Of a stretch of 64,000 nt of DNA, positions 1 through 64,000 are shown piece after piece (within the stretch, counting starts at the first letter, position 1; every line of letters starts with the position of its first letter). This DNA comes from Yamagishiella unicocca (lineage: Eukaryota > Chlorophyta > Chlorophyceae > Chlamydomonadales > Volvocaceae). The stretch lies in contig BDSL01000007.1 of assembly GCA_003116995.1 (NCBI GenBank), forward strand, positions 1,426,001-1,490,000, written 5' to 3'. The translations under genes were made by a program, and so were the position numbers. The notes beneath the pieces were generated by a model, which did no database searches, was not told the DNA's origin, and worked only from the letters and a program-made list of their open reading frames with translations.

Positions 1-3000
1 CTTTGAGGCGGAGATCACTAAGGTCCGCAAGGAGGAGCTGCGGCTGTCCTTCTGGAACGCCGCCATGAAGGTTATCAACGTGGCCTGCGTGTTCTGTGTA
101 CCACCCATGACCGCCTTCGCCATCTTCATCAACTATGAGTTCAGCACTGCTCGCCTGGTGTCATCCGTTGCCTTCACTACGCTGTCGCTCTTCAACATCT
201 TGCGCTTCCCGCTGGTGGTGCTGCCCAAAGCACTGCGGGCGGTGTCGGGTGAGCGGGGCGCCGTCGGTTAACCTTGCTATGCCTTATCCTGACTTTCTGT
301 ATATTGTGACAATACTGTCGGTGGCTAGATTAAGAGCAGGAAAGTACTTACACGGCTAGGTGTGTATCCATGGGCATTGATGGAAAATCAACGGGAATGA
401 ACCGGCCTACACCTTGACGTTTGGTCCTGGGTAGTCTGTAAAAACATCTAAACTGCCTAATCCTGCTCTTCACTTTCCGCACACAGAGGCGCACGCTTCG
501 CTTCAGCGCCTGGAGGCGTACCTTCTGGAGGACGTGGCTTCAGGCAACACAGCTGCCAACCGCGGCAAGACATCATCCCCTGGCACACACATCGTAAGCG
601 ACTCTCTAGGGCTTTAGGGTTTTTAATCCATTATGGAGACTGTCGCTGCATTCCCTAACGTTAGCAAACCCTCACTACTCCATAGCTTTCCACAGCCTCT
701 TACCCGTTCCGCACCTGTCTCCTCCTTCGCCCTCCTGCAGGACAATGCCGTGTTCCACCACCCCAGCAACCCCAACTGGCACCTGCACATGCCGCGCTTC
801 GACGTGCGCCCGGGTCAGGTGGTGGCCGTGGTGGGCCGCATCGGCGCCGGCAAGTCGTCCCTCATTCAGGCCATTCTGGGCAACATGGTCAAGGAGCACG
901 GCGCCATGCAGGTCGGCGGCCGCATCTCGTATGTGCCCCAGAACCCCTGGCTCCAGAACCTGAGTGTGCGCGACAACGTGCTGTTCGGCGAGGAGTTCGA
1001 TGAGCAGAAGTACGACGCTGTGATCGAGGCGTGCGCGCTGACGATGGACCTGCAGATCCTGCCACAGGGTGACGACTCCAAGTAGGTGCAGGGGCGGAGA
1101 GGGCAGGGGCTGTAGGAGCCGAGAAGGAATGGCCGTGCAGCGTTTGTCATATTGCAACGCTGAGTGCCCTGCCCTGCTCCTGAAGTCTGCTCCGCCTTCC
1201 TGACTCATGTCCCTCTCCGGTACCTTCCTCAGGGCCGGTATCCGCGGCGTGAACTTCTCCGGTGGCCAGCGCCAGCGTGTCAACCTGGCCCGCTGCGCTT
1301 ACGCTGACGCCGACCTGGTGCTGCTGGACAACGCTCTGTCCGCCGTGGACCACCACACCGCGCACCACATCTTCGAGCACTGCATCAAGGGCCTGTTCGC
1401 CGACAAGGCAGTTGTGCTGGTGACCCACCAGATTGAGTTCATGCCCCAGTGCGATGCCGTTGCCATCATGGACGAGGGCCGCTGCCTCTACTACAGTGAG
1501 CTGGGCGATCGAGGTGGTTATGCTTTGCTAGGGGAGATGGTAGTGCAGAGGCGGAAAGGTCCTTTACTTGGAATTTGGATCGCTGTGCTCATACCCCGCC
1601 CCGGTACGTGCATCTCGATGCAGGCAAGTGGAACGAGCAGGCTCAGGAGCTGCTCGGCAAGCTGCTGCCCATCACGCACCTGCTACACGCCGCCGGCTCA
1701 CAGGAGGCCCCGCCCTCCGCGCCGAAGCCCAAGAACCATGACGCCAAGGCTGGTCCGCAGAAAGCGTGAGTTATCTGCCTAGGAGGGATGTGTAACCAGG
1801 CAGGCCTTGTAGCACCGGGCCTAATTTCTTCCAGACATTGTCATTAATCCCGCCTTCACCGCCCTTGTAGTGAATCAATGCAGCTCACGCTGGCGCCCAC
1901 CAACATCGGCCGCCCCACCAAGACACAGGAGGCTGCCCCCAACGCCCATTTGTCTGCGTACAAAGCCTTCTTCATCTACACGCACCACGGCAACCTGGTC
2001 TTGGTGTTCACCTGCTTTCTCTTCTTCCTGGCATCACAGTGCACACGTCAGGTGAGAACTTAGGAATCACCTAGTGATATCCGATTCACCTGCCGAGTAC
2101 TGAGGATCTGAGCCTCGCTCACCGCCGTAAACCTCCTCTATCAGGCTAAGCTCCAGCCAGTATTGATGCATCTCTCCCTTCTCTTGCGCTGCAGATATCT
2201 GACTTCTGGGTCCGCTGGTGGGTTAACGACGAGTACAACAAGTACCCCGCCGGCGCTGGCGCTCAGAGCGATTCGGCCACCATGTTCTACTCCCTCATCT
2301 ACCTCCTGCTCATCGGTATTTTCTACATACTCATGATTTTGCGTGGCAGCACGTTCCTGTGGTGGGTGCTCCGCTCCTCTGAGAACCTGCGCAAGAAGGC
2401 CCTGTACAACGTGCTTCACGCGCCCATGGGTTTCTTCCTCGTCATGCCCGTCGGTGACCTGCTGCTGAACTTCACGAAGGACCAGGTGGGTGGGTGGTTG
2501 GAAGGGACCGCCCGGATCTTGGCAGCTGCGAGTGGATAGGGATGTATTAAAGCTGCGTTGCACCAACCACGGACACAATCCCGCCGGTGGTTGCAGCCGC
2601 TGGCCTATGGAGTTGCACGTGATCCAATGTCTGCGCTGCCGTAACCTTCGCTTTCTCCTTCATTCAACCCACAGGATATCATGGACGAGAACCTGCCCGA
2701 CGCCGTACACTTTATGGGCATCTACGGGCTCATCCTCATCGCCACCACCATCACCGTGTCCGTTTCCATCAACTTCTTTGGCGCCTTCACCGCCTTCCTC
2801 ATCATCATGACCCTCGTCATGCTGGCCATCTACCTTCCCGCCGCCACCGCGCTCAAGAAGGCACGCGCCACCAGCGGCGGCATGCTCGTGGGCCTGGTCG
2901 CTGAGACGCTGGAGGGCCTGAGCGTGGTGCAGGCATTCAACAAGCAGGAGTACTTCATCAACGAGGCAGCTCGCCGCACGGACGTCACCAACAACGCCGT

Positions 3001-5022
3001 GTTCAACGCCGAGTCGCTCAACTTGTGGCTTGCCTTCTGGTGCGACTTCATTGGCGCCTGCCTGGTGGGCGTCGTGAGCGCCTTCGCCGTCGGAATGAAG
3101 GGTGAGACATCCGGGTGGCGAGCGTTGCTTGATGCCGATTTAAGAAACGGTCAAGTGTGCTCCGCCGTGCATACAAGACATTTTGTCGTTACCTCGGTTG
3201 ATTGACCCTACCTGTCATTTCCGCCTCCACAGATCAACTGGGCGCCGCCACCGTTGGACTGGCTTTCTCCAACATCATTCAGATGCTTGTGTTCTATACC
3301 TGGGTGGTGCGCTTCATCGCCGAGTCCATTTCGCTCTTCCACAGCGTTGAGGGGGTGAGTGGCGTGCAGGGCGGTGCGACTGGAGGGATGCAGGGACGAA
3401 GAGCCAGGCGTACTTATTACCTATGGCCTCACGCAGCCTGGGGAGGCGAGGCCGCCCGACAGGTACCCAAGCTGTTCACGACCTGACACAACCCCGCTGT
3501 TGCTGTCCTGCCGCTCAGATGGCCTTCCTTGCCGAGTACGTTCCGCACGACGGCGTCTTCTACGACTCCAAGGCGGAGAAGGGTGTGGCCAAGTCCCTCA
3601 CCATGCCGGACGGCCAGATTGTGCCCGGTAAGCATCTAGTGGCGGCTGGCGGTTTGAGCGAGATGGACCTGCTGTGGACAAGCATCGTTGAACTGACGAA
3701 GCATGAAACCAATTAGAGCAAAAGCACCGTGTAAAGCAACAAATGCCCATAGACCACCAACGTGTGAAATCACCTTGAGCTTCTGGACCGCTGGATCGCT
3801 CCTGCCTGTTCCGTACCATAGTTCCTGACCTAGCCCGCCACCGCTTCCTCCCTATCTGCAGCCGCCAGCAAGGTGCAGGTCGTTGTGGATGACGCTGCGC
3901 TGTCTCGCTGGCCCGCCTCGGGCAACATCCGCTTCGAGGACGTGTGGATGCAGTACCGCTTGGACGCGCCGTGGGCTCTGAAGGGTGTGACCTTCAAGAT
4001 CAGCGACGGCGAGAAGGTTGGCGCCGTGGGCCGCACTGGCTCGGGCAAGTCCACTACGCTGCTGGCGCTGTACCGTATGTTCGAGCTGGGCAAGGGCCGC
4101 ATCATCATTGACGGAGTCGACATTGCCACTCTGCCGCTCAAGCGCCTGAGGACTGGTGGGTAGTAGATCCGCGACCTCCCTAACACTGTTTGATTGAAGC
4201 ACGCTTCCCTGCATGCTTAGCTCCATCCTGAGGGCCTTCGCTGTGACACGTAGTAATTTGTGCTCTGAACACACCCTTCGCTCTCCCCCATCTTCGCAGG
4301 CCTGTCCATCATTCCCCAGGAGCCAGTCATGTTCTCGGGAACCGTGCGCTCCAACCTGGACCCCTTCGGCGAGTTCAAGGTAAGGCAATGAATCCGTATT
4401 TCTTTTAGGCTTGAAATACGATGTTTTAAAACGCATTTCAGGGTCCAGCGCCCTGTACGGAGAATCTGTTAATACGTTGATTAGGCGGTGTCGCCTTGAA
4501 TCATCTTTGTTCTCACAAACCTGTCCATCTGCCCATTCGCTTCCTCAGGACGATGGTGTGCTTTGGGAGGTGCTGAAGAAGGTCGGCCTGGAGTCTCAGG
4601 CACAGCACTCTGGTGGCTTGGAGGGCCGTGTGGATGGCTCTGGCGGCAAGGCCTGGTCGCTGGGTCAGATGCAGCTGGTGTGCCTGGCGCGCGCCGCCCT
4701 GCGCGCCGTGCCCATCCTGTGCTTGGACGAGGCCACCGCCGCCATGGACCCGCACACGGAGCAGATCGTGCAGGAGACGATCAAGAAGGTGTTCGACGAC
4801 CGCACCACCATCACCATTGCGCACCGCCTTGACACCATCATTGAGTCGGACAAGGTGCTGGTCATGGAGGCGGGCGAGCTGAAGGAGTACGAATCCCCAG
4901 CCAAACTGCTGGGAGACCGCAGCTCCATGTTTTCAAGGCTGGTTGACAAGACAGGAGTCGCGGCCGCCGCCGCCCTACGGAAGATGGCGAACGAGCACTT
5001 CGCTCAGCAGGCGGCGCGGTGA
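1..5022 (+). CDS. ABCC-type (MRP) ABC transporter, copy A, 5' end outside window
   Basis: Probable ATP-driven membrane exporter or anion transporter of the ABCC family. It enters the window inside exon 3 and continues through exons 1-248, 487-593, 741-1081, 1233-1495, 1624-1765, 1871-2051, 2195-2485, 2675-3101, 3233-3354, 3519-3627, 3862-4155, 4300-4379 and 4549-5022. All introns are GT-AG, and exon lengths from exon 4 on equal those of copy B, so the reading frame is intact. NBD1 has Walker [10 protein letters not shown], signature FSGGQRQR and Walker B LLDN. NBD2 has Walker [10 protein letters not shown], signature WSLGQMQ and Walker B LCLDE. The last base of exon 6 is A rather than G, giving Ser instead of Gly at the exon 6/7 junction. 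Introns are almost the same as in copy B, so A and B are recent tandem duplicates. The substrate is unknown. An HLA3-like bicarbonate-related role is a hypothesis only. Confidence 0.9.
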
Positions 5023-5636
5023 GGGTGAACAGAGTCTCGATGTTGTACTAGCAGCCGGGACCTGAATCAACTTGGCGCTTAGAATGGGCATTTTGTTGTC
5101 GCAGCATGATTGGTTGCAACGGTTTATTGGTTCGCCTTCTGGAGTGAAAGCTGTAGGAGTTACGTGCACGATGTGAAGGCGTGTTTTTGTCATACCTCGT
5201 TCTGCATGCATGCGTGGTTGCTTCGTTAGGGAGAATGTTTCGTGCGGCTTTGCCGAGAATTGTGCAGTATTGCTTCTCAACATTACATCATACACTGTAC
5301 AGTGCCACCTAAGTACGGGGTTAGTACGACATATCTGCAGGTCACTAATCGACTCTATGAACAACTGTGGTGATTATGGATGACAGACTAGCTAGTGTGT
5401 GCTCGAGATCACAGTAGGAGACACCAGGCGTCAGTGTTTGGGTGGCAACACTAAGAGCGTAGAGGCGGTTTTCTTGTATGGCTGGGTATACTGTCGTTTA
5501 TTTATGATGAATGAATTGGTGATTCAATGAATTGGTGGTTCAGACCCCTAAAGCGGGGAGAATCCGTGTCATCCATGGAGCCGTCACGTACTGCATTCAA
5601 TCCACAGCTATTTGCTGGGGTGGAGAACAGATGTAA
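5023..5636 (+). terminator. 3' UTR/flank of copy A with TGTAA poly(A) signal at 5632-5636
   Basis: The sequence after the stop at 5022 stays alignable to the flanks of copies B, C and D, with shared stretches such as GGTTTATTGGTTCGCC and the GGTGGCAACACT region. It ends at a TGTAA pentamer, the usual volvocine polyadenylation signal, about 610 nt past the stop. LINE-derived sequence begins within about 200 bp of it. Confidence 0.55.
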
Positions 5637-5679
5637 CGATCTGGCAAGCTATTATGGCTTTGATCCTAAAATCTTAAAC

Positions 5680-5793
5680 TCGGAAACTCTAAGCGAGATC
5701 CATAAACTAATATGGTAATGCAGCAAGCCTGTTGAGAAGAAAACCAACAAAAAATAAAAAAAACACGCCTGTTGCGAAGCGTTATCTCGATCC
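5680..5793. repeat. Unidentified repeat segment, first copy (partner at 7031-7105)
   Basis: Shares CTAAGCGAGATCC, GCAGCAA-CCTGTTG and GCGAAGCG-TATCTCGA with 7031-7105. This copy contains an extra AT-rich insertion (about 5735-5770) and repeats CCTGTTG. Both copies lie immediately 5' of a truncated LINE fragment, so the segment may be a common pre-insertion sequence or part of an older repeat. Confidence 0.45.
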
Positions 5794-5811
5794 ATTACAA
5801 GTCGCCCCACC

Positions 5812-5915
5812 CGTGCAACCCTGCGTCTGGGATGTGGTGGTCCTGGTCGCTATTACTGCCATGGAAGTCGGGCGCCGGTTTATGGCTGCGGCCTTGAAGA
5901 GGGCGGGGGCGTTGG
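5812..5915 (+). mobile_element. Short LINE ORF2 C-terminal fragment
   Basis: About 100 bp nearly matching 6325-6420 (TGCGTCTGGGATGT-GT-GTCCTGG, then the region encoding ITAMEVGRRFMAAALK). It lies upstream of a fuller fragment of the same element, which suggests nested or rearranged insertion. Confidence 0.55.
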
Positions 5916-5945
5916 CGAACAGACGTAACGACATGGCAACCTTTC

Positions 5946-7022
5946 ATGTCTTTCATCACAAAATGTGTGCGCGAAGCGCTTGGGGGTACCGGCCCTGTCC
6001 TGCCAGCGGCCCTGAATGCCTTGCAGCAAGTGTTCCGGCGGCTCTGGTCTGGCATGAAGTGGGAGCCGGCCTATAAGGAGGGATGGTGGCGGTTGGCTGT
6101 GGATGGGATCCCCCTCCTAGGGAACTCTCATATGCGGACGGCAGCAGCAGCCCCCTGTGGGTGCGGTGTGCCAGCTGGAGAGTCTCCAGGGGCGGGTACC
6201 CCCCGCTTACACCACTTTTGGTTCTGCCCGGTGGCTCAAGCAGTGATTGCCCAACTCGAGACCCAGCTCGGTGCAGGGGTGACACGGGCGCAAGTTTGGT
6301 TGGTGCAAGCACCTACCGGGGTACAGTCCTGCGTCTGGGATGTAGTAGTCCTGGCGGCTATTACTGCCATGGAGGTGGGGCGCCGGTTTATGGCCGCGGC
6401 CTTGAAAAGGGCGGGGGCTGGGGGTCCCCCTCTTACTCCGAGTAGTGGTCTTCTGGATCGTGCCGTTCGCCGTGGGGTGGTGGAGTTTTGGGCCCTGCTG
6501 AGGGGCTTTGCTGCGCTGGGGCTTCCCCAGAAAGGCTGGGATGCCGTGGGGCCTCGGCATCCTTTCTTGCGGGTTGTCGCCAATCGCCTTGTGTGCGGGG
6601 GACCGGCTGAGGTACTGGTGGATTCCTGATCGGCTCGGGTTGTCGTGGGGAGCGGGGTTTCCCGTGCTTCATACTTTCTGGCTATACAGGCGTGTTGAGC
6701 CCTACTAGGGGTCCGTGCCTTATGGGATGAGAGGTGGCTGGTTCGGATGTTTGTATCGTTGCGGCGTTTCACTGGTTTGTCGGATGCTGGGCTGTTAGGT
6801 TGGTTGGTGGCCAGTTCCTGATAGGGGAGCCTCTAGTGCAAATTCCCCCTGGGGTGCTGGCGGCTGCTCTGTATGCCTACGGCCTGTCAATTTGGTGTTC
6901 TGGTGGTTTGCCTTTGTTTCGGTGCATGTCGGTTTTTGTTTCCTCCGTCTTCTTCAGTGTCAGGCGATGCGCCCGATGGTTCTACCTCTTGGTCTGGAAC
7001 ACACTGTAACCGTTACAACAAC
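5946..7022 (+). mobile_element. 5'-truncated non-LTR retrotransposon (LINE): ORF2 C-terminus plus 3' UTR
   Basis: An open frame at 5946-6629 (227 residues) has the layout of the C-terminal end of a LINE polyprotein. There is a W-R-L-A-x-D-G-I-P region (about residues 47-57), then a C-x-C ... HHFWFCPVAQAV zinc-binding motif as found after the reverse transcriptase of L1-like elements (about residues 72-99), then an A/L/R-rich tail ending at the TGA. No reverse transcriptase or endonuclease domain is present, so the copy is 5'-truncated and dead. The 3' UTR (6630-7022) includes GGGGAGCCTCTAGTGCAAAT and ends with the conserved tail CGATGCGCCCGATGG, TTGGTCTGGAAC, CACTGTAACCGTTACAACAAC. Family assignment rests on the zinc motif and truncation pattern. 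The exact clade is uncertain. Confidence 0.65.
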
Positions 7023-7030
7023 AAAATGTA

Positions 7031-7105
7031 CGCTCAGAAACCCTAAGCGAGATCCGTAAATTTGTAAAATTTAGCAGCAAACCTGTTGCGAAGCGATATC
7101 TCGAA
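7031..7105. repeat. Unidentified repeat segment, second copy
   Basis: Partner of 5680-5793 (CTAAGCGAGATCCGTAAA, then GCAGCAAACCTGTTGCGAAG). It directly precedes another LINE C-terminal fragment. Confidence 0.45.
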
Positions 7106-7500
7106 CCAGGCGGGGCCTGGTTGCCCTCCTGTTGTTCCAGAGATTGATTCCCAGGATCGTGCCATCCGCCGTGCGGTGGTGCAGTTTTGGGTCCTTCTTC
7201 GGGGGTTTGCTGCGTTGGGGCTTCCCCGGAAGGATTGGGACGCTGTGGGGCCTTGGCAACCTTTTTTGCGGGTAGTTTCCGGTCGCCTTGTGTGTGAGGG
7301 GCCTGCTGACGTGATTGTGGGCTCGGGCTCGGCCCCGGCTGCATGGGGGCAGGTTTTCCCCTTGCTTCTTGTTTTCCGTGTCCACGGGTGGGCGCGCCCT
7401 GCTTGGGCCTCGTGATTTCGCTTTGGGCGACGTAAGAAGATGGAGGCAGCCAGGGCGGCAGGGCGGGCAGCAGCGCGATCAGGGCGCTTGAGCACACTTA
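7106..7500 (+). mobile_element. Second LINE ORF2 C-terminal fragment, diverged subfamily
   Basis: The + frame from about 7130 encodes RAIRRAVVQFWVLLRGF and LGLPRKDWDAVGPW. This is clearly homologous to RAVRRGVVEFWALLRGF and LGLPQKGWDAVGPR of the fragment at 5946-6629 but has several replacements, so it comes from a related element and not a recent duplicate. There is no upstream RT region. The fragment fades into Ala/Arg-rich, GC-rich sequence near 7500. Confidence 0.55.
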
Positions 7501-8639
7501 GTGCCACCGAGGCCGCGACAGTTTCACAAGCAAGGGCGCTGTGAGGTTCGGCGAGGCGGCGGCGGGCGGCCCAAACGGCCCCAACGGCCATCAAGCGTGA
7601 GAATTTGGGCGTGGGAAGACGGCGGTGGATGGGAACTCAATGGACAGGTGTGGAGATGCGGGGCTCAGTTGCTCAGTGAGGCGGGGCGTTTATTGTCGCG
7701 GTTTGCGTGTGCCTTGAGGTAGGACCTATGTGCAAAGGGTTTTTGCTCGGTCGTGGGCGGTATGCCTGCAGGATATTCACCACACGGGAGAGGGGCAAAT
7801 TTGGCTGCTGCAGCGAGGGCTGAGCGCAGCCGCAAAGAGCCTGGAGCTGCCAGGGTGGGGTATCGTGGCTGACTCCTTTCCGCACACACGGGCACAGCTT
7901 GGTCGCCATCCTGGTCCGGTCAGAAGTGAGTTTGACGGTGTGTCCAGTCGCTGTGCCACCACGTATTAAGTCAGACGGGTTCCCCGCCGGACCGCTTCTC
8001 TCAAGAGTGGGCACCAGGTCCACCTTGCGTACGGACCATCCTACGGGTCTACATGTTCTACCGATACTGTTGGGGCTGGTTGGGGCTGGTTGGGGCCTGT
8101 TTTCGTGAGCCTGCCCTTTACCAGGGTTCTGCAATGATTCCCCTTTTGAATGCTTTTAATCTCCACCAAAGGATCAATCGCCACTCATTTAAGGTTACAG
8201 GGCATGGGTGGCTGCATAGAGCAGAACTACACCGAGGTGGCCTCACGATAAGGCCTGATAAGACGCACGCTGCAATGGCATAGTGTCATTTGCAGGCCAT
8301 GCTGCCTTTTCACTTGTATATCATGCTATGATTGACTTGCCGTTGATCAGCTGAAAGGTCACAAACGGCAGCGGGTTTACTGGAATTATACGTTTCAGAA
8401 AGCGCAAAATGCTCCGTGTTGCCCGCCCCGCAACTGCAGTTCCTACGATTTATTGGATCAAACTGTCAATCGTCAGGCAATATTTTACTCTAATATAAAC
8501 TTGCATAAAGAGGCGCAAACGCAAGCTTTGCCCAGTTCGGGTTGCCTGCCTACCAATTACGAAGCACGGAGGCAGCGTACAACTTAACATTATGTTTCAG
8601 TTTGATCAAGAAACCTCAGGCTCAGCCTGCCTATAAGTT
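7501..8639. other. Intergenic region upstream of copy B, no gene recognised
   Basis: GC-rich to about 8100, then AT-richer. Only short, mutually overlapping open frames occur, with no recognisable domain. A small tandem repeat of GGTTGGGGCT lies at about 8068-8095. I see no promoter or RNA gene that I can support. Confidence 0.4.
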
Positions 8640-8767
8640 GTCCGATCAGTCGCTAAAGCCGTATTCGGAAGGCTACCATGTACGGATTATTAAGGGACGA
8701 GCGCAAACTACCACACCAACCATGCCCTCCAACATGCCGCACGCATTGTCGTTGAGTATATAATATC
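8640..8767 (+). promoter_or_regulatory. Conserved ABCC promoter module with TATA-like box, copy B
   Basis: Contains CAGTCGCTAAA-CCGTA (8647-8664), ACGAGCGCAAACTACC continuing into ACACCAACC (8697-8721) and the TATA-like GTATATAATATC (8756-8767), 171-182 bp before the ATG. The same blocks occur in the same order upstream of copy D on the other strand. The ACTACCACACCAAC block plus a TATA box also occurs upstream of copy E. Conservation in otherwise unlike flanks suggests a core promoter and an upstream control element. The factor involved is unknown. Confidence 0.6.
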
Positions 8768-8937
8768 TCGGCGACATCATGCACAGTATTAAAAGACTTC
8801 GCAGCCGGCGCCTGTGAACTGCCAGGTGTCCTGTTAAGTCAGTGCAAGTAGGGCGTTGGTCGTCTATATTCTACTGGCAGCATTATTTGGGCTGAGGCCT
8901 CCATTCTGTCTTTAATCTGCCCAGAGGTCCTTAAATC

Positions 8938-11900
8938 ATGGGTGTAGAAGACGGCAAGCCCGCCGCAGGGCACGACCCGAGTAAGGGCTTTATCAACAAG
9001 TTCTGCTTCGGATGGATGTTCAAGCACGTCTCTTCAGCTCGCAAAGGCGTGGAGCTTGACCCCAAGGACATGGGCATGCCGCACGAGAACCTGGCGCACG
9101 TCGCCTATGACAAGTTTGCGGCGCACTGGGCAGTCGAAAACAAGCTGAAGGATTCTCCTAATGGCGACAAGCCCAGCCTCTTTCGTGCTCTGCGCAAGAG
9201 CTTTGGTTGGTACTACATGGTTGCCGGTCTCTGCAAGCTTGGCTGGTCCACCTTCGTCATCCTGGGCGCCTTCTACTTCGTACGCAGGTGGGGGTTAATG
9301 CAGCTAACTTGGGATATTTGGGCCGTTGTCAAGAGCATTCGCGGGCTCCGTACAATGTCGTTGTGCGTCCAACGAAGTGCCGTCGCTCAGTGCTATAGGG
9401 GTTATTTCTGTGACCTGTAAATTATTTCCCCTACTGAAATGTGTTCCTACGTTGAATTAATAAACTGGCCTTCATAAATTATATGAACTGAAGTCCCTGT
9501 GCTCCCTCTCCTTCGCAGCTTGCTCGCTCACGTCAATGGCATCAAGGACGGACGCCTGTACTCGACAACTCTCGCCGGCTGGGCCCTGACGGCTGGCTTC
9601 TTTCTGGATGCATGGTTCCTAGGTGGGTGGGTGGGTGGGTGGTAAAGCACAGTGTGGTAGTCCGTGATAGCGATATGCTGTGGGGTGCGCCTACTGGTTG
9701 GGCCACGTCAGGTAGCGTTTCCGAATATGATTACCGATGTCTTAAAAATCCCCGTGTCTCCGCCTCAGGGTTCCTCTGCGTCAAGGTTTCTCCTCGTCTG
9801 GGTTTCTCCGTGTCACGCCTAACTTCTCGATGCCCATTTCAACCCACCCCGCAGGTCTGTGCCTGCAGCGCATGGGCTTCATTTGCATGCAGGTCGGCAT
9901 TCGCGCTCGTGCTGCGCTGGTTCAGGCCGTCACGAACAAGTCCTTCCGCCTCAACACTGTCCGGGCCGACCAGGCTTCCAGCATCGTGAACTTCGTGTCG
10001 TCCGACATCCAGAAGATCTACGATGGCGCCATGGAGCTGCACTACCTGTGGACTGCGCCCCTGGAGGCCGCCGCCATCCTGGCTCTGCTGGGCTACCTGA
10101 CAAGCGAGAGCATGCTGCCTGGCCTGGGAGTGATCCTGCTGGTGCTGCCGCTTCAGTACTTCTTCGGCTACAAGATCATTAAGATCAAGATGGAGAACGC
10201 GCAGTACGTCGCTCAGCGCAGCTCGATTCTGCAGGAGGTGCTTCCCGCCATTAAGCTTGTCAAGTACTATGCGTGGGAGCAGCACTTTGAGGCGGAGATC
10301 ACTAAGGTCCGCAAGGAGGAGCTGCGGCTGTCGTTCTGGAACGCCGCCATGAAGGTTATCAACGTGGCCTGCGTGTTCTGCGTACCACCCATGACCGCCT
10401 TCGCCATCTTCATCAACTATGAATTCAGCACTGCTCGCCTGGTGTCATCCGTTGCCTTCACTACGCTGTCGCTCTTCAACATCTTGCGCTTCCCGCTGGT
10501 GGTGCTGCCCAAAGCACTGCGGGCGGTGTCGGGTGAGCGGGGCTCCGTCTGGTTAACCTTGCTATGCCTTATCCTGACTTCTTGTATATTGTGACAATAC
10601 TGTCGGTGGCTAGATTAAGAACAGGAAAGTGCTTACACGGCTAGGTGTGTATCCATGGGCATTGATGGAAAATCAACGGGAATGAACCGGCCTACACCTT
10701 GACGTTTGGTCCTGGGTAGACTGTAAAAACATCTAAACTGCCTAATCCTGCTCTTCACTTTCCGCACACAGAGGCGCACGCTTCGCTTCAGCGCCTGGAG
10801 GCGTACCTTCTGGAGGACGTGGCTTCAGGCAACACAGCTGCCAACCGCGGCAAGACATCATCCCCTGGCACACACATCGTAAGCGACTCTCTAGGGCTTT
10901 AGGGTTTTTAATCCATTATGGAGACTGTCGCTGCACTCCCTAACGTTAGCAAACCCTCACTACTCCATAGCTTTCCACAGCCTCTTACCCGTTCCGCACC
11001 TGTCTCCTCCTTCGCCCTCCTGCAGGACAATGCCGTGTTCCACCACCCCAGCAACCCCAACTGGCACCTGCACATGCCGCGCTTCGACGTGCGCCCGGGT
11101 CAGGTGGTGGCCGTGGTGGGCCGCATCGGCGCCGGCAAGTCGTCCCTCATCCAGGCCATTCTGGGCAACATGGTCAAGGAGCACGGCGCCATGCAGGTCG
11201 GCGGCCGCATCTCGTATGTGCCCCAGAACCCCTGGCTCCAGAACCTGAGTGTGCGCGACAACGTGCTGTTCGGCGAGGAGTTCGATGAGCAGAAGTACGA
11301 CGCTGTGATCGAGGCGTGCGCGCTGACGATGGACCTTCAGATCCTGCCACAGGGTGACGACTCCAAGTAGGTGCAGGGGCGGAGAGGGCAGGGGCTGTAG
11401 GAGCCGAGAAGGAATGGCCGTGCAGCGTTTGTCATATTGCAACGCTGAGTGCCCTGCCCTGCTCCTGAAGTCTGCTCCGCCTTCCTGACTCATGTCCCTC
11501 TCCGGTACCTTCCTCAGGGCCGGTATCCGCGGCGTGAACTTCTCCGGTGGCCAGCGCCAGCGTGTCAACCTGGCCCGCTGCGCTTATGCTGACGCCGACC
11601 TGGTGCTGCTGGACAACGCTCTGTCCGCCGTGGACCACCACACCGCGCACCACATCTTCGAGCACTGCATCAAGGGCCTGTTCGCCGACAAGGCAGTTGT
11701 GCTGGTGACCCACCAGATTGAGTTCATGCCCCAGTGCGATGCCGTTGCCATCATGGACGAGGGCCGCTGCCTTTACTACGGTGAGCTGGGCGGGAGGTGG
11801 CTATGCTTTGCTAGGGGAGATGGTAATGCAGGGGCGGAAAGGTCCTTTAATTGGAATTTGGATCGCTGTGCTCATAGCCCGCCCCGGTACGTGCATCTCG

Positions 11901-14900
11901 ATGCAGGCAAGTGGAACGAGCAGGCTCAGGAGCTGCTTGGCAAGCTGCTGCCCATCACGCACCTGCTACACGCCGCCGGCTCACAGGAGGCCCCGCCCTC
12001 CGCGCCGAAGCCCAAGAACCATGACGCCAAGGCTGGTCCGCAGAAAGCGTGAGTTATCTGCCTAGGAGGGATGTGTAACCAGGCAGGCCTTGTAGCACCG
12101 GGCCTTGTCCAGACCTTGTCACTAATCCCGCCTTCACCGCCCTTGTAGTGAATCAATGCAGCTCACGCTGGCGCCCACCAACATCGGCCGCCCCACCAAG
12201 ACACAGGAGGCTGCCCCCAACGCCCATTTGTCTGCGTACAAAGCCTTCTTCATCTATACGCACCACGGCAACCTGGTCTTGGTGTTCACCTGCTTTCTCT
12301 TCTTCCTGGCATCACAGTGCACACGTCAGGTGAGAACTTAGGAACCACCTGGTGATGTCCGATTCACCTGCCGATAACTAAGGATCTGAGCCTCGCTCAC
12401 CGCCGTAAATCTCCACTATCTGCTAAGCTCCAGCCAGTATTGATGCATCTCTCCCTTCTCATGCCCTGCAGATATCTGACTTCTGGGTCCGCTGGTGGGT
12501 CAACGACGAGTACAACAAGTACCCCGCCGGCGCCGGCGCTCAGAGCGATTCGGCCACCATGTTCTACTCCCTCATCTACCTCCTGCTCATCGGTATTTTC
12601 TACATACTCATGATTTTGCGTGGCAGCACGTTCCTGTGGTGGGTGCTCCGCTCCTCTGAGAACCTGCGCAAGAAGGCCCTGTACAACGTGCTCCACGCGC
12701 CCATGGGTTTCTTCCTCGTCATGCCCGTCGGTGACCTGCTGCTGAACTTCACGAAGGACCAGGTGGGCGGATGGCTGGGCGGGAACCACCCGGAGCCTGG
12801 CAGCTGGGAGTGGATAGGGAGTATAGCTGCGTAGCATCAATCACGGACACAAGCCTGCGGGTGGTTGCAGCCGCTGGCCTATGGAATAGCACGTGCACCA
12901 TTGTTGGCATTGCCGTAACCTTCGTTTTCTCCTTCATTCAACCCACAGGATATCATGGACGAGAACCTGCCTGACGCCGTACACTTTATGGGCATCTACG
13001 GGCTCATCCTCATCGCCACCACGATCACCGTATCCGTTTCCATCAACTTCTTTGGCGCCTTCACCGCCTTCCTCATCATCATGACCCTCGTCATGCTGGC
13101 CATCTACCTTCCCGCCGCCACCGCGCTCAAGAAGGCACGCGCCACCAGCGGCGGCATGCTCGTGGGCCTGGTCGCTGAGACGCTGGAGGGCCTGAGCGTG
13201 GTGCAGGCATTCAACAAGCAGGAGTACTTCATCAACGAGGCAGCTCGCCGCACGGACGTCACCAACAACGCCGTGTTCAACGCCGAGTCGCTCAACTTGT
13301 GGCTTGCCTTCTGGTGCGACTTCATTGGCGCCTGCCTGGTGGGCGTCGTGAGCTCCTTCGCCGTCGGAATGAAGGGTGAGACATCCGGGTGGCGAGCGTT
13401 GCTTGATGCCGATTTAAGAAACGGTCAAGTGTGCTCCGCCGTACATACAAGACATTTTGTCGTTACCTCGGTTGATTGACCCTACCTGTCATTTCCGCCT
13501 CCACAGATCAACTGGGCGCCGCCACCGTTGGACTGGCGTTTTCCAATATTATTCAGATGCTTGTGTTCTATACCTGGGTGGTGCGCTTCATCGCCGAGTC
13601 CATTTCGCTCTTCCACAGCGTTGAGGGGGTGAGTGGCGTGCAGGGCGGTGCGACTGGAGGGATGCAGGGATGAAGAGCCAGGCGTACTTATTACCTATGG
13701 CCTCACGCAGCCTGGGGAGGCGAGGCCGCCCGACAGGTACCCAAGCTGTTCACGACCTGACACTACCCCGCTGTTGCTGTCCTGCCGCTTAGATGGCCTT
13801 CCTTGCCGAGTACGTTCCGCACGACGGCGTCTTCTACGACTCCAAGGCGGAGAAGGGTGTGGCCAAGTCCCTCACCATGCCGGACGGCCAGATTGTGCCC
13901 GGTAAGCATCTAGTGGCGGCTGGCGGTTTGAGCGAGATGGACCTGCTGTGGACAAGCATCGTTGAACTGACGAAGCATGAAACCAATTAGAGCAAAAGCA
14001 CCGTGTAAAGCAACAAATGCCCATAGACCACCAACGTGTGAAATCACCTTGAGCTTCTGGACCGCTGGATCGCTCCTGCCTGTTCCGTACCATAGTTCCT
14101 GACCTAGCCCGCCACCGCTTCCTCCCTATCTGCAGCCGCCAGCAAGGTGCAGGTCGTTGTGGATGACGCTGCGCTGTCTCGCTGGCCCGCCTCGGGCAAC
14201 ATCCGCTTCGAGGACGTGTGGATGCAGTACCGCTTGGACGCGCCGTGGGCTCTGAAGGGTGTGACCTTCAAGATCAGCGACGGCGAGAAGGTTGGCGCCG
14301 TGGGCCGCACTGGCTCGGGCAAGTCCACTACGCTGCTGGCGCTGTACCGTATGTTCGAGCTGGGCAAGGGCCGCATCATCATTGACGGAGTCGACATTGC
14401 CACTCTGCCGCTCAAGCGCCTGAGGACTGGTGGGTAGTAGATCCGCGACCTCCCTAACACTGTTTGATTGAAGCACGCTTCCCTGCATGCTTAGCTCCAT
14501 CCTGAGGGCCTTTGCTGTGACACGTAATAATTTGTGCTCTGAACACACCCTTCGCTCTCCCCCATCTTCGCAGGCCTGTCCATCATTCCCCAGGAGCCAG
14601 TCATGTTCTCGGGAACCGTGCGCTCCAACCTGGACCCCTTCGGCGAGTTCAAGGTAAGGCAATGAATCCGTATTTCGGTTAGGCTTGAAATACGATGGTT
14701 TAAAGACGCAGGGTCCAGCGCCCTGTACGGAGAATCTGTTAATCGTTGATTAGGCGGTGTCGCCTTGAATCATCTGTGTTCTCACAAACCTGTCCATCTG
14801 CCCATTCGCTTCCTCAGGACGATGGTGTGCTTTGGGAGGTGCTGAAGAAGGTCGGCCTGGAGTCTCAGGCACAGCACTCTGGTGGCTTGGAGGGCCGTGT

Positions 14901-15291
14901 GGATGGCTCTGGCGGCAAGGCCTGGTCGCTGGGTCAAATGCAGCTGGTGTGCCTGGCGCGCGCCGCCCTGCGCGCCGTGCCCATCCTGTGCTTGGATGAG
15001 GCCACCGCCGCCATGGACCCGCACACGGAGCAGATCGTGCAGGAGACGATCAAGAAGGTGTTCGACGACCGCACCACCATCACCATTGCGCACCGCCTTG
15101 ACACCATCATTGAGTCGGACAAGGTGCTGGTCATGGAGGCGGGCGAGCTGAAGGAGTACGAATCCCCAGCCAAACTGCTGGGAGACCGCAGCTCCATGTT
15201 TTCAAGGCTGGTTGACAAGACAGGAGTCGCGGCCGCCGCCGCCCTACGGAAGATGGCGAACGAGCACTTCGCTCAGCAGGCGGCGCGGTGA
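8938..15291 (+). CDS. ABCC-type (MRP) ABC transporter, copy B, complete
   Basis: Exons are 8938-9287, 9519-9622, 9855-10532, 10772-10878, 11026-11366, 11518-11780, 11907-12048, 12149-12329, 12472-12762, 12949-13375, 13507-13628, 13793-13901, 14136-14429, 14574-14653 and 14818-15291. All introns are GT-AG, phases agree throughout, and the product is 1320 residues. The layout is a short cytosolic start, TMD1 (about 95-390), NBD1 (about 414-610), a Lys/Ala/Pro linker, TMD2 (about 700-1000) and NBD2 (about 1040-1290), with no extra N-terminal TMD0. NBD1 has Walker A 445-453, signature SGGQ 536-539, Walker B Asp559 followed by Asn560, and H-loop His592. NBD2 has Walker A 1095-1103, signature SLGQ 1200-1203, Walker B Asp1223-Glu1224 and His1255. 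Site 2 therefore keeps the catalytic Glu, while NBD1 has Asn where ABCC proteins usually have Asp. An HLA3/MRP1-like role in inorganic carbon uptake is possible from the host group and architecture but unproven. Confidence 0.93.
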
Positions 15292-15879
15292 GGGTGAACA
15301 TAGTCTCGATGTTGTACTAGCAGCCGGGACCTGAATCCACTCGGCGCCTAGGATGGGCTTTTTGTTTTCGCAGCGTGATTGGTTGCAACGGTTTATTGGT
15401 TCGCCTTCTGGAGTGAAAGCTGTAGGAGTTACGTGCACGATGTGAAGGCGTGTTTTTGTCATACCTCGTTCTGCATGCATGTGTGGTTGCTTCGTTAGGG
15501 AGAATGTTTCGTGCGGTTTTGCGGAGAGATTTGCGGTAATGCTACCCGCCACTGATTCGTACAGTCTTCAGCGCCATCTACTTATGGGGTTGCATGTCAA
15601 TAATCGACTCGTATGAGCAACTGTGGCGATTACGGATGAGAGAGTAGCTAGTGCGTGCTCGTGCGTCAGTGTTGCGTCAGTGTTTGGGTGGCAACACTCG
15701 GAGCACAGAGATGGCTTTCTTGTATCGCTGGCGATACTGTAGTTTATTTAATGATGGCTGGATTGGTGGTTCAAAACCAACAAGTGGGGAACATAGGCGC
15801 CTCCCGGTGCCGCGACGTACTGCATTACATCCATAGCAATATGCTGGCATGGAAAACATATGCAAGATACAAGATGTAA
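15292..15879 (+). terminator. 3' UTR/flank of copy B with TGTAA signal at 15875-15879
   Basis: About 585 nt of sequence homologous to the flanks of A and D, ending in GATGTAACGA. The pentamer TGTAA is the volvocine poly(A) signal. The same position is kept in copy C at 24908-24912. Confidence 0.55.
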
Positions 15880-16095
15880 CGACCAGTAAAGTTTTCGTGC
15901 CTCTCATGGCAACGGAATAAACAAGTCTTCCTTTTTTGGTCGTCGTCGCACGGTGGCTGTCCCTCTTGGATGGGAGGGCGTCCAGGAGATAAGGAGAGGT
16001 TGACAGAATATTCGAGCAGTTAGTAGTACTTATATATAGGGGGCTTCAGAAGAAAAGTCAAAACCATCGGGCACATCGCCGGGTTGTACACGTGG

Positions 16096-16683
16096 TTGTA
16101 CACGTGCAGGCATGCCCAGGCATGCCCAGGCACGCCTGGGGCCATTGGAATGGATAGGCCCAGGCACGCTCCCCAGAAAACGCCCATACCCGCTCGAGGG
16201 GCCTTCCAGGGCTCCCTGGTCGCTCCCGCAGGCGCAGAAGCAGGTGCGTGCAGCCCCCAGGCGTGGCTGTACACGTGCAGGCCAGGCATGCCCAGGCACG
16301 CCTGGGGCCATTGGAATGGATAGGCCCAGGCACGCTCCCCAGAAAGCATGCAGGCATGCCCATGCCTTTTCGGAAACCCTTCAAAGGCTCCTTTGTTACG
16401 TTGGTAGGAACAGAAGCAGTCGCATGCAGCCCCCGTGCGCGATGTCACATGCCTAGGCATGCCCAGGCACGCCTGTGGCCATTGAGATGGACAGGCCTTG
16501 GAGATGCCCGTTCTCAGGGGCGGGGCTATGACCTTTGCCTGTAGGCTTATTTTTTTTATAAGAGAAAATAGGCGTAAAGTGGGCTGTGGCATCCCGTGCA
16601 GAAAGCAAGTGGCCAGGCATGCCTAGGCATGCCTGGGGCCGGTCAATGGTAATTGCGCCAGGCATGCCTGGCGCCATTGGGAT
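16096..16683. repeat. Degenerate tandem repeat rich in GCATGC palindromes
   Basis: A 61-bp block starting GGCATGCCCAGGCACGCC and ending CACGCTCCCCAGAAA occurs at 16119-16179 and 16285-16345 (166 bp apart). It is preceded by TGTACACGTGCAGG and recurs in weaker form at about 16449-16490 and 16609-16683. Many units are self-complementary (AGGCATGCCT). Open frames on both strands follow the repeat and are not credible genes. Confidence 0.7.
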
Positions 16684-16847
16684 GGTACCCTTGCTTACTG
16701 CGGAAAAGACAGAAACCAGGCCGCACTGCACCAATGCAAACCATCAAGACTGAAGTGGTTACCGTATTGGGGGCGAAGGTTGCCCCGGGACCCAGCAATT
16801 CGGGCGTGTTGCAGATCTGCCTTTCTAGAGGCTGCTGGCTAGTACAA

Positions 16848-16967
16848 GTTACAGTGAGTTCCAGACCAAAAGGCAGAACCTCAACTGGTCGATGGTAGCA
16901 GTAGTAATTGTTACAGTGGGCCCCAGACCAGAAGGTAGAGCCATCGGGCGCATCGCCTGACACTGTT
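16848..16967 (-). mobile_element. Two LINE 3'-tail fragments in tandem
   Basis: On the + strand GTTACAGTGAGTTCCAGACC (16848) and GTTACAGTGGGCCCCAGACC (about 16910) are reverse complements of the LINE 3' terminus. The second runs on into GCCATCGGGCGCATCGCC. Each is a very short, extremely 5'-truncated insertion, and the second is preceded by GTAGCAGTAGTAAT, a trinucleotide-like tail. Confidence 0.6.
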
Positions 16968-17602
16968 AGAGACGCAGGGCGCCGGTGTTGTGGGGGTTTG
17001 ATAGCACGGGAGGGTATTGTTACAGCTGTGCCGCTTCTCCGCCGCCGCCGAGTGCTACTCGGCCGCACTGGCGCTCGCGCCATCGTCGCCCGGCACCCTG
17101 GCGGCGCTGGGCTACGTGGCGCAGCTGGCGGGCGACCCGCGGGTCGCTGTGGAGCACTACCACGCCGCGCTGGCGCTGCGTCCGGACGACCCGTTCACTG
17201 CGGACATGCTGCGGCTGGCGCTGCAGGTGAGCTCTCCAGGGGGCTCCAAGGGCCTCCAGGGAGGGAGGGAGGAAACCAATGAACCGGAGCCGGAGGATTG
17301 CGGGGGAATCCCGTGGAAAACCCGTTTGGGGCATACGTTTGGAGATGCATGCTGGAGGGTAGGCGGGTGGGAGGCGGCGGTGCGTGCGTGAGGCCTGGGC
17401 AGCGTGCGACCCTTTCGCTAAGGGTTGAGTGAGTTGAGGGGGCCTCCAAAACCCTTCGGGGAAAGGAGGGACTGTCCAGCGTGGAGGGCGCAAGTTTACT
17501 GCCACATGCGGCCCCCTCATCGTGTGTCCTATTCAGGAGTACGCGGAGGCAGCGGCGGCTGAGGAGGCAGCGACAGCGTCTGGGAGCAGAGGGTATCAAA
17601 GT

Positions 17603-17790
17603 GTCGTTCTAATCCCAATCCTCGAAAATAGTTGGTCCGGCAATCCCTCGTGAAATCTAATCCCCGACGGGTTTAATCCCTAAGCCCCAAATTCCAAAGC
17701 GAGTTCTAATCCCCAGCGCAGCAATCCCCCGCCGGGTTGAATCCCCTCGAGGTGGCGGTTTAAATCCCCAATCCCCACGGGTCCGCAGCA
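17603..17790. repeat. Left subterminal AATCCC motif cluster
   Basis: About nine copies of (T/C)(A)AATCCC-type words within 190 bp of the left end. A matching cluster lies at 20748-20906 next to the right end, in the same orientation on the + strand. Such clusters often bind transposases. That role is inferred. Confidence 0.6.
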
Positions 17791-18456
17791 GTCCCCAGCC
17801 CGTGTGAGTGTACAATATTCCCTAAGGAGCTGTGAGAAACGGCGGGTGTCATTTGCCTTTGGTGTCGCACCCTAGGATTCCGCTTCCCAGGGGCCTTGCG
17901 TGCCTTGCTTATAGAGGCGCAGTCCTTCCTCGATGGAGTTTACAGTTGGTGGTTGTGGCCGCGGATAATGGTGGCAATGTAACACCTCCTCGGACCGCAA
18001 CGGCGATCAAGGATGCACAGACGGCTGTTGACAGTCAATAGGTAGCACCCCTAATCACTAACCCCAACACTCCCGCTCAACGGTACTTTTAACACCATGC
18101 ATTACGTGGGGCACCGCACCATCCCACCTCCCGCCCATCTTGGTCCATCCCGCCTCCTTTCCCCAGCACGCATTAAACACCGGTGCAAAAAAAAAAAACC
18201 GCACAGGCGTTCGGTCCGATGCAGGCAGGTCGGGTTACATGACGGCAGTCTAGGCAACTAAAGGAAACGCATACAAGGAGGTTGTCTACGGATCGTGTAT
18301 ATATGTATAGGAGAATGGGGAGCCATGGACTATCAGCTGTACCACCATTCCATCTGTTCGTGTGTACGATTGACACGTTGGGAACTAAATGACGCCTGTC
18401 CTCCTCTTATTATACCACCATTCTCTGAAGTCATATAGCTAGAGTGCTGCGGTCGT

Positions 18457-18792
18457 TCAAACGATAGCGATGTCTTCCTCGGACAGGTCGTCTTCGGAAT
18501 CGGAAGGCGACCCCTCGACAGAGAGTTCTTCTTCTGGTTCGACGGAGGAGTCTACGTCGTCGGGCACTTGAGATGTCCGTGAGGAAGGAGATAATGGCGA
18601 GGAATATGTGAGCAGTCTGCCTTTGTCTGCTGGCAGTGTCCGAGTGCACCACTGGTGCACTAACCCATTTTCGTCGCCACGGCCTCGGCGCCTTCGCCTA
18701 ACGTGTACATTGCATCGTAGGTAACCACCGAAGACACAGAGCGCAAGGCCTTCGCGGAAAGGGTAAATCGGCGGGGAATTTTCGCCGACCAT
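18457..18792 (-). CDS. Unrecognised acidic-tailed ORF inside the transposon, copy 1
   Basis: The frame reads a basic stretch RRRRRGRG, then HQWC, and ends in a Ser/Glu/Asp-rich tail (EEELSVEGSPSDSEDDLSEED) before the stop. Upstream on the same strand, in another frame, is a Cys pair (PCALC, about 18740-18755). A Cys/His cluster plus acidic tail could be the degraded end of a transposase, but no family is recognisable and the frame could be chance. It is repeated at 27490-27825. Confidence 0.25.
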   Translation of the reverse strand: MVGENSPPIYPFREGLALCVFGGYLRCNVHVRRRRRGRGDENGLVHQWCTRTLPADKGRLLTYSSPLSPSSRTSQVPDDVDSSVEPEEELSVEGSPSDSEDDLSEEDIAIV

Positions 18793-18863
18793 GCCTCTGT
18801 CCCAGTTTGTCCGCGGTCTGCGACATCCGTAAGTTACAATACCACTTATTACGTATGTCGCAG

Positions 18864-20277
18864 GGTGGAGAGCCTAAGTCGCCGAACCTTGGGGCGGTCC
18901 TCACGAGTTTCCTGCGCGAATCCGGCCTCTTGATCGTGGCAGCTGGAGGAGAGCGGCGTCCGAACGCCCGATGATGTGATTGATACCATTGGAGGTAAGA
19001 GAGCGGGAGAGGGTATCGAATTGCGCCTAGTAATGCGATTTTTGTGCATATCGGTAGTGGTACCAGGCTCTTAGTGAACCTAATTTCGATTTATCCTGCC
19101 GTCTGTTTCGGCAGGTATGTCCAGAGCTATTGGGCCACATAGGCAGAGCTGGGCGCAGTGAGTGCTCACTTCTGGCGTACTCGGTGCTGGCCGTGTACAA
19201 CAACTGCGGAGGAACGCTCAAGTGAGAGGCGGGACCTCGACACCGGTGATGCAAGTGCACCCTGGCCAGATGTCAGCGGTTACCGGCACGCCACGCCACT
19301 AAACGGCTGGCGGGCGTTCAGCAAGCAGGGCAACCTTGCCAACCTGTTTGCTGGCGCACGCGAGCCCGCCAAGGCTGTCCTGCTCTGCCGCTTCCTGCCT
19401 CCGGACCAACAGCTGCAGCTGCGCAGGCTCGTAGGCTTGGCGCCCCCTTTCAGCGCGCTGGGCGCAGCAGCAGCAATGGGCGCTGCCACAGGGCATGGCC
19501 GACCCCGCAGCAGTGCGGACGGCGGACAACCAGGAACCAGCGCCGGTACCAGCCGTCATCCCCTTGCCAGCCCTGCGCCCACACCTGGCGCTGATGCCTG
19601 GACCCCTGTTCGTCACACGACGCCAACTTCAGGGTTGGAGCGGCGCGTTTTTTTGATGCCGCGGATGATGGCTTAGATGCAGCTAACGCATGGTCGGGGA
19701 ACCTGTTTGTGAACGTTTTGATGCCGCGGATGATGGCTTAGATGCAGCTAACGCATGGTCGGGGAACCTGTTTGTGAACCCGCCATTCGGTACCCATGAC
19801 GGGTGAAGTTTGCAGGGCCTTTTCCTGCAGCGATGTATCCTAGATTACAAGGCGGGGATTGTACAACAGATGGTAGTGCAGCTGAAGGCGAGCGCGGGGT
19901 ACACATGGTTCAGATCGGTGTTTGCCTGGCCGCATTGCTTTTTGGATGAGCGCCTGACGTGTGTTCAACCGCTGCGCGCTGCGGCCGAGGCTGGGGACGA
20001 GAGCTTGCGATGGGGAGTCCGCGTGCAAAACCCGCACGGCAGCGAGGTAATGTACCTTGGAAACAGTGGCGCCAAGTTTGCGCAGATGTTTAGGAGGGTA
20101 GGACAAATAGCCGGCCACAATGCATGGGCGCTCACGCCCGGTGCGTCGGACCAAGTTGGCACTTGATGCGCACTTGTGGGTGTCCATGTATTTTTTTTGC
20201 TTACTGCAGGGTCGGAATGGATAATGCTGGCGGCCAAATTGTTAGACTCCCTTTTAGGGACTGGGCCAGACTGCTAG
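18864..20277 (+). pseudogene. Decayed phage-type (Dam-like) DNA N6-adenine methyltransferase gene, copy 1
   Basis: The core reads DAADDGLDAANAWSGNLF followed by VNPPFG, with the NPPF motif (19777-19788) in the place of catalytic motif IV (D/N-PP-Y/F) of N6-adenine methyltransferases. After an in-frame TGA (19804-19806) the same frame continues with FLQRCILDYKAGIVQQMV, KASAGYTWFRSVFAWPHC and NPHGSEVMYLG, a good match to the C-terminal half of phage Dam-type enzymes. A GTGCGT donor (20141) and CAG acceptor (20207-20209) would add a last exon to TAG at 20275-20277. Upstream exon-like pieces (18864-18975, 19115-19221, and the frame of 19271-19650 with GWRAFSKQGNLANLF) may be its N-terminal part. 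A 65-bp tandem duplication, the TGA and frame changes show it is broken. The family call is from motif memory. Confidence 0.55.
19651..19779 (+). repeat. 65-bp tandem duplication inside the methyltransferase-like region
   Basis: 19651-19715 (TTTTGATGCCGCGGATGATG onwards) is repeated at 19716-19779. Because 65 is not a multiple of three, it shifts the frame between the two copies and disables the gene. The copy 2 equivalent is 28684-28812. Confidence 0.85.
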
Positions 20278-20747
20278 GACATGGCAGCTGAGTCCAGATG
20301 GGTATGTACTTCATTCCACGCGTTACTGCCTGCTTGTATTAGATTCGTTTTTGTAGGCTGCTGTGCAGCGGTACGGTACGGGATGGTCCATGATGCATCG
20401 TGAAGAGGAGGACGGGTTGTCCTGGTTTGCCTGGATGGTCTGGTCGAGGCAGCCACCTGAACTGTATGACCGGGCAGATTCAGATCTGTAACTTTGGTAT
20501 GGCATAGTGGTATGGCATCTGACTATGCAAACCCGTGTCACCTAGGCCAACCATGCATGTTGCACTTCTCTCGTTACTGGTGCAGCCGGTTGTGGGCAGC
20601 TCTATGACAATATGGACCAGTACGGCCTCGTCATGTGACCTGGTGTTGCGGCCCATCCAGCCAACAGCGCAGCTACCCCAACACTTCATGCCCTTCCCAA
20701 CCAGCGATGTGTATCCCGTACGACCCCAACCCCACCCCGACCGCGGG

Positions 20748-20906
20748 CCAATCCAATCCCTGCCGTCGGCCAATCCAATCCCTGCCGTTGGAAGGTTGAA
20801 TCCCTGACGTTGGAAGGTTGAATCCCTACCGTTGCACAGTCCAATCCCACCCTTTGGCTAATCTAATCCCCAACCCAGGACCAACCCTTTTGGCAATCCT
20901 AATCCC
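20748..20906. repeat. Right subterminal AATCCC motif cluster
   Basis: About eight AATCCC-type words, including two GGCCAATCCAATCCCTGCCG units and two GGTTGAATCCCT units, abutting the right inverted repeat. The partner of the cluster at the left end. Confidence 0.6.
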
Positions 20907-21002
20907 TTGATACCCTCTGCTGGGAGCCCAGCCGCAGCCGCGTCGGGCGCTGCGGCGACTGCCGCCGCCGTCGCCGCGGGCGGCCTCGCAGCGGGAGGCT
21001 AG

Positions 21003-22404
21003 TGGCGCAGCTCGCCCTCAAGGACCAACGCGCCTGCCACTCCGCGTTGGCAGCCCCCTTAGATCGACCCCGACCTCATCTCATGAATCGCGACCCGTAT
21101 TCAGCGCGCAGGCTAGAAGAGCCCTGCGTGGGCTTGGGAGGTGGTTTGCCGACCACGCGGATGCTCTGAAGGCCGCTTTGAGGGTTGCGTACGGCTGTAG
21201 TGTATGTTCATCGGCGATGATGGCCAGTGGGAGTTTTAGGGTTCATGGGAGAGGTGCGGTGCATGGGTGAGTGAGCCCTCCATGCCCGGCCCCCCATGTC
21301 TCTTCTGCGACGGTCGACTGCACCAAAGACGTGCACCTTCCGCCCACAAGTTTGCCTTCTCGCTATCATGGCCTCGGCTACTCGGGTCGCAGACTTCTCC
21401 ATGGCCTCGGCTACTCGGATTGCGGACTTCTCCATGGCCTCGGCTACTCGGATTGCAGACTTCTCCGAAGCCTTGGCAAGGTGTCCGGCACTGTACGCAA
21501 CTGCTAGGGCCCAAAAGGCGGACACTGCCATCCCAAACTGGCCCCCAAGGGCGCCAGTCCACTCCATTGGCTCCGGCGTTATCGACAAGAATGTGTGTGA
21601 TGTTTTTCCGACGTGTAAGGCCAAAGCGAACAAGCCCTAAACCCGTACAGCATAGCGGCAAACGTTCGAACTCGTTGCGGCGTACAGGTACGCTTGGAAG
21701 GCATGTCTACCGCCGTGCCGTTGGGTTGGCATGTCGGGACACAGTCCTGGCAACGCAACGGCGATCCTAGTATGCAGGCAACAGACTTGCCGTGTCTACA
21801 CTCTGTCCATCTCGCACTGTGTCGCGACCGGCAGCCAGGGGTGGGTTTCGAGGAAGACCCGTGGATGGGGGTGGGGGAAGGGCAAGCGGGGCTCCCCGAA
21901 CGTTTTAGTTGTGGACAATGGAAAGGCGGAAGCTGTCGAAGCACCTGCAGGCACCGGGTAAGGCTGGGGTACAGGCAAATGGGTACGTCGCATTACCGTT
22001 ACCAGGGCTGGTGTGGAGTCAAGTCTTACAGCCTTGCGAAGCGTGTGTTCTGGCAACTGAACCGAGTAGTGTGTGTGGAGGACTTGATTACGGTTGTTGG
22101 GGCACCAGTTCACCTCACGTGGTTTACGGACGATTTGCGGAAGGGTGTGCGGGGGCATTATTGCCACAAATAAATGGGGCGCGTAGCACAGCCGATGGGA
22201 AGGGGAGGGGCCCACGGCGGCCGCCTACCTGCGACAACTGGTATCCTAGCTGAGGCATGGGGGTGGGGGGTGCAAGGAAAAGCCTTGTACGGGAGTGACA
22301 GAAAAGGACCGGTTACTCGACATGGGAAGTGTAGCTGGTGCATAGCCTTCGGACATAGTGTACGGGGCGGGGGTGGGGGGTGCGTGTGGGCATGGGGGTG
22401 GGTC
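21003..22404. other. Region after the CDC16-like stop, weak ORFs only
   Basis: Probably begins as the 3' flank of the CDC16-like fragment. It holds a 33-bp triplicate repeat (21365-21470) that gives a minus-strand frame (21633-21208) with three KSAIRVAEAME-type 11-residue repeats after a hydrophobic stretch (GMAVSAFWALAVAYS). A + frame at 21694-22173 has no recognisable domain. The segment ends in G-rich runs (about 22260-22404). I cannot assign a product to any frame. Confidence 0.35.
21208..21633 (-). CDS. Hypothetical 141-residue protein with three 11-residue repeats
   Basis: One open frame with ATG. Residues of about 30-55 are hydrophobic, followed by three near-identical repeats KSAIRVAEAME (Ala/Glu-rich, helix-forming) and an Arg-rich tail. 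The + strand gives an alternative frame with MASATRIADFS repeats. No family is recognised and no neighbouring splice signals decide between strands. Duplicated at 30241-30666. Confidence 0.25.
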   Translation of the reverse strand: MFALALHVGKTSHTFLSITPEPMEWTGALGGQFGMAVSAFWALAVAYSAGHLAKASEKSAIRVAEAMEKSAIRVAEAMEKSATRVAEAMIARRQTCGRKVHVFGAVDRRRRDMGGRAWRAHSPMHRTSPMNPKTPTGHHRR

Positions 22405-22539
22405 AAGGGTGAGACATCCGGGTGGCGAGCGTTGCTTGATGCCGATTTAAGAAACGGTCAAGTGTGCTCCGCCGTACATACAAGACATTTTGTCGTTACC
22501 TCGGTTGATTGACCCTACCTGTCATTTCCGCCTCCACAG

Positions 22540-24324
22540 ATCAACTGGGCGCCGCCACCGTTGGACTGGCGTTTTCCAATATTATTCAGATGCTTGTGTT
22601 CTATACCTGGGTGGTGCGCTTCATCGCCGAGTCCATTTCGCTCTTCCACAGCGTTGAGGGGGTGAGTGGCGTGCAGGGCGGTGCGACTGGAGGGATGCAG
22701 GGATGAAGAGCCAGGCGTACTTATTACCTATGGCCTCACGCAGCCTGGGGAGGCGAGGCCGCCCGACAGGTACCCAAGCTGTTCACGACCTGACACTACC
22801 CCGCTGTTGCTGTCCTGCCGCTTAGATGGCCTTCCTTGCCGAGTACGTTCCGCACGACGGCGTCTTCTACGACTCCAAGGCGGAGAAGGGTGTGGCCAAG
22901 TCCCTCACCATGCCGGACGGCCAGATTGTGCCCGGTAAGCATCTAGTGGCGGCTGGCGGTTTGAGCGAGATGGACCTGCTGTGGACAAGCATCGTTGAAC
23001 TGACGAAGCATGAAACCAATTAGAGCAAAAGCACCGTGTAAAGCAACAAATGCCCATAGACCACCAACGTGTGAAATCACCTTGAGCTTCTGGACCGCTG
23101 GATCGCTCCTGCCTGTTCCGTACCATAGTTCCTGACCTAGCCCGCCACCGCTTCCTCCCTATCTGCAGCCGCCAGCAAGGTGCAGGTCGTTGTGGATGAC
23201 GCTGCGCTGTCTCGCTGGCCCGCCTCGGGCAACATCCGCTTCGAGGACGTGTGGATGCAGTACCGCTTGGACGCGCCGTGGGCTCTGAAGGGTGTGACCT
23301 TCAAGATCAGCGACGGCGAGAAGGTTGGCGCCGTGGGCCGCACTGGCTCGGGCAAGTCCACTACGCTGCTGGCGCTGTACCGTATGTTCGAGCTGGGCAA
23401 GGGCCGCATCATCATTGACGGAGTCGACATTGCCACTCTGCCGCTCAAGCGCCTGAGGACTGGTGGGTAGTAGATCCGCGACCTCCCTAACACTGTTTGA
23501 TTGAAGCACGCTTCCCTGCATGCTTAGCTCCATCCTGAGGGCCTTTGCTGTGACACGTAATAATTTGTGCTCTGAACACACCCTTCGCTCTCCCCCATCT
23601 TCGCAGGCCTGTCCATCATTCCCCAGGAGCCAGTCATGTTCTCGGGAACCGTGCGCTCCAACCTGGACCCCTTCGGCGAGTTCAAGGTAAGGCAATGAAT
23701 CCGTATTTCGGTTAGGCTTGAAATACGATGGTTTAAAGACGCAGGGTCCAGCGCCCTGTACGGAGAATCTGTTAATCGTTGATTAGGCGGTGTCGCCTTG
23801 AATCATCTGTGTTCTCACAAACCTGTCCATCTGCCCATTCGCTTCCTCAGGACGATGGTGTGCTTTGGGAGGTGCTGAAGAAGGTCGGCCTGGAGTCTCA
23901 GGCACAGCACTCTGGTGGCTTGGAGGGCCGTGTGGATGGCTCTGGCGGCAAGGCCTGGTCGCTGGGTCAAATGCAGCTGGTGTGCCTGGCGCGCGCCGCC
24001 CTGCGCGCCGTGCCCATCCTGTGCTTGGATGAGGCCACCGCCGCCATGGACCCGCACACGGAGCAGATCGTGCAGGAGACGATCAAGAAGGTGTTCGACG
24101 ACCGCACCACCATCACCATTGCGCACCGCCTTGACACCATCATTGAGTCGGACAAGGTGCTGGTCATGGAGGCGGGCGAGCTGAAGGAGTACGAATCCCC
24201 AGCCAAACTGCTGGGAGACCGCAGCTCCATGTTTTCAAGGCTGGTTGACAAGACAGGAGTCGCGGCCGCCGCCGCCCTACGGAAGATGGCGAACGAGCAC
24301 TTCGCTCAGCAGGCGGCGCGGTGA
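22540..24324 (+). pseudogene. ABCC transporter copy C: exons 11-15 only
   Basis: Exons 22540-22661, 22826-22934, 23169-23462, 23607-23686 and 23851-24324 repeat the last five exons of copy B with all motifs of NBD2 ([26 protein letters not shown]). The duplication breakpoint at 22404/22405 keeps only four bases of exon 10, so TMD1, NBD1 and most of TMD2 are missing and there is no promoter or plausible start. It could be transcribed only by read-through or from a new promoter in the G-rich upstream sequence. It is best treated as a 5'-truncated pseudogene. Confidence 0.9.
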
Positions 24325-24912
24325 GGGTGAACATAGTCTCGATGTTGTACTAGCAGCCGGGACCTGAATCCACTCGGCGCCTAGGATGGGCTTTTTGTTT
24401 TCGCAGCGTGATTGGTTGCAACGGTTTATTGGTTCGCCTTCTGGAGTGAAAGCTGTAGGAGTTACGTGCACGATGTGAAGGCGTGTTTTTGTCATACCTC
24501 GTTCTGCATGCATGTGTGGTTGCTTCGTTAGGGAGAATGTTTCGTGCGGTTTTGCGGAGAGATTTGCGGTAATGCTACCCGCCACTGATTCGTACAGTCT
24601 TCAGCGCCATCTACTTATGGGGTTGCATGTCAATAATCGACTCGTATGAGCAACTGTGGCGATTACGGATGAGAGAGTAGCTAGTGCGTGCTCGTGCGTC
24701 AGTGTTGCGTCAGTGTTTGGGTGGCAACACTCGGAGCACAGAGATGGCTTTCTTGTATCGCTGGCGATACTGTAGTTTATTTAATGATGGCTGGATTGGT
24801 GGTTCAAAACCAACAAGTGGGGAACATAGGCGCCTCCCGGTGCCGCGACGTACTGCATTACATCCATAGCAATATGCTGGCATGGAAAACATATGCAAGA
24901 TACAAGATGTAA
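24325..24912 (+). terminator. 3' flank of copy C with TGTAA signal at 24908-24912
   Basis: Same sequence as the flank of copy B, moved with the 9,033-bp duplication. Confidence 0.5.
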
Positions 24913-25128
24913 CGACCAGTAAAGTTTTCGTGCCTCTCATGGCAACGGAATAAACAAGTCTTCCTTTTTTGGTCGTCGTCGCACGGTGGCTGTCCCTCTT
25001 GGATGGGAGGGCGTCCAGGAGATAAGGAGAGGTTGACAGAATATTCGAGCAGTTAGTAGTACTTATATATAGGGGGCTTCAGAAGAAAAGTCAAAACCAT
25101 CGGGCACATCGCCGGGTTGTACACGTGG

Positions 25129-25716
25129 TTGTACACGTGCAGGCATGCCCAGGCATGCCCAGGCACGCCTGGGGCCATTGGAATGGATAGGCCCAGGCAC
25201 GCTCCCCAGAAAACGCCCATACCCGCTCGAGGGGCCTTCCAGGGCTCCCTGGTCGCTCCCGCAGGCGCAGAAGCAGGTGCGTGCAGCCCCCAGGCGTGGC
25301 TGTACACGTGCAGGCCAGGCATGCCCAGGCACGCCTGGGGCCATTGGAATGGATAGGCCCAGGCACGCTCCCCAGAAAGCATGCAGGCATGCCCATGCCT
25401 TTTCGGAAACCCTTCAAAGGCTCCTTTGTTACGTTGGTAGGAACAGAAGCAGTCGCATGCAGCCCCCGTGCGCGATGTCACATGCCTAGGCATGCCCAGG
25501 CACGCCTGTGGCCATTGAGATGGACAGGCCTTGGAGATGCCCGTTCTCAGGGGCGGGGCTATGACCTTTGCCTGTAGGCTTATTTTTTTTATAAGAGAAA
25601 ATAGGCGTAAAGTGGGCTGTGGCATCCCGTGCAGAAAGCAAGTGGCCAGGCATGCCTAGGCATGCCTGGGGCCGGTCAATGGTAATTGCGCCAGGCATGC
25701 CTGGCGCCATTGGGAT
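25129..25716. repeat. GCATGC-palindrome repeat block, copy 2
   Basis: Duplicate of 16096-16683 within unit 2, with the two 61-bp blocks at 25152-25212 and 25318-25378. Confidence 0.7.
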
Positions 25717-25880
25717 GGTACCCTTGCTTACTGCGGAAAAGACAGAAACCAGGCCGCACTGCACCAATGCAAACCATCAAGACTGAAGTGGTTACCGTAT
25801 TGGGGGCGAAGGTTGCCCCGGGACCCAGCAATTCGGGCGTGTTGCAGATCTGCCTTTCTAGAGGCTGCTGGCTAGTACAA

Positions 25881-26000
25881 GTTACAGTGAGTTCCAGACC
25901 AAAAGGCAGAACCTCAACTGGTCGATGGTAGCAGTAGTAATTGTTACAGTGGGCCCCAGACCAGAAGGTAGAGCCATCGGGCGCATCGCCTGACACTGTT
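25881..26000 (-). mobile_element. LINE 3'-tail fragments, copy 2
   Basis: Duplicate of 16848-16967, carried by the segmental duplication rather than by new retrotransposition. Confidence 0.6.
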
Positions 26001-27489
26001 AGAGACGCAGGGCGCCGGTGTTGTGGGGGTTTGATAGCACGGGAGGGTATTGTTACAGCTGTGCCGCTTCTCCGCCGCCGCCGAGTGCTACTCGGCCGCA
26101 CTGGCGCTCGCGCCATCGTCGCCCGGCACCCTGGCGGCGCTGGGCTACGTGGCGCAGCTGGCGGGCGACCCGCGGGTCGCTGTGGAGCACTACCACGCCG
26201 CGCTGGCGCTGCGTCCGGACGACCCGTTCACTGCGGACATGCTGCGGCTGGCGCTGCAGGTGAGCTCTCCAGGGGGCTCCAAGGGCCTCCAGGGAGGGAG
26301 GGAGGAAACCAATGAACCGGAGCCGGAGGATTGCGGGGGAATCCCGTGGAAAACCCGTTTGGGGCATACGTTTGGAGATGCATGCTGGAGGGTAGGCGGG
26401 TGGGAGGCGGCGGTGCGTGCGTGAGGCCTGGGCAGCGTGCGACCCTTTCGCTAAGGGTTGAGTGAGTTGAGGGGGCCTCCAAAACCCTTCGGGGAAAGGA
26501 GGGACTGTCCAGCGTGGAGGGCGCAAGTTTACTGCCACATGCGGCCCCCTCATCGTGTGTCCTATTCAGGAGTACGCGGAGGCAGCGGCGGCTGAGGAGG
26601 CAGCGACAGCCTCTGGGAGCAGAGGGTATCAAAGTGTCGTTCTAATCCCAATCCTCGAAAATAGTTGGTCCGGCAATCCCTCGTGAAATCTAATCCCCGA
26701 CGGGTTTAATCCCTAAGCCCCAAATTCCAAAGCGAGTTCTAATCCCCAGCGCAGCAATCCCCCGCCGGGTTGAATCCCCTCGAGGTGGCGGTTTAAATCC
26801 CCAATCCCCACGGGTCCGCAGCAGTCCCCAGCCCGTGTGAGTGTACAATATTCCCTAAGGAGCTGTGAGAAACGGCGGGTGTCATTTGCCTTTGGTGTCG
26901 CACCCTAGGATTCCGCTTCCCAGGGGCCTTGCGTGCCTTGCTTATAGAGGCGCAGTCCTTCCTCGATGGAGTTTACAGTTGGTGGTTGTGGCCGCGGATA
27001 ATGGTGGCAATGTAACACCTCCTCGGACCGCAACGGCGATCAAGGATGCACAGACGGCTGTTGACAGTCAATAGGTAGCACCCCTAATCACTAACCCCAA
27101 CACTCCCGCTCAACGGTACTTTTAACACCATGCATTACGTGGGGCACCGCACCATCCCACCTCCCGCCCATCTTGGTCCATCCCGCCTCCTTTCCCCAGC
27201 ACGCATTAAACACCGGTGCAAAAAAAAAAAACCGCACAGGCGTTCGGTCCGATGCAGGCAGGTCGGGTTACATGACGGCAGTCTAGGCAACTAAAGGAAA
27301 CGCATACAAGGAGGTTGTCTACGGATCGTGTATATATGTATAGGAGAATGGGGAGCCATGGACTATCAGCTGTACCACCATTCCATCTGTTCGTGTGTAC
27401 GATTGACACGTTGGGAACTAAATGACGCCTGTCCTCCTCTTATTATACCACCATTCTCTGAAGTCATATAGCTAGAGTGCTGCGGTCGT

Positions 27490-27825
27490 TCAAACGATAG
27501 CGATGTCTTCCTCGGACAGGTCGTCTTCGGAATCGGAAGGCGACCCCTCGACAGAGAGTTCTTCTTCTGGTTCGACGGAGGAGTCTACGTCGTCGGGCAC
27601 TTGAGATGTCCGTGAGGAAGGAGATAATGGCGAGGAATATGTGAGCAGTCTGCCTTTGTCTGCTGGCAGTGTCCGAGTGCACCACTGGTGCACTAACCCA
27701 TTTTCGTCGCCACGGCCTCGGCGCCTTCGCCTAACGTGTACATTGCATCGTAGGTAACCACCGAAGACACAGAGCGCAAGGCCTTCGCGGAAAGGGTAAA
27801 TCGGCGGGGAATTTTCGCCGACCAT
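27490..27825 (-). CDS. Unrecognised acidic-tailed ORF, copy 2
   Basis: Duplicate of the frame at 18457-18792 with the same deduced protein. See that entry for the limits of the call. Confidence 0.25.
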   Translation of the reverse strand: MVGENSPPIYPFREGLALCVFGGYLRCNVHVRRRRRGRGDENGLVHQWCTRTLPADKGRLLTYSSPLSPSSRTSQVPDDVDSSVEPEEELSVEGSPSDSEDDLSEEDIAIV

Positions 27826-27896
27826 GCCTCTGTCCCAGTTTGTCCGCGGTCTGCGACATCCGTAAGTTACAATACCACTTATTACGTATGTCGCAG

Positions 27897-29310
27897 GGTG
27901 GAGAGCCTAAGTCGCCGAACCTTGGGGCGGTCCTCACGAGTTTCCTGCGCGAATCCGGCCTCTTGATCGTGGCAGCTGGAGGAGAGCGGCGTCCGAACGC
28001 CCGATGATGTGATTGATACCATTGGAGGTAAGAGAGCGGGAGAGGGTATCGAATTGCGCCTAGTAATGCGATTTTTGTGCATATCGGTAGTGGTACCAGG
28101 CTCTTAGTGAACCTAATTTCGATTTATCCTGCCGTCTGTTTCGGCAGGTATGTCCAGAGCTATTGGGCCACATAGGCAGAGCTGGGCGCAGTGAGTGCTC
28201 ACTTCTGGCGTACTCGGTGCTGGCCGTGTACAACAACTGCGGAGGAACGCTCAAGTGAGAGGCGGGACCTCGACACCGGTGATGCAAGTGCACCCTGGCC
28301 AGATGTCAGCGGTTACCGGCACGCCACGCCACTAAACGGCTGGCGGGCGTTCAGCAAGCAGGGCAACCTTGCCAACCTGTTTGCTGGCGCACGCGAGCCC
28401 GCCAAGGCTGTCCTGCTCTGCCGCTTCCTGCCTCCGGACCAACAGCTGCAGCTGCGCAGGCTCGTAGGCTTGGCGCCCCCTTTCAGCGCGCTGGGCGCAG
28501 CAGCAGCAATGGGCGCTGCCACAGGGCATGGCCGACCCCGCAGCAGTGCGGACGGCGGACAACCAGGAACCAGCGCCGGTACCAGCCGTCATCCCCTTGC
28601 CAGCCCTGCGCCCACACCTGGCGCTGATGCCTGGACCCCTGTTCGTCACACGACGCCAACTTCAGGGTTGGAGCGGCGCGTTTTTTTGATGCCGCGGATG
28701 ATGGCTTAGATGCAGCTAACGCATGGTCGGGGAACCTGTTTGTGAACGTTTTGATGCCGCGGATGATGGCTTAGATGCAGCTAACGCATGGTCGGGGAAC
28801 CTGTTTGTGAACCCGCCATTCGGTACCCATGACGGGTGAAGTTTGCAGGGCCTTTTCCTGCAGCGATGTATCCTAGATTACAAGGCGGGGATTGTACAAC
28901 AGATGGTAGTGCAGCTGAAGGCGAGCGCGGGGTACACATGGTTCAGATCGGTGTTTGCCTGGCCGCATTGCTTTTTGGATGAGCGCCTGACGTGTGTTCA
29001 ACCGCTGCGCGCTGCGGCCGAGGCTGGGGACGAGAGCTTGCGATGGGGAGTCCGCGTGCAAAACCCGCACGGCAGCGAGGTAATGTACCTTGGAAACAGT
29101 GGCGCCAAGTTTGCGCAGATGTTTAGGAGGGTAGGACAAATAGCCGGCCACAATGCATGGGCGCTCACGCCCGGTGCGTCGGACCAAGTTGGCACTTGAT
29201 GTGCACTTGTGGGTGTCCATGTATTTTTTTTGCTTACTGCAGGGTCGGAATGGATAATGCTGGCGGCCAAATTGTTAGACTCCCTTTTAGGGACTGGGCC
29301 AGACTGCTAG
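27897..29310 (+). pseudogene. Decayed Dam-like N6-adenine methyltransferase gene, copy 2
   Basis: Same as copy 1, including the 65-bp tandem duplication (28684-28812), the in-frame TGA (28837-28839) and the predicted last exon ending at 29308-29310. The only change noted is in the predicted intron (29202). Confidence 0.55.
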
Positions 29311-30240
29311 GACATGGCAGCTGAGTCCAGATGGGTATGTACTTCATTCCACGCGTTACTGCCTGCTTGTATTAGATTCGTTTTTGTAGGCTGCTGTGCA
29401 GCGGTACGGTACGGGATGGTCCATGATGCATCGTGAAGAGGAGGACGGGTTGTCCTGGTTTGCCTGGATGGTCTGGTCGAGGCAGCCACCTGAACTGTAT
29501 GACCGGGCAGATTCAGATCTGTAACTTTGGTATGGCATAGTGGTATGGCATCTGACTATGCAAACCCGTGTCACCTAGGCCAACCATGCATGTTGCACTT
29601 CTCTCGTTACTGGTGCAGCCGGTTGTGGGCAGCTCTATGACAATATGGACCAGTACGGCCTCGTCATGTGACCTGGTGTTGCGGCCCATCCAGCCAACAG
29701 CGCAGCTACCCCAACACTTCATGCCCTTCCCAACCAGCGATGTGTATCCCGTACGACCCCAACCCCACCCCGACCGCGGGCCAATCCAATCCCTGCCGTC
29801 GGCCAATCCAATCCCTGCCGTTGGAAGGTTGAATCCCTGACGTTGGAAGGTTGAATCCCTACCGTTGCACAGTCCAATCCCACCCTTTGGCTAATCTAAT
29901 CCCCAACCCAGGACCAACCCTTTTGGCAATCCTAATCCCTTGATACCCTCTGCTGGGAGCCCAGCCGCAGCCGCGTCGGGCGCTGCGGCGACTGCCGCCG
30001 CCGTCGCCGCGGGCGGCCTCGCAGCGGGAGGCTAGTGGCGCAGCTCGCCCTCAAGGACCAACGCGCCTGCCACTCCGCGTTGGCAGCCCCCTTAGATCGA
30101 CCCCGACCTCATCTCATGAATCGCGACCCGTATTCAGCGCGCAGGCTAGAAGAGCCCTGCGTGGGCTTGGGAGGTGGTTTGCCGACCACGCGGATGCTCT
30201 GAAGGCCGCTTTGAGGGTTGCGTACGGCTGTAGTGTATGT

Positions 30241-30666
30241 TCATCGGCGATGATGGCCAGTGGGAGTTTTAGGGTTCATGGGAGAGGTGCGGTGCATGGG
30301 TGAGTGAGCCCTCCATGCCCGGCCCCCCATGTCTCTTCTGCGACGGTCGACTGCACCAAAGACGTGCACCTTCCGCCCACAAGTTTGCCTTCTCGCTATC
30401 ATGGCCTCGGCTACTCGGGTCGCAGACTTCTCCATGGCCTCGGCTACTCGGATTGCGGACTTCTCCATGGCCTCGGCTACTCGGATTGCAGACTTCTCCG
30501 AAGCCTTGGCAAGGTGTCCGGCACTGTACGCAACTGCTAGGGCCCAAAAGGCGGACACTGCCATCCCAAACTGGCCCCCAAGGGCGCCAGTCCACTCCAT
30601 TGGCTCCGGCGTTATCGACAAGAATGTGTGTGATGTTTTTCCGACGTGTAAGGCCAAAGCGAACAA
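30241..30666 (-). CDS. Hypothetical 11-residue-repeat protein, copy 2
   Basis: Identical deduced frame to 21208-21633, carried by the segmental duplication. Coding status is uncertain. Confidence 0.25.
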   Translation of the reverse strand: MFALALHVGKTSHTFLSITPEPMEWTGALGGQFGMAVSAFWALAVAYSAGHLAKASEKSAIRVAEAMEKSAIRVAEAMEKSATRVAEAMIARRQTCGRKVHVFGAVDRRRRDMGGRAWRAHSPMHRTSPMNPKTPTGHHRR

Positions 30667-31680
30667 GCCCTAAACCCGTACAGCATAGCGGCAAACGTTC
30701 GAACTCGTTGCGGCGTACAGGTACGCTTGGAAGGCATGTCTACCGCCGTGCCGTTGGGTTGGCATGTCGGGACACAGTCCTGGCAACGCAACGGCGATCC
30801 TAGTATGCAGGCAACAGACTTGCCGTGTCTACACTCTGTCCATCTCGCACTGTGTCGCGACCGGCAGCCAGGGGTGGGTTTCGAGGAAGACCCGTGGATG
30901 GGGGTGGGGGAAGGGCAAGCGGGGCTCCCCGAACGTTTTAGTTGTGGACAATGGAAAGGCGGAAGCTGTCGAAGCACCTGCAGGCACCGGGTAAGGCTGG
31001 GGTACAGGCAAATGGGTACGTCGCATTACCGTTACCAGGGCTGGTGTGGAGTCAAGTCTTACAGCCTTGCGAAGCGTGTGTTCTGGCAACTGAACCGAGT
31101 AGTGTGTGTGGAGGACTTGATTACGGTTGTTGGGGCACCAGTTCACCTCACGTGGTTTACGGACGATTTGCGGAAGGGTGTGCGGGGGCATTATTGCCAC
31201 AAATAAATGGGGCGCGTAGCACAGCCGATGGGAAGGGGAGGGGCCCACGGCGGCCGCCTACCTGCGACAACTGGTATCCTAGCTGAGGCATGGGGGTGGG
31301 GGGTGCAAGGAAAAGCCTTGTACGGGAGTGACAGAAAAGGACCGGTTACTCGACATGGGAAGTGTAGCTGGTGCATAGCCTTCGGACATAGTGTACGGGG
31401 CGGGGGTGGGGGGTGCGTGTGGGCATGGGGGTGGGTCATGCGGGCATGGGTGATGTGACACCCGCCCGTGTGTCCCAGGGACAGGCGGACGGCGGCGGGA
31501 GGGGGGCGTTATCGAGTATTCGGCCGGGCCTGGAGGCAAGGGATGCAGGCGGTGCCGGCCGAGGGTCCGGACGCGGTGAAGGTGCAGGTCGCGGCTTGTC
31601 GTACTCGGCTCCCCGGATTGCAAAGTCGATGCAGTACGCCATGCATGTGCGCCGAGCAGCGCTCCAGGGGCGGTGCGTTT

Positions 31681-31725
31681 GTTGTTGTTGTTGTAACGGT
31701 TACAGTGGGTTCCAGACCAAGAGGT
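31681..31725 (-). mobile_element. LINE 3'-tail fragment
   Basis: GTTGTTGTTGTTGTAACGG, then TTACAGTGGGTTCCAGACC, then AAGAGGT: the reverse complement of the LINE 3' end, including its ACA-repeat tail. Almost no element body remains. Confidence 0.6.
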
Positions 31726-31883
31726 TTGTGTCATTGATCGATGCAGCCGCCAAGGCCGCCGGTGTCGCTGCTGTCGGCGAGCAGGCCAGCGAGGAGCTCT
31801 ACCTGCTGTCAAGTTGTACGTGTTCCGGCCTGGTAGCCAGCTCGGCCGGATGGATCGCCCAGGAAGGCGCTGTGAGGATGGCT

Positions 31884-32041
31884 GAGGTACATGTTACCAT
31901 AAGAGGTACATGTGAGGTACATGTGAGGTACATGTTACGATCCGAGGCACATGTTACCATATGAGGTAAGTGGTTTCATATGAGGTACATGTTACCATAT
32001 GAGGTACATGTTACCATTTGAGGTACATGTTACCATATGCG
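31884..32041. repeat. 19-bp tandem repeat, about 7-8 imperfect units
   Basis: The unit is GAGGTACATGTTACCATAT. Some units are shortened (GAGGTACATGT) or altered (GAGGTAAGTGGTTTCATAT). The unit contains the palindrome GTACATGTTAC-like core ACATGT. Confidence 0.85.
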
Positions 32042-32693
32042 TATTTGTGTGAGCCGCCGATGGCAGGAGTCACGGCGTCACGAATCGTTGCAGGTACCCA
32101 AAAAGCTTGTTAGGCCTTAGCTCCGTTCGCGTGTACATGGGAGAAGGGGACCGCCTTCCACGATGCATTCTTGCAACTGCAGACACACCGTTTACATAAA
32201 TCCACTTGCGCGCACAGATGGCAGTTCGATCCGTCGCTGCGCCAAGTCGACGCCCAACCCTGTCTAGCTACCGACACGAGGCGGAGGGGCCGGGTTTGCA
32301 TAGGTTGCGATTAATTGACGACGCCCAAACGGTACGGGACACACACTCGCCGACCTACCCAACTATTCGCCGTACGTTGCTTGAATGCACCGCGGAACCT
32401 CCAGCAGCCGTCCCACCCAATCGATGCGCCCTGACGTCTGCCTATGTATGACCTCGAGACCTGGGCCGTGCAGCACTAGCAGCAGATACGTGCGGCATGT
32501 GGCATATCAGGGCTATACCCTGCCGCATACGCTGTCGTACCCGGACCTCATTCCTGAGACGCCGCTGATCAAGCGAGATCTTTGTTCAGTGGGAGGCCGA
32601 TGGTAGTATTCGCCGGCATGTGCTTGTGTTCCGCCAATTATTCGGTGCACCCCCAGCCCCATCGGGCTGGGTACCTGGGCCCCGGTGGGTGGC

Positions 32694-35600
32694 CCCACCG
32701 AAATTCGCCTCTCGGGATCGCCGCACGAGGACGTCCGGGCCAATCGGCAAGCATCGGCTTCTATGGCAACCATTGATCGGCCTCGCTCTTGGGCACGCAG
32801 CTTAACGGTAGCAAGAACTAGGTGAAAGGAACGTCCCCACCGAAATTCGCCTCTCGGGATCGCCGCACGAGGACGGCCGGGCCAATCGGCAAGCATCGGC
32901 TTCTCCGGCAACCTTCGATCGGCCTCGCTCTTGGGCCCGCAGCTTAACGGTAGCAAGTACTAGGTGAAAGGAACGTCCCCACCGAAAGTCGCCTCTCGGG
33001 ATCGCCGCACGAGGACGTCCGGGCCAATCGGCAAGCATCGGCTTCTCCGGCAACCTTCGATCGGGGCACGCAGCTTAACGGTAGCAAGTACTAGGTGAAA
33101 GGAACGTCCCCACCGAAATTCGCCTCTCGGGATCGCCGCACGAGGACGTCCGGGCCAATCGGCAAGCATCGGCTTCTCCGGCAACCTTCGATCGGCCTCG
33201 CTCTTGGGCACGCAGCTTAACGGTAGCAAGTACTAGCTGAAAGGAACGTCCCCACCGAAAGTCGCCTCTCGGGATCGCCGCACGAGGACGTCCGGGCCAA
33301 TCGGCAAGCATCGGCTTCTCCGGCAACCTTCGATCGGCCTCGCTCTTGGGCACGCAGCTTAACGGTAGCAAGTACTAGCTGAAAGGAACGTCCCCACCGA
33401 AAGTCGCCTCTCGGGATCGCCGCACGAGGACGTCCGGGCCAATCGGCAAGCATCGGCTTCTCCGGCAACCTTCGATCGGCCTCGCTCTTGGGCACGCAGC
33501 TTAACGGTAGCAAGAACTAGGTGAAAGGAACGTTCCCACCGAAATTCACCTCTCGGGATCGCTGCACGAGGACGTCCGGGCCAATCGGCAAGCATCGGCT
33601 TCTCCGGCAACCTTCGATCGGGGCACGCAGCTTAACGGTAGCAAGTACTAGGTGAAAGGAACGTCCCCACCGAAATTCGCCTCTCGGGATCGCCGCAGGA
33701 GGACGTCCGGGCCAATCGGCAAGCATTAGCTTCTCCGGCAACCTTCGATCGGCCTCGCTCTTGGGCACGCAGCTTAACGGTAGCAAGAACTAGGTGAAAG
33801 GAACGTCCCCACCGAAATTCGCCTCTCGGGATCGCCGCAGGAGGACGTCCGGGCCAATCGGCAAGCATCGGCTTCTCCGGCAACCTTCGATCGGCCTCGC
33901 TCTTGGGCACGCAGCTTAACGGTAGCAAGAACTAGGTGAAAGGAACGTCCCCACCGAAATTCGCCTCTCGGGATCGCCGCACGAGGACGTCCGGGCCAAT
34001 CGGCAAGCATCGGCTTCTCCGGCAACCTTCGATCGGCCTCGCTGTTGGGCACGCAGCTTAACGGTAGCAAGAACTAGGTCAAAGGAACGTCCCCACCAAA
34101 ATTCGCCCCTCGGGATCGCCGCACGAGGACGTCCGGGCCAATCGGCAAGCATCGGCTTCTCCGGCAACCTTCGATCGGGGCACGCAGCTTAACGGTAGCA
34201 AGAACTAGGTGAAAGGAACGTCCCCACCGAAATTCGCCTCTCGGGATCGCCGCACGAGGACGTCCGGGCCAATCGGCAAGCATCGGCTTCTCCGGCAACC
34301 TTCGATCGGCCTCGCTCTTGGGCACGCAGCTTAACGGTAGCAAGAACTAGGTGAAAGGAACGTTCCCACCGAAATTCACCTCTCGGGATCGCTGCACGAG
34401 GACGTCCGGGCCAATCGGCAAGCATCGGCTTCTCCGGCAACCTTCGATCGGGGCACGCAGCTTAACGGTAGCAAGAACTAGGTGAAAGGAACGTCCCCAC
34501 CGAAATTCGCCTCTCGGGATCGCCGCAGGAGGACGTCCGGGCCAATCGGCAAGCATCGGCTTCTCCGGCAACCTTCGATCGGCCTCGCTCTTGGGCACGC
34601 AGCGGAACGGTAGCAAGAACTAGGTGAAAGGAACGTCCCCACCGAAATTCGCCTCTCGGGATCGCCGCACGAGGACGTCCGGGCCAATCGGCAAGCATCG
34701 GCTTCTCCGGCAACCTTCGATCGGCCTCGCTCTTGGGCACGCAGCTTAACGGTAGCAAGAACTAGGTGAAAGGAACGTCCCCACCGAAATTCGCCTCTCG
34801 GGATCGCCGCACGAGGACGTCCGGGCCAATCGGCAAGCATCGGCTTCTCCGGCAACCTTCGATCGGCCTAGCTCTTGGGCACGCAGCTTAACGGTAGCAA
34901 GAACTAGGTGAAAGGAACGTCCCCACCGAAATTCACCTCTCGGGATCGCTGCACGAGGACGTCCGGGCCAATCGGCAAGCATCGGCTTCTCCGGCAGCCT
35001 TCGATCGGGGCACGCAGCTTAACGGTAGCAAGAACTAGGTGAAAGGAACGTCCCCACCGAAATTCGCCTCTCGGGATCGCCGCACGAGGACGTCCGGGCC
35101 AATCGGCAAGCATCGGCTTCTCCGGCAACCTTCGATCGGCCTCGCTCTTGGGCACGCAGCGGAACGGTAGCAAGAACTAGGTGAAAGGAACGTCCCCACC
35201 GAAATTCGCCTCTCGGGATCGCCGCACGAGGACGTCCGGGCCAATCGGCAAGCATCGGCTTCTCCGGCAACCTTCGATCGGCCTCGCTCTTGGGCACGCA
35301 GCTTAACGGTAGCAAGAACTAGGTGAAAGGAACGTCCCCACCGAAATTCGCCTCTCGGGATCGCCGCACGAGGACGTCCGGGCCAATCGGCAAGCATCGG
35401 CTTCTCCGGCAACCTTCGATCGGCCTAGCTCTTGGGCACGCAGCTTAACGGTAGCAAGAACTAGGTGAAAGGAACGTCCCCACCGAAATTCACCTCTCGG
35501 GATCGCTGCACGAGGACGTCCGGGCCAATCGGCAAGCATCGGCTTCTCCGGCAGCCTTCGATCGGGGCACGCAGCTTAACGGTAGCAAGAACTAGGTGAA

Positions 35601-38600
35601 AGGAACGTCCCCACCGAAATTCGCCTCTCGGGATCGCCGCAGGAGGACGTCCGGGCCAATCGGCAAGCATCGGCTTCTCCGGCAACCTTCGATCGGCCTC
35701 GCTCTTGGGCACGCAGCTTAACGGTAGCAAGAACTAGGTGAAAGGAAAGTCCCCACCGAAATTCGCCTCTCGGGATCGCCGCACGAGGACGTCCGGGCCA
35801 ATCGGCAAGCATCGGCTTCTCCGGCAACCTTCGATCGGCCTAGCTCTTGGGCACGCAGCTTAACGGTAGCAAGAACTAGGTGAAAGGAACGTCCCCACCG
35901 AAATTCGCCTCTCGGGATCGCCGCACGAGGACGTCCGGGCCAATCGGCAAGCATCGGCTTCTCCGGCAACCTTCGATCGGCCTAGCTCTTGGGCACGCAG
36001 CTTAACGGTAGCAAGTACTAGCTGAAAGGAACGTCCCCACCGAAATTCACCTCTCGGGATCGCTGCACGAGGACGTCCGGGCCAATCGGCAAGCATCGGC
36101 TTCTCCGGCAGCCTTCGATCGGGGCACGCAGCTTAACGGTAGCAAGAACTAGGTGAAAGGAACGTCCCCACCGAAATTCGCCTCTCGGGATCGCCGCACG
36201 AGGACGTCCGGGCCAATCGGCAAGCATCGGCTTCTCCGGCAACCTTCGATCGGCCTCGCTCTGGCACGCAGCTTAACGTAGCAAGAACTAGGTGAAAGGA
36301 ACGTCCCCACCGAATTCGCCTCTCGGATCGCCGCAGAGGACGTCCGGGCCAATCGGCAAGCATCGGCTTCTCCGGCAACCTTCGATCGGCCTCGCTCTTG
36401 GGCACGCAGCTTAACGGTAGCAAGAACTAGGTGAAAGGAACGTCCCCACCGAAATTCGCCTCTCGGGATCGCCGCACGAGGACGTCCGGGCCAATCGGCA
36501 AGCATCGGCTTCTCCGGCAACCTTCGATCGGCCTAGCTCTTGGGCACGCAGCTTAACGGTAGCAAGAACTAGGTGAAAGGAACGTCCCCACCGAAATTCG
36601 CCTCTCGGGATCGCCGCACGAGGACGTCCGGGCCAATCGGCAAGCATCGGCTTCTCCGGCAACCTTCGATCGGCCTAGCTCTTGGGCACGCAGCTTAACG
36701 GTAGCAAGTACTAGCTAAAGGAACGTCCCCACCGAAATTCACCTCTCGGGATCGCTGCACGAGGACGTCCGGGCCAATCGGCAAGCATCGGCTTCTCCGG
36801 CAGCCTTCGATCGGGGCACGCAGCTTAACGGTAGCAAGAACTAGGTGAAAGGAACGTCCCCACCGAAATTCGCCTCTCGGGATCGCCGCACGAGGACGTC
36901 CGGGCCAATCGGCAAGCATCGGCTTCTCCGGCAACCTTCGATCGGCCTCGCTCTTGGGCACGCAGCGGAACGGTAGCAAGAACTAGGTGAAAGGAACGTC
37001 CCCACCGAAATTCGCCTCTCGGGATCGCCGCACGAGGACGTCCGGGCCAATCGGCAAGCATCGGCTTCTCCGGCAACCTTCGATCGGCCTCGCTCTTGGG
37101 CACGCAGCTTAACGGTAGCAAGAACTAGGTGAAAGGAACGTCCCCACCGAAATTCGCCTCTCGGGATCGCCGCACGAGGACGTCCGGGCCAATCGGCAAG
37201 CATCGGCTTCTCCGGCAACCTTCGATCGGCCTAGCTCTTGGCACGCAGCTTAACGGTAGCAAGAACTAGGTGAAAGGAACGTCCCCACCGAAATTCACCT
37301 CTCGGGATCGCTGCACGAGGACGTCCGGGCCAATCGGCAAGCATCGCTTCTCCGGCACCTTCGATCGGGGCACGCAGCTTAACGGTAGCAAGAACTAGGT
37401 GAAAGGAACGTCCCCACCGAAATTCGCCTCTCGGGATCGCCGCAGGAGGACGTCCGGGCCAATCGGCAAGCATCGGCTTCTCCGGCAACCTTCGATCGGC
37501 CTCGCTCTTGGGCACGCAGCTTAACGGTAGCAAGAACTAGGTGAAAGGAAAGTCCCCACCGAAATTCGCCTCTCGGGATCGCCGCACGAGGACGTCCGGG
37601 CCAATCGGCAAGCATCGGCTTCTCCGGCAACCTTCGATCGGCCTCTTGGCACGCACTTAACGTACGGTAGCAAGAACTAGGTGAAAGGAACGTCCCCACC
37701 GAAATTCGCCTCTCGGGATCGCCGCACGAGACGTCCGGGCCAATCGGCAAGCATCGGCTTCTCCGGCAACCTTCGATCGGCCTAGCTCTTGGGCACGCAG
37801 CTTAACGGTAGCAAGTACTAGTGAAAGGAACGTCCCCACCGAAATTCACCTCTCGGGATCGCTGCACGAGGACGTCCGGGCCAATCGGCAAGCATCGGCT
37901 TCTCCGGCAGCCTTCGATCGGGGCACGCAGCTTAACGGTAGCAAGAACTAGGTGAAACGTCCCACCGAAATTCGCCTCTCGGGATCGCCGCACGAGGACG
38001 TCCGGGCCAATCGGCAAGCATCGGCTCTCCGGCAACCTTCGATCGCTCGCTCTGGGCACGCAGCAACGGTAGCAAGAACTAGGTGAAAGGAACGTCCCCA
38101 CCGAAATTCGCCTCTCGGGATCGCCGCACGAGGACGTCCGGGCCAATCGGCAAGCATCGGCTTCTCCGGCAACCTTCGATCGGCCTCGCTCTTGGGCACG
38201 CAGCTTAACGGTAGCAAGAACTAGGTGAAAGGAACGTCCCCACCGAAATTCGCCTCTCGGGATCGCCGCACGAGGACGTCCGGGCCAATCGGCAAGCATC
38301 GGCTTCTCCGGCAACCTTCGATCGCCTCGCTCTTGGGCACGCAGCTTAACGGTAGCAAGAACTAGGTGAAAGGAACGTCCCCACCGAAATTCGCCTCTCG
38401 GGATCGCCGCACGAGGACGTCCGGGCCAATCGGCAAGCATCGGCTTCTCCGGCAACCTTCGATCGGGGCACGCAGCTTAACGGTAGCAAGACTAGCTGAA
38501 AGGAACGTCCCCACCGAAATTCGCCTCTCGGATCGCCGCACGAGGACGTCCGGGCCAATCGGCAAGCATCGGCTTCTCCGGCAACCTTCGATCGGGCCAC

Positions 38601-41600
38601 GCAGCTTAACGGTAGCAAGAACTAGGTGAAAGGAACGTCCCCACCGAAATTCGCCTCTCGGGATCGCCGCACGAGGACGTCCGGGCCAATCGGCAAGCAT
38701 CGGCTTTCTCCGGCAACCTTCGATCGGCCTCGCTCTTGGGCACGCAGCTTAACGGTAGCAAGAACTAGGTGAAAGGAACGTCCCCACCGAAATTCGCCTC
38801 TCGGGATCGCCGCACGAGGACGTCCGGGCCAATCGGCAAGCATCGGCTTCTCCGGCAACCTTCGATCGGCCTCGCTCTTGGGCACGCAGCTTAACGGTAG
38901 CAAGAACTAGGTGAAAGGAACGTCCCCACCGAAATTCGCCTCTCGGGATCGCCGCACGAGGACGTCCGGCCGGCAAGATCGGCTCCAAACGCATCGGGAG
39001 CAGCTTTACGTCAGCTGAGGAAGTACGAACGCCTTCGGATCGCCGGGCGCCCTCGGCGCTCTTCGGCACCCGACCCAGCAGCTTAACGGTAGCAAGAACT
39101 AGGTGAAAGGAACGTCCCCACCGAAATTCGCCTCTCGGGATCGCCGCACGAGGACGTCCGGGCCAATCGGCAAGCATCGGCTTCTCCGGCAACCTTCGAT
39201 CGGCCTCGCTCTGGGCACGCAGCTTAACGTAGCAAGAACTAGGTGAAAGGAACGTCCCCACCGAAATTCGCCTCTCGGGATCGCCGCACGAGGACGTCCG
39301 GGCCAATCGGCAAGCATCGGCTTCTCCGGCAACCTTCGATCGGCCTCGCTCTTGGGCACGCAGCTTAACGGTAGCAAGACTAGGTGAAAGGAACGTCCCC
39401 ACCGAAATTCGCCTCTCGGGATCGCCGCACGAGGACGTCCGGGCCAATCGGCAAGCATCGGCTTCTCCGGCAACCTTCGATCGGCCTCGCTCTTGGGCAC
39501 GCAGCTTAACGGTAGCAAGAACTAGGTGAAAGGAACGTCCCCACCGAAATTCGCCTCTCGGGATCGCCGCACGAGGACGTCCGGGCCAATCGGCAAGCAT
39601 CGGCTTCTCCGGCAACCTTCGATCGGCCTCGCTCTTGGGCACGCAGCTTAACGGTAGCAAGAACTAGGTGAAAGGAACGTCCCCACCGAAATTCGCCTCT
39701 CGGGATCGCCGCACGAGGACGTCCGGGCCAATCGGCAAGCATCGGCTTCTCCGGCAACCTTCGATCGGCCCTCGCTCTTGGGCACGCAGCTTAACGGTAG
39801 CAAGAACTAGGTGAAAGGAACGTCCCCACCGAAATTCGCCTCTCGGGATCGCCGCACGGAGGACGTCCGGGCCAATCGGCAAGCATCGGCTTCTCCGGCA
39901 ACCTTCGATCGGCCTCGCTCTTGGGCACGCAGCTTAACGGTAGCAAGAACTAGGTGAAAGGAACGTCCCCACCGAAATTCGCCTCTCGGGATCGCCGCAC
40001 GAGGACGTCCGGGCCAATCGGCAAGCATCGGCTTCTCCGGCAACCTTCGATCGGCCTCGCTTTGGGCACGCAGCTTAACGGTAGCAAGAACTAGGTGAAA
40101 GGAACGTCCCCACCGAAATTCGCCTCTCGGGATCGCCGCACGAGGACGTCCGGGCCAATCGGCAAGCATCGGCTTCTCCGGCAACCTTCGATCGGCTCGG
40201 GCACGCAGCTTAACGGTAGCAAGAACTAGGTGAAAGGAACGTCCCCACCGAAATTCGCCTCTCGGGATCGCCGCACGAGGACGTCCGGGCCAATCGGCAA
40301 GCATCGGCTTCTCCGGCAACCTTCGATCGGCCTCGCTCTTGGGCACGCAGCTTAACGGTAGCAAGAACTAGGTGAAAGGAACGTCCCCACCGAAATTCGC
40401 CTCTCGGGATCGCCGCACGAGGACGTCCGGGCCAATCGGCAAGCATCGGCTTCTCCGGCAACCTTCGATCGGCCCGCGGGCACGCAGCTTAACGGTAGCA
40501 AGAACTAGGTGAAAGGAACGTCCCCACCGAAATTCGCCTCTCGGGATCGCCGCACGAGGACGTCCGGGCCAATCGGCAAGCATCGGCTTCTCCGGCAACC
40601 TTCGATCGGCCTCGCTCTTGGGCACGCAGCTTAACGGTAGCAAGAACTAGTGAAAGGAACGTCCCCACCGAAATTCGCCTCTCGGGATCGCCGCACGAGG
40701 ACGTCCGGGCCAATCGGCAAGCATCGGCTTCTCCGGCAACCTTCGATCGGCTGCTCTGGGCACGCAGCTTAACGGTAGCAAGAACTAGTGAAAGGAACGT
40801 CCCCACCGAAATTCGCCTCTCGGGATCGCCGCACGAGGACGTCCGGGCCAATCGGCAAGCATCGGCTTCTCCGGCAACCTTCGATCGGCCTCGCTCTTGG
40901 GCACGCAGCTTAACGGTAGCAAGAACTAGGTGAAAGGAACGTCCCCACCGAAATTCGCCTCTCGGGATCGCCGCACGAGGACGTCCGGGCCAATCGGCAA
41001 GCATCGGCTTCTCCGGCAACCTTCGATCGGCCTCGCTCTTGGGCACGCAGCTTAACGGTAGCAAGAACTAGGTGAAAGGAACGTCCCCACCGAAATTCGC
41101 CTCTCGGGATCGCCGCACGAGGACGTCCGGGGCCAATCGGCAGCATCGCCCCGGCAACGATCGGCCGTCTTGGCACGCAGCCGTGCAGACAGGAAAGGAC
41201 GTCCCACCGAATTCGCCTCGGATCGCCGCGGAGGACGTCCGGGCCAATCGGCAAGCATCGGCTTCTCCGGAACCTTCGATCGGGGCACGCAGCTTAACGG
41301 TAGCAAGAACTAGGTGAAAGGAACGTCCCCACCGAAATTCGCCTCTCGGGATCGCCGCACGAGGACGTCCGGGCCAATCGGCAAGCATCGGCTTCTCCGG
41401 CAACCTTCGATCGGCCTCGCTCTTGGGCACGCAGCTTAACGGTAGAAAGTACTAGCTGAAAGGAACGTCCCCACCGAAATTCGCCTCTCGGGATCGCCGC
41501 ACGAGGACGTCCGGGCCAATCGGCAAGCATCGGCTTCTCCGGCAACCTTCGATCGGGGCACGCAGCTTAACGGTAGCAAGAACTAGGTGAAAGGAACGTC

Positions 41601-44600
41601 CCCACCGAAATTCGCCTCTCGGGATCGCCGCACGAGGACGTCCGGGCCAATCGGCAAGCATCGGCTTCTCCGGCAACCTTCGATCGGCCTCGCTCTTGGG
41701 CACGCAGCTTAACGGTAGCAAGTACTAGCTGAAAGGAACGTCCCCACCGAAATTCGCCTCTCGGGATCGCCGCACGAGGACGTCCGGGCCAATCGGCAAG
41801 CATCGGCTTCTCCGGCAACCTTCGATCGGCCTCGCTCTTGGGCACGCAGCTTAACGGTAGCAAGAACTAGGTGAAAGGAACGTCCCCACCGAAATTCGCC
41901 TCTCGGGATCGCCGCACGGGGACGTCCGGGCCAATCGGCAAGCATCGGCTTCTACGGCAACCTTCGATCGGCCTCGCTCTTGGGCATGCAGCTTAACAGT
42001 AGCAAGTACTAGGTGAAAGGAACGTCCCCACCGAAATTCGCCTCTCGGGATCGCCGCACGAGGACGTCCGGGCCAATCGGCAAGCATCGGCTTCTCCGGC
42101 AACCTTCGATCGGCCTCGCTCTTGGGCACGCAGCTTAACGGTAGCAAGTACTAGCTGAAAGGAACGTCCCCACCGAAATTCGCCTCTCGGGATCGCCGCA
42201 CGAGGACGTCCGGGCCAATCGGCAAGCATCGGCTTCTCCGGCAACCTTCAATCGGGACACGCAGCTTAACGGTAGCAAGAACTAGGTGAAAGAAACGTCC
42301 CCACCGAAATTCGCCTCTCGGGATCGCCGCACGAGGAAGTCCGGGCCAATCGGCAAGCATCGGCTTCTCCGGCAACCTTCGATCGGCCTCGCTCTTGGGC
42401 ACGCAGCTTAACGGTAGCAAGAACTAGGTGAAAGGAACGTTCCCACCGAAATTCACCTCTCGGGATCGGCCGGGAGTCGGCAATCGCAAGCCGGCTTCTC
42501 GGCAGCCTTCGATCGGGGACGCAGCTTAACGTAGCAAACTAGGTGAAAACGTCCCACCGAAATTCGCCTCTCGGATCGCCAGGACGTCCGGCCAATCGGC
42601 AGCTTCAACCTTCCATCGGCCTCGCTCTTGGGCACGCAGCTTAACGGTAGCAAGAACTAGGTGAAAGGAAAGTCCCCACCGAAATTCGCCTCTCGGGATC
42701 GCCGCACGGGGACGTCCGGGCCAATCGGCAAGCATCGGCTTCTACGGCAACCTTCGATCGGCCTCGCTCTTGGGCATGCAGCTTAACAGTAGCAAGAACT
42801 AGGTGAAAGGAACGTCCCCACCGAAATTCGCCTCTCGGGATCGCCGCACGAGGACGTCCGGGCCAATCGGCAAGCATCGGCTTTTCCTCGGCAACCTTCG
42901 ATCGGCCTCGCTCTTGGGCACGCAGCTTAACGGTAGCAAGTACTAGCTGAAAGGAACGTCCCCACCGAAATTCGCCTCTCGGGATCTCCGCACGAGGACG
43001 TCCGGGCCAATCGGCAAGCATCGGCTTCTCCGGCAACCTTCGATCGGGGCACGCAGCTTAACGGTAGCAAGAACTAGGTGAAAGGAACGTCCCCACCGAA
43101 ATTCGCCTCTCGGGATCGCCGCACGAGGACGTCCGGGCCAATCGGCAAGCATCGGCTTCTCCGGCAACCTTCGATCGGCCTCGCTCTTGGGCACGCAGCT
43201 TAACGGTAGCAAGTACTAGCTGAAAGGAACGTCCCCACCGAAATTCGCCTCTCGGGATCGCCGCACGAGGACGTCCGGGCCAATCGGCAAGCATCGGCTT
43301 CTCCGGCAACCTTCGATCGGCCTCGCTCTTGGGCACGCAGCTTAACAGTAGTAAGAACTAGGTGAAAGGAACGTCCCCACCGAAATTCGCCTCTCGGGAT
43401 CGCCGCACGGGGACGTCCGGGCCAATCGGCAAGCATCGGCTTCTACGGCAACCTTCGATCGGCCTCGCTCTTGGGCATGCAGCTTAACAGTAGCAAGTAC
43501 TAGGTGAAAGGAACGTCCCCACCGAAATTCGCCTCTCGGGATCGCCGCACGAGGACGTCCGGGCCAATCGGCAAGCATCGGCTTCTCCGGCAACCTTCGA
43601 TCGGCCTCCCTCTTGGGCACGCAGCTTAACGGTAGCAAGAACTAGGTGAAAGGAACGTTCCCACCGAAATTCACCTCTCGGGATCGCTGCACGAGGACGT
43701 CCGGGCCAATCGGCAAGCATCGGCTTCTCCGGCAGCCTTCGATCGGGGCACGCAGCTTAACGGTAGCAAGAACTAGGTGAAAGGAACGTCCCCACCGAAA
43801 TTCGCCTCTCGGGATCGCCGCAGGAGGACGTCCGGGCCAATCGGCAAGCATCGGCTTCTCCGGCAACCTTCCATCGGCCTCGCTCTTGGGCACGCAGCTT
43901 AACGGTAGCAAGAACTAGGTGAAAGGAAAGTCCCCACCGAAATTCGCCTCTCGGGATCGCCGCACGGGGACGTCCGGGCCAATCGGCAAGCATCGGCTTC
44001 TACGGCAACCTTCGATCGGCCTCGCTCTTGGGCATGCAGCTTAACAGTAGCAAGAACTAGGTGAAAGGAACGTCCCCACCGAAATTCGCCTCTCGGGATC
44101 GCCGCACGAGGACGTCCGGGCCAATCGGCAAGCATCGGCTTTTCCTCGGCAACCTTCGATCGGCCTCGCTCTTGGGCACGCAGCTTAACGGTAGCAAGTA
44201 CTAGCTGAAAGGAACGTCCCCACCGAAATTCGCCTCTCGGGATCGCCGCACGAGGACGTCCGGGCCAATCGGCAAGCATCGGCTTCTCCGGCAACCTTCG
44301 ATCGGGGCACGCAGCTTAACGGTAGCAAGAACTAGGTGAAAGGAACGTCCCCACCGAAATTCGCCTCTCGGGATCGCCGCACGAGGACGTCCGGGCCAAT
44401 CGGCAAGCATCGGCTTCTCCGGCAACCTTCGATCGGCCTCGCTCTTGGGCACGCAGCTTAACGGTAGCAAGTACTAGCTGAAAGGAACGTCCCCACCGAA
44501 ATTCGCCTCTCGGGATCGCCGCACGAGGACGTCCGGGCCAATCGGCAAGCATCGGCTTCTCCGGCAACCTTCGATCGGGGCACGCAGCTTAACGGTAGCA

Positions 44601-46850
44601 AGAACTAGGTGAAAGGAACGTCCCCACCGAAATTCGCCTCTCGGGATCGCCGCACGAGGACGTCCGGGCCAATCGGCAAGCATCGGCTTCTCCGGCAACC
44701 TTCGATCGGCCTCGCTCTTGGGCACGCAGCTTAACGGTAGCAAGTACTAGCTGAAAGGAACGTCCCCACCGAAATTCGCCTCTCGGGATCGCCGCACGGG
44801 GACGTCCGGGCCAATCGGCAAGCATCGGCTTCTACGGCAACCTTCGATCGGCCTCGCTCTTGGGCATGCAGCTTAACAGTAGCAAGTACTAGGTGAAAGG
44901 AACGTCCCCACCGAAATTCGCCTCTCGGGATCGCCGCACGAGGACGTCCGGGCCAATCGGCAAGCATCGGCTTCTCCGGCAACCTTCGATCGGCCTCGCT
45001 CTTGGGCACGCAGCTTAACGGTAGCAAGTACTAGCTGAAAGGAACGTCCCCACCGAAATTCGCCTCTCGGGATCGCCGCACGAGGACGTCCGGGCCAATC
45101 GGCAAGCATCGGCTTCTCCGGCAACCTTCGATCGGGGCACGCAGCTTAACGGTAGCAAGAACTAGGTGAAAGGAACGTCCCCACCGAAATTCGCCTCTCG
45201 GGATCGCCGCACGAGGACGTCCGGGCCAATCGGCAAGCATCGGCTTCTCCGGCAACCTTCGATCGGCCTCCCTCTTGGGCACGCAGCTTAACGGTAGCAA
45301 GAACTAGGTGAAAGGAACGTTCCCACCGAAATTCACCTCTCGGGATCGCTGCACGAGGACGTCCGGGCCAATCGGCAAGCATCGGCTTCTCCGGCAACCT
45401 TCGATCGGGGCACGCAGCTTAACGGTAGCAAGTACTAGGTGAAAGGAACGTTCCCACCAAAATTCGCCTCTCGGGATCGCCGCACGAGGACGTCCGGGCC
45501 AATCGGCAAGCATCGGCTTCTCCGGCAACCTTCGATCGGCCTCGCTCTTGGGCACGCAGCTTAACGGTAGCAAGAACAAGGTGAAAGGAACGTTCCCACC
45601 GAAATTCACCTCTCGGGATCGCTGCACGAGGACGTCCGGGCCAATCGGCAAGCATCGGCTTCTCCGGCAGCCTTCGATCGGGGCACGCAGCTTAACGGTA
45701 GCAAGAACTAGGTGAAAGGAACGTCCCCACCGAAATTCACCTCTCGGGATCGCCGCACGAGGACGTCCGGGCCAATCGGCAAGCATCGGCTTCTCCGGCA
45801 ACCTTCGATCGGGGCACGCAGCTTAACAGTAGCAAGAACTAGGTGAAAGGAACGTCCCCACCGAAATTCGCCTCTCGGGATCGCCGCACGAGGACGTCCG
45901 GGCCAATCGGCAAGCATCGGCTTCTCCGGCAACCTTCGATCGGGGCACGCAGCTTAACGGTAGCAAGTACTAGCTGAAAGGAACGTCCCCACCGAAATTC
46001 GCCTCTCGGGATCTCCGCACGAGGACGTCCGGGCCAATCGGCAAGCATCGGCTTCTCCGGCAACCTTCGATCGGCCTCGCTCTTGGGCACGCAGCTTAAC
46101 GGTAGCAAGAACTAGGTGAAAGGAACATCCCCACCGAAATTCGCCTCTCGGGATCGCCGCACGAGGACGTCCGGGCCAATCGGCAAGCATCGGCTTCTCC
46201 GGCAACCTTCGATCGGGGCACGCAGCTTAACGGTAGCAAGTACTAGGTGAAAGGAACGTCCCCACCAAAATTCGCCTCTCGGGATCGCCGCACGAGGACG
46301 TCCGGGCCAATCGGCAAGCATCGGCTTCTCCGGCAACCTTCGATCGGCCTCGCTCTTGGGCACGCAGCTTAACGGTAGCAAGAACAAGGTGAAAGGAACG
46401 TTCCCACCGAAATTCACCTCTCGGGATCGCTGCACGAGGACGTCCGGGCCAATCGGCAAGCATCGGCTTCTCCGGCAGCCTTCGATCGGGGCACGCAGCT
46501 TAACGGTAGCAAGAACTAGGTGAAAGGAACGTCTCCACCGAAATTCGCCTCTGGGGATCGCCGCAGGAGGACGTCCGGGCCAATCGGCAAGCATCGGCTT
46601 CTCCGGCAACCTTCGATCGGCCTCGCTCTTGGGCACGCAGCTTAACGGTAGCAAGAACTAGGTGAAAGGAACGTTCCCACCGAAATTCGCCTCTCGGGAT
46701 CGCCGCACGAGGACGTCCGGGCCAATCGGCAAGCATCGGCTTCTCCGGCAACCTTCGATCGGCCTCGCTCTTGGGCACGCAGCTTAACGGTAGCAAGAAC
46801 TAGGTGAAAGGAACGTCCCCACCGAAATTCGCCTCTCGGGATCGCTGCAC
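32694..46850. repeat. Satellite array, about 100 monomers of 142 bp with a 131-bp variant
   Basis: One head-to-tail array in constant orientation. The monomer runs AACGTCCCCACCGAAATTCG ... GGGCACGCAGCTTAACGGTAG. Measured spacing of GTGAAAGGAACG is 142 bp (32821 to 32963) or 131 bp (32963 to 33094). The short form lacks the 11 bp CCTCGCTCTTG. At 34.3-36.1 kb the order long-long-long-short gives a 557-bp higher-order unit (variants at 34996, 35553 and 36110). Near 42.6-44.2 kb a 1,258-bp block is repeated. The minus strand is open in several frames because 142 is not a multiple of three. These frames are by-products. Centromeric or other heterochromatin function is possible but unshown. Confidence 0.95.
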
Positions 46851-47510
46851 GCAGCACGGCCGGGGATCTGTGTTAGTCGCATCCCTAGCAGAACATTAGT
46901 GTGTATAACTCACGGGAAGATGCTGGGTGGAAGTTTCTGGGCCCACTTGGTTCCGAAGCGTTGATTCATAGCGTTGCATGCCGCACGCTAAATCAAGTGA
47001 AGCTCCTGGCAGGACGACCCCGTAAACCGCTCCCTTTGCACGTATCCGCATCTAGGTGGGAATGCGAGCAGGCACTCAGCTGTCGAGCGTAGTGGAGTAA
47101 AGACAATCTGTATCTCCAAAGGGCGATGGGCAAACTAGCAAAGCCTCTTGCTTGCTTGTGATGTTTCAACAAATCATGACATCTAGGGTACACGGGCATA
47201 TGTGGGCTTTCGCAGCGCACGTTGTAAACACATTTAGTACCTGAGTACTGGGCATGTCACATTAGCCCTCCTTGCGGGCCCGCAATCACGCTATCACTGC
47301 ACGCGGTGACGACTAGGGAGCCCGGCTTGAAATACCACTGCATCATTGTAATTTCCCCGCGCGATGCGAGCACATTGGCGAGCTTAAAAGCCGTCACTCT
47401 TTATGCCGGATGGCAGTCGGTTGCCTGTACGGCCTTGAACGACGCCGCTTTTGTCGAGAATAATACCCACACTGGGCGCCAAAGAAATTCACAGAGGGTG
47501 GCGGACACGG
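46851..47510. other. Stretch right of the satellite, nothing recognised
   Basis: About 650 bp with only short open frames, no domain, no repeat shared with the rest of the window and no RNA gene that I can see. Confidence 0.4.
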
Positions 47511-47556
47511 TGGTAGTAGTAATGACTGTGACAGTGGGTTCCAGACCAAGTGGTAT
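47511..47556 (-). mobile_element. LINE 3'-tail fragment
   Basis: GTAGTAGTAATGACTGTGAC, then AGTGGGTTCCAGACCAAGTG: the LINE tail in reverse orientation with a GTA-type simple-repeat end. Confidence 0.55.
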
Positions 47557-47662
47557 GTGCGCAACCGCCGCCGCTGCTGGGGACTGATTGCAAGCCGGGA
47601 GCACCAATCCTTGCAGCCGGATGACGGCGGCGCCACCGGCAGGGAAACACCAATTTAGTGTT

Positions 47663-47723
47663 CAGTTCCTGATAGGGGAGCCTCTAGTGCAAATTCCCCA
47701 TGGGGTACTGGCTGCTGCTCTGT
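47663..47723 (+). mobile_element. LINE 3' UTR fragment
   Basis: AGTTCCTGATAGGGGAGCCT, then CTAGTGCAAATTCCCC, as in 6817-6870. It stops in the middle of the 3' UTR, where an unrelated 113-bp repeat begins. Confidence 0.55.
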
Positions 47724-47836
47724 ATGCCCATCAGGTAGCGAGCCTGAGGCAATCATGCATGGCAATGCAGCATAGAGGCCTCCGCAGCAGAGGTGTCTGC
47801 GCATTACGTCATTCTTGCAATTCGACGGAGGGGGTT
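47724..47836. repeat. 113-bp dispersed repeat, copy 1
   Basis: ATGCCCATCAGGTAGCGAGC through to GACGGAGGGGGTTG, nearly identical to 60267-60380. No coding sense found. Probably part of an unrecognised element. Confidence 0.75.
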
Positions 47837-47891
47837 GCAGTGGGTGCCTTGCCCCAGGGGTCCTTGTAACCCTGTCCCAGTGACGATGAAT

Positions 47892-48580
47892 CGTTACAAC
47901 AACGGTTACAGTGGGTTCCAGACCAAGAGGTAGAACCATCGGGCGCATCGCCTGACACTGAAAAAGACGGAGGAAACAAAGACCGACCTGCACCGGAACA
48001 AAGGCAAACCACCAGAAACCAAATCGACAGGCCGTAGGCACACAGAGCAGCAGCCAGCACCCCAGGGGGGATTTGCACTAGAGGCTCCCCTATCAGGAAC
48101 TGGCCACCAACCAAACCTAACAGCCCAGCACCCGACGAACCAGTGAAGCGCCGCAACGATGTAAACATCGGAACCAGCCACCTCTCATCCCATAAGGCAC
48201 GGACCCCTAGCAGGGCTCAACACGCCTATAAAGCCGGAAAGTAGGAAGCACGGGAAACCCCGCTCCCCAAGACAACCCGGGCCGATCACGAATCCACCAT
48301 TACCTCAGCCGGTCCCCCGCACACAAGGCGACTGGCGACAACCCGCAAGAAAGGATGCCAGCCTTTCTGGGAAAGCCCCAGTGCAGCAAAGCCCCTCAGA
48401 AGGGCCCAAAACTCCACCACCCCACGGCAAACGGCACGATCCAGAAGACCACTACCCGGAGTAAGGGGGGGACCACCAGCACCCGCCCTTTTCAAGGCCG
48501 CGGCCATAAACCGGCGCCCCACCTCCATGGCAGTAATAGCCGCCAGGACTACTACATCCCAGACGCAGGACTGTACCCCG
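47892..48580 (-). mobile_element. 5'-truncated LINE fragment, reverse orientation
   Basis: The reverse complement of the 6320-7022 type sequence. It starts with the tail (GTTACAGTGGGTTCCAGACC), passes through the 3' UTR, and ends in the ORF2 C-terminal frame (48528-48286) reading MEVGRRFMAAALKRAG ... EVMVDS. A gap removes part of WDAVGPRH compared with the 5946 copy. Confidence 0.65.
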
Positions 48581-48588
48581 ATTTGGTT

Positions 48589-48627
48589 GCTGTAACGGTT
48601 ACAGTGGGTTCCAGACCAAGAGGTAGA
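48589..48627 (-). mobile_element. LINE 3'-tail fragment
   Basis: GCTGTAACGGTTACAGTGGG followed by TTCCAGACCAAGAGGTAG: tail only, reverse orientation, placed between two other fragments. Confidence 0.55.
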
Positions 48628-48759
48628 TTTGGTGTTCTGGTGGTTTGCCTTTGTTTCGGTGCTTGTCGGTCTTTGTTTCCTCCGTCTGTCTCAGTGTCAG
48701 ACGATGTGCCCGATGGTTCTACCTCTTGGTCTGGAACCCACTGCAACCGTTACAACAAC
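48628..48759 (+). mobile_element. LINE 3' UTR end fragment
   Basis: TTTGGTGTTCTGGTGGTTTG to the tail CCACTGCAACCGTTACAACAAC. It is directly followed by another 5'-truncated fragment of the same family. Confidence 0.6.
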
Positions 48760-49344
48760 CACTCCGAGTAGTGGTCTTCTGGATCGTGCCGTTCGCCGTG
48801 GGGTGGTGGAGTTTTGGGCCCTGCTGAGGGGCTTTGCTGCGCTGGGGCTTCCCCAGAAAGGCTGGGATGCCGTGGGGCCTCGGCATCCTTTCTTGCGGGT
48901 TGTCGCCAATCGCCTTGTGTGCGGGGGACCGGCTGAGGTACTGGTGGATTCCTGATCGGCTCGGGTTGTCGTGGGGAGCGGGGTTTCCCGTGCTTCATAC
49001 TTTCTGGCTATATAGGCGTGTTGAGCCCTACTAGGGATCCGTGCCTTATGGGATGAGAGGTGGCTGGTTCCGATGTTTGTATCGTTGCGGCGTTTCACTG
49101 GTTTGTCGGATGCTGGGCTGTTAGGTTGGTTGGTGGCCAGTTCCTGATAGGGGAGCCTCTAGTGCAAATTCCCCCTGGGGTGCTGGCGGCTGCTCTGTAT
49201 GCCTACGGCCTGTCAATTTGGTGTTCTGGTGGTTTGCCCTTGTTTCGGTGCATGTCGGTTTTTGTTTCCTCCGTCTTGTTCAGTGTCAGGCGATGCGCCC
49301 GATGGTTCTACCACTTGGTCTGGAACCCACTGTAACCGTTACAA
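48760..49344 (+). mobile_element. 5'-truncated LINE fragment, near-identical to 6436-7022
   Basis: Begins at CACTCCGAGTAGTGGTCTTC, encodes LDRAVRRGVVEFWALL through to the ORF2 stop, and then the whole 3' UTR and the tail CACTGTAACCGTTACAACAAC. Near identity with the fragment at 6436-7022 points to recent activity of the source element or later duplication. Confidence 0.65.
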
Positions 49345-49660
49345 CAACCAAGTGATTGGGTGTCTTGCCAAGGTTACAAGGACCCACTGGAAACTTGGGG
49401 CGGCAGATGGCGTGAAGCGGACGTGGCAGACGAGCGCAGAAGATGCCGAATGTGACGACAGTGCCCAGTAACCAGTCCAATTGGTAGAACTGTTACCAGG
49501 CTCGGAAGATTCACGACAGGCCGCAGTGGTGGCGACGGTGGTGCTGGCGAGGCTGGCAGCAGGAGAACCGGCTGCGTTGGCGGCGGTGCCATCAGCTGGG
49601 TTGACGGTGGTGCTGCTGGTCGAGTTTGGCCAGGAGCACCGCTGATAGATGTACGGAGGA
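49345..49660 (-). other. Ser/Thr/Ala-rich fragment of unknown origin
   Basis: The minus strand is open for about 100 codons of low-complexity sequence (STTVNPADGTAANAAGSPAA, then SLASTTVATTAACRESSEPG) and shows GT donor-like sites. It could be an exon fragment of a linker-rich protein or chance. It lies between LINE debris and the 3' flank of copy D. Confidence 0.25.
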
Positions 49661-49706
49661 TCTAATTGTTTCGTAACCATGAGAGACATGAAAACTTTCC
49701 TGATCG

Positions 49707-50483
49707 TTACATTTCGTATCTTGCATCTGTTCACCTGCCAGCATATTGCTGCGATTTGAATGCAGTACGTCGCGGCACCTTGGGTGGCACCGACCCTCCC
49801 TTCCTTAAACCACCAATGAACACAAGAAAGCCATCTCTGCGCTCCGAAACGATACGAGTGTTGCTGCAGAAACGCTGACGCCTGGCGTCACCTACTCTGT
49901 GAGCTTGAGCACACACAACCTAGTCTATCATCATAATCACCACGAATCTTCATCGGAGCCGATTGAGTGACCAGCAGCTATGTCCCTAATCCCACTAATC
50001 CCACGAGCTCAAACTACCTTCCGCCGTTTGGTCTGGCGCCCACTGTAACAAATACTATTACCACTAGTCTCTTCCAGTGTCAGCCGATTCGCCCGATGGC
50101 TCTACCACATGGTCTGGGGCCCACTGTAACAGTTCATGCTACCTACCCGTGGTTACCACGGATCTTCATCGGCGTCGGTTAATGACCAGCAGCTACGTCG
50201 TACGAATCCCATAGGTAAAAGGCGCAGTACAATGTACTCGCATAGCGTGTGGCAATATCAGACGCATCGCTCCGCAAAAATGCAAGAAATAAGTCTCCCT
50301 AACGCACCGAAGCAACCACACACGCACACAGAAATGCGCCTTCATGTCGTGCACGTAACCCTACAGCTTCCAATCCAGAAGGCGAATCAAAAAAATAATT
50401 GGCTGCGCTGCAGCACAATGGTACAATCACGCTGTGACACCAAAACGCTTGTCCCGGCTGCTAGTACAACACCGAGACTCTGT
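49707..50483 (-). terminator. 3' UTR/flank of copy D with TGTAA signal at 49707-49711
   Basis: Reverse complement of the flank seen after copies A-C, including GGTGCCGCGACGTACTGCAT and the terminal ATGTAACGATCAGG. It is about 190 bp longer than in B. The extra length includes two LINE tails. Confidence 0.5.
50020..50134 (+). mobile_element. Two LINE 3'-tail fragments within the 3' flank of copy D
   Basis: TTTGGTCTGGCGCCCACTGT (50026) followed by a second, longer tail CAGTGTCAGCCGATTCGCCC ... TGGTCTGGGGCCCACTGTAAC (about 50075-50131). ATT/ACT trinucleotide runs sit between them. Confidence 0.6.
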
Positions 50484-53400
50484 TCACCCTCGCCGCGCCG
50501 CCTGCTGAGCGAAGTGCTCGTCCGCCATCTTCCGAAGGGCGGCGGCGGCCGCAACTCCTGTCTTGTCGACCAGCTTCGAGAACATAGAGCTACGGTCTCC
50601 CAGCAGTTTGGCTGGGGATTCGTACTCCTTCAGCTCGCCCGCCTCCATGACCAGCACCTTGTCCGACTCAATGATGGTGTCAAGGCGGTGCGCAATGGTG
50701 ATGGTGGTGCGGTCGTCGAACACCTTCTTGATCGTCTCCTGCACGATCTGCTCCGTGTGCGGGTCCATGGCGGCGGTGGCCTCGTCCAAGCACAGGATGG
50801 GCACGGCGCGCAGGGCGGCGCGGGCCAGGCACACCAGCTGCATCTGACCCAGCGACCAGGCCTTGCCGCCAGAGCCATCCACACGGCCCTCCAAGCCACC
50901 AGAGTGCTGTGCCTGAGACTCCAGGCCGACCTTCTTCAGCACCTCCCAAAGCACACCATCGTCCTGAGGAAGCGAATGGGCAGATGGACAGGTTTGTGAG
51001 AACAAAAATGATTCAATGCGACACCGCCTAATCAACGATTAACAGATTCTCCGTACAGGGCGCTGGACCCTGAAGTGCGTCTTTAAACCACCGTATTTGA
51101 AGCCTAACCGAAATACGGATTCATTGCCTTACCTTGAACTCGCCGAAGGGGTCCAGGTTGGAGCGCACGGTTCCCGAGAACATGACAGGCTCCTGGGGAA
51201 TGATGGACAGGCCTGCGAAGATGGGGGAGAGCGAAGGGATGCCTAAGGGCGCAAGTATATACGGCGAAGACCCTCAGAACGAAGTTAAGCAAGCCGAAAA
51301 CGAAACCAAAACCAAACGAAACCCGGCGAGGACCCACCAGTCCTCAGGCGCTTGAGCGACAGAGTGGCGATGTCGACTCCGTCAATGATGATGCGGCCCT
51401 TGCCCAGCTCGAACATACGGTACAGCGCCAGCAGCGTAGTAGACTTGCCCGAGCCAGTGCGGCCCACGGCGCCAACCTTCTCGCCGTCGCTGATCTTGAA
51501 GGTCACACCCTTCAGAGCCCACGGCGCGTCCAAGCGGTACTGCATCCACACGTCCTCGAAGCGGATGTTGCCCGAGGCGGGCCAGCGGGACAGTGCAGCG
51601 TCATCCACAACGACCTGCACCTTGCTGGCGGCTGCAGGGAGGGAGGAAGCGGTGGCGGAATAGTTCAGGAACTGTGGTACGGAACAGGCAGGAGCGCGTT
51701 ACACCCCAAGAAGGCTTGTTCGCAACAGATACCCTGTCCGTCCATCTCACTCAACCCGCCCATCCAGCCGCCACTAGATGCTTACCGGGCACAATCTGGC
51801 CGTCCGGCATGGTGAGGGACTTGGCTACACCCTTCTCCGCCTTGGAGTCGTAGAAGACGCCGTCCGGCGGGACGTACTCGGCAAGGAAGGCCATCTGAGC
51901 GGCAGGACAGCAACAGCGGGGTAGTGTCAGCTCGTGAACAGCTTGAGTACCTGCCGAGCGACGGAGACCTCGCCTCACGAGGCTGCGTGAGGCCATAGGT
52001 AATAAGTACGCCTGACTCTTGATCCCTGCATCCCTCCAGTCGCACCGCCCTGCACGCCACTCACCCCCTCAACGCTGTGGAAGAGCGAAATGGACTCGGC
52101 GATGAAGCGCACCACCCAGGTGTAGAACACAAGCATCTGGATGACGTTGGAGAAAGCCAGGCCAACGGTGGCGGCGCCCAGCTGATCTGTGGAGGCAGAA
52201 ATGACAGGTAGGGTCAATCAATCGAGTTGCCAAGTTGGTGGGTAGATGAGGCATTGAGTTTTACAAAGGTTATCATTTCTGCGGAGCACACACGGCCGTT
52301 TCTGAGGTCGATATCAAGCAACGCTCGCCGCCCGGATGTCTCACCCTTCATTCCGACGGCAAAAGCGCTCACGACGCCCACCAGGCAGGCGCCAATGAGG
52401 TCGCACCAGAAAGCAAGCCACAAGTTGAGCGACTCGGCGTTGAACACGGCGTTGTTGGTGACGTCCGTGCGGCGAGCTGCCTCGTTGATGAAGTACTCCT
52501 GCTTGTTGAATGCCTGCACCACGCTCAGGCCCTCCAGCGTCTCAGCGACCAGGCCCACGAGCATGCCGCCGCTGGTGGCGCGTGCCTTCTTGAGCGCGGT
52601 GGCGGCGGGAAGGTAGATGGCCAGCATGACGAGGGTCATGATGATGAGGAAGGCGGTGAAGGCGCCAAAGAAGTTGATGGAAACGGATACGGTGATCGTG
52701 GTGGCGATGAGGATGAGCCCGTAGATGCCCATAAAGTGTACGGCGTCGGGCAGGTTCTCGTCCATGATATCCTGTGGGTTGAATGAAGGAGAAAGCGAAG
52801 GTGGTTGGTTCACGTGCAACTCCATAGGCCAGCGGCTGCAACCACCGGCGGGATTGTGTCCGTGGTTGGTGCAACGCAGCTTTAATACATCCCTATCCAC
52901 TCGCAGCTGCCAAGGTCCGGGCGGTCCCTTCCAACCACCCACCCACCTGGTCCTTCGTGAAGTTCAGCAGCAGGTCACCGACGGGCATGACGAGGAAGAA
53001 ACCCATGGGCGCGTGGAGCACGTTGTACAGGGCCTTCTTGCGTAGGTTCTCAGAGGAGCGGAGCACCCACCACAGGAAAGAGCTGCCGCGCAAAATCATA
53101 AGCAAGTAGAAAATACCGATGAGCAGGAGGTAGATGAGGGAGTAGAACATGGTGGCCGAATCGCTCTGAGCGCCGGCGCCGGCTGGATACTTGTTGTACT
53201 CGTCGTTAACCCACCAGCGGACCCAGAAGTCAGATATCTGCAGCGCAAGAGAAGGGAGAGATGCATCAATACTGGCTGGAGCTTAGCCGAATAGTGGAGA
53301 TTTACGGCGGTGAGCGAGGCTCAGATCCTTAGTACTCGGCAGGTGAATCGGATATCACTAGGTGGCTTCTAAGTTCTCACCTGACGTGTGCACTGTGATG

Positions 53401-56400
53401 CCAGGAAGAAGAGAAAGCAGATGGACACCAAGGCCAGGTTGCCGTGGCGGGTGTAGATGAAGAAGGCTTTGTACGCAGACAGATGGGCGTTGGGGGCAGC
53501 CTCCTGTGCCTTGGTAGGGCGGCCGATGTTGGTGGGCGCCAGTGTGAGCTGCATTGATTCACTGCAAGGGCGGGGAAGGCGAGATTAGTAATGAGGTATA
53601 ACAGAACAAATTCGGCCAGCTGCTACTCGGCCTGCCCTGTTATTCTTCTTTGACAATAAAAACTCACGCTTTCTGCGGACCAGCCTTGGCGTCATCCTTC
53701 TTGGGCTTCGGAGCGGAGGGCGGGGCCTCCTGTGAGCCGGCGGCATGTAGCAGGTGCGTGATGGGCAGCAGCTTGCCGAGCAGCTCCTGAGCCTGCTCGT
53801 TCCACTTGCCTGCATCGAGTTGAAAGAGGTACGGGGGCGAGGTATGAGTCCAGCGGTTCAGATTGTAAGGAAAGGACCTTTCAGCCTGCACTACCGTCTC
53901 CCCTAGGAAAGCATAGCCACCTCCCGCCCAGCTCACCGTAGTAGAGGCAGCGGCCCTCGTCCATGATGGCAACGGCATCGCACTGGGGCATGAACTCAAT
54001 CTGGTGGGTCACCAGCACGACGGCCTTGTCGGCGAACAGGCCCTTGATGCAGTGCTCGAAGATGTGGTGCGCGGTGTGGTGGTCCACGGCGGACAGAGCG
54101 TTGTCCAGCAGCACCAGGTCGGCGTCAGCGTAAGCGCAGCGGGCCAGGTTGACACGCTGGCGCTGGCCACCGGAGAAGTTCACGCCGCGGATGCCGGCCC
54201 TGAGGAAGGTACCGGAGAGGGACATGAGTCAGGAAGGCGGAGCAGACTTCAGGAGCAGGGCAGGGCGTTAGTGACGCAATAGCATTACATAGCAGCATGA
54301 CCGTTCCCACCTCTCCGCCCCTGCACCTACTTCGAATGGTCGCCTTGCGGCAGGATCTGAAGGTCCATCGTCAGCGCGCACGCCTCGATCACAGCGTCGT
54401 ACTTCTGCTCGTTGAACTCCTCGCCGAACAGCACGTTGTCGCGCACACTCAGGTTCTGGAGCCAGGGGTTCTGGGGCACATACGAGATGCGGCCGCCGAC
54501 CTGCATGGCGCCGTGCTCCTTGACCATGTTGCCCAGAATGGCCTGAATGAGGGACGACTTGCCGGCGCCGATGCGGCCCACCACGGCCACCACCTGACCC
54601 GGGCGCACGTCGAAGCGCGGCATGTGCAGGTGCCAGTTGGGGTTGGTGGGGTGGTGGAACACAGCATTGTCCTGCAGGTGAGATCAGAGGAGGGGACAGG
54701 GGTGGACAGGTAGTCAGGAGCAACGGAGCCGAAGGAAGCCATATGTAGCTAGGGCGCAGTGGCAGTAGGGCGGCAGCAGCAATGTTGCGGCCTATGTTGC
54801 TATTTGCTCCGTATGTATCTGCTGACGAAACCGGAACCCTGCGGTCCAGGACGGAACCACTTACCATATGAGCGCCCGAGCTGTTGCTCTTGCTGAAGTT
54901 CGCGGCCGTGTTCCCGGCAGCCATGTCCTCCAGTAAATACGACTCGAGGCGCTGAAGCGAGGCGTGAGCCTCTGTGTGCAGGGACCAGGGAGGGACGATA
55001 GCGCGATTCAGATTATTTGGCGAAATGATCGGATTTGGCGTCGCAAGGGTCCCCGGCCATCGAGCGCTACCAATCGGGGCACAAAGGATTAGCACGCAGA
55101 GCCCCGCTCACCCGACACCGCCCGCAGCGCTTTGGGCAGCACCACCAGCGGGAAGCGCAAGATGTTGAAGAGCGACAGCGTAGTGAAGGCAACGGAGGAC
55201 ACCAGGCGAGCCGTGCTGAACTCGTAGTTGATGAAAATGACGAAAGCGGTCATGGGCGGTACGCAGAACACGCAGGCCACGTTGATAACCTTCATAGCGG
55301 CGTTCCAGAACGACAGCCGCAGCTCCTCCTTGCGGACCTTAGTAATCTCCGCCTCAAAGTACTGCTCCCACGCATAGTACTTGACGAGTTTAATGGCGGG
55401 AAGCACCTCCTGCAGAATCGAGCTGCGCTGAGCGACATACTGCGCATTCTGCATCTTGATCTGAATGATCTTGTAGCCGAAGAAGTACTGAAGCGGCAGC
55501 ACCAGCAGGATCACTCCCAGGCCAGGCAGCATGCTCTCGCTTGTCAGGTAGCCCAGCAGAGCCAGGATGGCGGCGGCCTCCAGGGGCGCAGTCCACAGGT
55601 AGTGCAGCTCCATGGCGCCATCGTAGATCTTCTGGATGTCGGACGACACGAAGTTCACGATGCTGGAAGCCTGGTCGGCCCGGACAGTGTTGAGGCGGAA
55701 GGACTTGTGCGTGACGGCCTGAACCAGCGCAGCACGAGCGCGGATGCCGACCTGCATGCAAATGAAGCCCATGCGCTGCAGGCACAGACCTGCGGGGTGG
55801 GTGAGGGAGGAAGGATCCAGTCGTGATGCGGCGAACCTACCTGTCGTGGTTATTGGATATGTCCGTAAACATTATGAACCCCGATCTGAAGCAAGCAGCC
55901 GCACCCCCGCCTCACGGATACTAGTAACGACCCACAGCACCCTACCCACCGAGGAACCATGCGTCCACGAAGAAGCCAGCCATCAGGGCCCAGCCGGCGA
56001 CAGTTGTCGAGTACAGGCGTCCGTCCTTGATGCCGTTGACGTGAGCTAGCAAGCTGTGCGAGGGGCATGGGGCAAGTGATAAAGCACAAGGATACCTGAT
56101 GCAAGGGGGGGGCAACTGAGCAAGGAAGGCATTGGGCATGGTATGCTTCCCGGCCCCTTAGCGGTGCCAGTACGGACTCGCACGGCAACGCCCATGCGCT
56201 AGACGGGACCCCTGCACTCCGATACTACCTGCGCACGAAGTAGAAGGCGCCCAGGATGACGAAGGTCGACCAGCCAAGCTTGCAGAGACCGGCAACCATG
56301 TAGTACCAACCAAAGCTCTTGCGCAGAGCACGAAAGAGGCTGGGCTTGTCACCATCAGGAGTTTCTTTGAGCTTTGTCTCCGTCGCCCAATGCGTTGCAA

Positions 56401-56578
56401 ACTTGTCGTAAGCGACGTGCGCCAGGTTCTCTTGCGGCATGCCCATGTCCTTGGGGTCCAGCTCCACGCCTTTGCGAGCTGCCGAGATGTGCTTGGTCAT
56501 CCATCCGAAGGAAAACTTGTTAATAAAGCCCTTAGTCGGGTCGTGCCCAGCGGCGGGCTTGCCGTCTTCTACACCCAT
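50484..56578 (-). CDS. ABCC-type (MRP) ABC transporter, copy D, complete
   Basis: Minus-strand exons in order: 56578-56229, 56053-55950, 55789-55112, 54971-54865, 54671-54331, 54199-53937, 53809-53668, 53561-53381, 53237-52947, 52771-52345, 52186-52065, 51894-51786, 51631-51338, 51212-51133 and 50963-50484. All introns are GT-AG and all phases match copy B, giving 1322 residues. The start [18 protein letters not shown] has the same position as in B. NBD1 ([21 protein letters not shown]) and NBD2 ([21 protein letters not shown]) are intact. The ancestral TGA is CGA here, so the protein gains Arg-Gly before the next TGA. Introns 2 and 3 are almost identical to those of copy E, while downstream introns resemble A and B. 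That suggests a recent inverted duplication or gene conversion with E. Function as for copy B. Confidence 0.93.
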
Positions 56579-56749
56579 GGCTTCGACCGGGGCTTCGGGC
56601 AGAGCGAACCCGGCAATGTCGCCTTGTTTTTTAGTTGACAGTTACAATTGTGTACGAGTATGAAGTGTTCCCTTGGCACTGCCCTGGCCACAGTGCGAGG
56701 CCACAAACTGCAAGAGCTCTTAATTCTAACCATGCTGCTGTTGTCTGCG

Positions 56750-56880
56750 CTTCTTATATCCTACCGAAATCCATGCAGTATGTTGGTGGGTAATGTTGGT
56801 GTGGTAGGTCGCGCTCGCCCTTCCATATCCGTACGTAGTAGCCTCCGGAAGTACGGGTTTAGCGACTGATAGGGCGACTC
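56750..56880 (-). promoter_or_regulatory. Conserved ABCC promoter module with TATA box, copy D
   Basis: On the minus strand: CAGTCGCTAAACCCGTA, then CGAGCGCGACCTACCACACC, then AACATTACCCACCAACAT, then GGATATAAGAAG (complement of 56751-56762), about 175 bp before the ATG. Order and spacing parallel copy B. Confidence 0.6.
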
Positions 56881-57746
56881 TCAGCATGCGCTGCCTCAAC
56901 GGTATTTGATTAAATTCCTGTATTTCGTCGACACGGTAATGTTCTGGTACAATATATGTATGGCGTGCTGGCTTGCGCGCCAAACCAGCGACACCATGCA
57001 ACGGTATATAACGTATCGGCTTGCCTGTGAGAGACAGCGTCTCACAAGGAGTTCACATACTTGTACCGTGGACGTAATGCTGACATTACTACGGGCCATA
57101 ACGTTTACCGACATGCATAATACGGCACAGCATGTCATCAAAAGGCGTGCATTTGCACTGCACGGCGATAAAAAAAGGAGTGAAGCGTCTCTTTTGTTTA
57201 TGCGCCAGTCAATAAGATCGCTGGGCACCTTGGTACACAACGTAGTAGTCGGGCTCAGTGCGTATGGGTGCGAACGTTACCCGGTAGACTGATTCAGCCC
57301 CTAGGCTGGTTTCGAGAGTCAATACAAGCGAAAGGCTCTAGAGAAGCAAATGAAACCCGAATTTCAGGCTTCTGGCGTCAGGAAAGTGCCACCAGGCAGA
57401 CGCCTAACTAGTATCAGGCTATCAGCCAGAAGACCGCTGACCAACGAGAAAGGGCTTGCAGCGGTCCCGGTTTTTTTTGGTGTCGTGGTTGTTCCCATTT
57501 GCATGCAAGTCAGCCTTGGAGGGTGCGTTGACAAGTTGTTGTAGACCTGTCCCAGTCCAAGCTTGTGAACTACCAACTACGTAGAACTAGGGCGAGCCAT
57601 CTTAGAGACAGCAACGGACAGCAGCGGTCCCGACGGCACAGGTCCACTACCAGTAGCCGAAGCTACCACTGACACACAGGCAGCACCCGGCTCCGTCGCC
57701 GTCCTCACCGTGAGCTACGTAACTTAGGGGACCCGGCACTTGCCAG
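56881..57746. other. Spacer between D and E, first part, nothing recognised
   Basis: AT-richer, with only short frames on either strand and no domain or repeat that I recognise. Confidence 0.4.
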
Positions 57747-59036
57747 TTGATGAGCAAATCAAGGGTATGGGTCAACTCCCAGCAGAATTTGCTGGGAGGG
57801 AGGGGGGCTTTCCCCCCCTCACCCCCCCCTTATTTTCAACCCTGCACACGACACAATATGGCTGACCCTGCTGTGTCATATGCTAAAGTGCCGCGTAGCC
57901 CTTGCGAACGACGCATGGGTGGGGTGAGGGCCGCGGGGTGGTGCACCGACGGAGCCCCGGACTCGAAGCGCTCACATGCCAATGAGACGACGGCCACGAC
58001 TTGCCATGCACGTCCAGCCATTGACACACACGGCCGCCCACACGGAGGCACTTGCACGAGTGCAGGGCAAGTCAAACAGCTACAGCGGGGTCCAGGAGCA
58101 AGCGGAGGGTCAGAGGTACTTGCACCATTGGACGTATTTGCGTGAGGGGGGGGGTGTGAGGGGGGGCCGAAGCCCCCCCCTCCTGTCCGCGCCATGGAGG
58201 CCCTTGTGAATGACGCGTGGGTGGGGTGAGAGGTAGGCGCGGGGTGGTGTCCGACGGAGCCCCAGACTCGAAGTGGTGACATGCCAATGAGACGACGGCC
58301 ATGACTTGCCATGCACGTCCAGCCGTACAGCGCGCACAGCTTTATGCACGCACGCACACACGCACCATTGCGACGCTCGCATTCATTTGCTGCATGAGCT
58401 TGCGAACGACGCATGGGTGGGGTGAGCGGTGACAGAGGGACTTGCACGCGTGCGGGGCGTGGGGGATGGATGGGGCGGTGTGATGTGCCGACAATGCCAC
58501 TTGCACTGACTGACGTAGGCACTTGCTTGCACGAGTGCAGGGCAAGGCGAACCGCTACAGTGGGGTCTGGGAGCGAGCGGACAATCAGAGGTTCTTGCGC
58601 CATCGGACAAACTTGTCCGCGCCACGGAGGCGAACGACGCGTGGGCGGGGCGAGGGCCGCGGGGTGGTGCGCCGACAGAGCACCAAGATGCTCACCAGCC
58701 TAGTCAACACATTGAACTAGTCTCCCAACCGAGTACAATGTGTGCAACTTTTGTCGAGCTGTCGTCTTCCGTGCACAATGAGGTCCGCCCTGTCCGCGCC
58801 ATGGAGGCGCTTGTGAACGACGCGTGAACGAGGTCATCAACGCAGGGTGGTGCCCCGACGGAGACACTTGGGCGTGTGCGGGGCATGGGGGATAACCGGA
58901 TCGGGCTGAAACGCTAAGTGGGGCCCGGGAGCGCGCGGGAGGGTCCGAGGCACTTGCGCCATCGGACGTACTTGCGCTAGGGGGGTCGCCCCCCCTCCCG
59001 TCCGCGCCATGGAGGCGCTTGTGAACGACGCGTAAA
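57747..59036. repeat. Degenerate GC-rich repeat region with G-run/C-run hairpins
   Basis: Words such as GCGCCATGGAGGC, CTTGTGAACGACGCGT and GGCCGCGGGGTGGTG recur at irregular 180-310 bp spacing (AACGACGC at about 57906, 58406, 58633, 58817 and 59026, with the variant AATGACGCG near 58212). Two longer units (57893-58019 and 58200-58325) align over about 125 bp. G-runs face C-runs at about 57797-57835, 58146-58186 and 58980-59000. Open frames of up to 255 codons here come from repeat composition. Confidence 0.65.
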
Positions 59037-61147
59037 TGGCTATAATGCCGGACAAGCGCATTACTGTCCAGCATCCGCTACAAACTGCCTCATTACAATC
59101 CTCTTACTATATAGGACATATAAGTAATGTTGGTACTGCTCGCTTTGTTCGCTTACACCTGAAGAACGTTTTATATCTTGCCAAGAATTCCAACTTCAAG
59201 CATAACTTCAAGCATAAATACAATCAAATAACTGCTTTGAAACGAAATTATAAGGACAAGGAAAGCTGCAATTTCAGACCTCACCGTTGCCAGGTCCGTT
59301 GTACGGTCACCACGCACGGCAGACACGCCCAGCCCCAGTAAAAGTACAGCCCAGGTTTGTTTTAACAAACCCGGGTACTTGGACCAACTTTGCCTGGTCG
59401 CAGTAGTAGTAATATACGCTACAGTCGCCTGGTCATATTCAGCGACAACCATCTTCGTGCCAGTGCCTAAATACCCGAACCTAACATGAGGGCTCGGTAC
59501 CGCCACCTGCCTTCACCTTCAAACAGCGATTCTCAAGGATCGACAGATTTCGAAAACCCTAAGCGTACCAGTACGCACCAGGCAGCGGATCCGGCGGCGG
59601 TAAGGTCCGATATTCGTTGCGTTACCCGGTAAGGTATCTACGGGCCAGGGACACTGCCTGTCAACGCGCTGTCACACATGCAAAGTAACGTGTTCTCGCT
59701 CTCGGGTCGCTCTGTGACCTGGGCGCCCAGAGTCTCTGCTTTTCCAGCCTTAAGTTCGGCTCCCATTGAGCCCTGCTCTGGTTTTGTGCAGGGGGGGGAT
59801 GCCCCAGTCAAAGAGTCTGGTCTCAAACACTACTACTCGCGTCGGGTAGGAAATCAGATTCTTTGGCTGGGTGGTCATGGAAGACGCGCCTGACGACGCC
59901 TGCCAGCATGGTCCGTTCCATCCTGCGTTTTTTCCTGTGGGATTTTACAAGCCGTATCACGCATCCAACACAATACCTGCGTGATGAAGAGCCCAGCCTC
60001 CAGGCCGCGTGGTGTGAAGGTTAGGTTGGCAGAAGCCACATAAGCTACGATACCTACCGGCCCCACTTGCACAATCCAGTACAATCGTACTCGCTTGCCG
60101 TGGAGATAGTAATGCGATATCTTTTATGCAGTGGGGGTAGCGCTGGTCAGAGCCGCTGCGGACGCCCCACAGGGCACCGCTAGCTGCTTACACGTCATGC
60201 GCACGAGCTGCCATGTGCACGAGCAGCTTGTGCGTGAATTCACCACATTGAATCAGGCAGATTGAGATGCCCATCAGGTAGCGAGCCTGAGGCAATCATG
60301 CATGGCAATGCAGCATAGAGGCCTCCGCAGCAGAGGTGTCTGCGCATTACGTCATTCTTGCAATTGGACGGAGGGGGTTGGTCCATCAGAGTGGGGGGGT
60401 TGGTCCATCAGAGGTGTTGTCACCGAGGAGAACCCCTTCGGGCACGTAGTTTTGAAAAGCGAGCACGCGCCGTCACACACGTATCCATTATAGAGTTCCG
60501 TGCTCGATCCGATCGGCGGGTTCCCTCACAATCGCATCCTGCAGGGATGGGCGGATCCAGGCAGATGGGGCCCTAGTAACGTTCGACAGAATCCTGTGCG
60601 CCGCCGACCAGTGCATGCCCCCTATTGCCAGGAAAACTCCATGCTAATCAGCTTATCTTGTTGCTCATACAGGGGTACCGGACGCCCTGCGGCCTACCCA
60701 AGCGTCGGACCGGGCTGGCTGCGTTACTGCCTACTGGCGCCTGCAAGCCAACAGACAGGAAAATACCAATCTGGACTTATATAAAGCTTTCAAGCATATG
60801 TAGACATACATCTGGCCGTTCGGATTCGCCACAGCTTATGGTGCCACAACTATCCGAACACGATGGTCAATTTGCGAAGGCGTTCCCTTCGCTTCCCCTC
60901 CGGTTCATATTACGGCCTGCTAATATGAAACAATGCAAATGGATTCCGGGTATAGCGTAATGCTGTTAATGCATTTGTGCACGGCGCAGTAAACATAAAA
61001 GGTGATGGGTACATGCCATGACAGCTTTCTTTCATCGCCGATGGTAGCTAGTTATCAACGGAGATACACTCTAATTTTCTTAACTAGATCATTAAAAGCG
61101 AACGCCGTCGCCATTGTTACTCAGGGATATTACGTCAACCAAAAGTG
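59037..61147. other. Spacer between D and E, second part, mostly featureless
   Basis: No protein family or RNA gene is recognised. It contains one 113-bp dispersed repeat (60267-60380), followed by a local duplication of GGTTGGTCCATCAGAG (60377-60415). Confidence 0.4.
60267..60380. repeat. 113-bp dispersed repeat, copy 2
   Basis: Partner of 47724-47836 with one visible substitution (CAATTGGACGG versus CAATTCGACGG). The flanks are unrelated, so the two copies are separate insertions or remnants. Confidence 0.75.
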
Positions 61148-61226
61148 ACGAGCACGAACTACCACACCAACCTTACCCACCAACATGGTGCTCGTAAACA
61201 CGCACTACAGCTCAGGCTATAAAAGG
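61148..61226 (+). promoter_or_regulatory. Conserved ABCC promoter module with TATA box, copy E
   Basis: ACGAGCACGAACTACCACAC, then CAACCTTACCCACCAACATG, followed by CTATAAAAGG at 61217-61226, about 170 bp before the ATG. The central ACTACCACACCAAC block matches B exactly and D with one change. Sequence further upstream is less similar than between B and D. Confidence 0.6.
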
Positions 61227-61394
61227 TTGCATCTGGAGAATGCATAATGCATACTCCCATTTCGCTGGGGATCGACGACCTAGTCGTCTGAAAGGAGTCC
61301 CTTGGCGTGGTGACCACACAGGAAGCAAGCACTTACATCCTAAATTTACGGGGACACTGGTTGCTGCACGGTGTGAATCGCACCCGTCGAAACT

Positions 61395-64000
61395 ATGGGT
61401 GCTGGCGATGGCAAGCCCACTGCCGGGCATGACCCCACGAAGGGGTTCATCAACAAGTTCAGCTTCGGTTGGATGGGCAAGCATATCTCAGCGGCTCGCA
61501 AAGGCGAGGAGCTCGACCCCAAGGACATGGGCATGCCGCAAGAGAACCTGGCGCACGTCGCTTACGACAAGTTTGCAGCGCATTGGTCCGCAGAAACTAA
61601 GCTCAAGGAAACCTCTTCTGGTGACAAGCCCAGCCTTTTCCGTGCTTTGCGCAAGAGCTTTGGTTGGTACTACATGGTTGCCGGTCTCTGCAAGCTTGGC
61701 TGGTCCACCTTCGTCATCCTGGGCGCCTTCTACTTCGTGCGCAGGTGAGGCTTTGTGCAGCTCGTGTCGGAGTGCAGGGGTCCCGCCTAGCGCATGGGCG
61801 TTGGGGTGGCCTGCCTGCACGGTTCATACTAGCGCTCGTACGGACCACCAAGGGGCTACCATACCCATTGTCGATTAACGCCGACCCGTTATGTTAGTAA
61901 CACTGTGGACGGAAGCATGCATCGGCATGCATAAGGTATCCTTATATCTAAGGAAGCCGCCCTGCCCCATGTCCCTCGCACAGCTTGCTAGCTCACGTCA
62001 ACGGCATCAAGGACGGACGCCTGTACTCGACAACTGTCGCCGGCTGGGCCCTGATGGCTGGCTTCTTCGTGGACGCATGGTTCCTCGGTGGGTAGGGTGC
62101 TGTGGGTCGGTACTAGTATCCGTGAGGCGGGGGTGCGGCTGCTTGCTTCAGATCGGGGTTCATAATGTTTACGGACATATCCAATAACCACGACAGGTAG
62201 GTTCGCCGCATCACGACTGGATCCTTCCTCCCTCACCCACACCGCAGGTCTGTGCCTGCAGCGCATGGGCTTCATTTGCATGCAGGTCGGCATTCGCGCT
62301 CGTGCTGCGCTGGTTCAGGCCGTCACGCACAAGTCCTTCCGCCTCAACACTGTCCGGGCCGACCAGGCTTCCAGCATCGTGAACTTCGTGTCGTCCGACA
62401 TCCAGAAGATCTACGATGGCGCCATGGAGCTGCACTACCTGTGGACTGCGCCCCTGGAGGCCGCCGCCATCCTGGCTCTGCTGGGATACCTGACCAGCGA
62501 GAGCATGCTGCCTGGCCTGGGAGTGATCCTGCTGGTGCTGCCGCTGCAGTACTTCTTCGGCTACAAGATCATTCAGATCAAGATGCAGAATGCGCAGTAT
62601 GTCGCTCAGCGCAGCTCGATTCTGCAGGAGGTGCTTCCCGCCATTAAACTCGTCAAGTACTATGCGTGGGAGCAGTACTTCGAGGCGGAGATTACTAAGG
62701 TCCGCAAGGAGGAGCTGCGGCTGTCGTTCTGGAACGCCGCTATGAAGGTTATCAACGTGGCCTGCGTGTTCTGCGTACCACCCATGACCGCCTTCGTCAT
62801 CTTTATTAACTACGAGTTCAGCACGGCTCGCCTGGTGTCCTCCGTTGCCTTCACTACGCTGTCGCTCTTCAATATCTTGCGCTTCCCGCTGGTGGTGCTG
62901 CCCAAAGCACTGCGGGCGGTGTCGGGTGAGTGGTGTTCCCGCGTGTTAATCCTTCGTCCCCCGATTGGTCGCGCTTGATGGCCGGGGACCCTTGCGACGC
63001 CAAATCCGATCATTTCGCCAAATAATCTGAATCGCGCTATCGTCCCTCCCTGGTCCCTACACACAGAGGCCCACGCCTCGCTTCAGCGCCTCGAGTCGTA
63101 TTTGCTGGAGGACATGGCTGCCGGGAACACGGCCGCGAACTTCAGCAAGAGCAACAGCCCGGGCGCTCATATTGTAAGTCCCGCTCGGGCTGATCCCCAT
63201 GAACGTCCACATGGTTTAACTGACATCCCAAATAGCTGTCTTCTTGCTTTGGTGATTGTTCTTCTCGCCTTACTTTCCCCTGCCCCCTCCGCCCTTGCAG
63301 GACAATGCGGTGTTCCACCACCCCAGCAACCCCAACTGGCACCTGCACATGCCGCGCTTCGACGTGCGCCCGGGTCAGGTGGTGGCCGTGGTGGGCCGCA
63401 TCGGCGCCGGCAAGTCGTCCCTCATTCAGGCCATTCTCGGCAACATGGTCAAGGAGCACGGCGCCATGCAGGTCGGCGGCCGCATCTCGTATGTGCCCCA
63501 GAACCCCTGGCTCCAGAACCTGAGTGTGCGCGACAACGTGCTGTTCGGCGAGGAGTTCAACGAGCAGAAGTACGACGACGTGATTGAGGCGTGTGCGCTG
63601 ACGATGGACCTTCAGATCCTGCCGCAAGGCGACCATTCGAAGTAGGTGCATGTGCGGGGAGGTGTAACAGGTGTACGACAGTTGTACGGCCCTTGCGACA
63701 CTACCTAAGAGGCGCAGAGCGCTCTCCCAGCATCTCGAGAAGCCTTTGACTGCTCGCCTGCTACAGGAGGGTGGTGGCCGTCAGCATCAAGAAGGGGAGC
63801 ACAGTGTCCTACGTGACTGCACATTCTTGGTACCCTGCCCTGCATCTGAACTTTTGAAGTCTGCTCCTCCTTCCTGACTCATGTCCCTCTCTGATACCTT
63901 TCTCAGGGCCGGCATCCGCGGCGTGAACTTCTCCGGTGGCCAGCGCCAGCGTGTCAACCTGGCCCGCTGCGCTTATGCTGACGCCGACCTGGTGCTGCTG
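61395..64000 (+). CDS. ABCC-type (MRP) ABC transporter, copy E, 3' end outside window
   Basis: Exons 61395-61744, 61984-62087, 62248-62925, 63067-63173, 63301-63641 and 63907 to the window end, all GT-AG and all with the lengths seen in copy B. The start [18 protein letters not shown] aligns with copies B and D. The window covers the N-terminus, TMD1 and most of NBD1 (Walker [10 protein letters not shown], signature FSGGQRQR, start of Walker B). Introns 2 and 3 are near-identical to those of copy D, while intron 5 is longer (265 bp) than in A, B or D. It is divergently arranged with D. No frame breaks are seen, so it is likely functional if it continues intact beyond the window. Confidence 0.9.

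Follow-up and report, generated by a model that had tools for sequence, protein, structure and literature searches.

The window analysed here, a 64,000-nucleotide stretch of Yamagishiella unicocca DNA, holds two copies of a 3.3-kb element with terminal inverted repeats (TIRs) and 7-bp target site duplications (TSDs), and the sole recognised gene of this family is a broken, phage-related Dam-type methylase gene. We consider it likely that the family as so described multiplied through a cut-and-paste transposase supplied in trans. The genome searched was a 133.4-Mb assembly, of whose contig C7 the window is a part.

Borders and copies of the element

The first copy spans 17587..20919 on the + strand (3,333 bp). 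Its ends were placed from the similarity of copies and from the TIRs and TSDs, start and end being the limits of similarity among most copies when BLAST was run against 19 genome loci. The 13-bp left TIR, CAGAGGGTATCAA, occupies 17587..17599 (+) and its reverse complement 20907..20919 (-), and the target site duplication CTGGGAG (unstranded) lies directly outside them, at 17580..17586 on the left and 20920..20926 on the right. Subterminal 22-bp repeats with AATCC (repeat family D1, also unstranded) are found at 20733..20870. The initial annotation, which had placed the transposon at 18864..20277, was therefore too narrow. A TPR-coding host exon at 17005-17230 (TPR_2, 1.9e-10) is located upstream of the insertion and a host exon for an ABC transporter downstream of it, at 23141-23470. 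At 32693-46864 there is a long array of tandem repeats with a period of about 142 bp. The second copy (26620..29952, +) resides within a tandem duplication in which 13372-22405 is repeated as 22405-31438 (9,034 bp, 99.98% identical), either a recent event or an assembly artefact, so that the copies at 17587 and 26620 represent one and the same insertion event.

A 1,414-base query gave 50 genome matches, among which 22 loci cover at least 805 of its bases at 94-100% identity, nine of them along its entire length. The TIR was present at both termini in all 17 copies measured (two in the window and 15 elsewhere), and exact 7-bp TSDs flank 15 of these 17, the remaining two (L008 and L011) having no matching TSD. 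Inverted repeats with a target duplication, as in DNA transposons, had already been recognized in the initial annotation, and this view is borne out by the recurrence of both. Compared with the window copy, the 17 two-ended copies show 97.25-99.97% identity, which we read as a sign that the family moved recently. Genome scans recovered 31 left ends with zero or one mismatch (one site in the reversed control, at up to three mismatches) and 26 exact right ends (none in the control). One 252-bp miniature, flanked by the TSD ACTCGTA, consists of the ends only; the interior is thus dispensable in cis.

The methylase remnant and its relatives

Within the window copy, the Dam core persists as two pieces on the + strand which resemble the protein encoded by an open 368-aa frame on contig C115. 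The first, with the motif LDPCSS at 19598, extends over 19598..19714 and corresponds to residues 202-240 of that protein (tblastn, 69% identity, E 1.7e-14). The second, 19717..20139, carries the NPPFG motif, an in-frame TGA and the PHGS-type C-terminal part, and corresponds to residues 220-365 (56% identity, E 7.3e-52). With such values the resemblance is not due to chance; over 19598-20139 as a whole, identity to the C115 gene is 56-69%, with E down to 7e-52. Both motifs are thus in the window copy, in two different frames, LDPCSS being absent from the earlier list. The frame is broken by a 64-nt tandem repeat at 19651..19779 (+; units 19651-19714 and 19716-19779). FDAADDGLDAANAWSGNLFVNPPFGTHDG starts at 19717 and is followed by the TGA and then by an open frame of 119 aa (19807..20166, +), which includes QQMVVQLKASAGYTWF and NPHGSEVMYLGNSG; all the peptides quoted in the initial annotation were found in the window.

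The frame 19807-20166 has no Pfam match. The search against PF05869 proposed in the initial annotation gave no match with it, and reading the window copy through with X still gave no Pfam match, PF05869 included, but did give phrog_111 at 3.2e-4. Treated likewise, the divergent copy L067 reached PF05869 at 9e-4 with 19.4 bits, below the cut-off of 28.1, and phrog_111 at 1.3e-12. The C115 frame passes PF05869 (31.9 bits against 28.1, E 1.3e-7) and matches phrog_111, annotated as DNA methyltransferase, at E 7e-20; on the NCBI phage N6A model it scored only 20.3 of 97 bits. Since the window frame itself fails PF05869, its membership in the Dam family rests on its relatives and on phrog_111. The decayed phage-type Dam gene of the initial annotation stands on the open relative and on the phage matches given below, and not on the window frame's own score. 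Judged from its sequence, the window copy is a pseudogene of a Dam-type methyltransferase related to phage enzymes. Frame 19143-19676 of the window showed no significant match to the zinc-finger-like part of P0001 or of C115.

Decay is general in the family. The Dam core is broken in all 18 copies followed: 13 have an in-frame stop inside the core, and in five (L013-L017) the core is split across shifted frames with its middle missing. L018 and L068, which hold only a partial Dam core, were excluded from this count. The 64-nt repeat is missing in L009-L011, L013-L017, L067 and L068, and therefore probably arose within the family. About 2.5 kb of extra sequence is found in the 6-kb copy on C201 (L067) and in a cut-off copy on C909; part of it (L067 1412-2671, G000:C201) is proline-rich and of low complexity. 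This extra sequence was considered as a transposase and rejected by eye, being of low complexity; the one frame scanned gave no Pfam match.

Among the copies examined, none was found to hold an intact methylase between its inverted repeats. A genome search with frame 19807-20166 gave 51 matches, including the open C115 frame (53% identity). The initial annotation had considered that an intact source copy may exist elsewhere in the genome; an open relative was found there, but no intact copy within the family's own ends. The C115 gene is surrounded by long inverted arms, which were rejected as TIRs because they represent an inverted duplication of the zinc-finger-like exon upstream of the gene and showed no TSD. 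No enclosing TIR pair could be demonstrated for C115 or for the other open relative, on C63.

A second TIR family encloses the same gene. Its copies (L033 and L035-L047) have 51-53% protein identity to the window gene and are tied to the end GGAGGGATGGCAACC, a 15-mer with 76 genome occurrences and none in the reversed control. Seven end pairs (C18, C48, C54, C282, C287, C389 and C986) enclose eight methylase copies, that on C287 flanked by the TSD GTGCGGC. Three of its miniatures were fetched, with exact 7-bp TSDs on C4 and C24 and an offset one on C12. The flanks of the C18 and C54 copies are exchanged, as after recombination, and several copies have common flanks and are therefore not independent insertions. 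The second family retains the upstream zinc-finger-like part, matching the C115 upstream exon at E 4e-14 and a 634-aa Volvox reticuliferus protein at E 4e-7. It shows no match before residue 230, so that LDPCSS has been lost, and its remaining Dam part is without a stop in 13 of 14 copies. Ends at 51099 and 68610 on C103 were considered as a 17.5-kb element; their flanks mismatch, and they were taken as separate. The related end CAGAGGGTAGGAAAG forms pairs on two contigs, C70 with three (494-497 bp) and C93 with one (2,006 bp), among which there is no autonomous partner. A right end on C135 has no left end, and no transposase was recognized by eye within 6 kb of it.

Scoring of 7,996 candidates gave 15 proteins homologous to C115, the named ones from V. 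reticuliferus, V. carteri and Tetrabaena. A profile search added prokaryote-type proteins with both an N-terminal NERQ/CERQ-type stretch and the Dam part. In phage records, tblastn with the C115 relative found a match in 322 of 50,697, in the Dam part only, the best at 33.9% identity and E 2e-18. A 26-row tree unites 13 rows in one clade (96/98), made up of the window family (represented by L067), the second TIR family, C115, C63 and the volvocine proteins; two phage rows adjoin this clade. The DIRS-like and Gypsy-like Dam rows fall outside it, with a long-branch warning, and the tree does not settle the branching order inside the clade, which holds both TIR families. The simplest reading is that the methylase would have come from a phage or bacterial source, a direction that we infer. 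A profile search of solved structures gave no match up to E 1. An AlphaFold model of the relative P0007 (mean pLDDT 80.4), compared with the PDB, had a single match at E < 0.001, to 6irx, a cap adenosine methyltransferase (TM 0.29), whereas E. coli Dam came ninth at E 0.039; this model comparison weakly backs a methyltransferase identity.

Mobilization and origin of the cargo

A genome search for three transposase families (KDZ, hAT and one P-type) found neither a transposase of the element nor an autonomous copy. The only KDZ match in the genome is single-copy (L072, G000:C71:486850-490035) and not near a listed end; two hAT matches, on C11 and C152, are likewise not near one; the P-type search gave no match, nor did its control. 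In the four element frames scanned, no reverse transcriptase (RT), RNase H or tyrosine recombinase family was detected. A transposase from elsewhere would act on the element ends alone and make the 7-bp TSDs; by TSD length it might be hAT7-like or Kyakuja-like, the element itself being assigned to neither.

The parent element may have carried a longer gene, with zinc-finger-like, NERQ-type and Dam parts, acquired from a phage or bacterium. An intact enzyme would have methylated adenines and, speculatively, such methylation could have marked the element DNA as permissive or altered transposase binding. In present copies the methylase would be a dead passenger.

We lean towards the methylase gene as ancestral cargo of the transposon. 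The alternative, that a host-gene fragment was captured once or twice by non-autonomous elements (Pack-type) and never belonged to an autonomous transposon, has an appreciable chance of being right, if short of an even one: in the searches done the ends were not found to enclose a transposase, any TIR pair that could be demonstrated excludes the open relatives on C115 and C63, and the tree does not support the two TIR families as sisters. Against capture, members of one gene family are found in two TIR families with related ends, and in the second of these the zinc-finger-like part precedes Dam, as it does in the 634-aa V. reticuliferus protein and in C115. A bolder version of ancestral cargo, which we regard as rather unlikely, would have an algal class II lineage take over the whole two-part phage gene (NERQ-type and Dam) and methylate its own adenines to control transposition or to mimic active chromatin; both TIR families would then be decayed, trans-mobilized offspring, and the open volvocine genes surviving or domesticated enzymes.

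Two other explanations carry much less weight. That the 119-aa C-terminal piece is still functional, for instance as a short protein or a small-RNA source acting on the intact gene, seems highly improbable. Twelve listed copies, 89-100% identical, keep its frame open, and between the window copy and C201 pS exceeds pN (0.108 vs 0.047), but this comparison rests on 22 changes, and control frames gave 0.071 vs 0.044, the same lean, and 0.036 vs 0.068, the opposite one. Moreover, the piece has neither LDPCSS nor NPPFG, and the middle is lost in L013-L017. Hardly credible at all is an origin in a DIRS or Gypsy-type Dam retroelement with incidental inverted repeats. The genome does contain Dam in such contexts: the DIRS-like L060 combines RT, RNase H and Dam in one frame, and in the Gypsy-like frame L055 (G000:C4) Dam lies upstream of aspartic protease and RT. 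However, the window family is not represented among the 17 genome places matching PF05869, the clade to which the window gene belongs excludes the DIRS and Gypsy-type Dam lineages, albeit with long branches, and 15 of 17 copies share the combination of TIRs and 7-bp TSDs. The initial annotation had likewise set its element apart from DIRS, and the family's methylase copies do sit between the same inverted repeats. A Gypsy-like frame with Dam upstream of aspartic protease and RT was also recognized by eye on C53 (L051); with the L055/L051 type, this genome has an additional mobile carrier of Dam.

Relation to known carriers of DNA-modifying genes

Cargo genes of this kind have precedents. Published sources (PMC12730594, PMC5890265, PMC3266345, PMC8226300, PMC3627910) describe Dam in DIRS, cytosine methylases carried by retroelements, DNA transposons with TET and SET genes, and giant-virus Mariner elements that encode methylases. 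Eukaryotic transposons with cytosine methylases, TET enzymes or histone methylases as cargo are known already, as is Dam in DIRS. In the open-licence PMC literature, consulted partly in extracts, we came across no account of a TIR transposon of a eukaryote with a Dam-type gene. If TIR transposons in the genome of a cellular organism carry such a gene, 6mA would join the modifications open to exploitation by class II elements, and this in green algae, where robust 6mA is reported for Chlamydomonas (PMC12695648). Our results also suggest a route for the spread of a phage-type gene among volvocine algae, and the open relative is a candidate that can be assayed.

The closest parallels are fungal DNA transposons (hAT7, Kyakuja and others) that encode a TET/JBP dioxygenase, as described in PMC12730594. 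Their cargo, like that of the window family, is a DNA-modifying enzyme; the TSDs of hAT7 and Kyakuja have the same length, 7 bp, and Kyakuja has the same CA..TG ends. According to the same source, the fungal cargo is a methylcytosine oxidase whereas that of the window family is of adenine methylase type, the fungal elements are classed by their transposases whereas none was found here, and Kyakuja lacks the TIRs that the window family possesses (PMC12730594). DIRS retrotransposons are likewise mobile with a Dam-type adenine methylase domain but, according to PMC3266345 and PMC5890265, are retroelements with RT, RNase H and recombinase, and the clade of the window gene does not include the DIRS-type Dam of this genome. 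Giant-virus Mariner elements, as described in PMC3627910, are also class II elements with a DNA methyltransferase gene, but they possess a transposase, reside in a viral genome and encode other domains (Methyltransf_26, cytosine-C5). Finally, phage Dam-type methyltransferases (phrog_111; Vibrio phage K300, 1.185.O) have a core conserved with the algal gene, and unnamed prokaryote-type relatives share in addition the N-terminal NERQ-type part. Full-length algal relatives differ from the phage enzymes by their extra upstream zinc-finger-like part, and the window copy by being a pseudogene.
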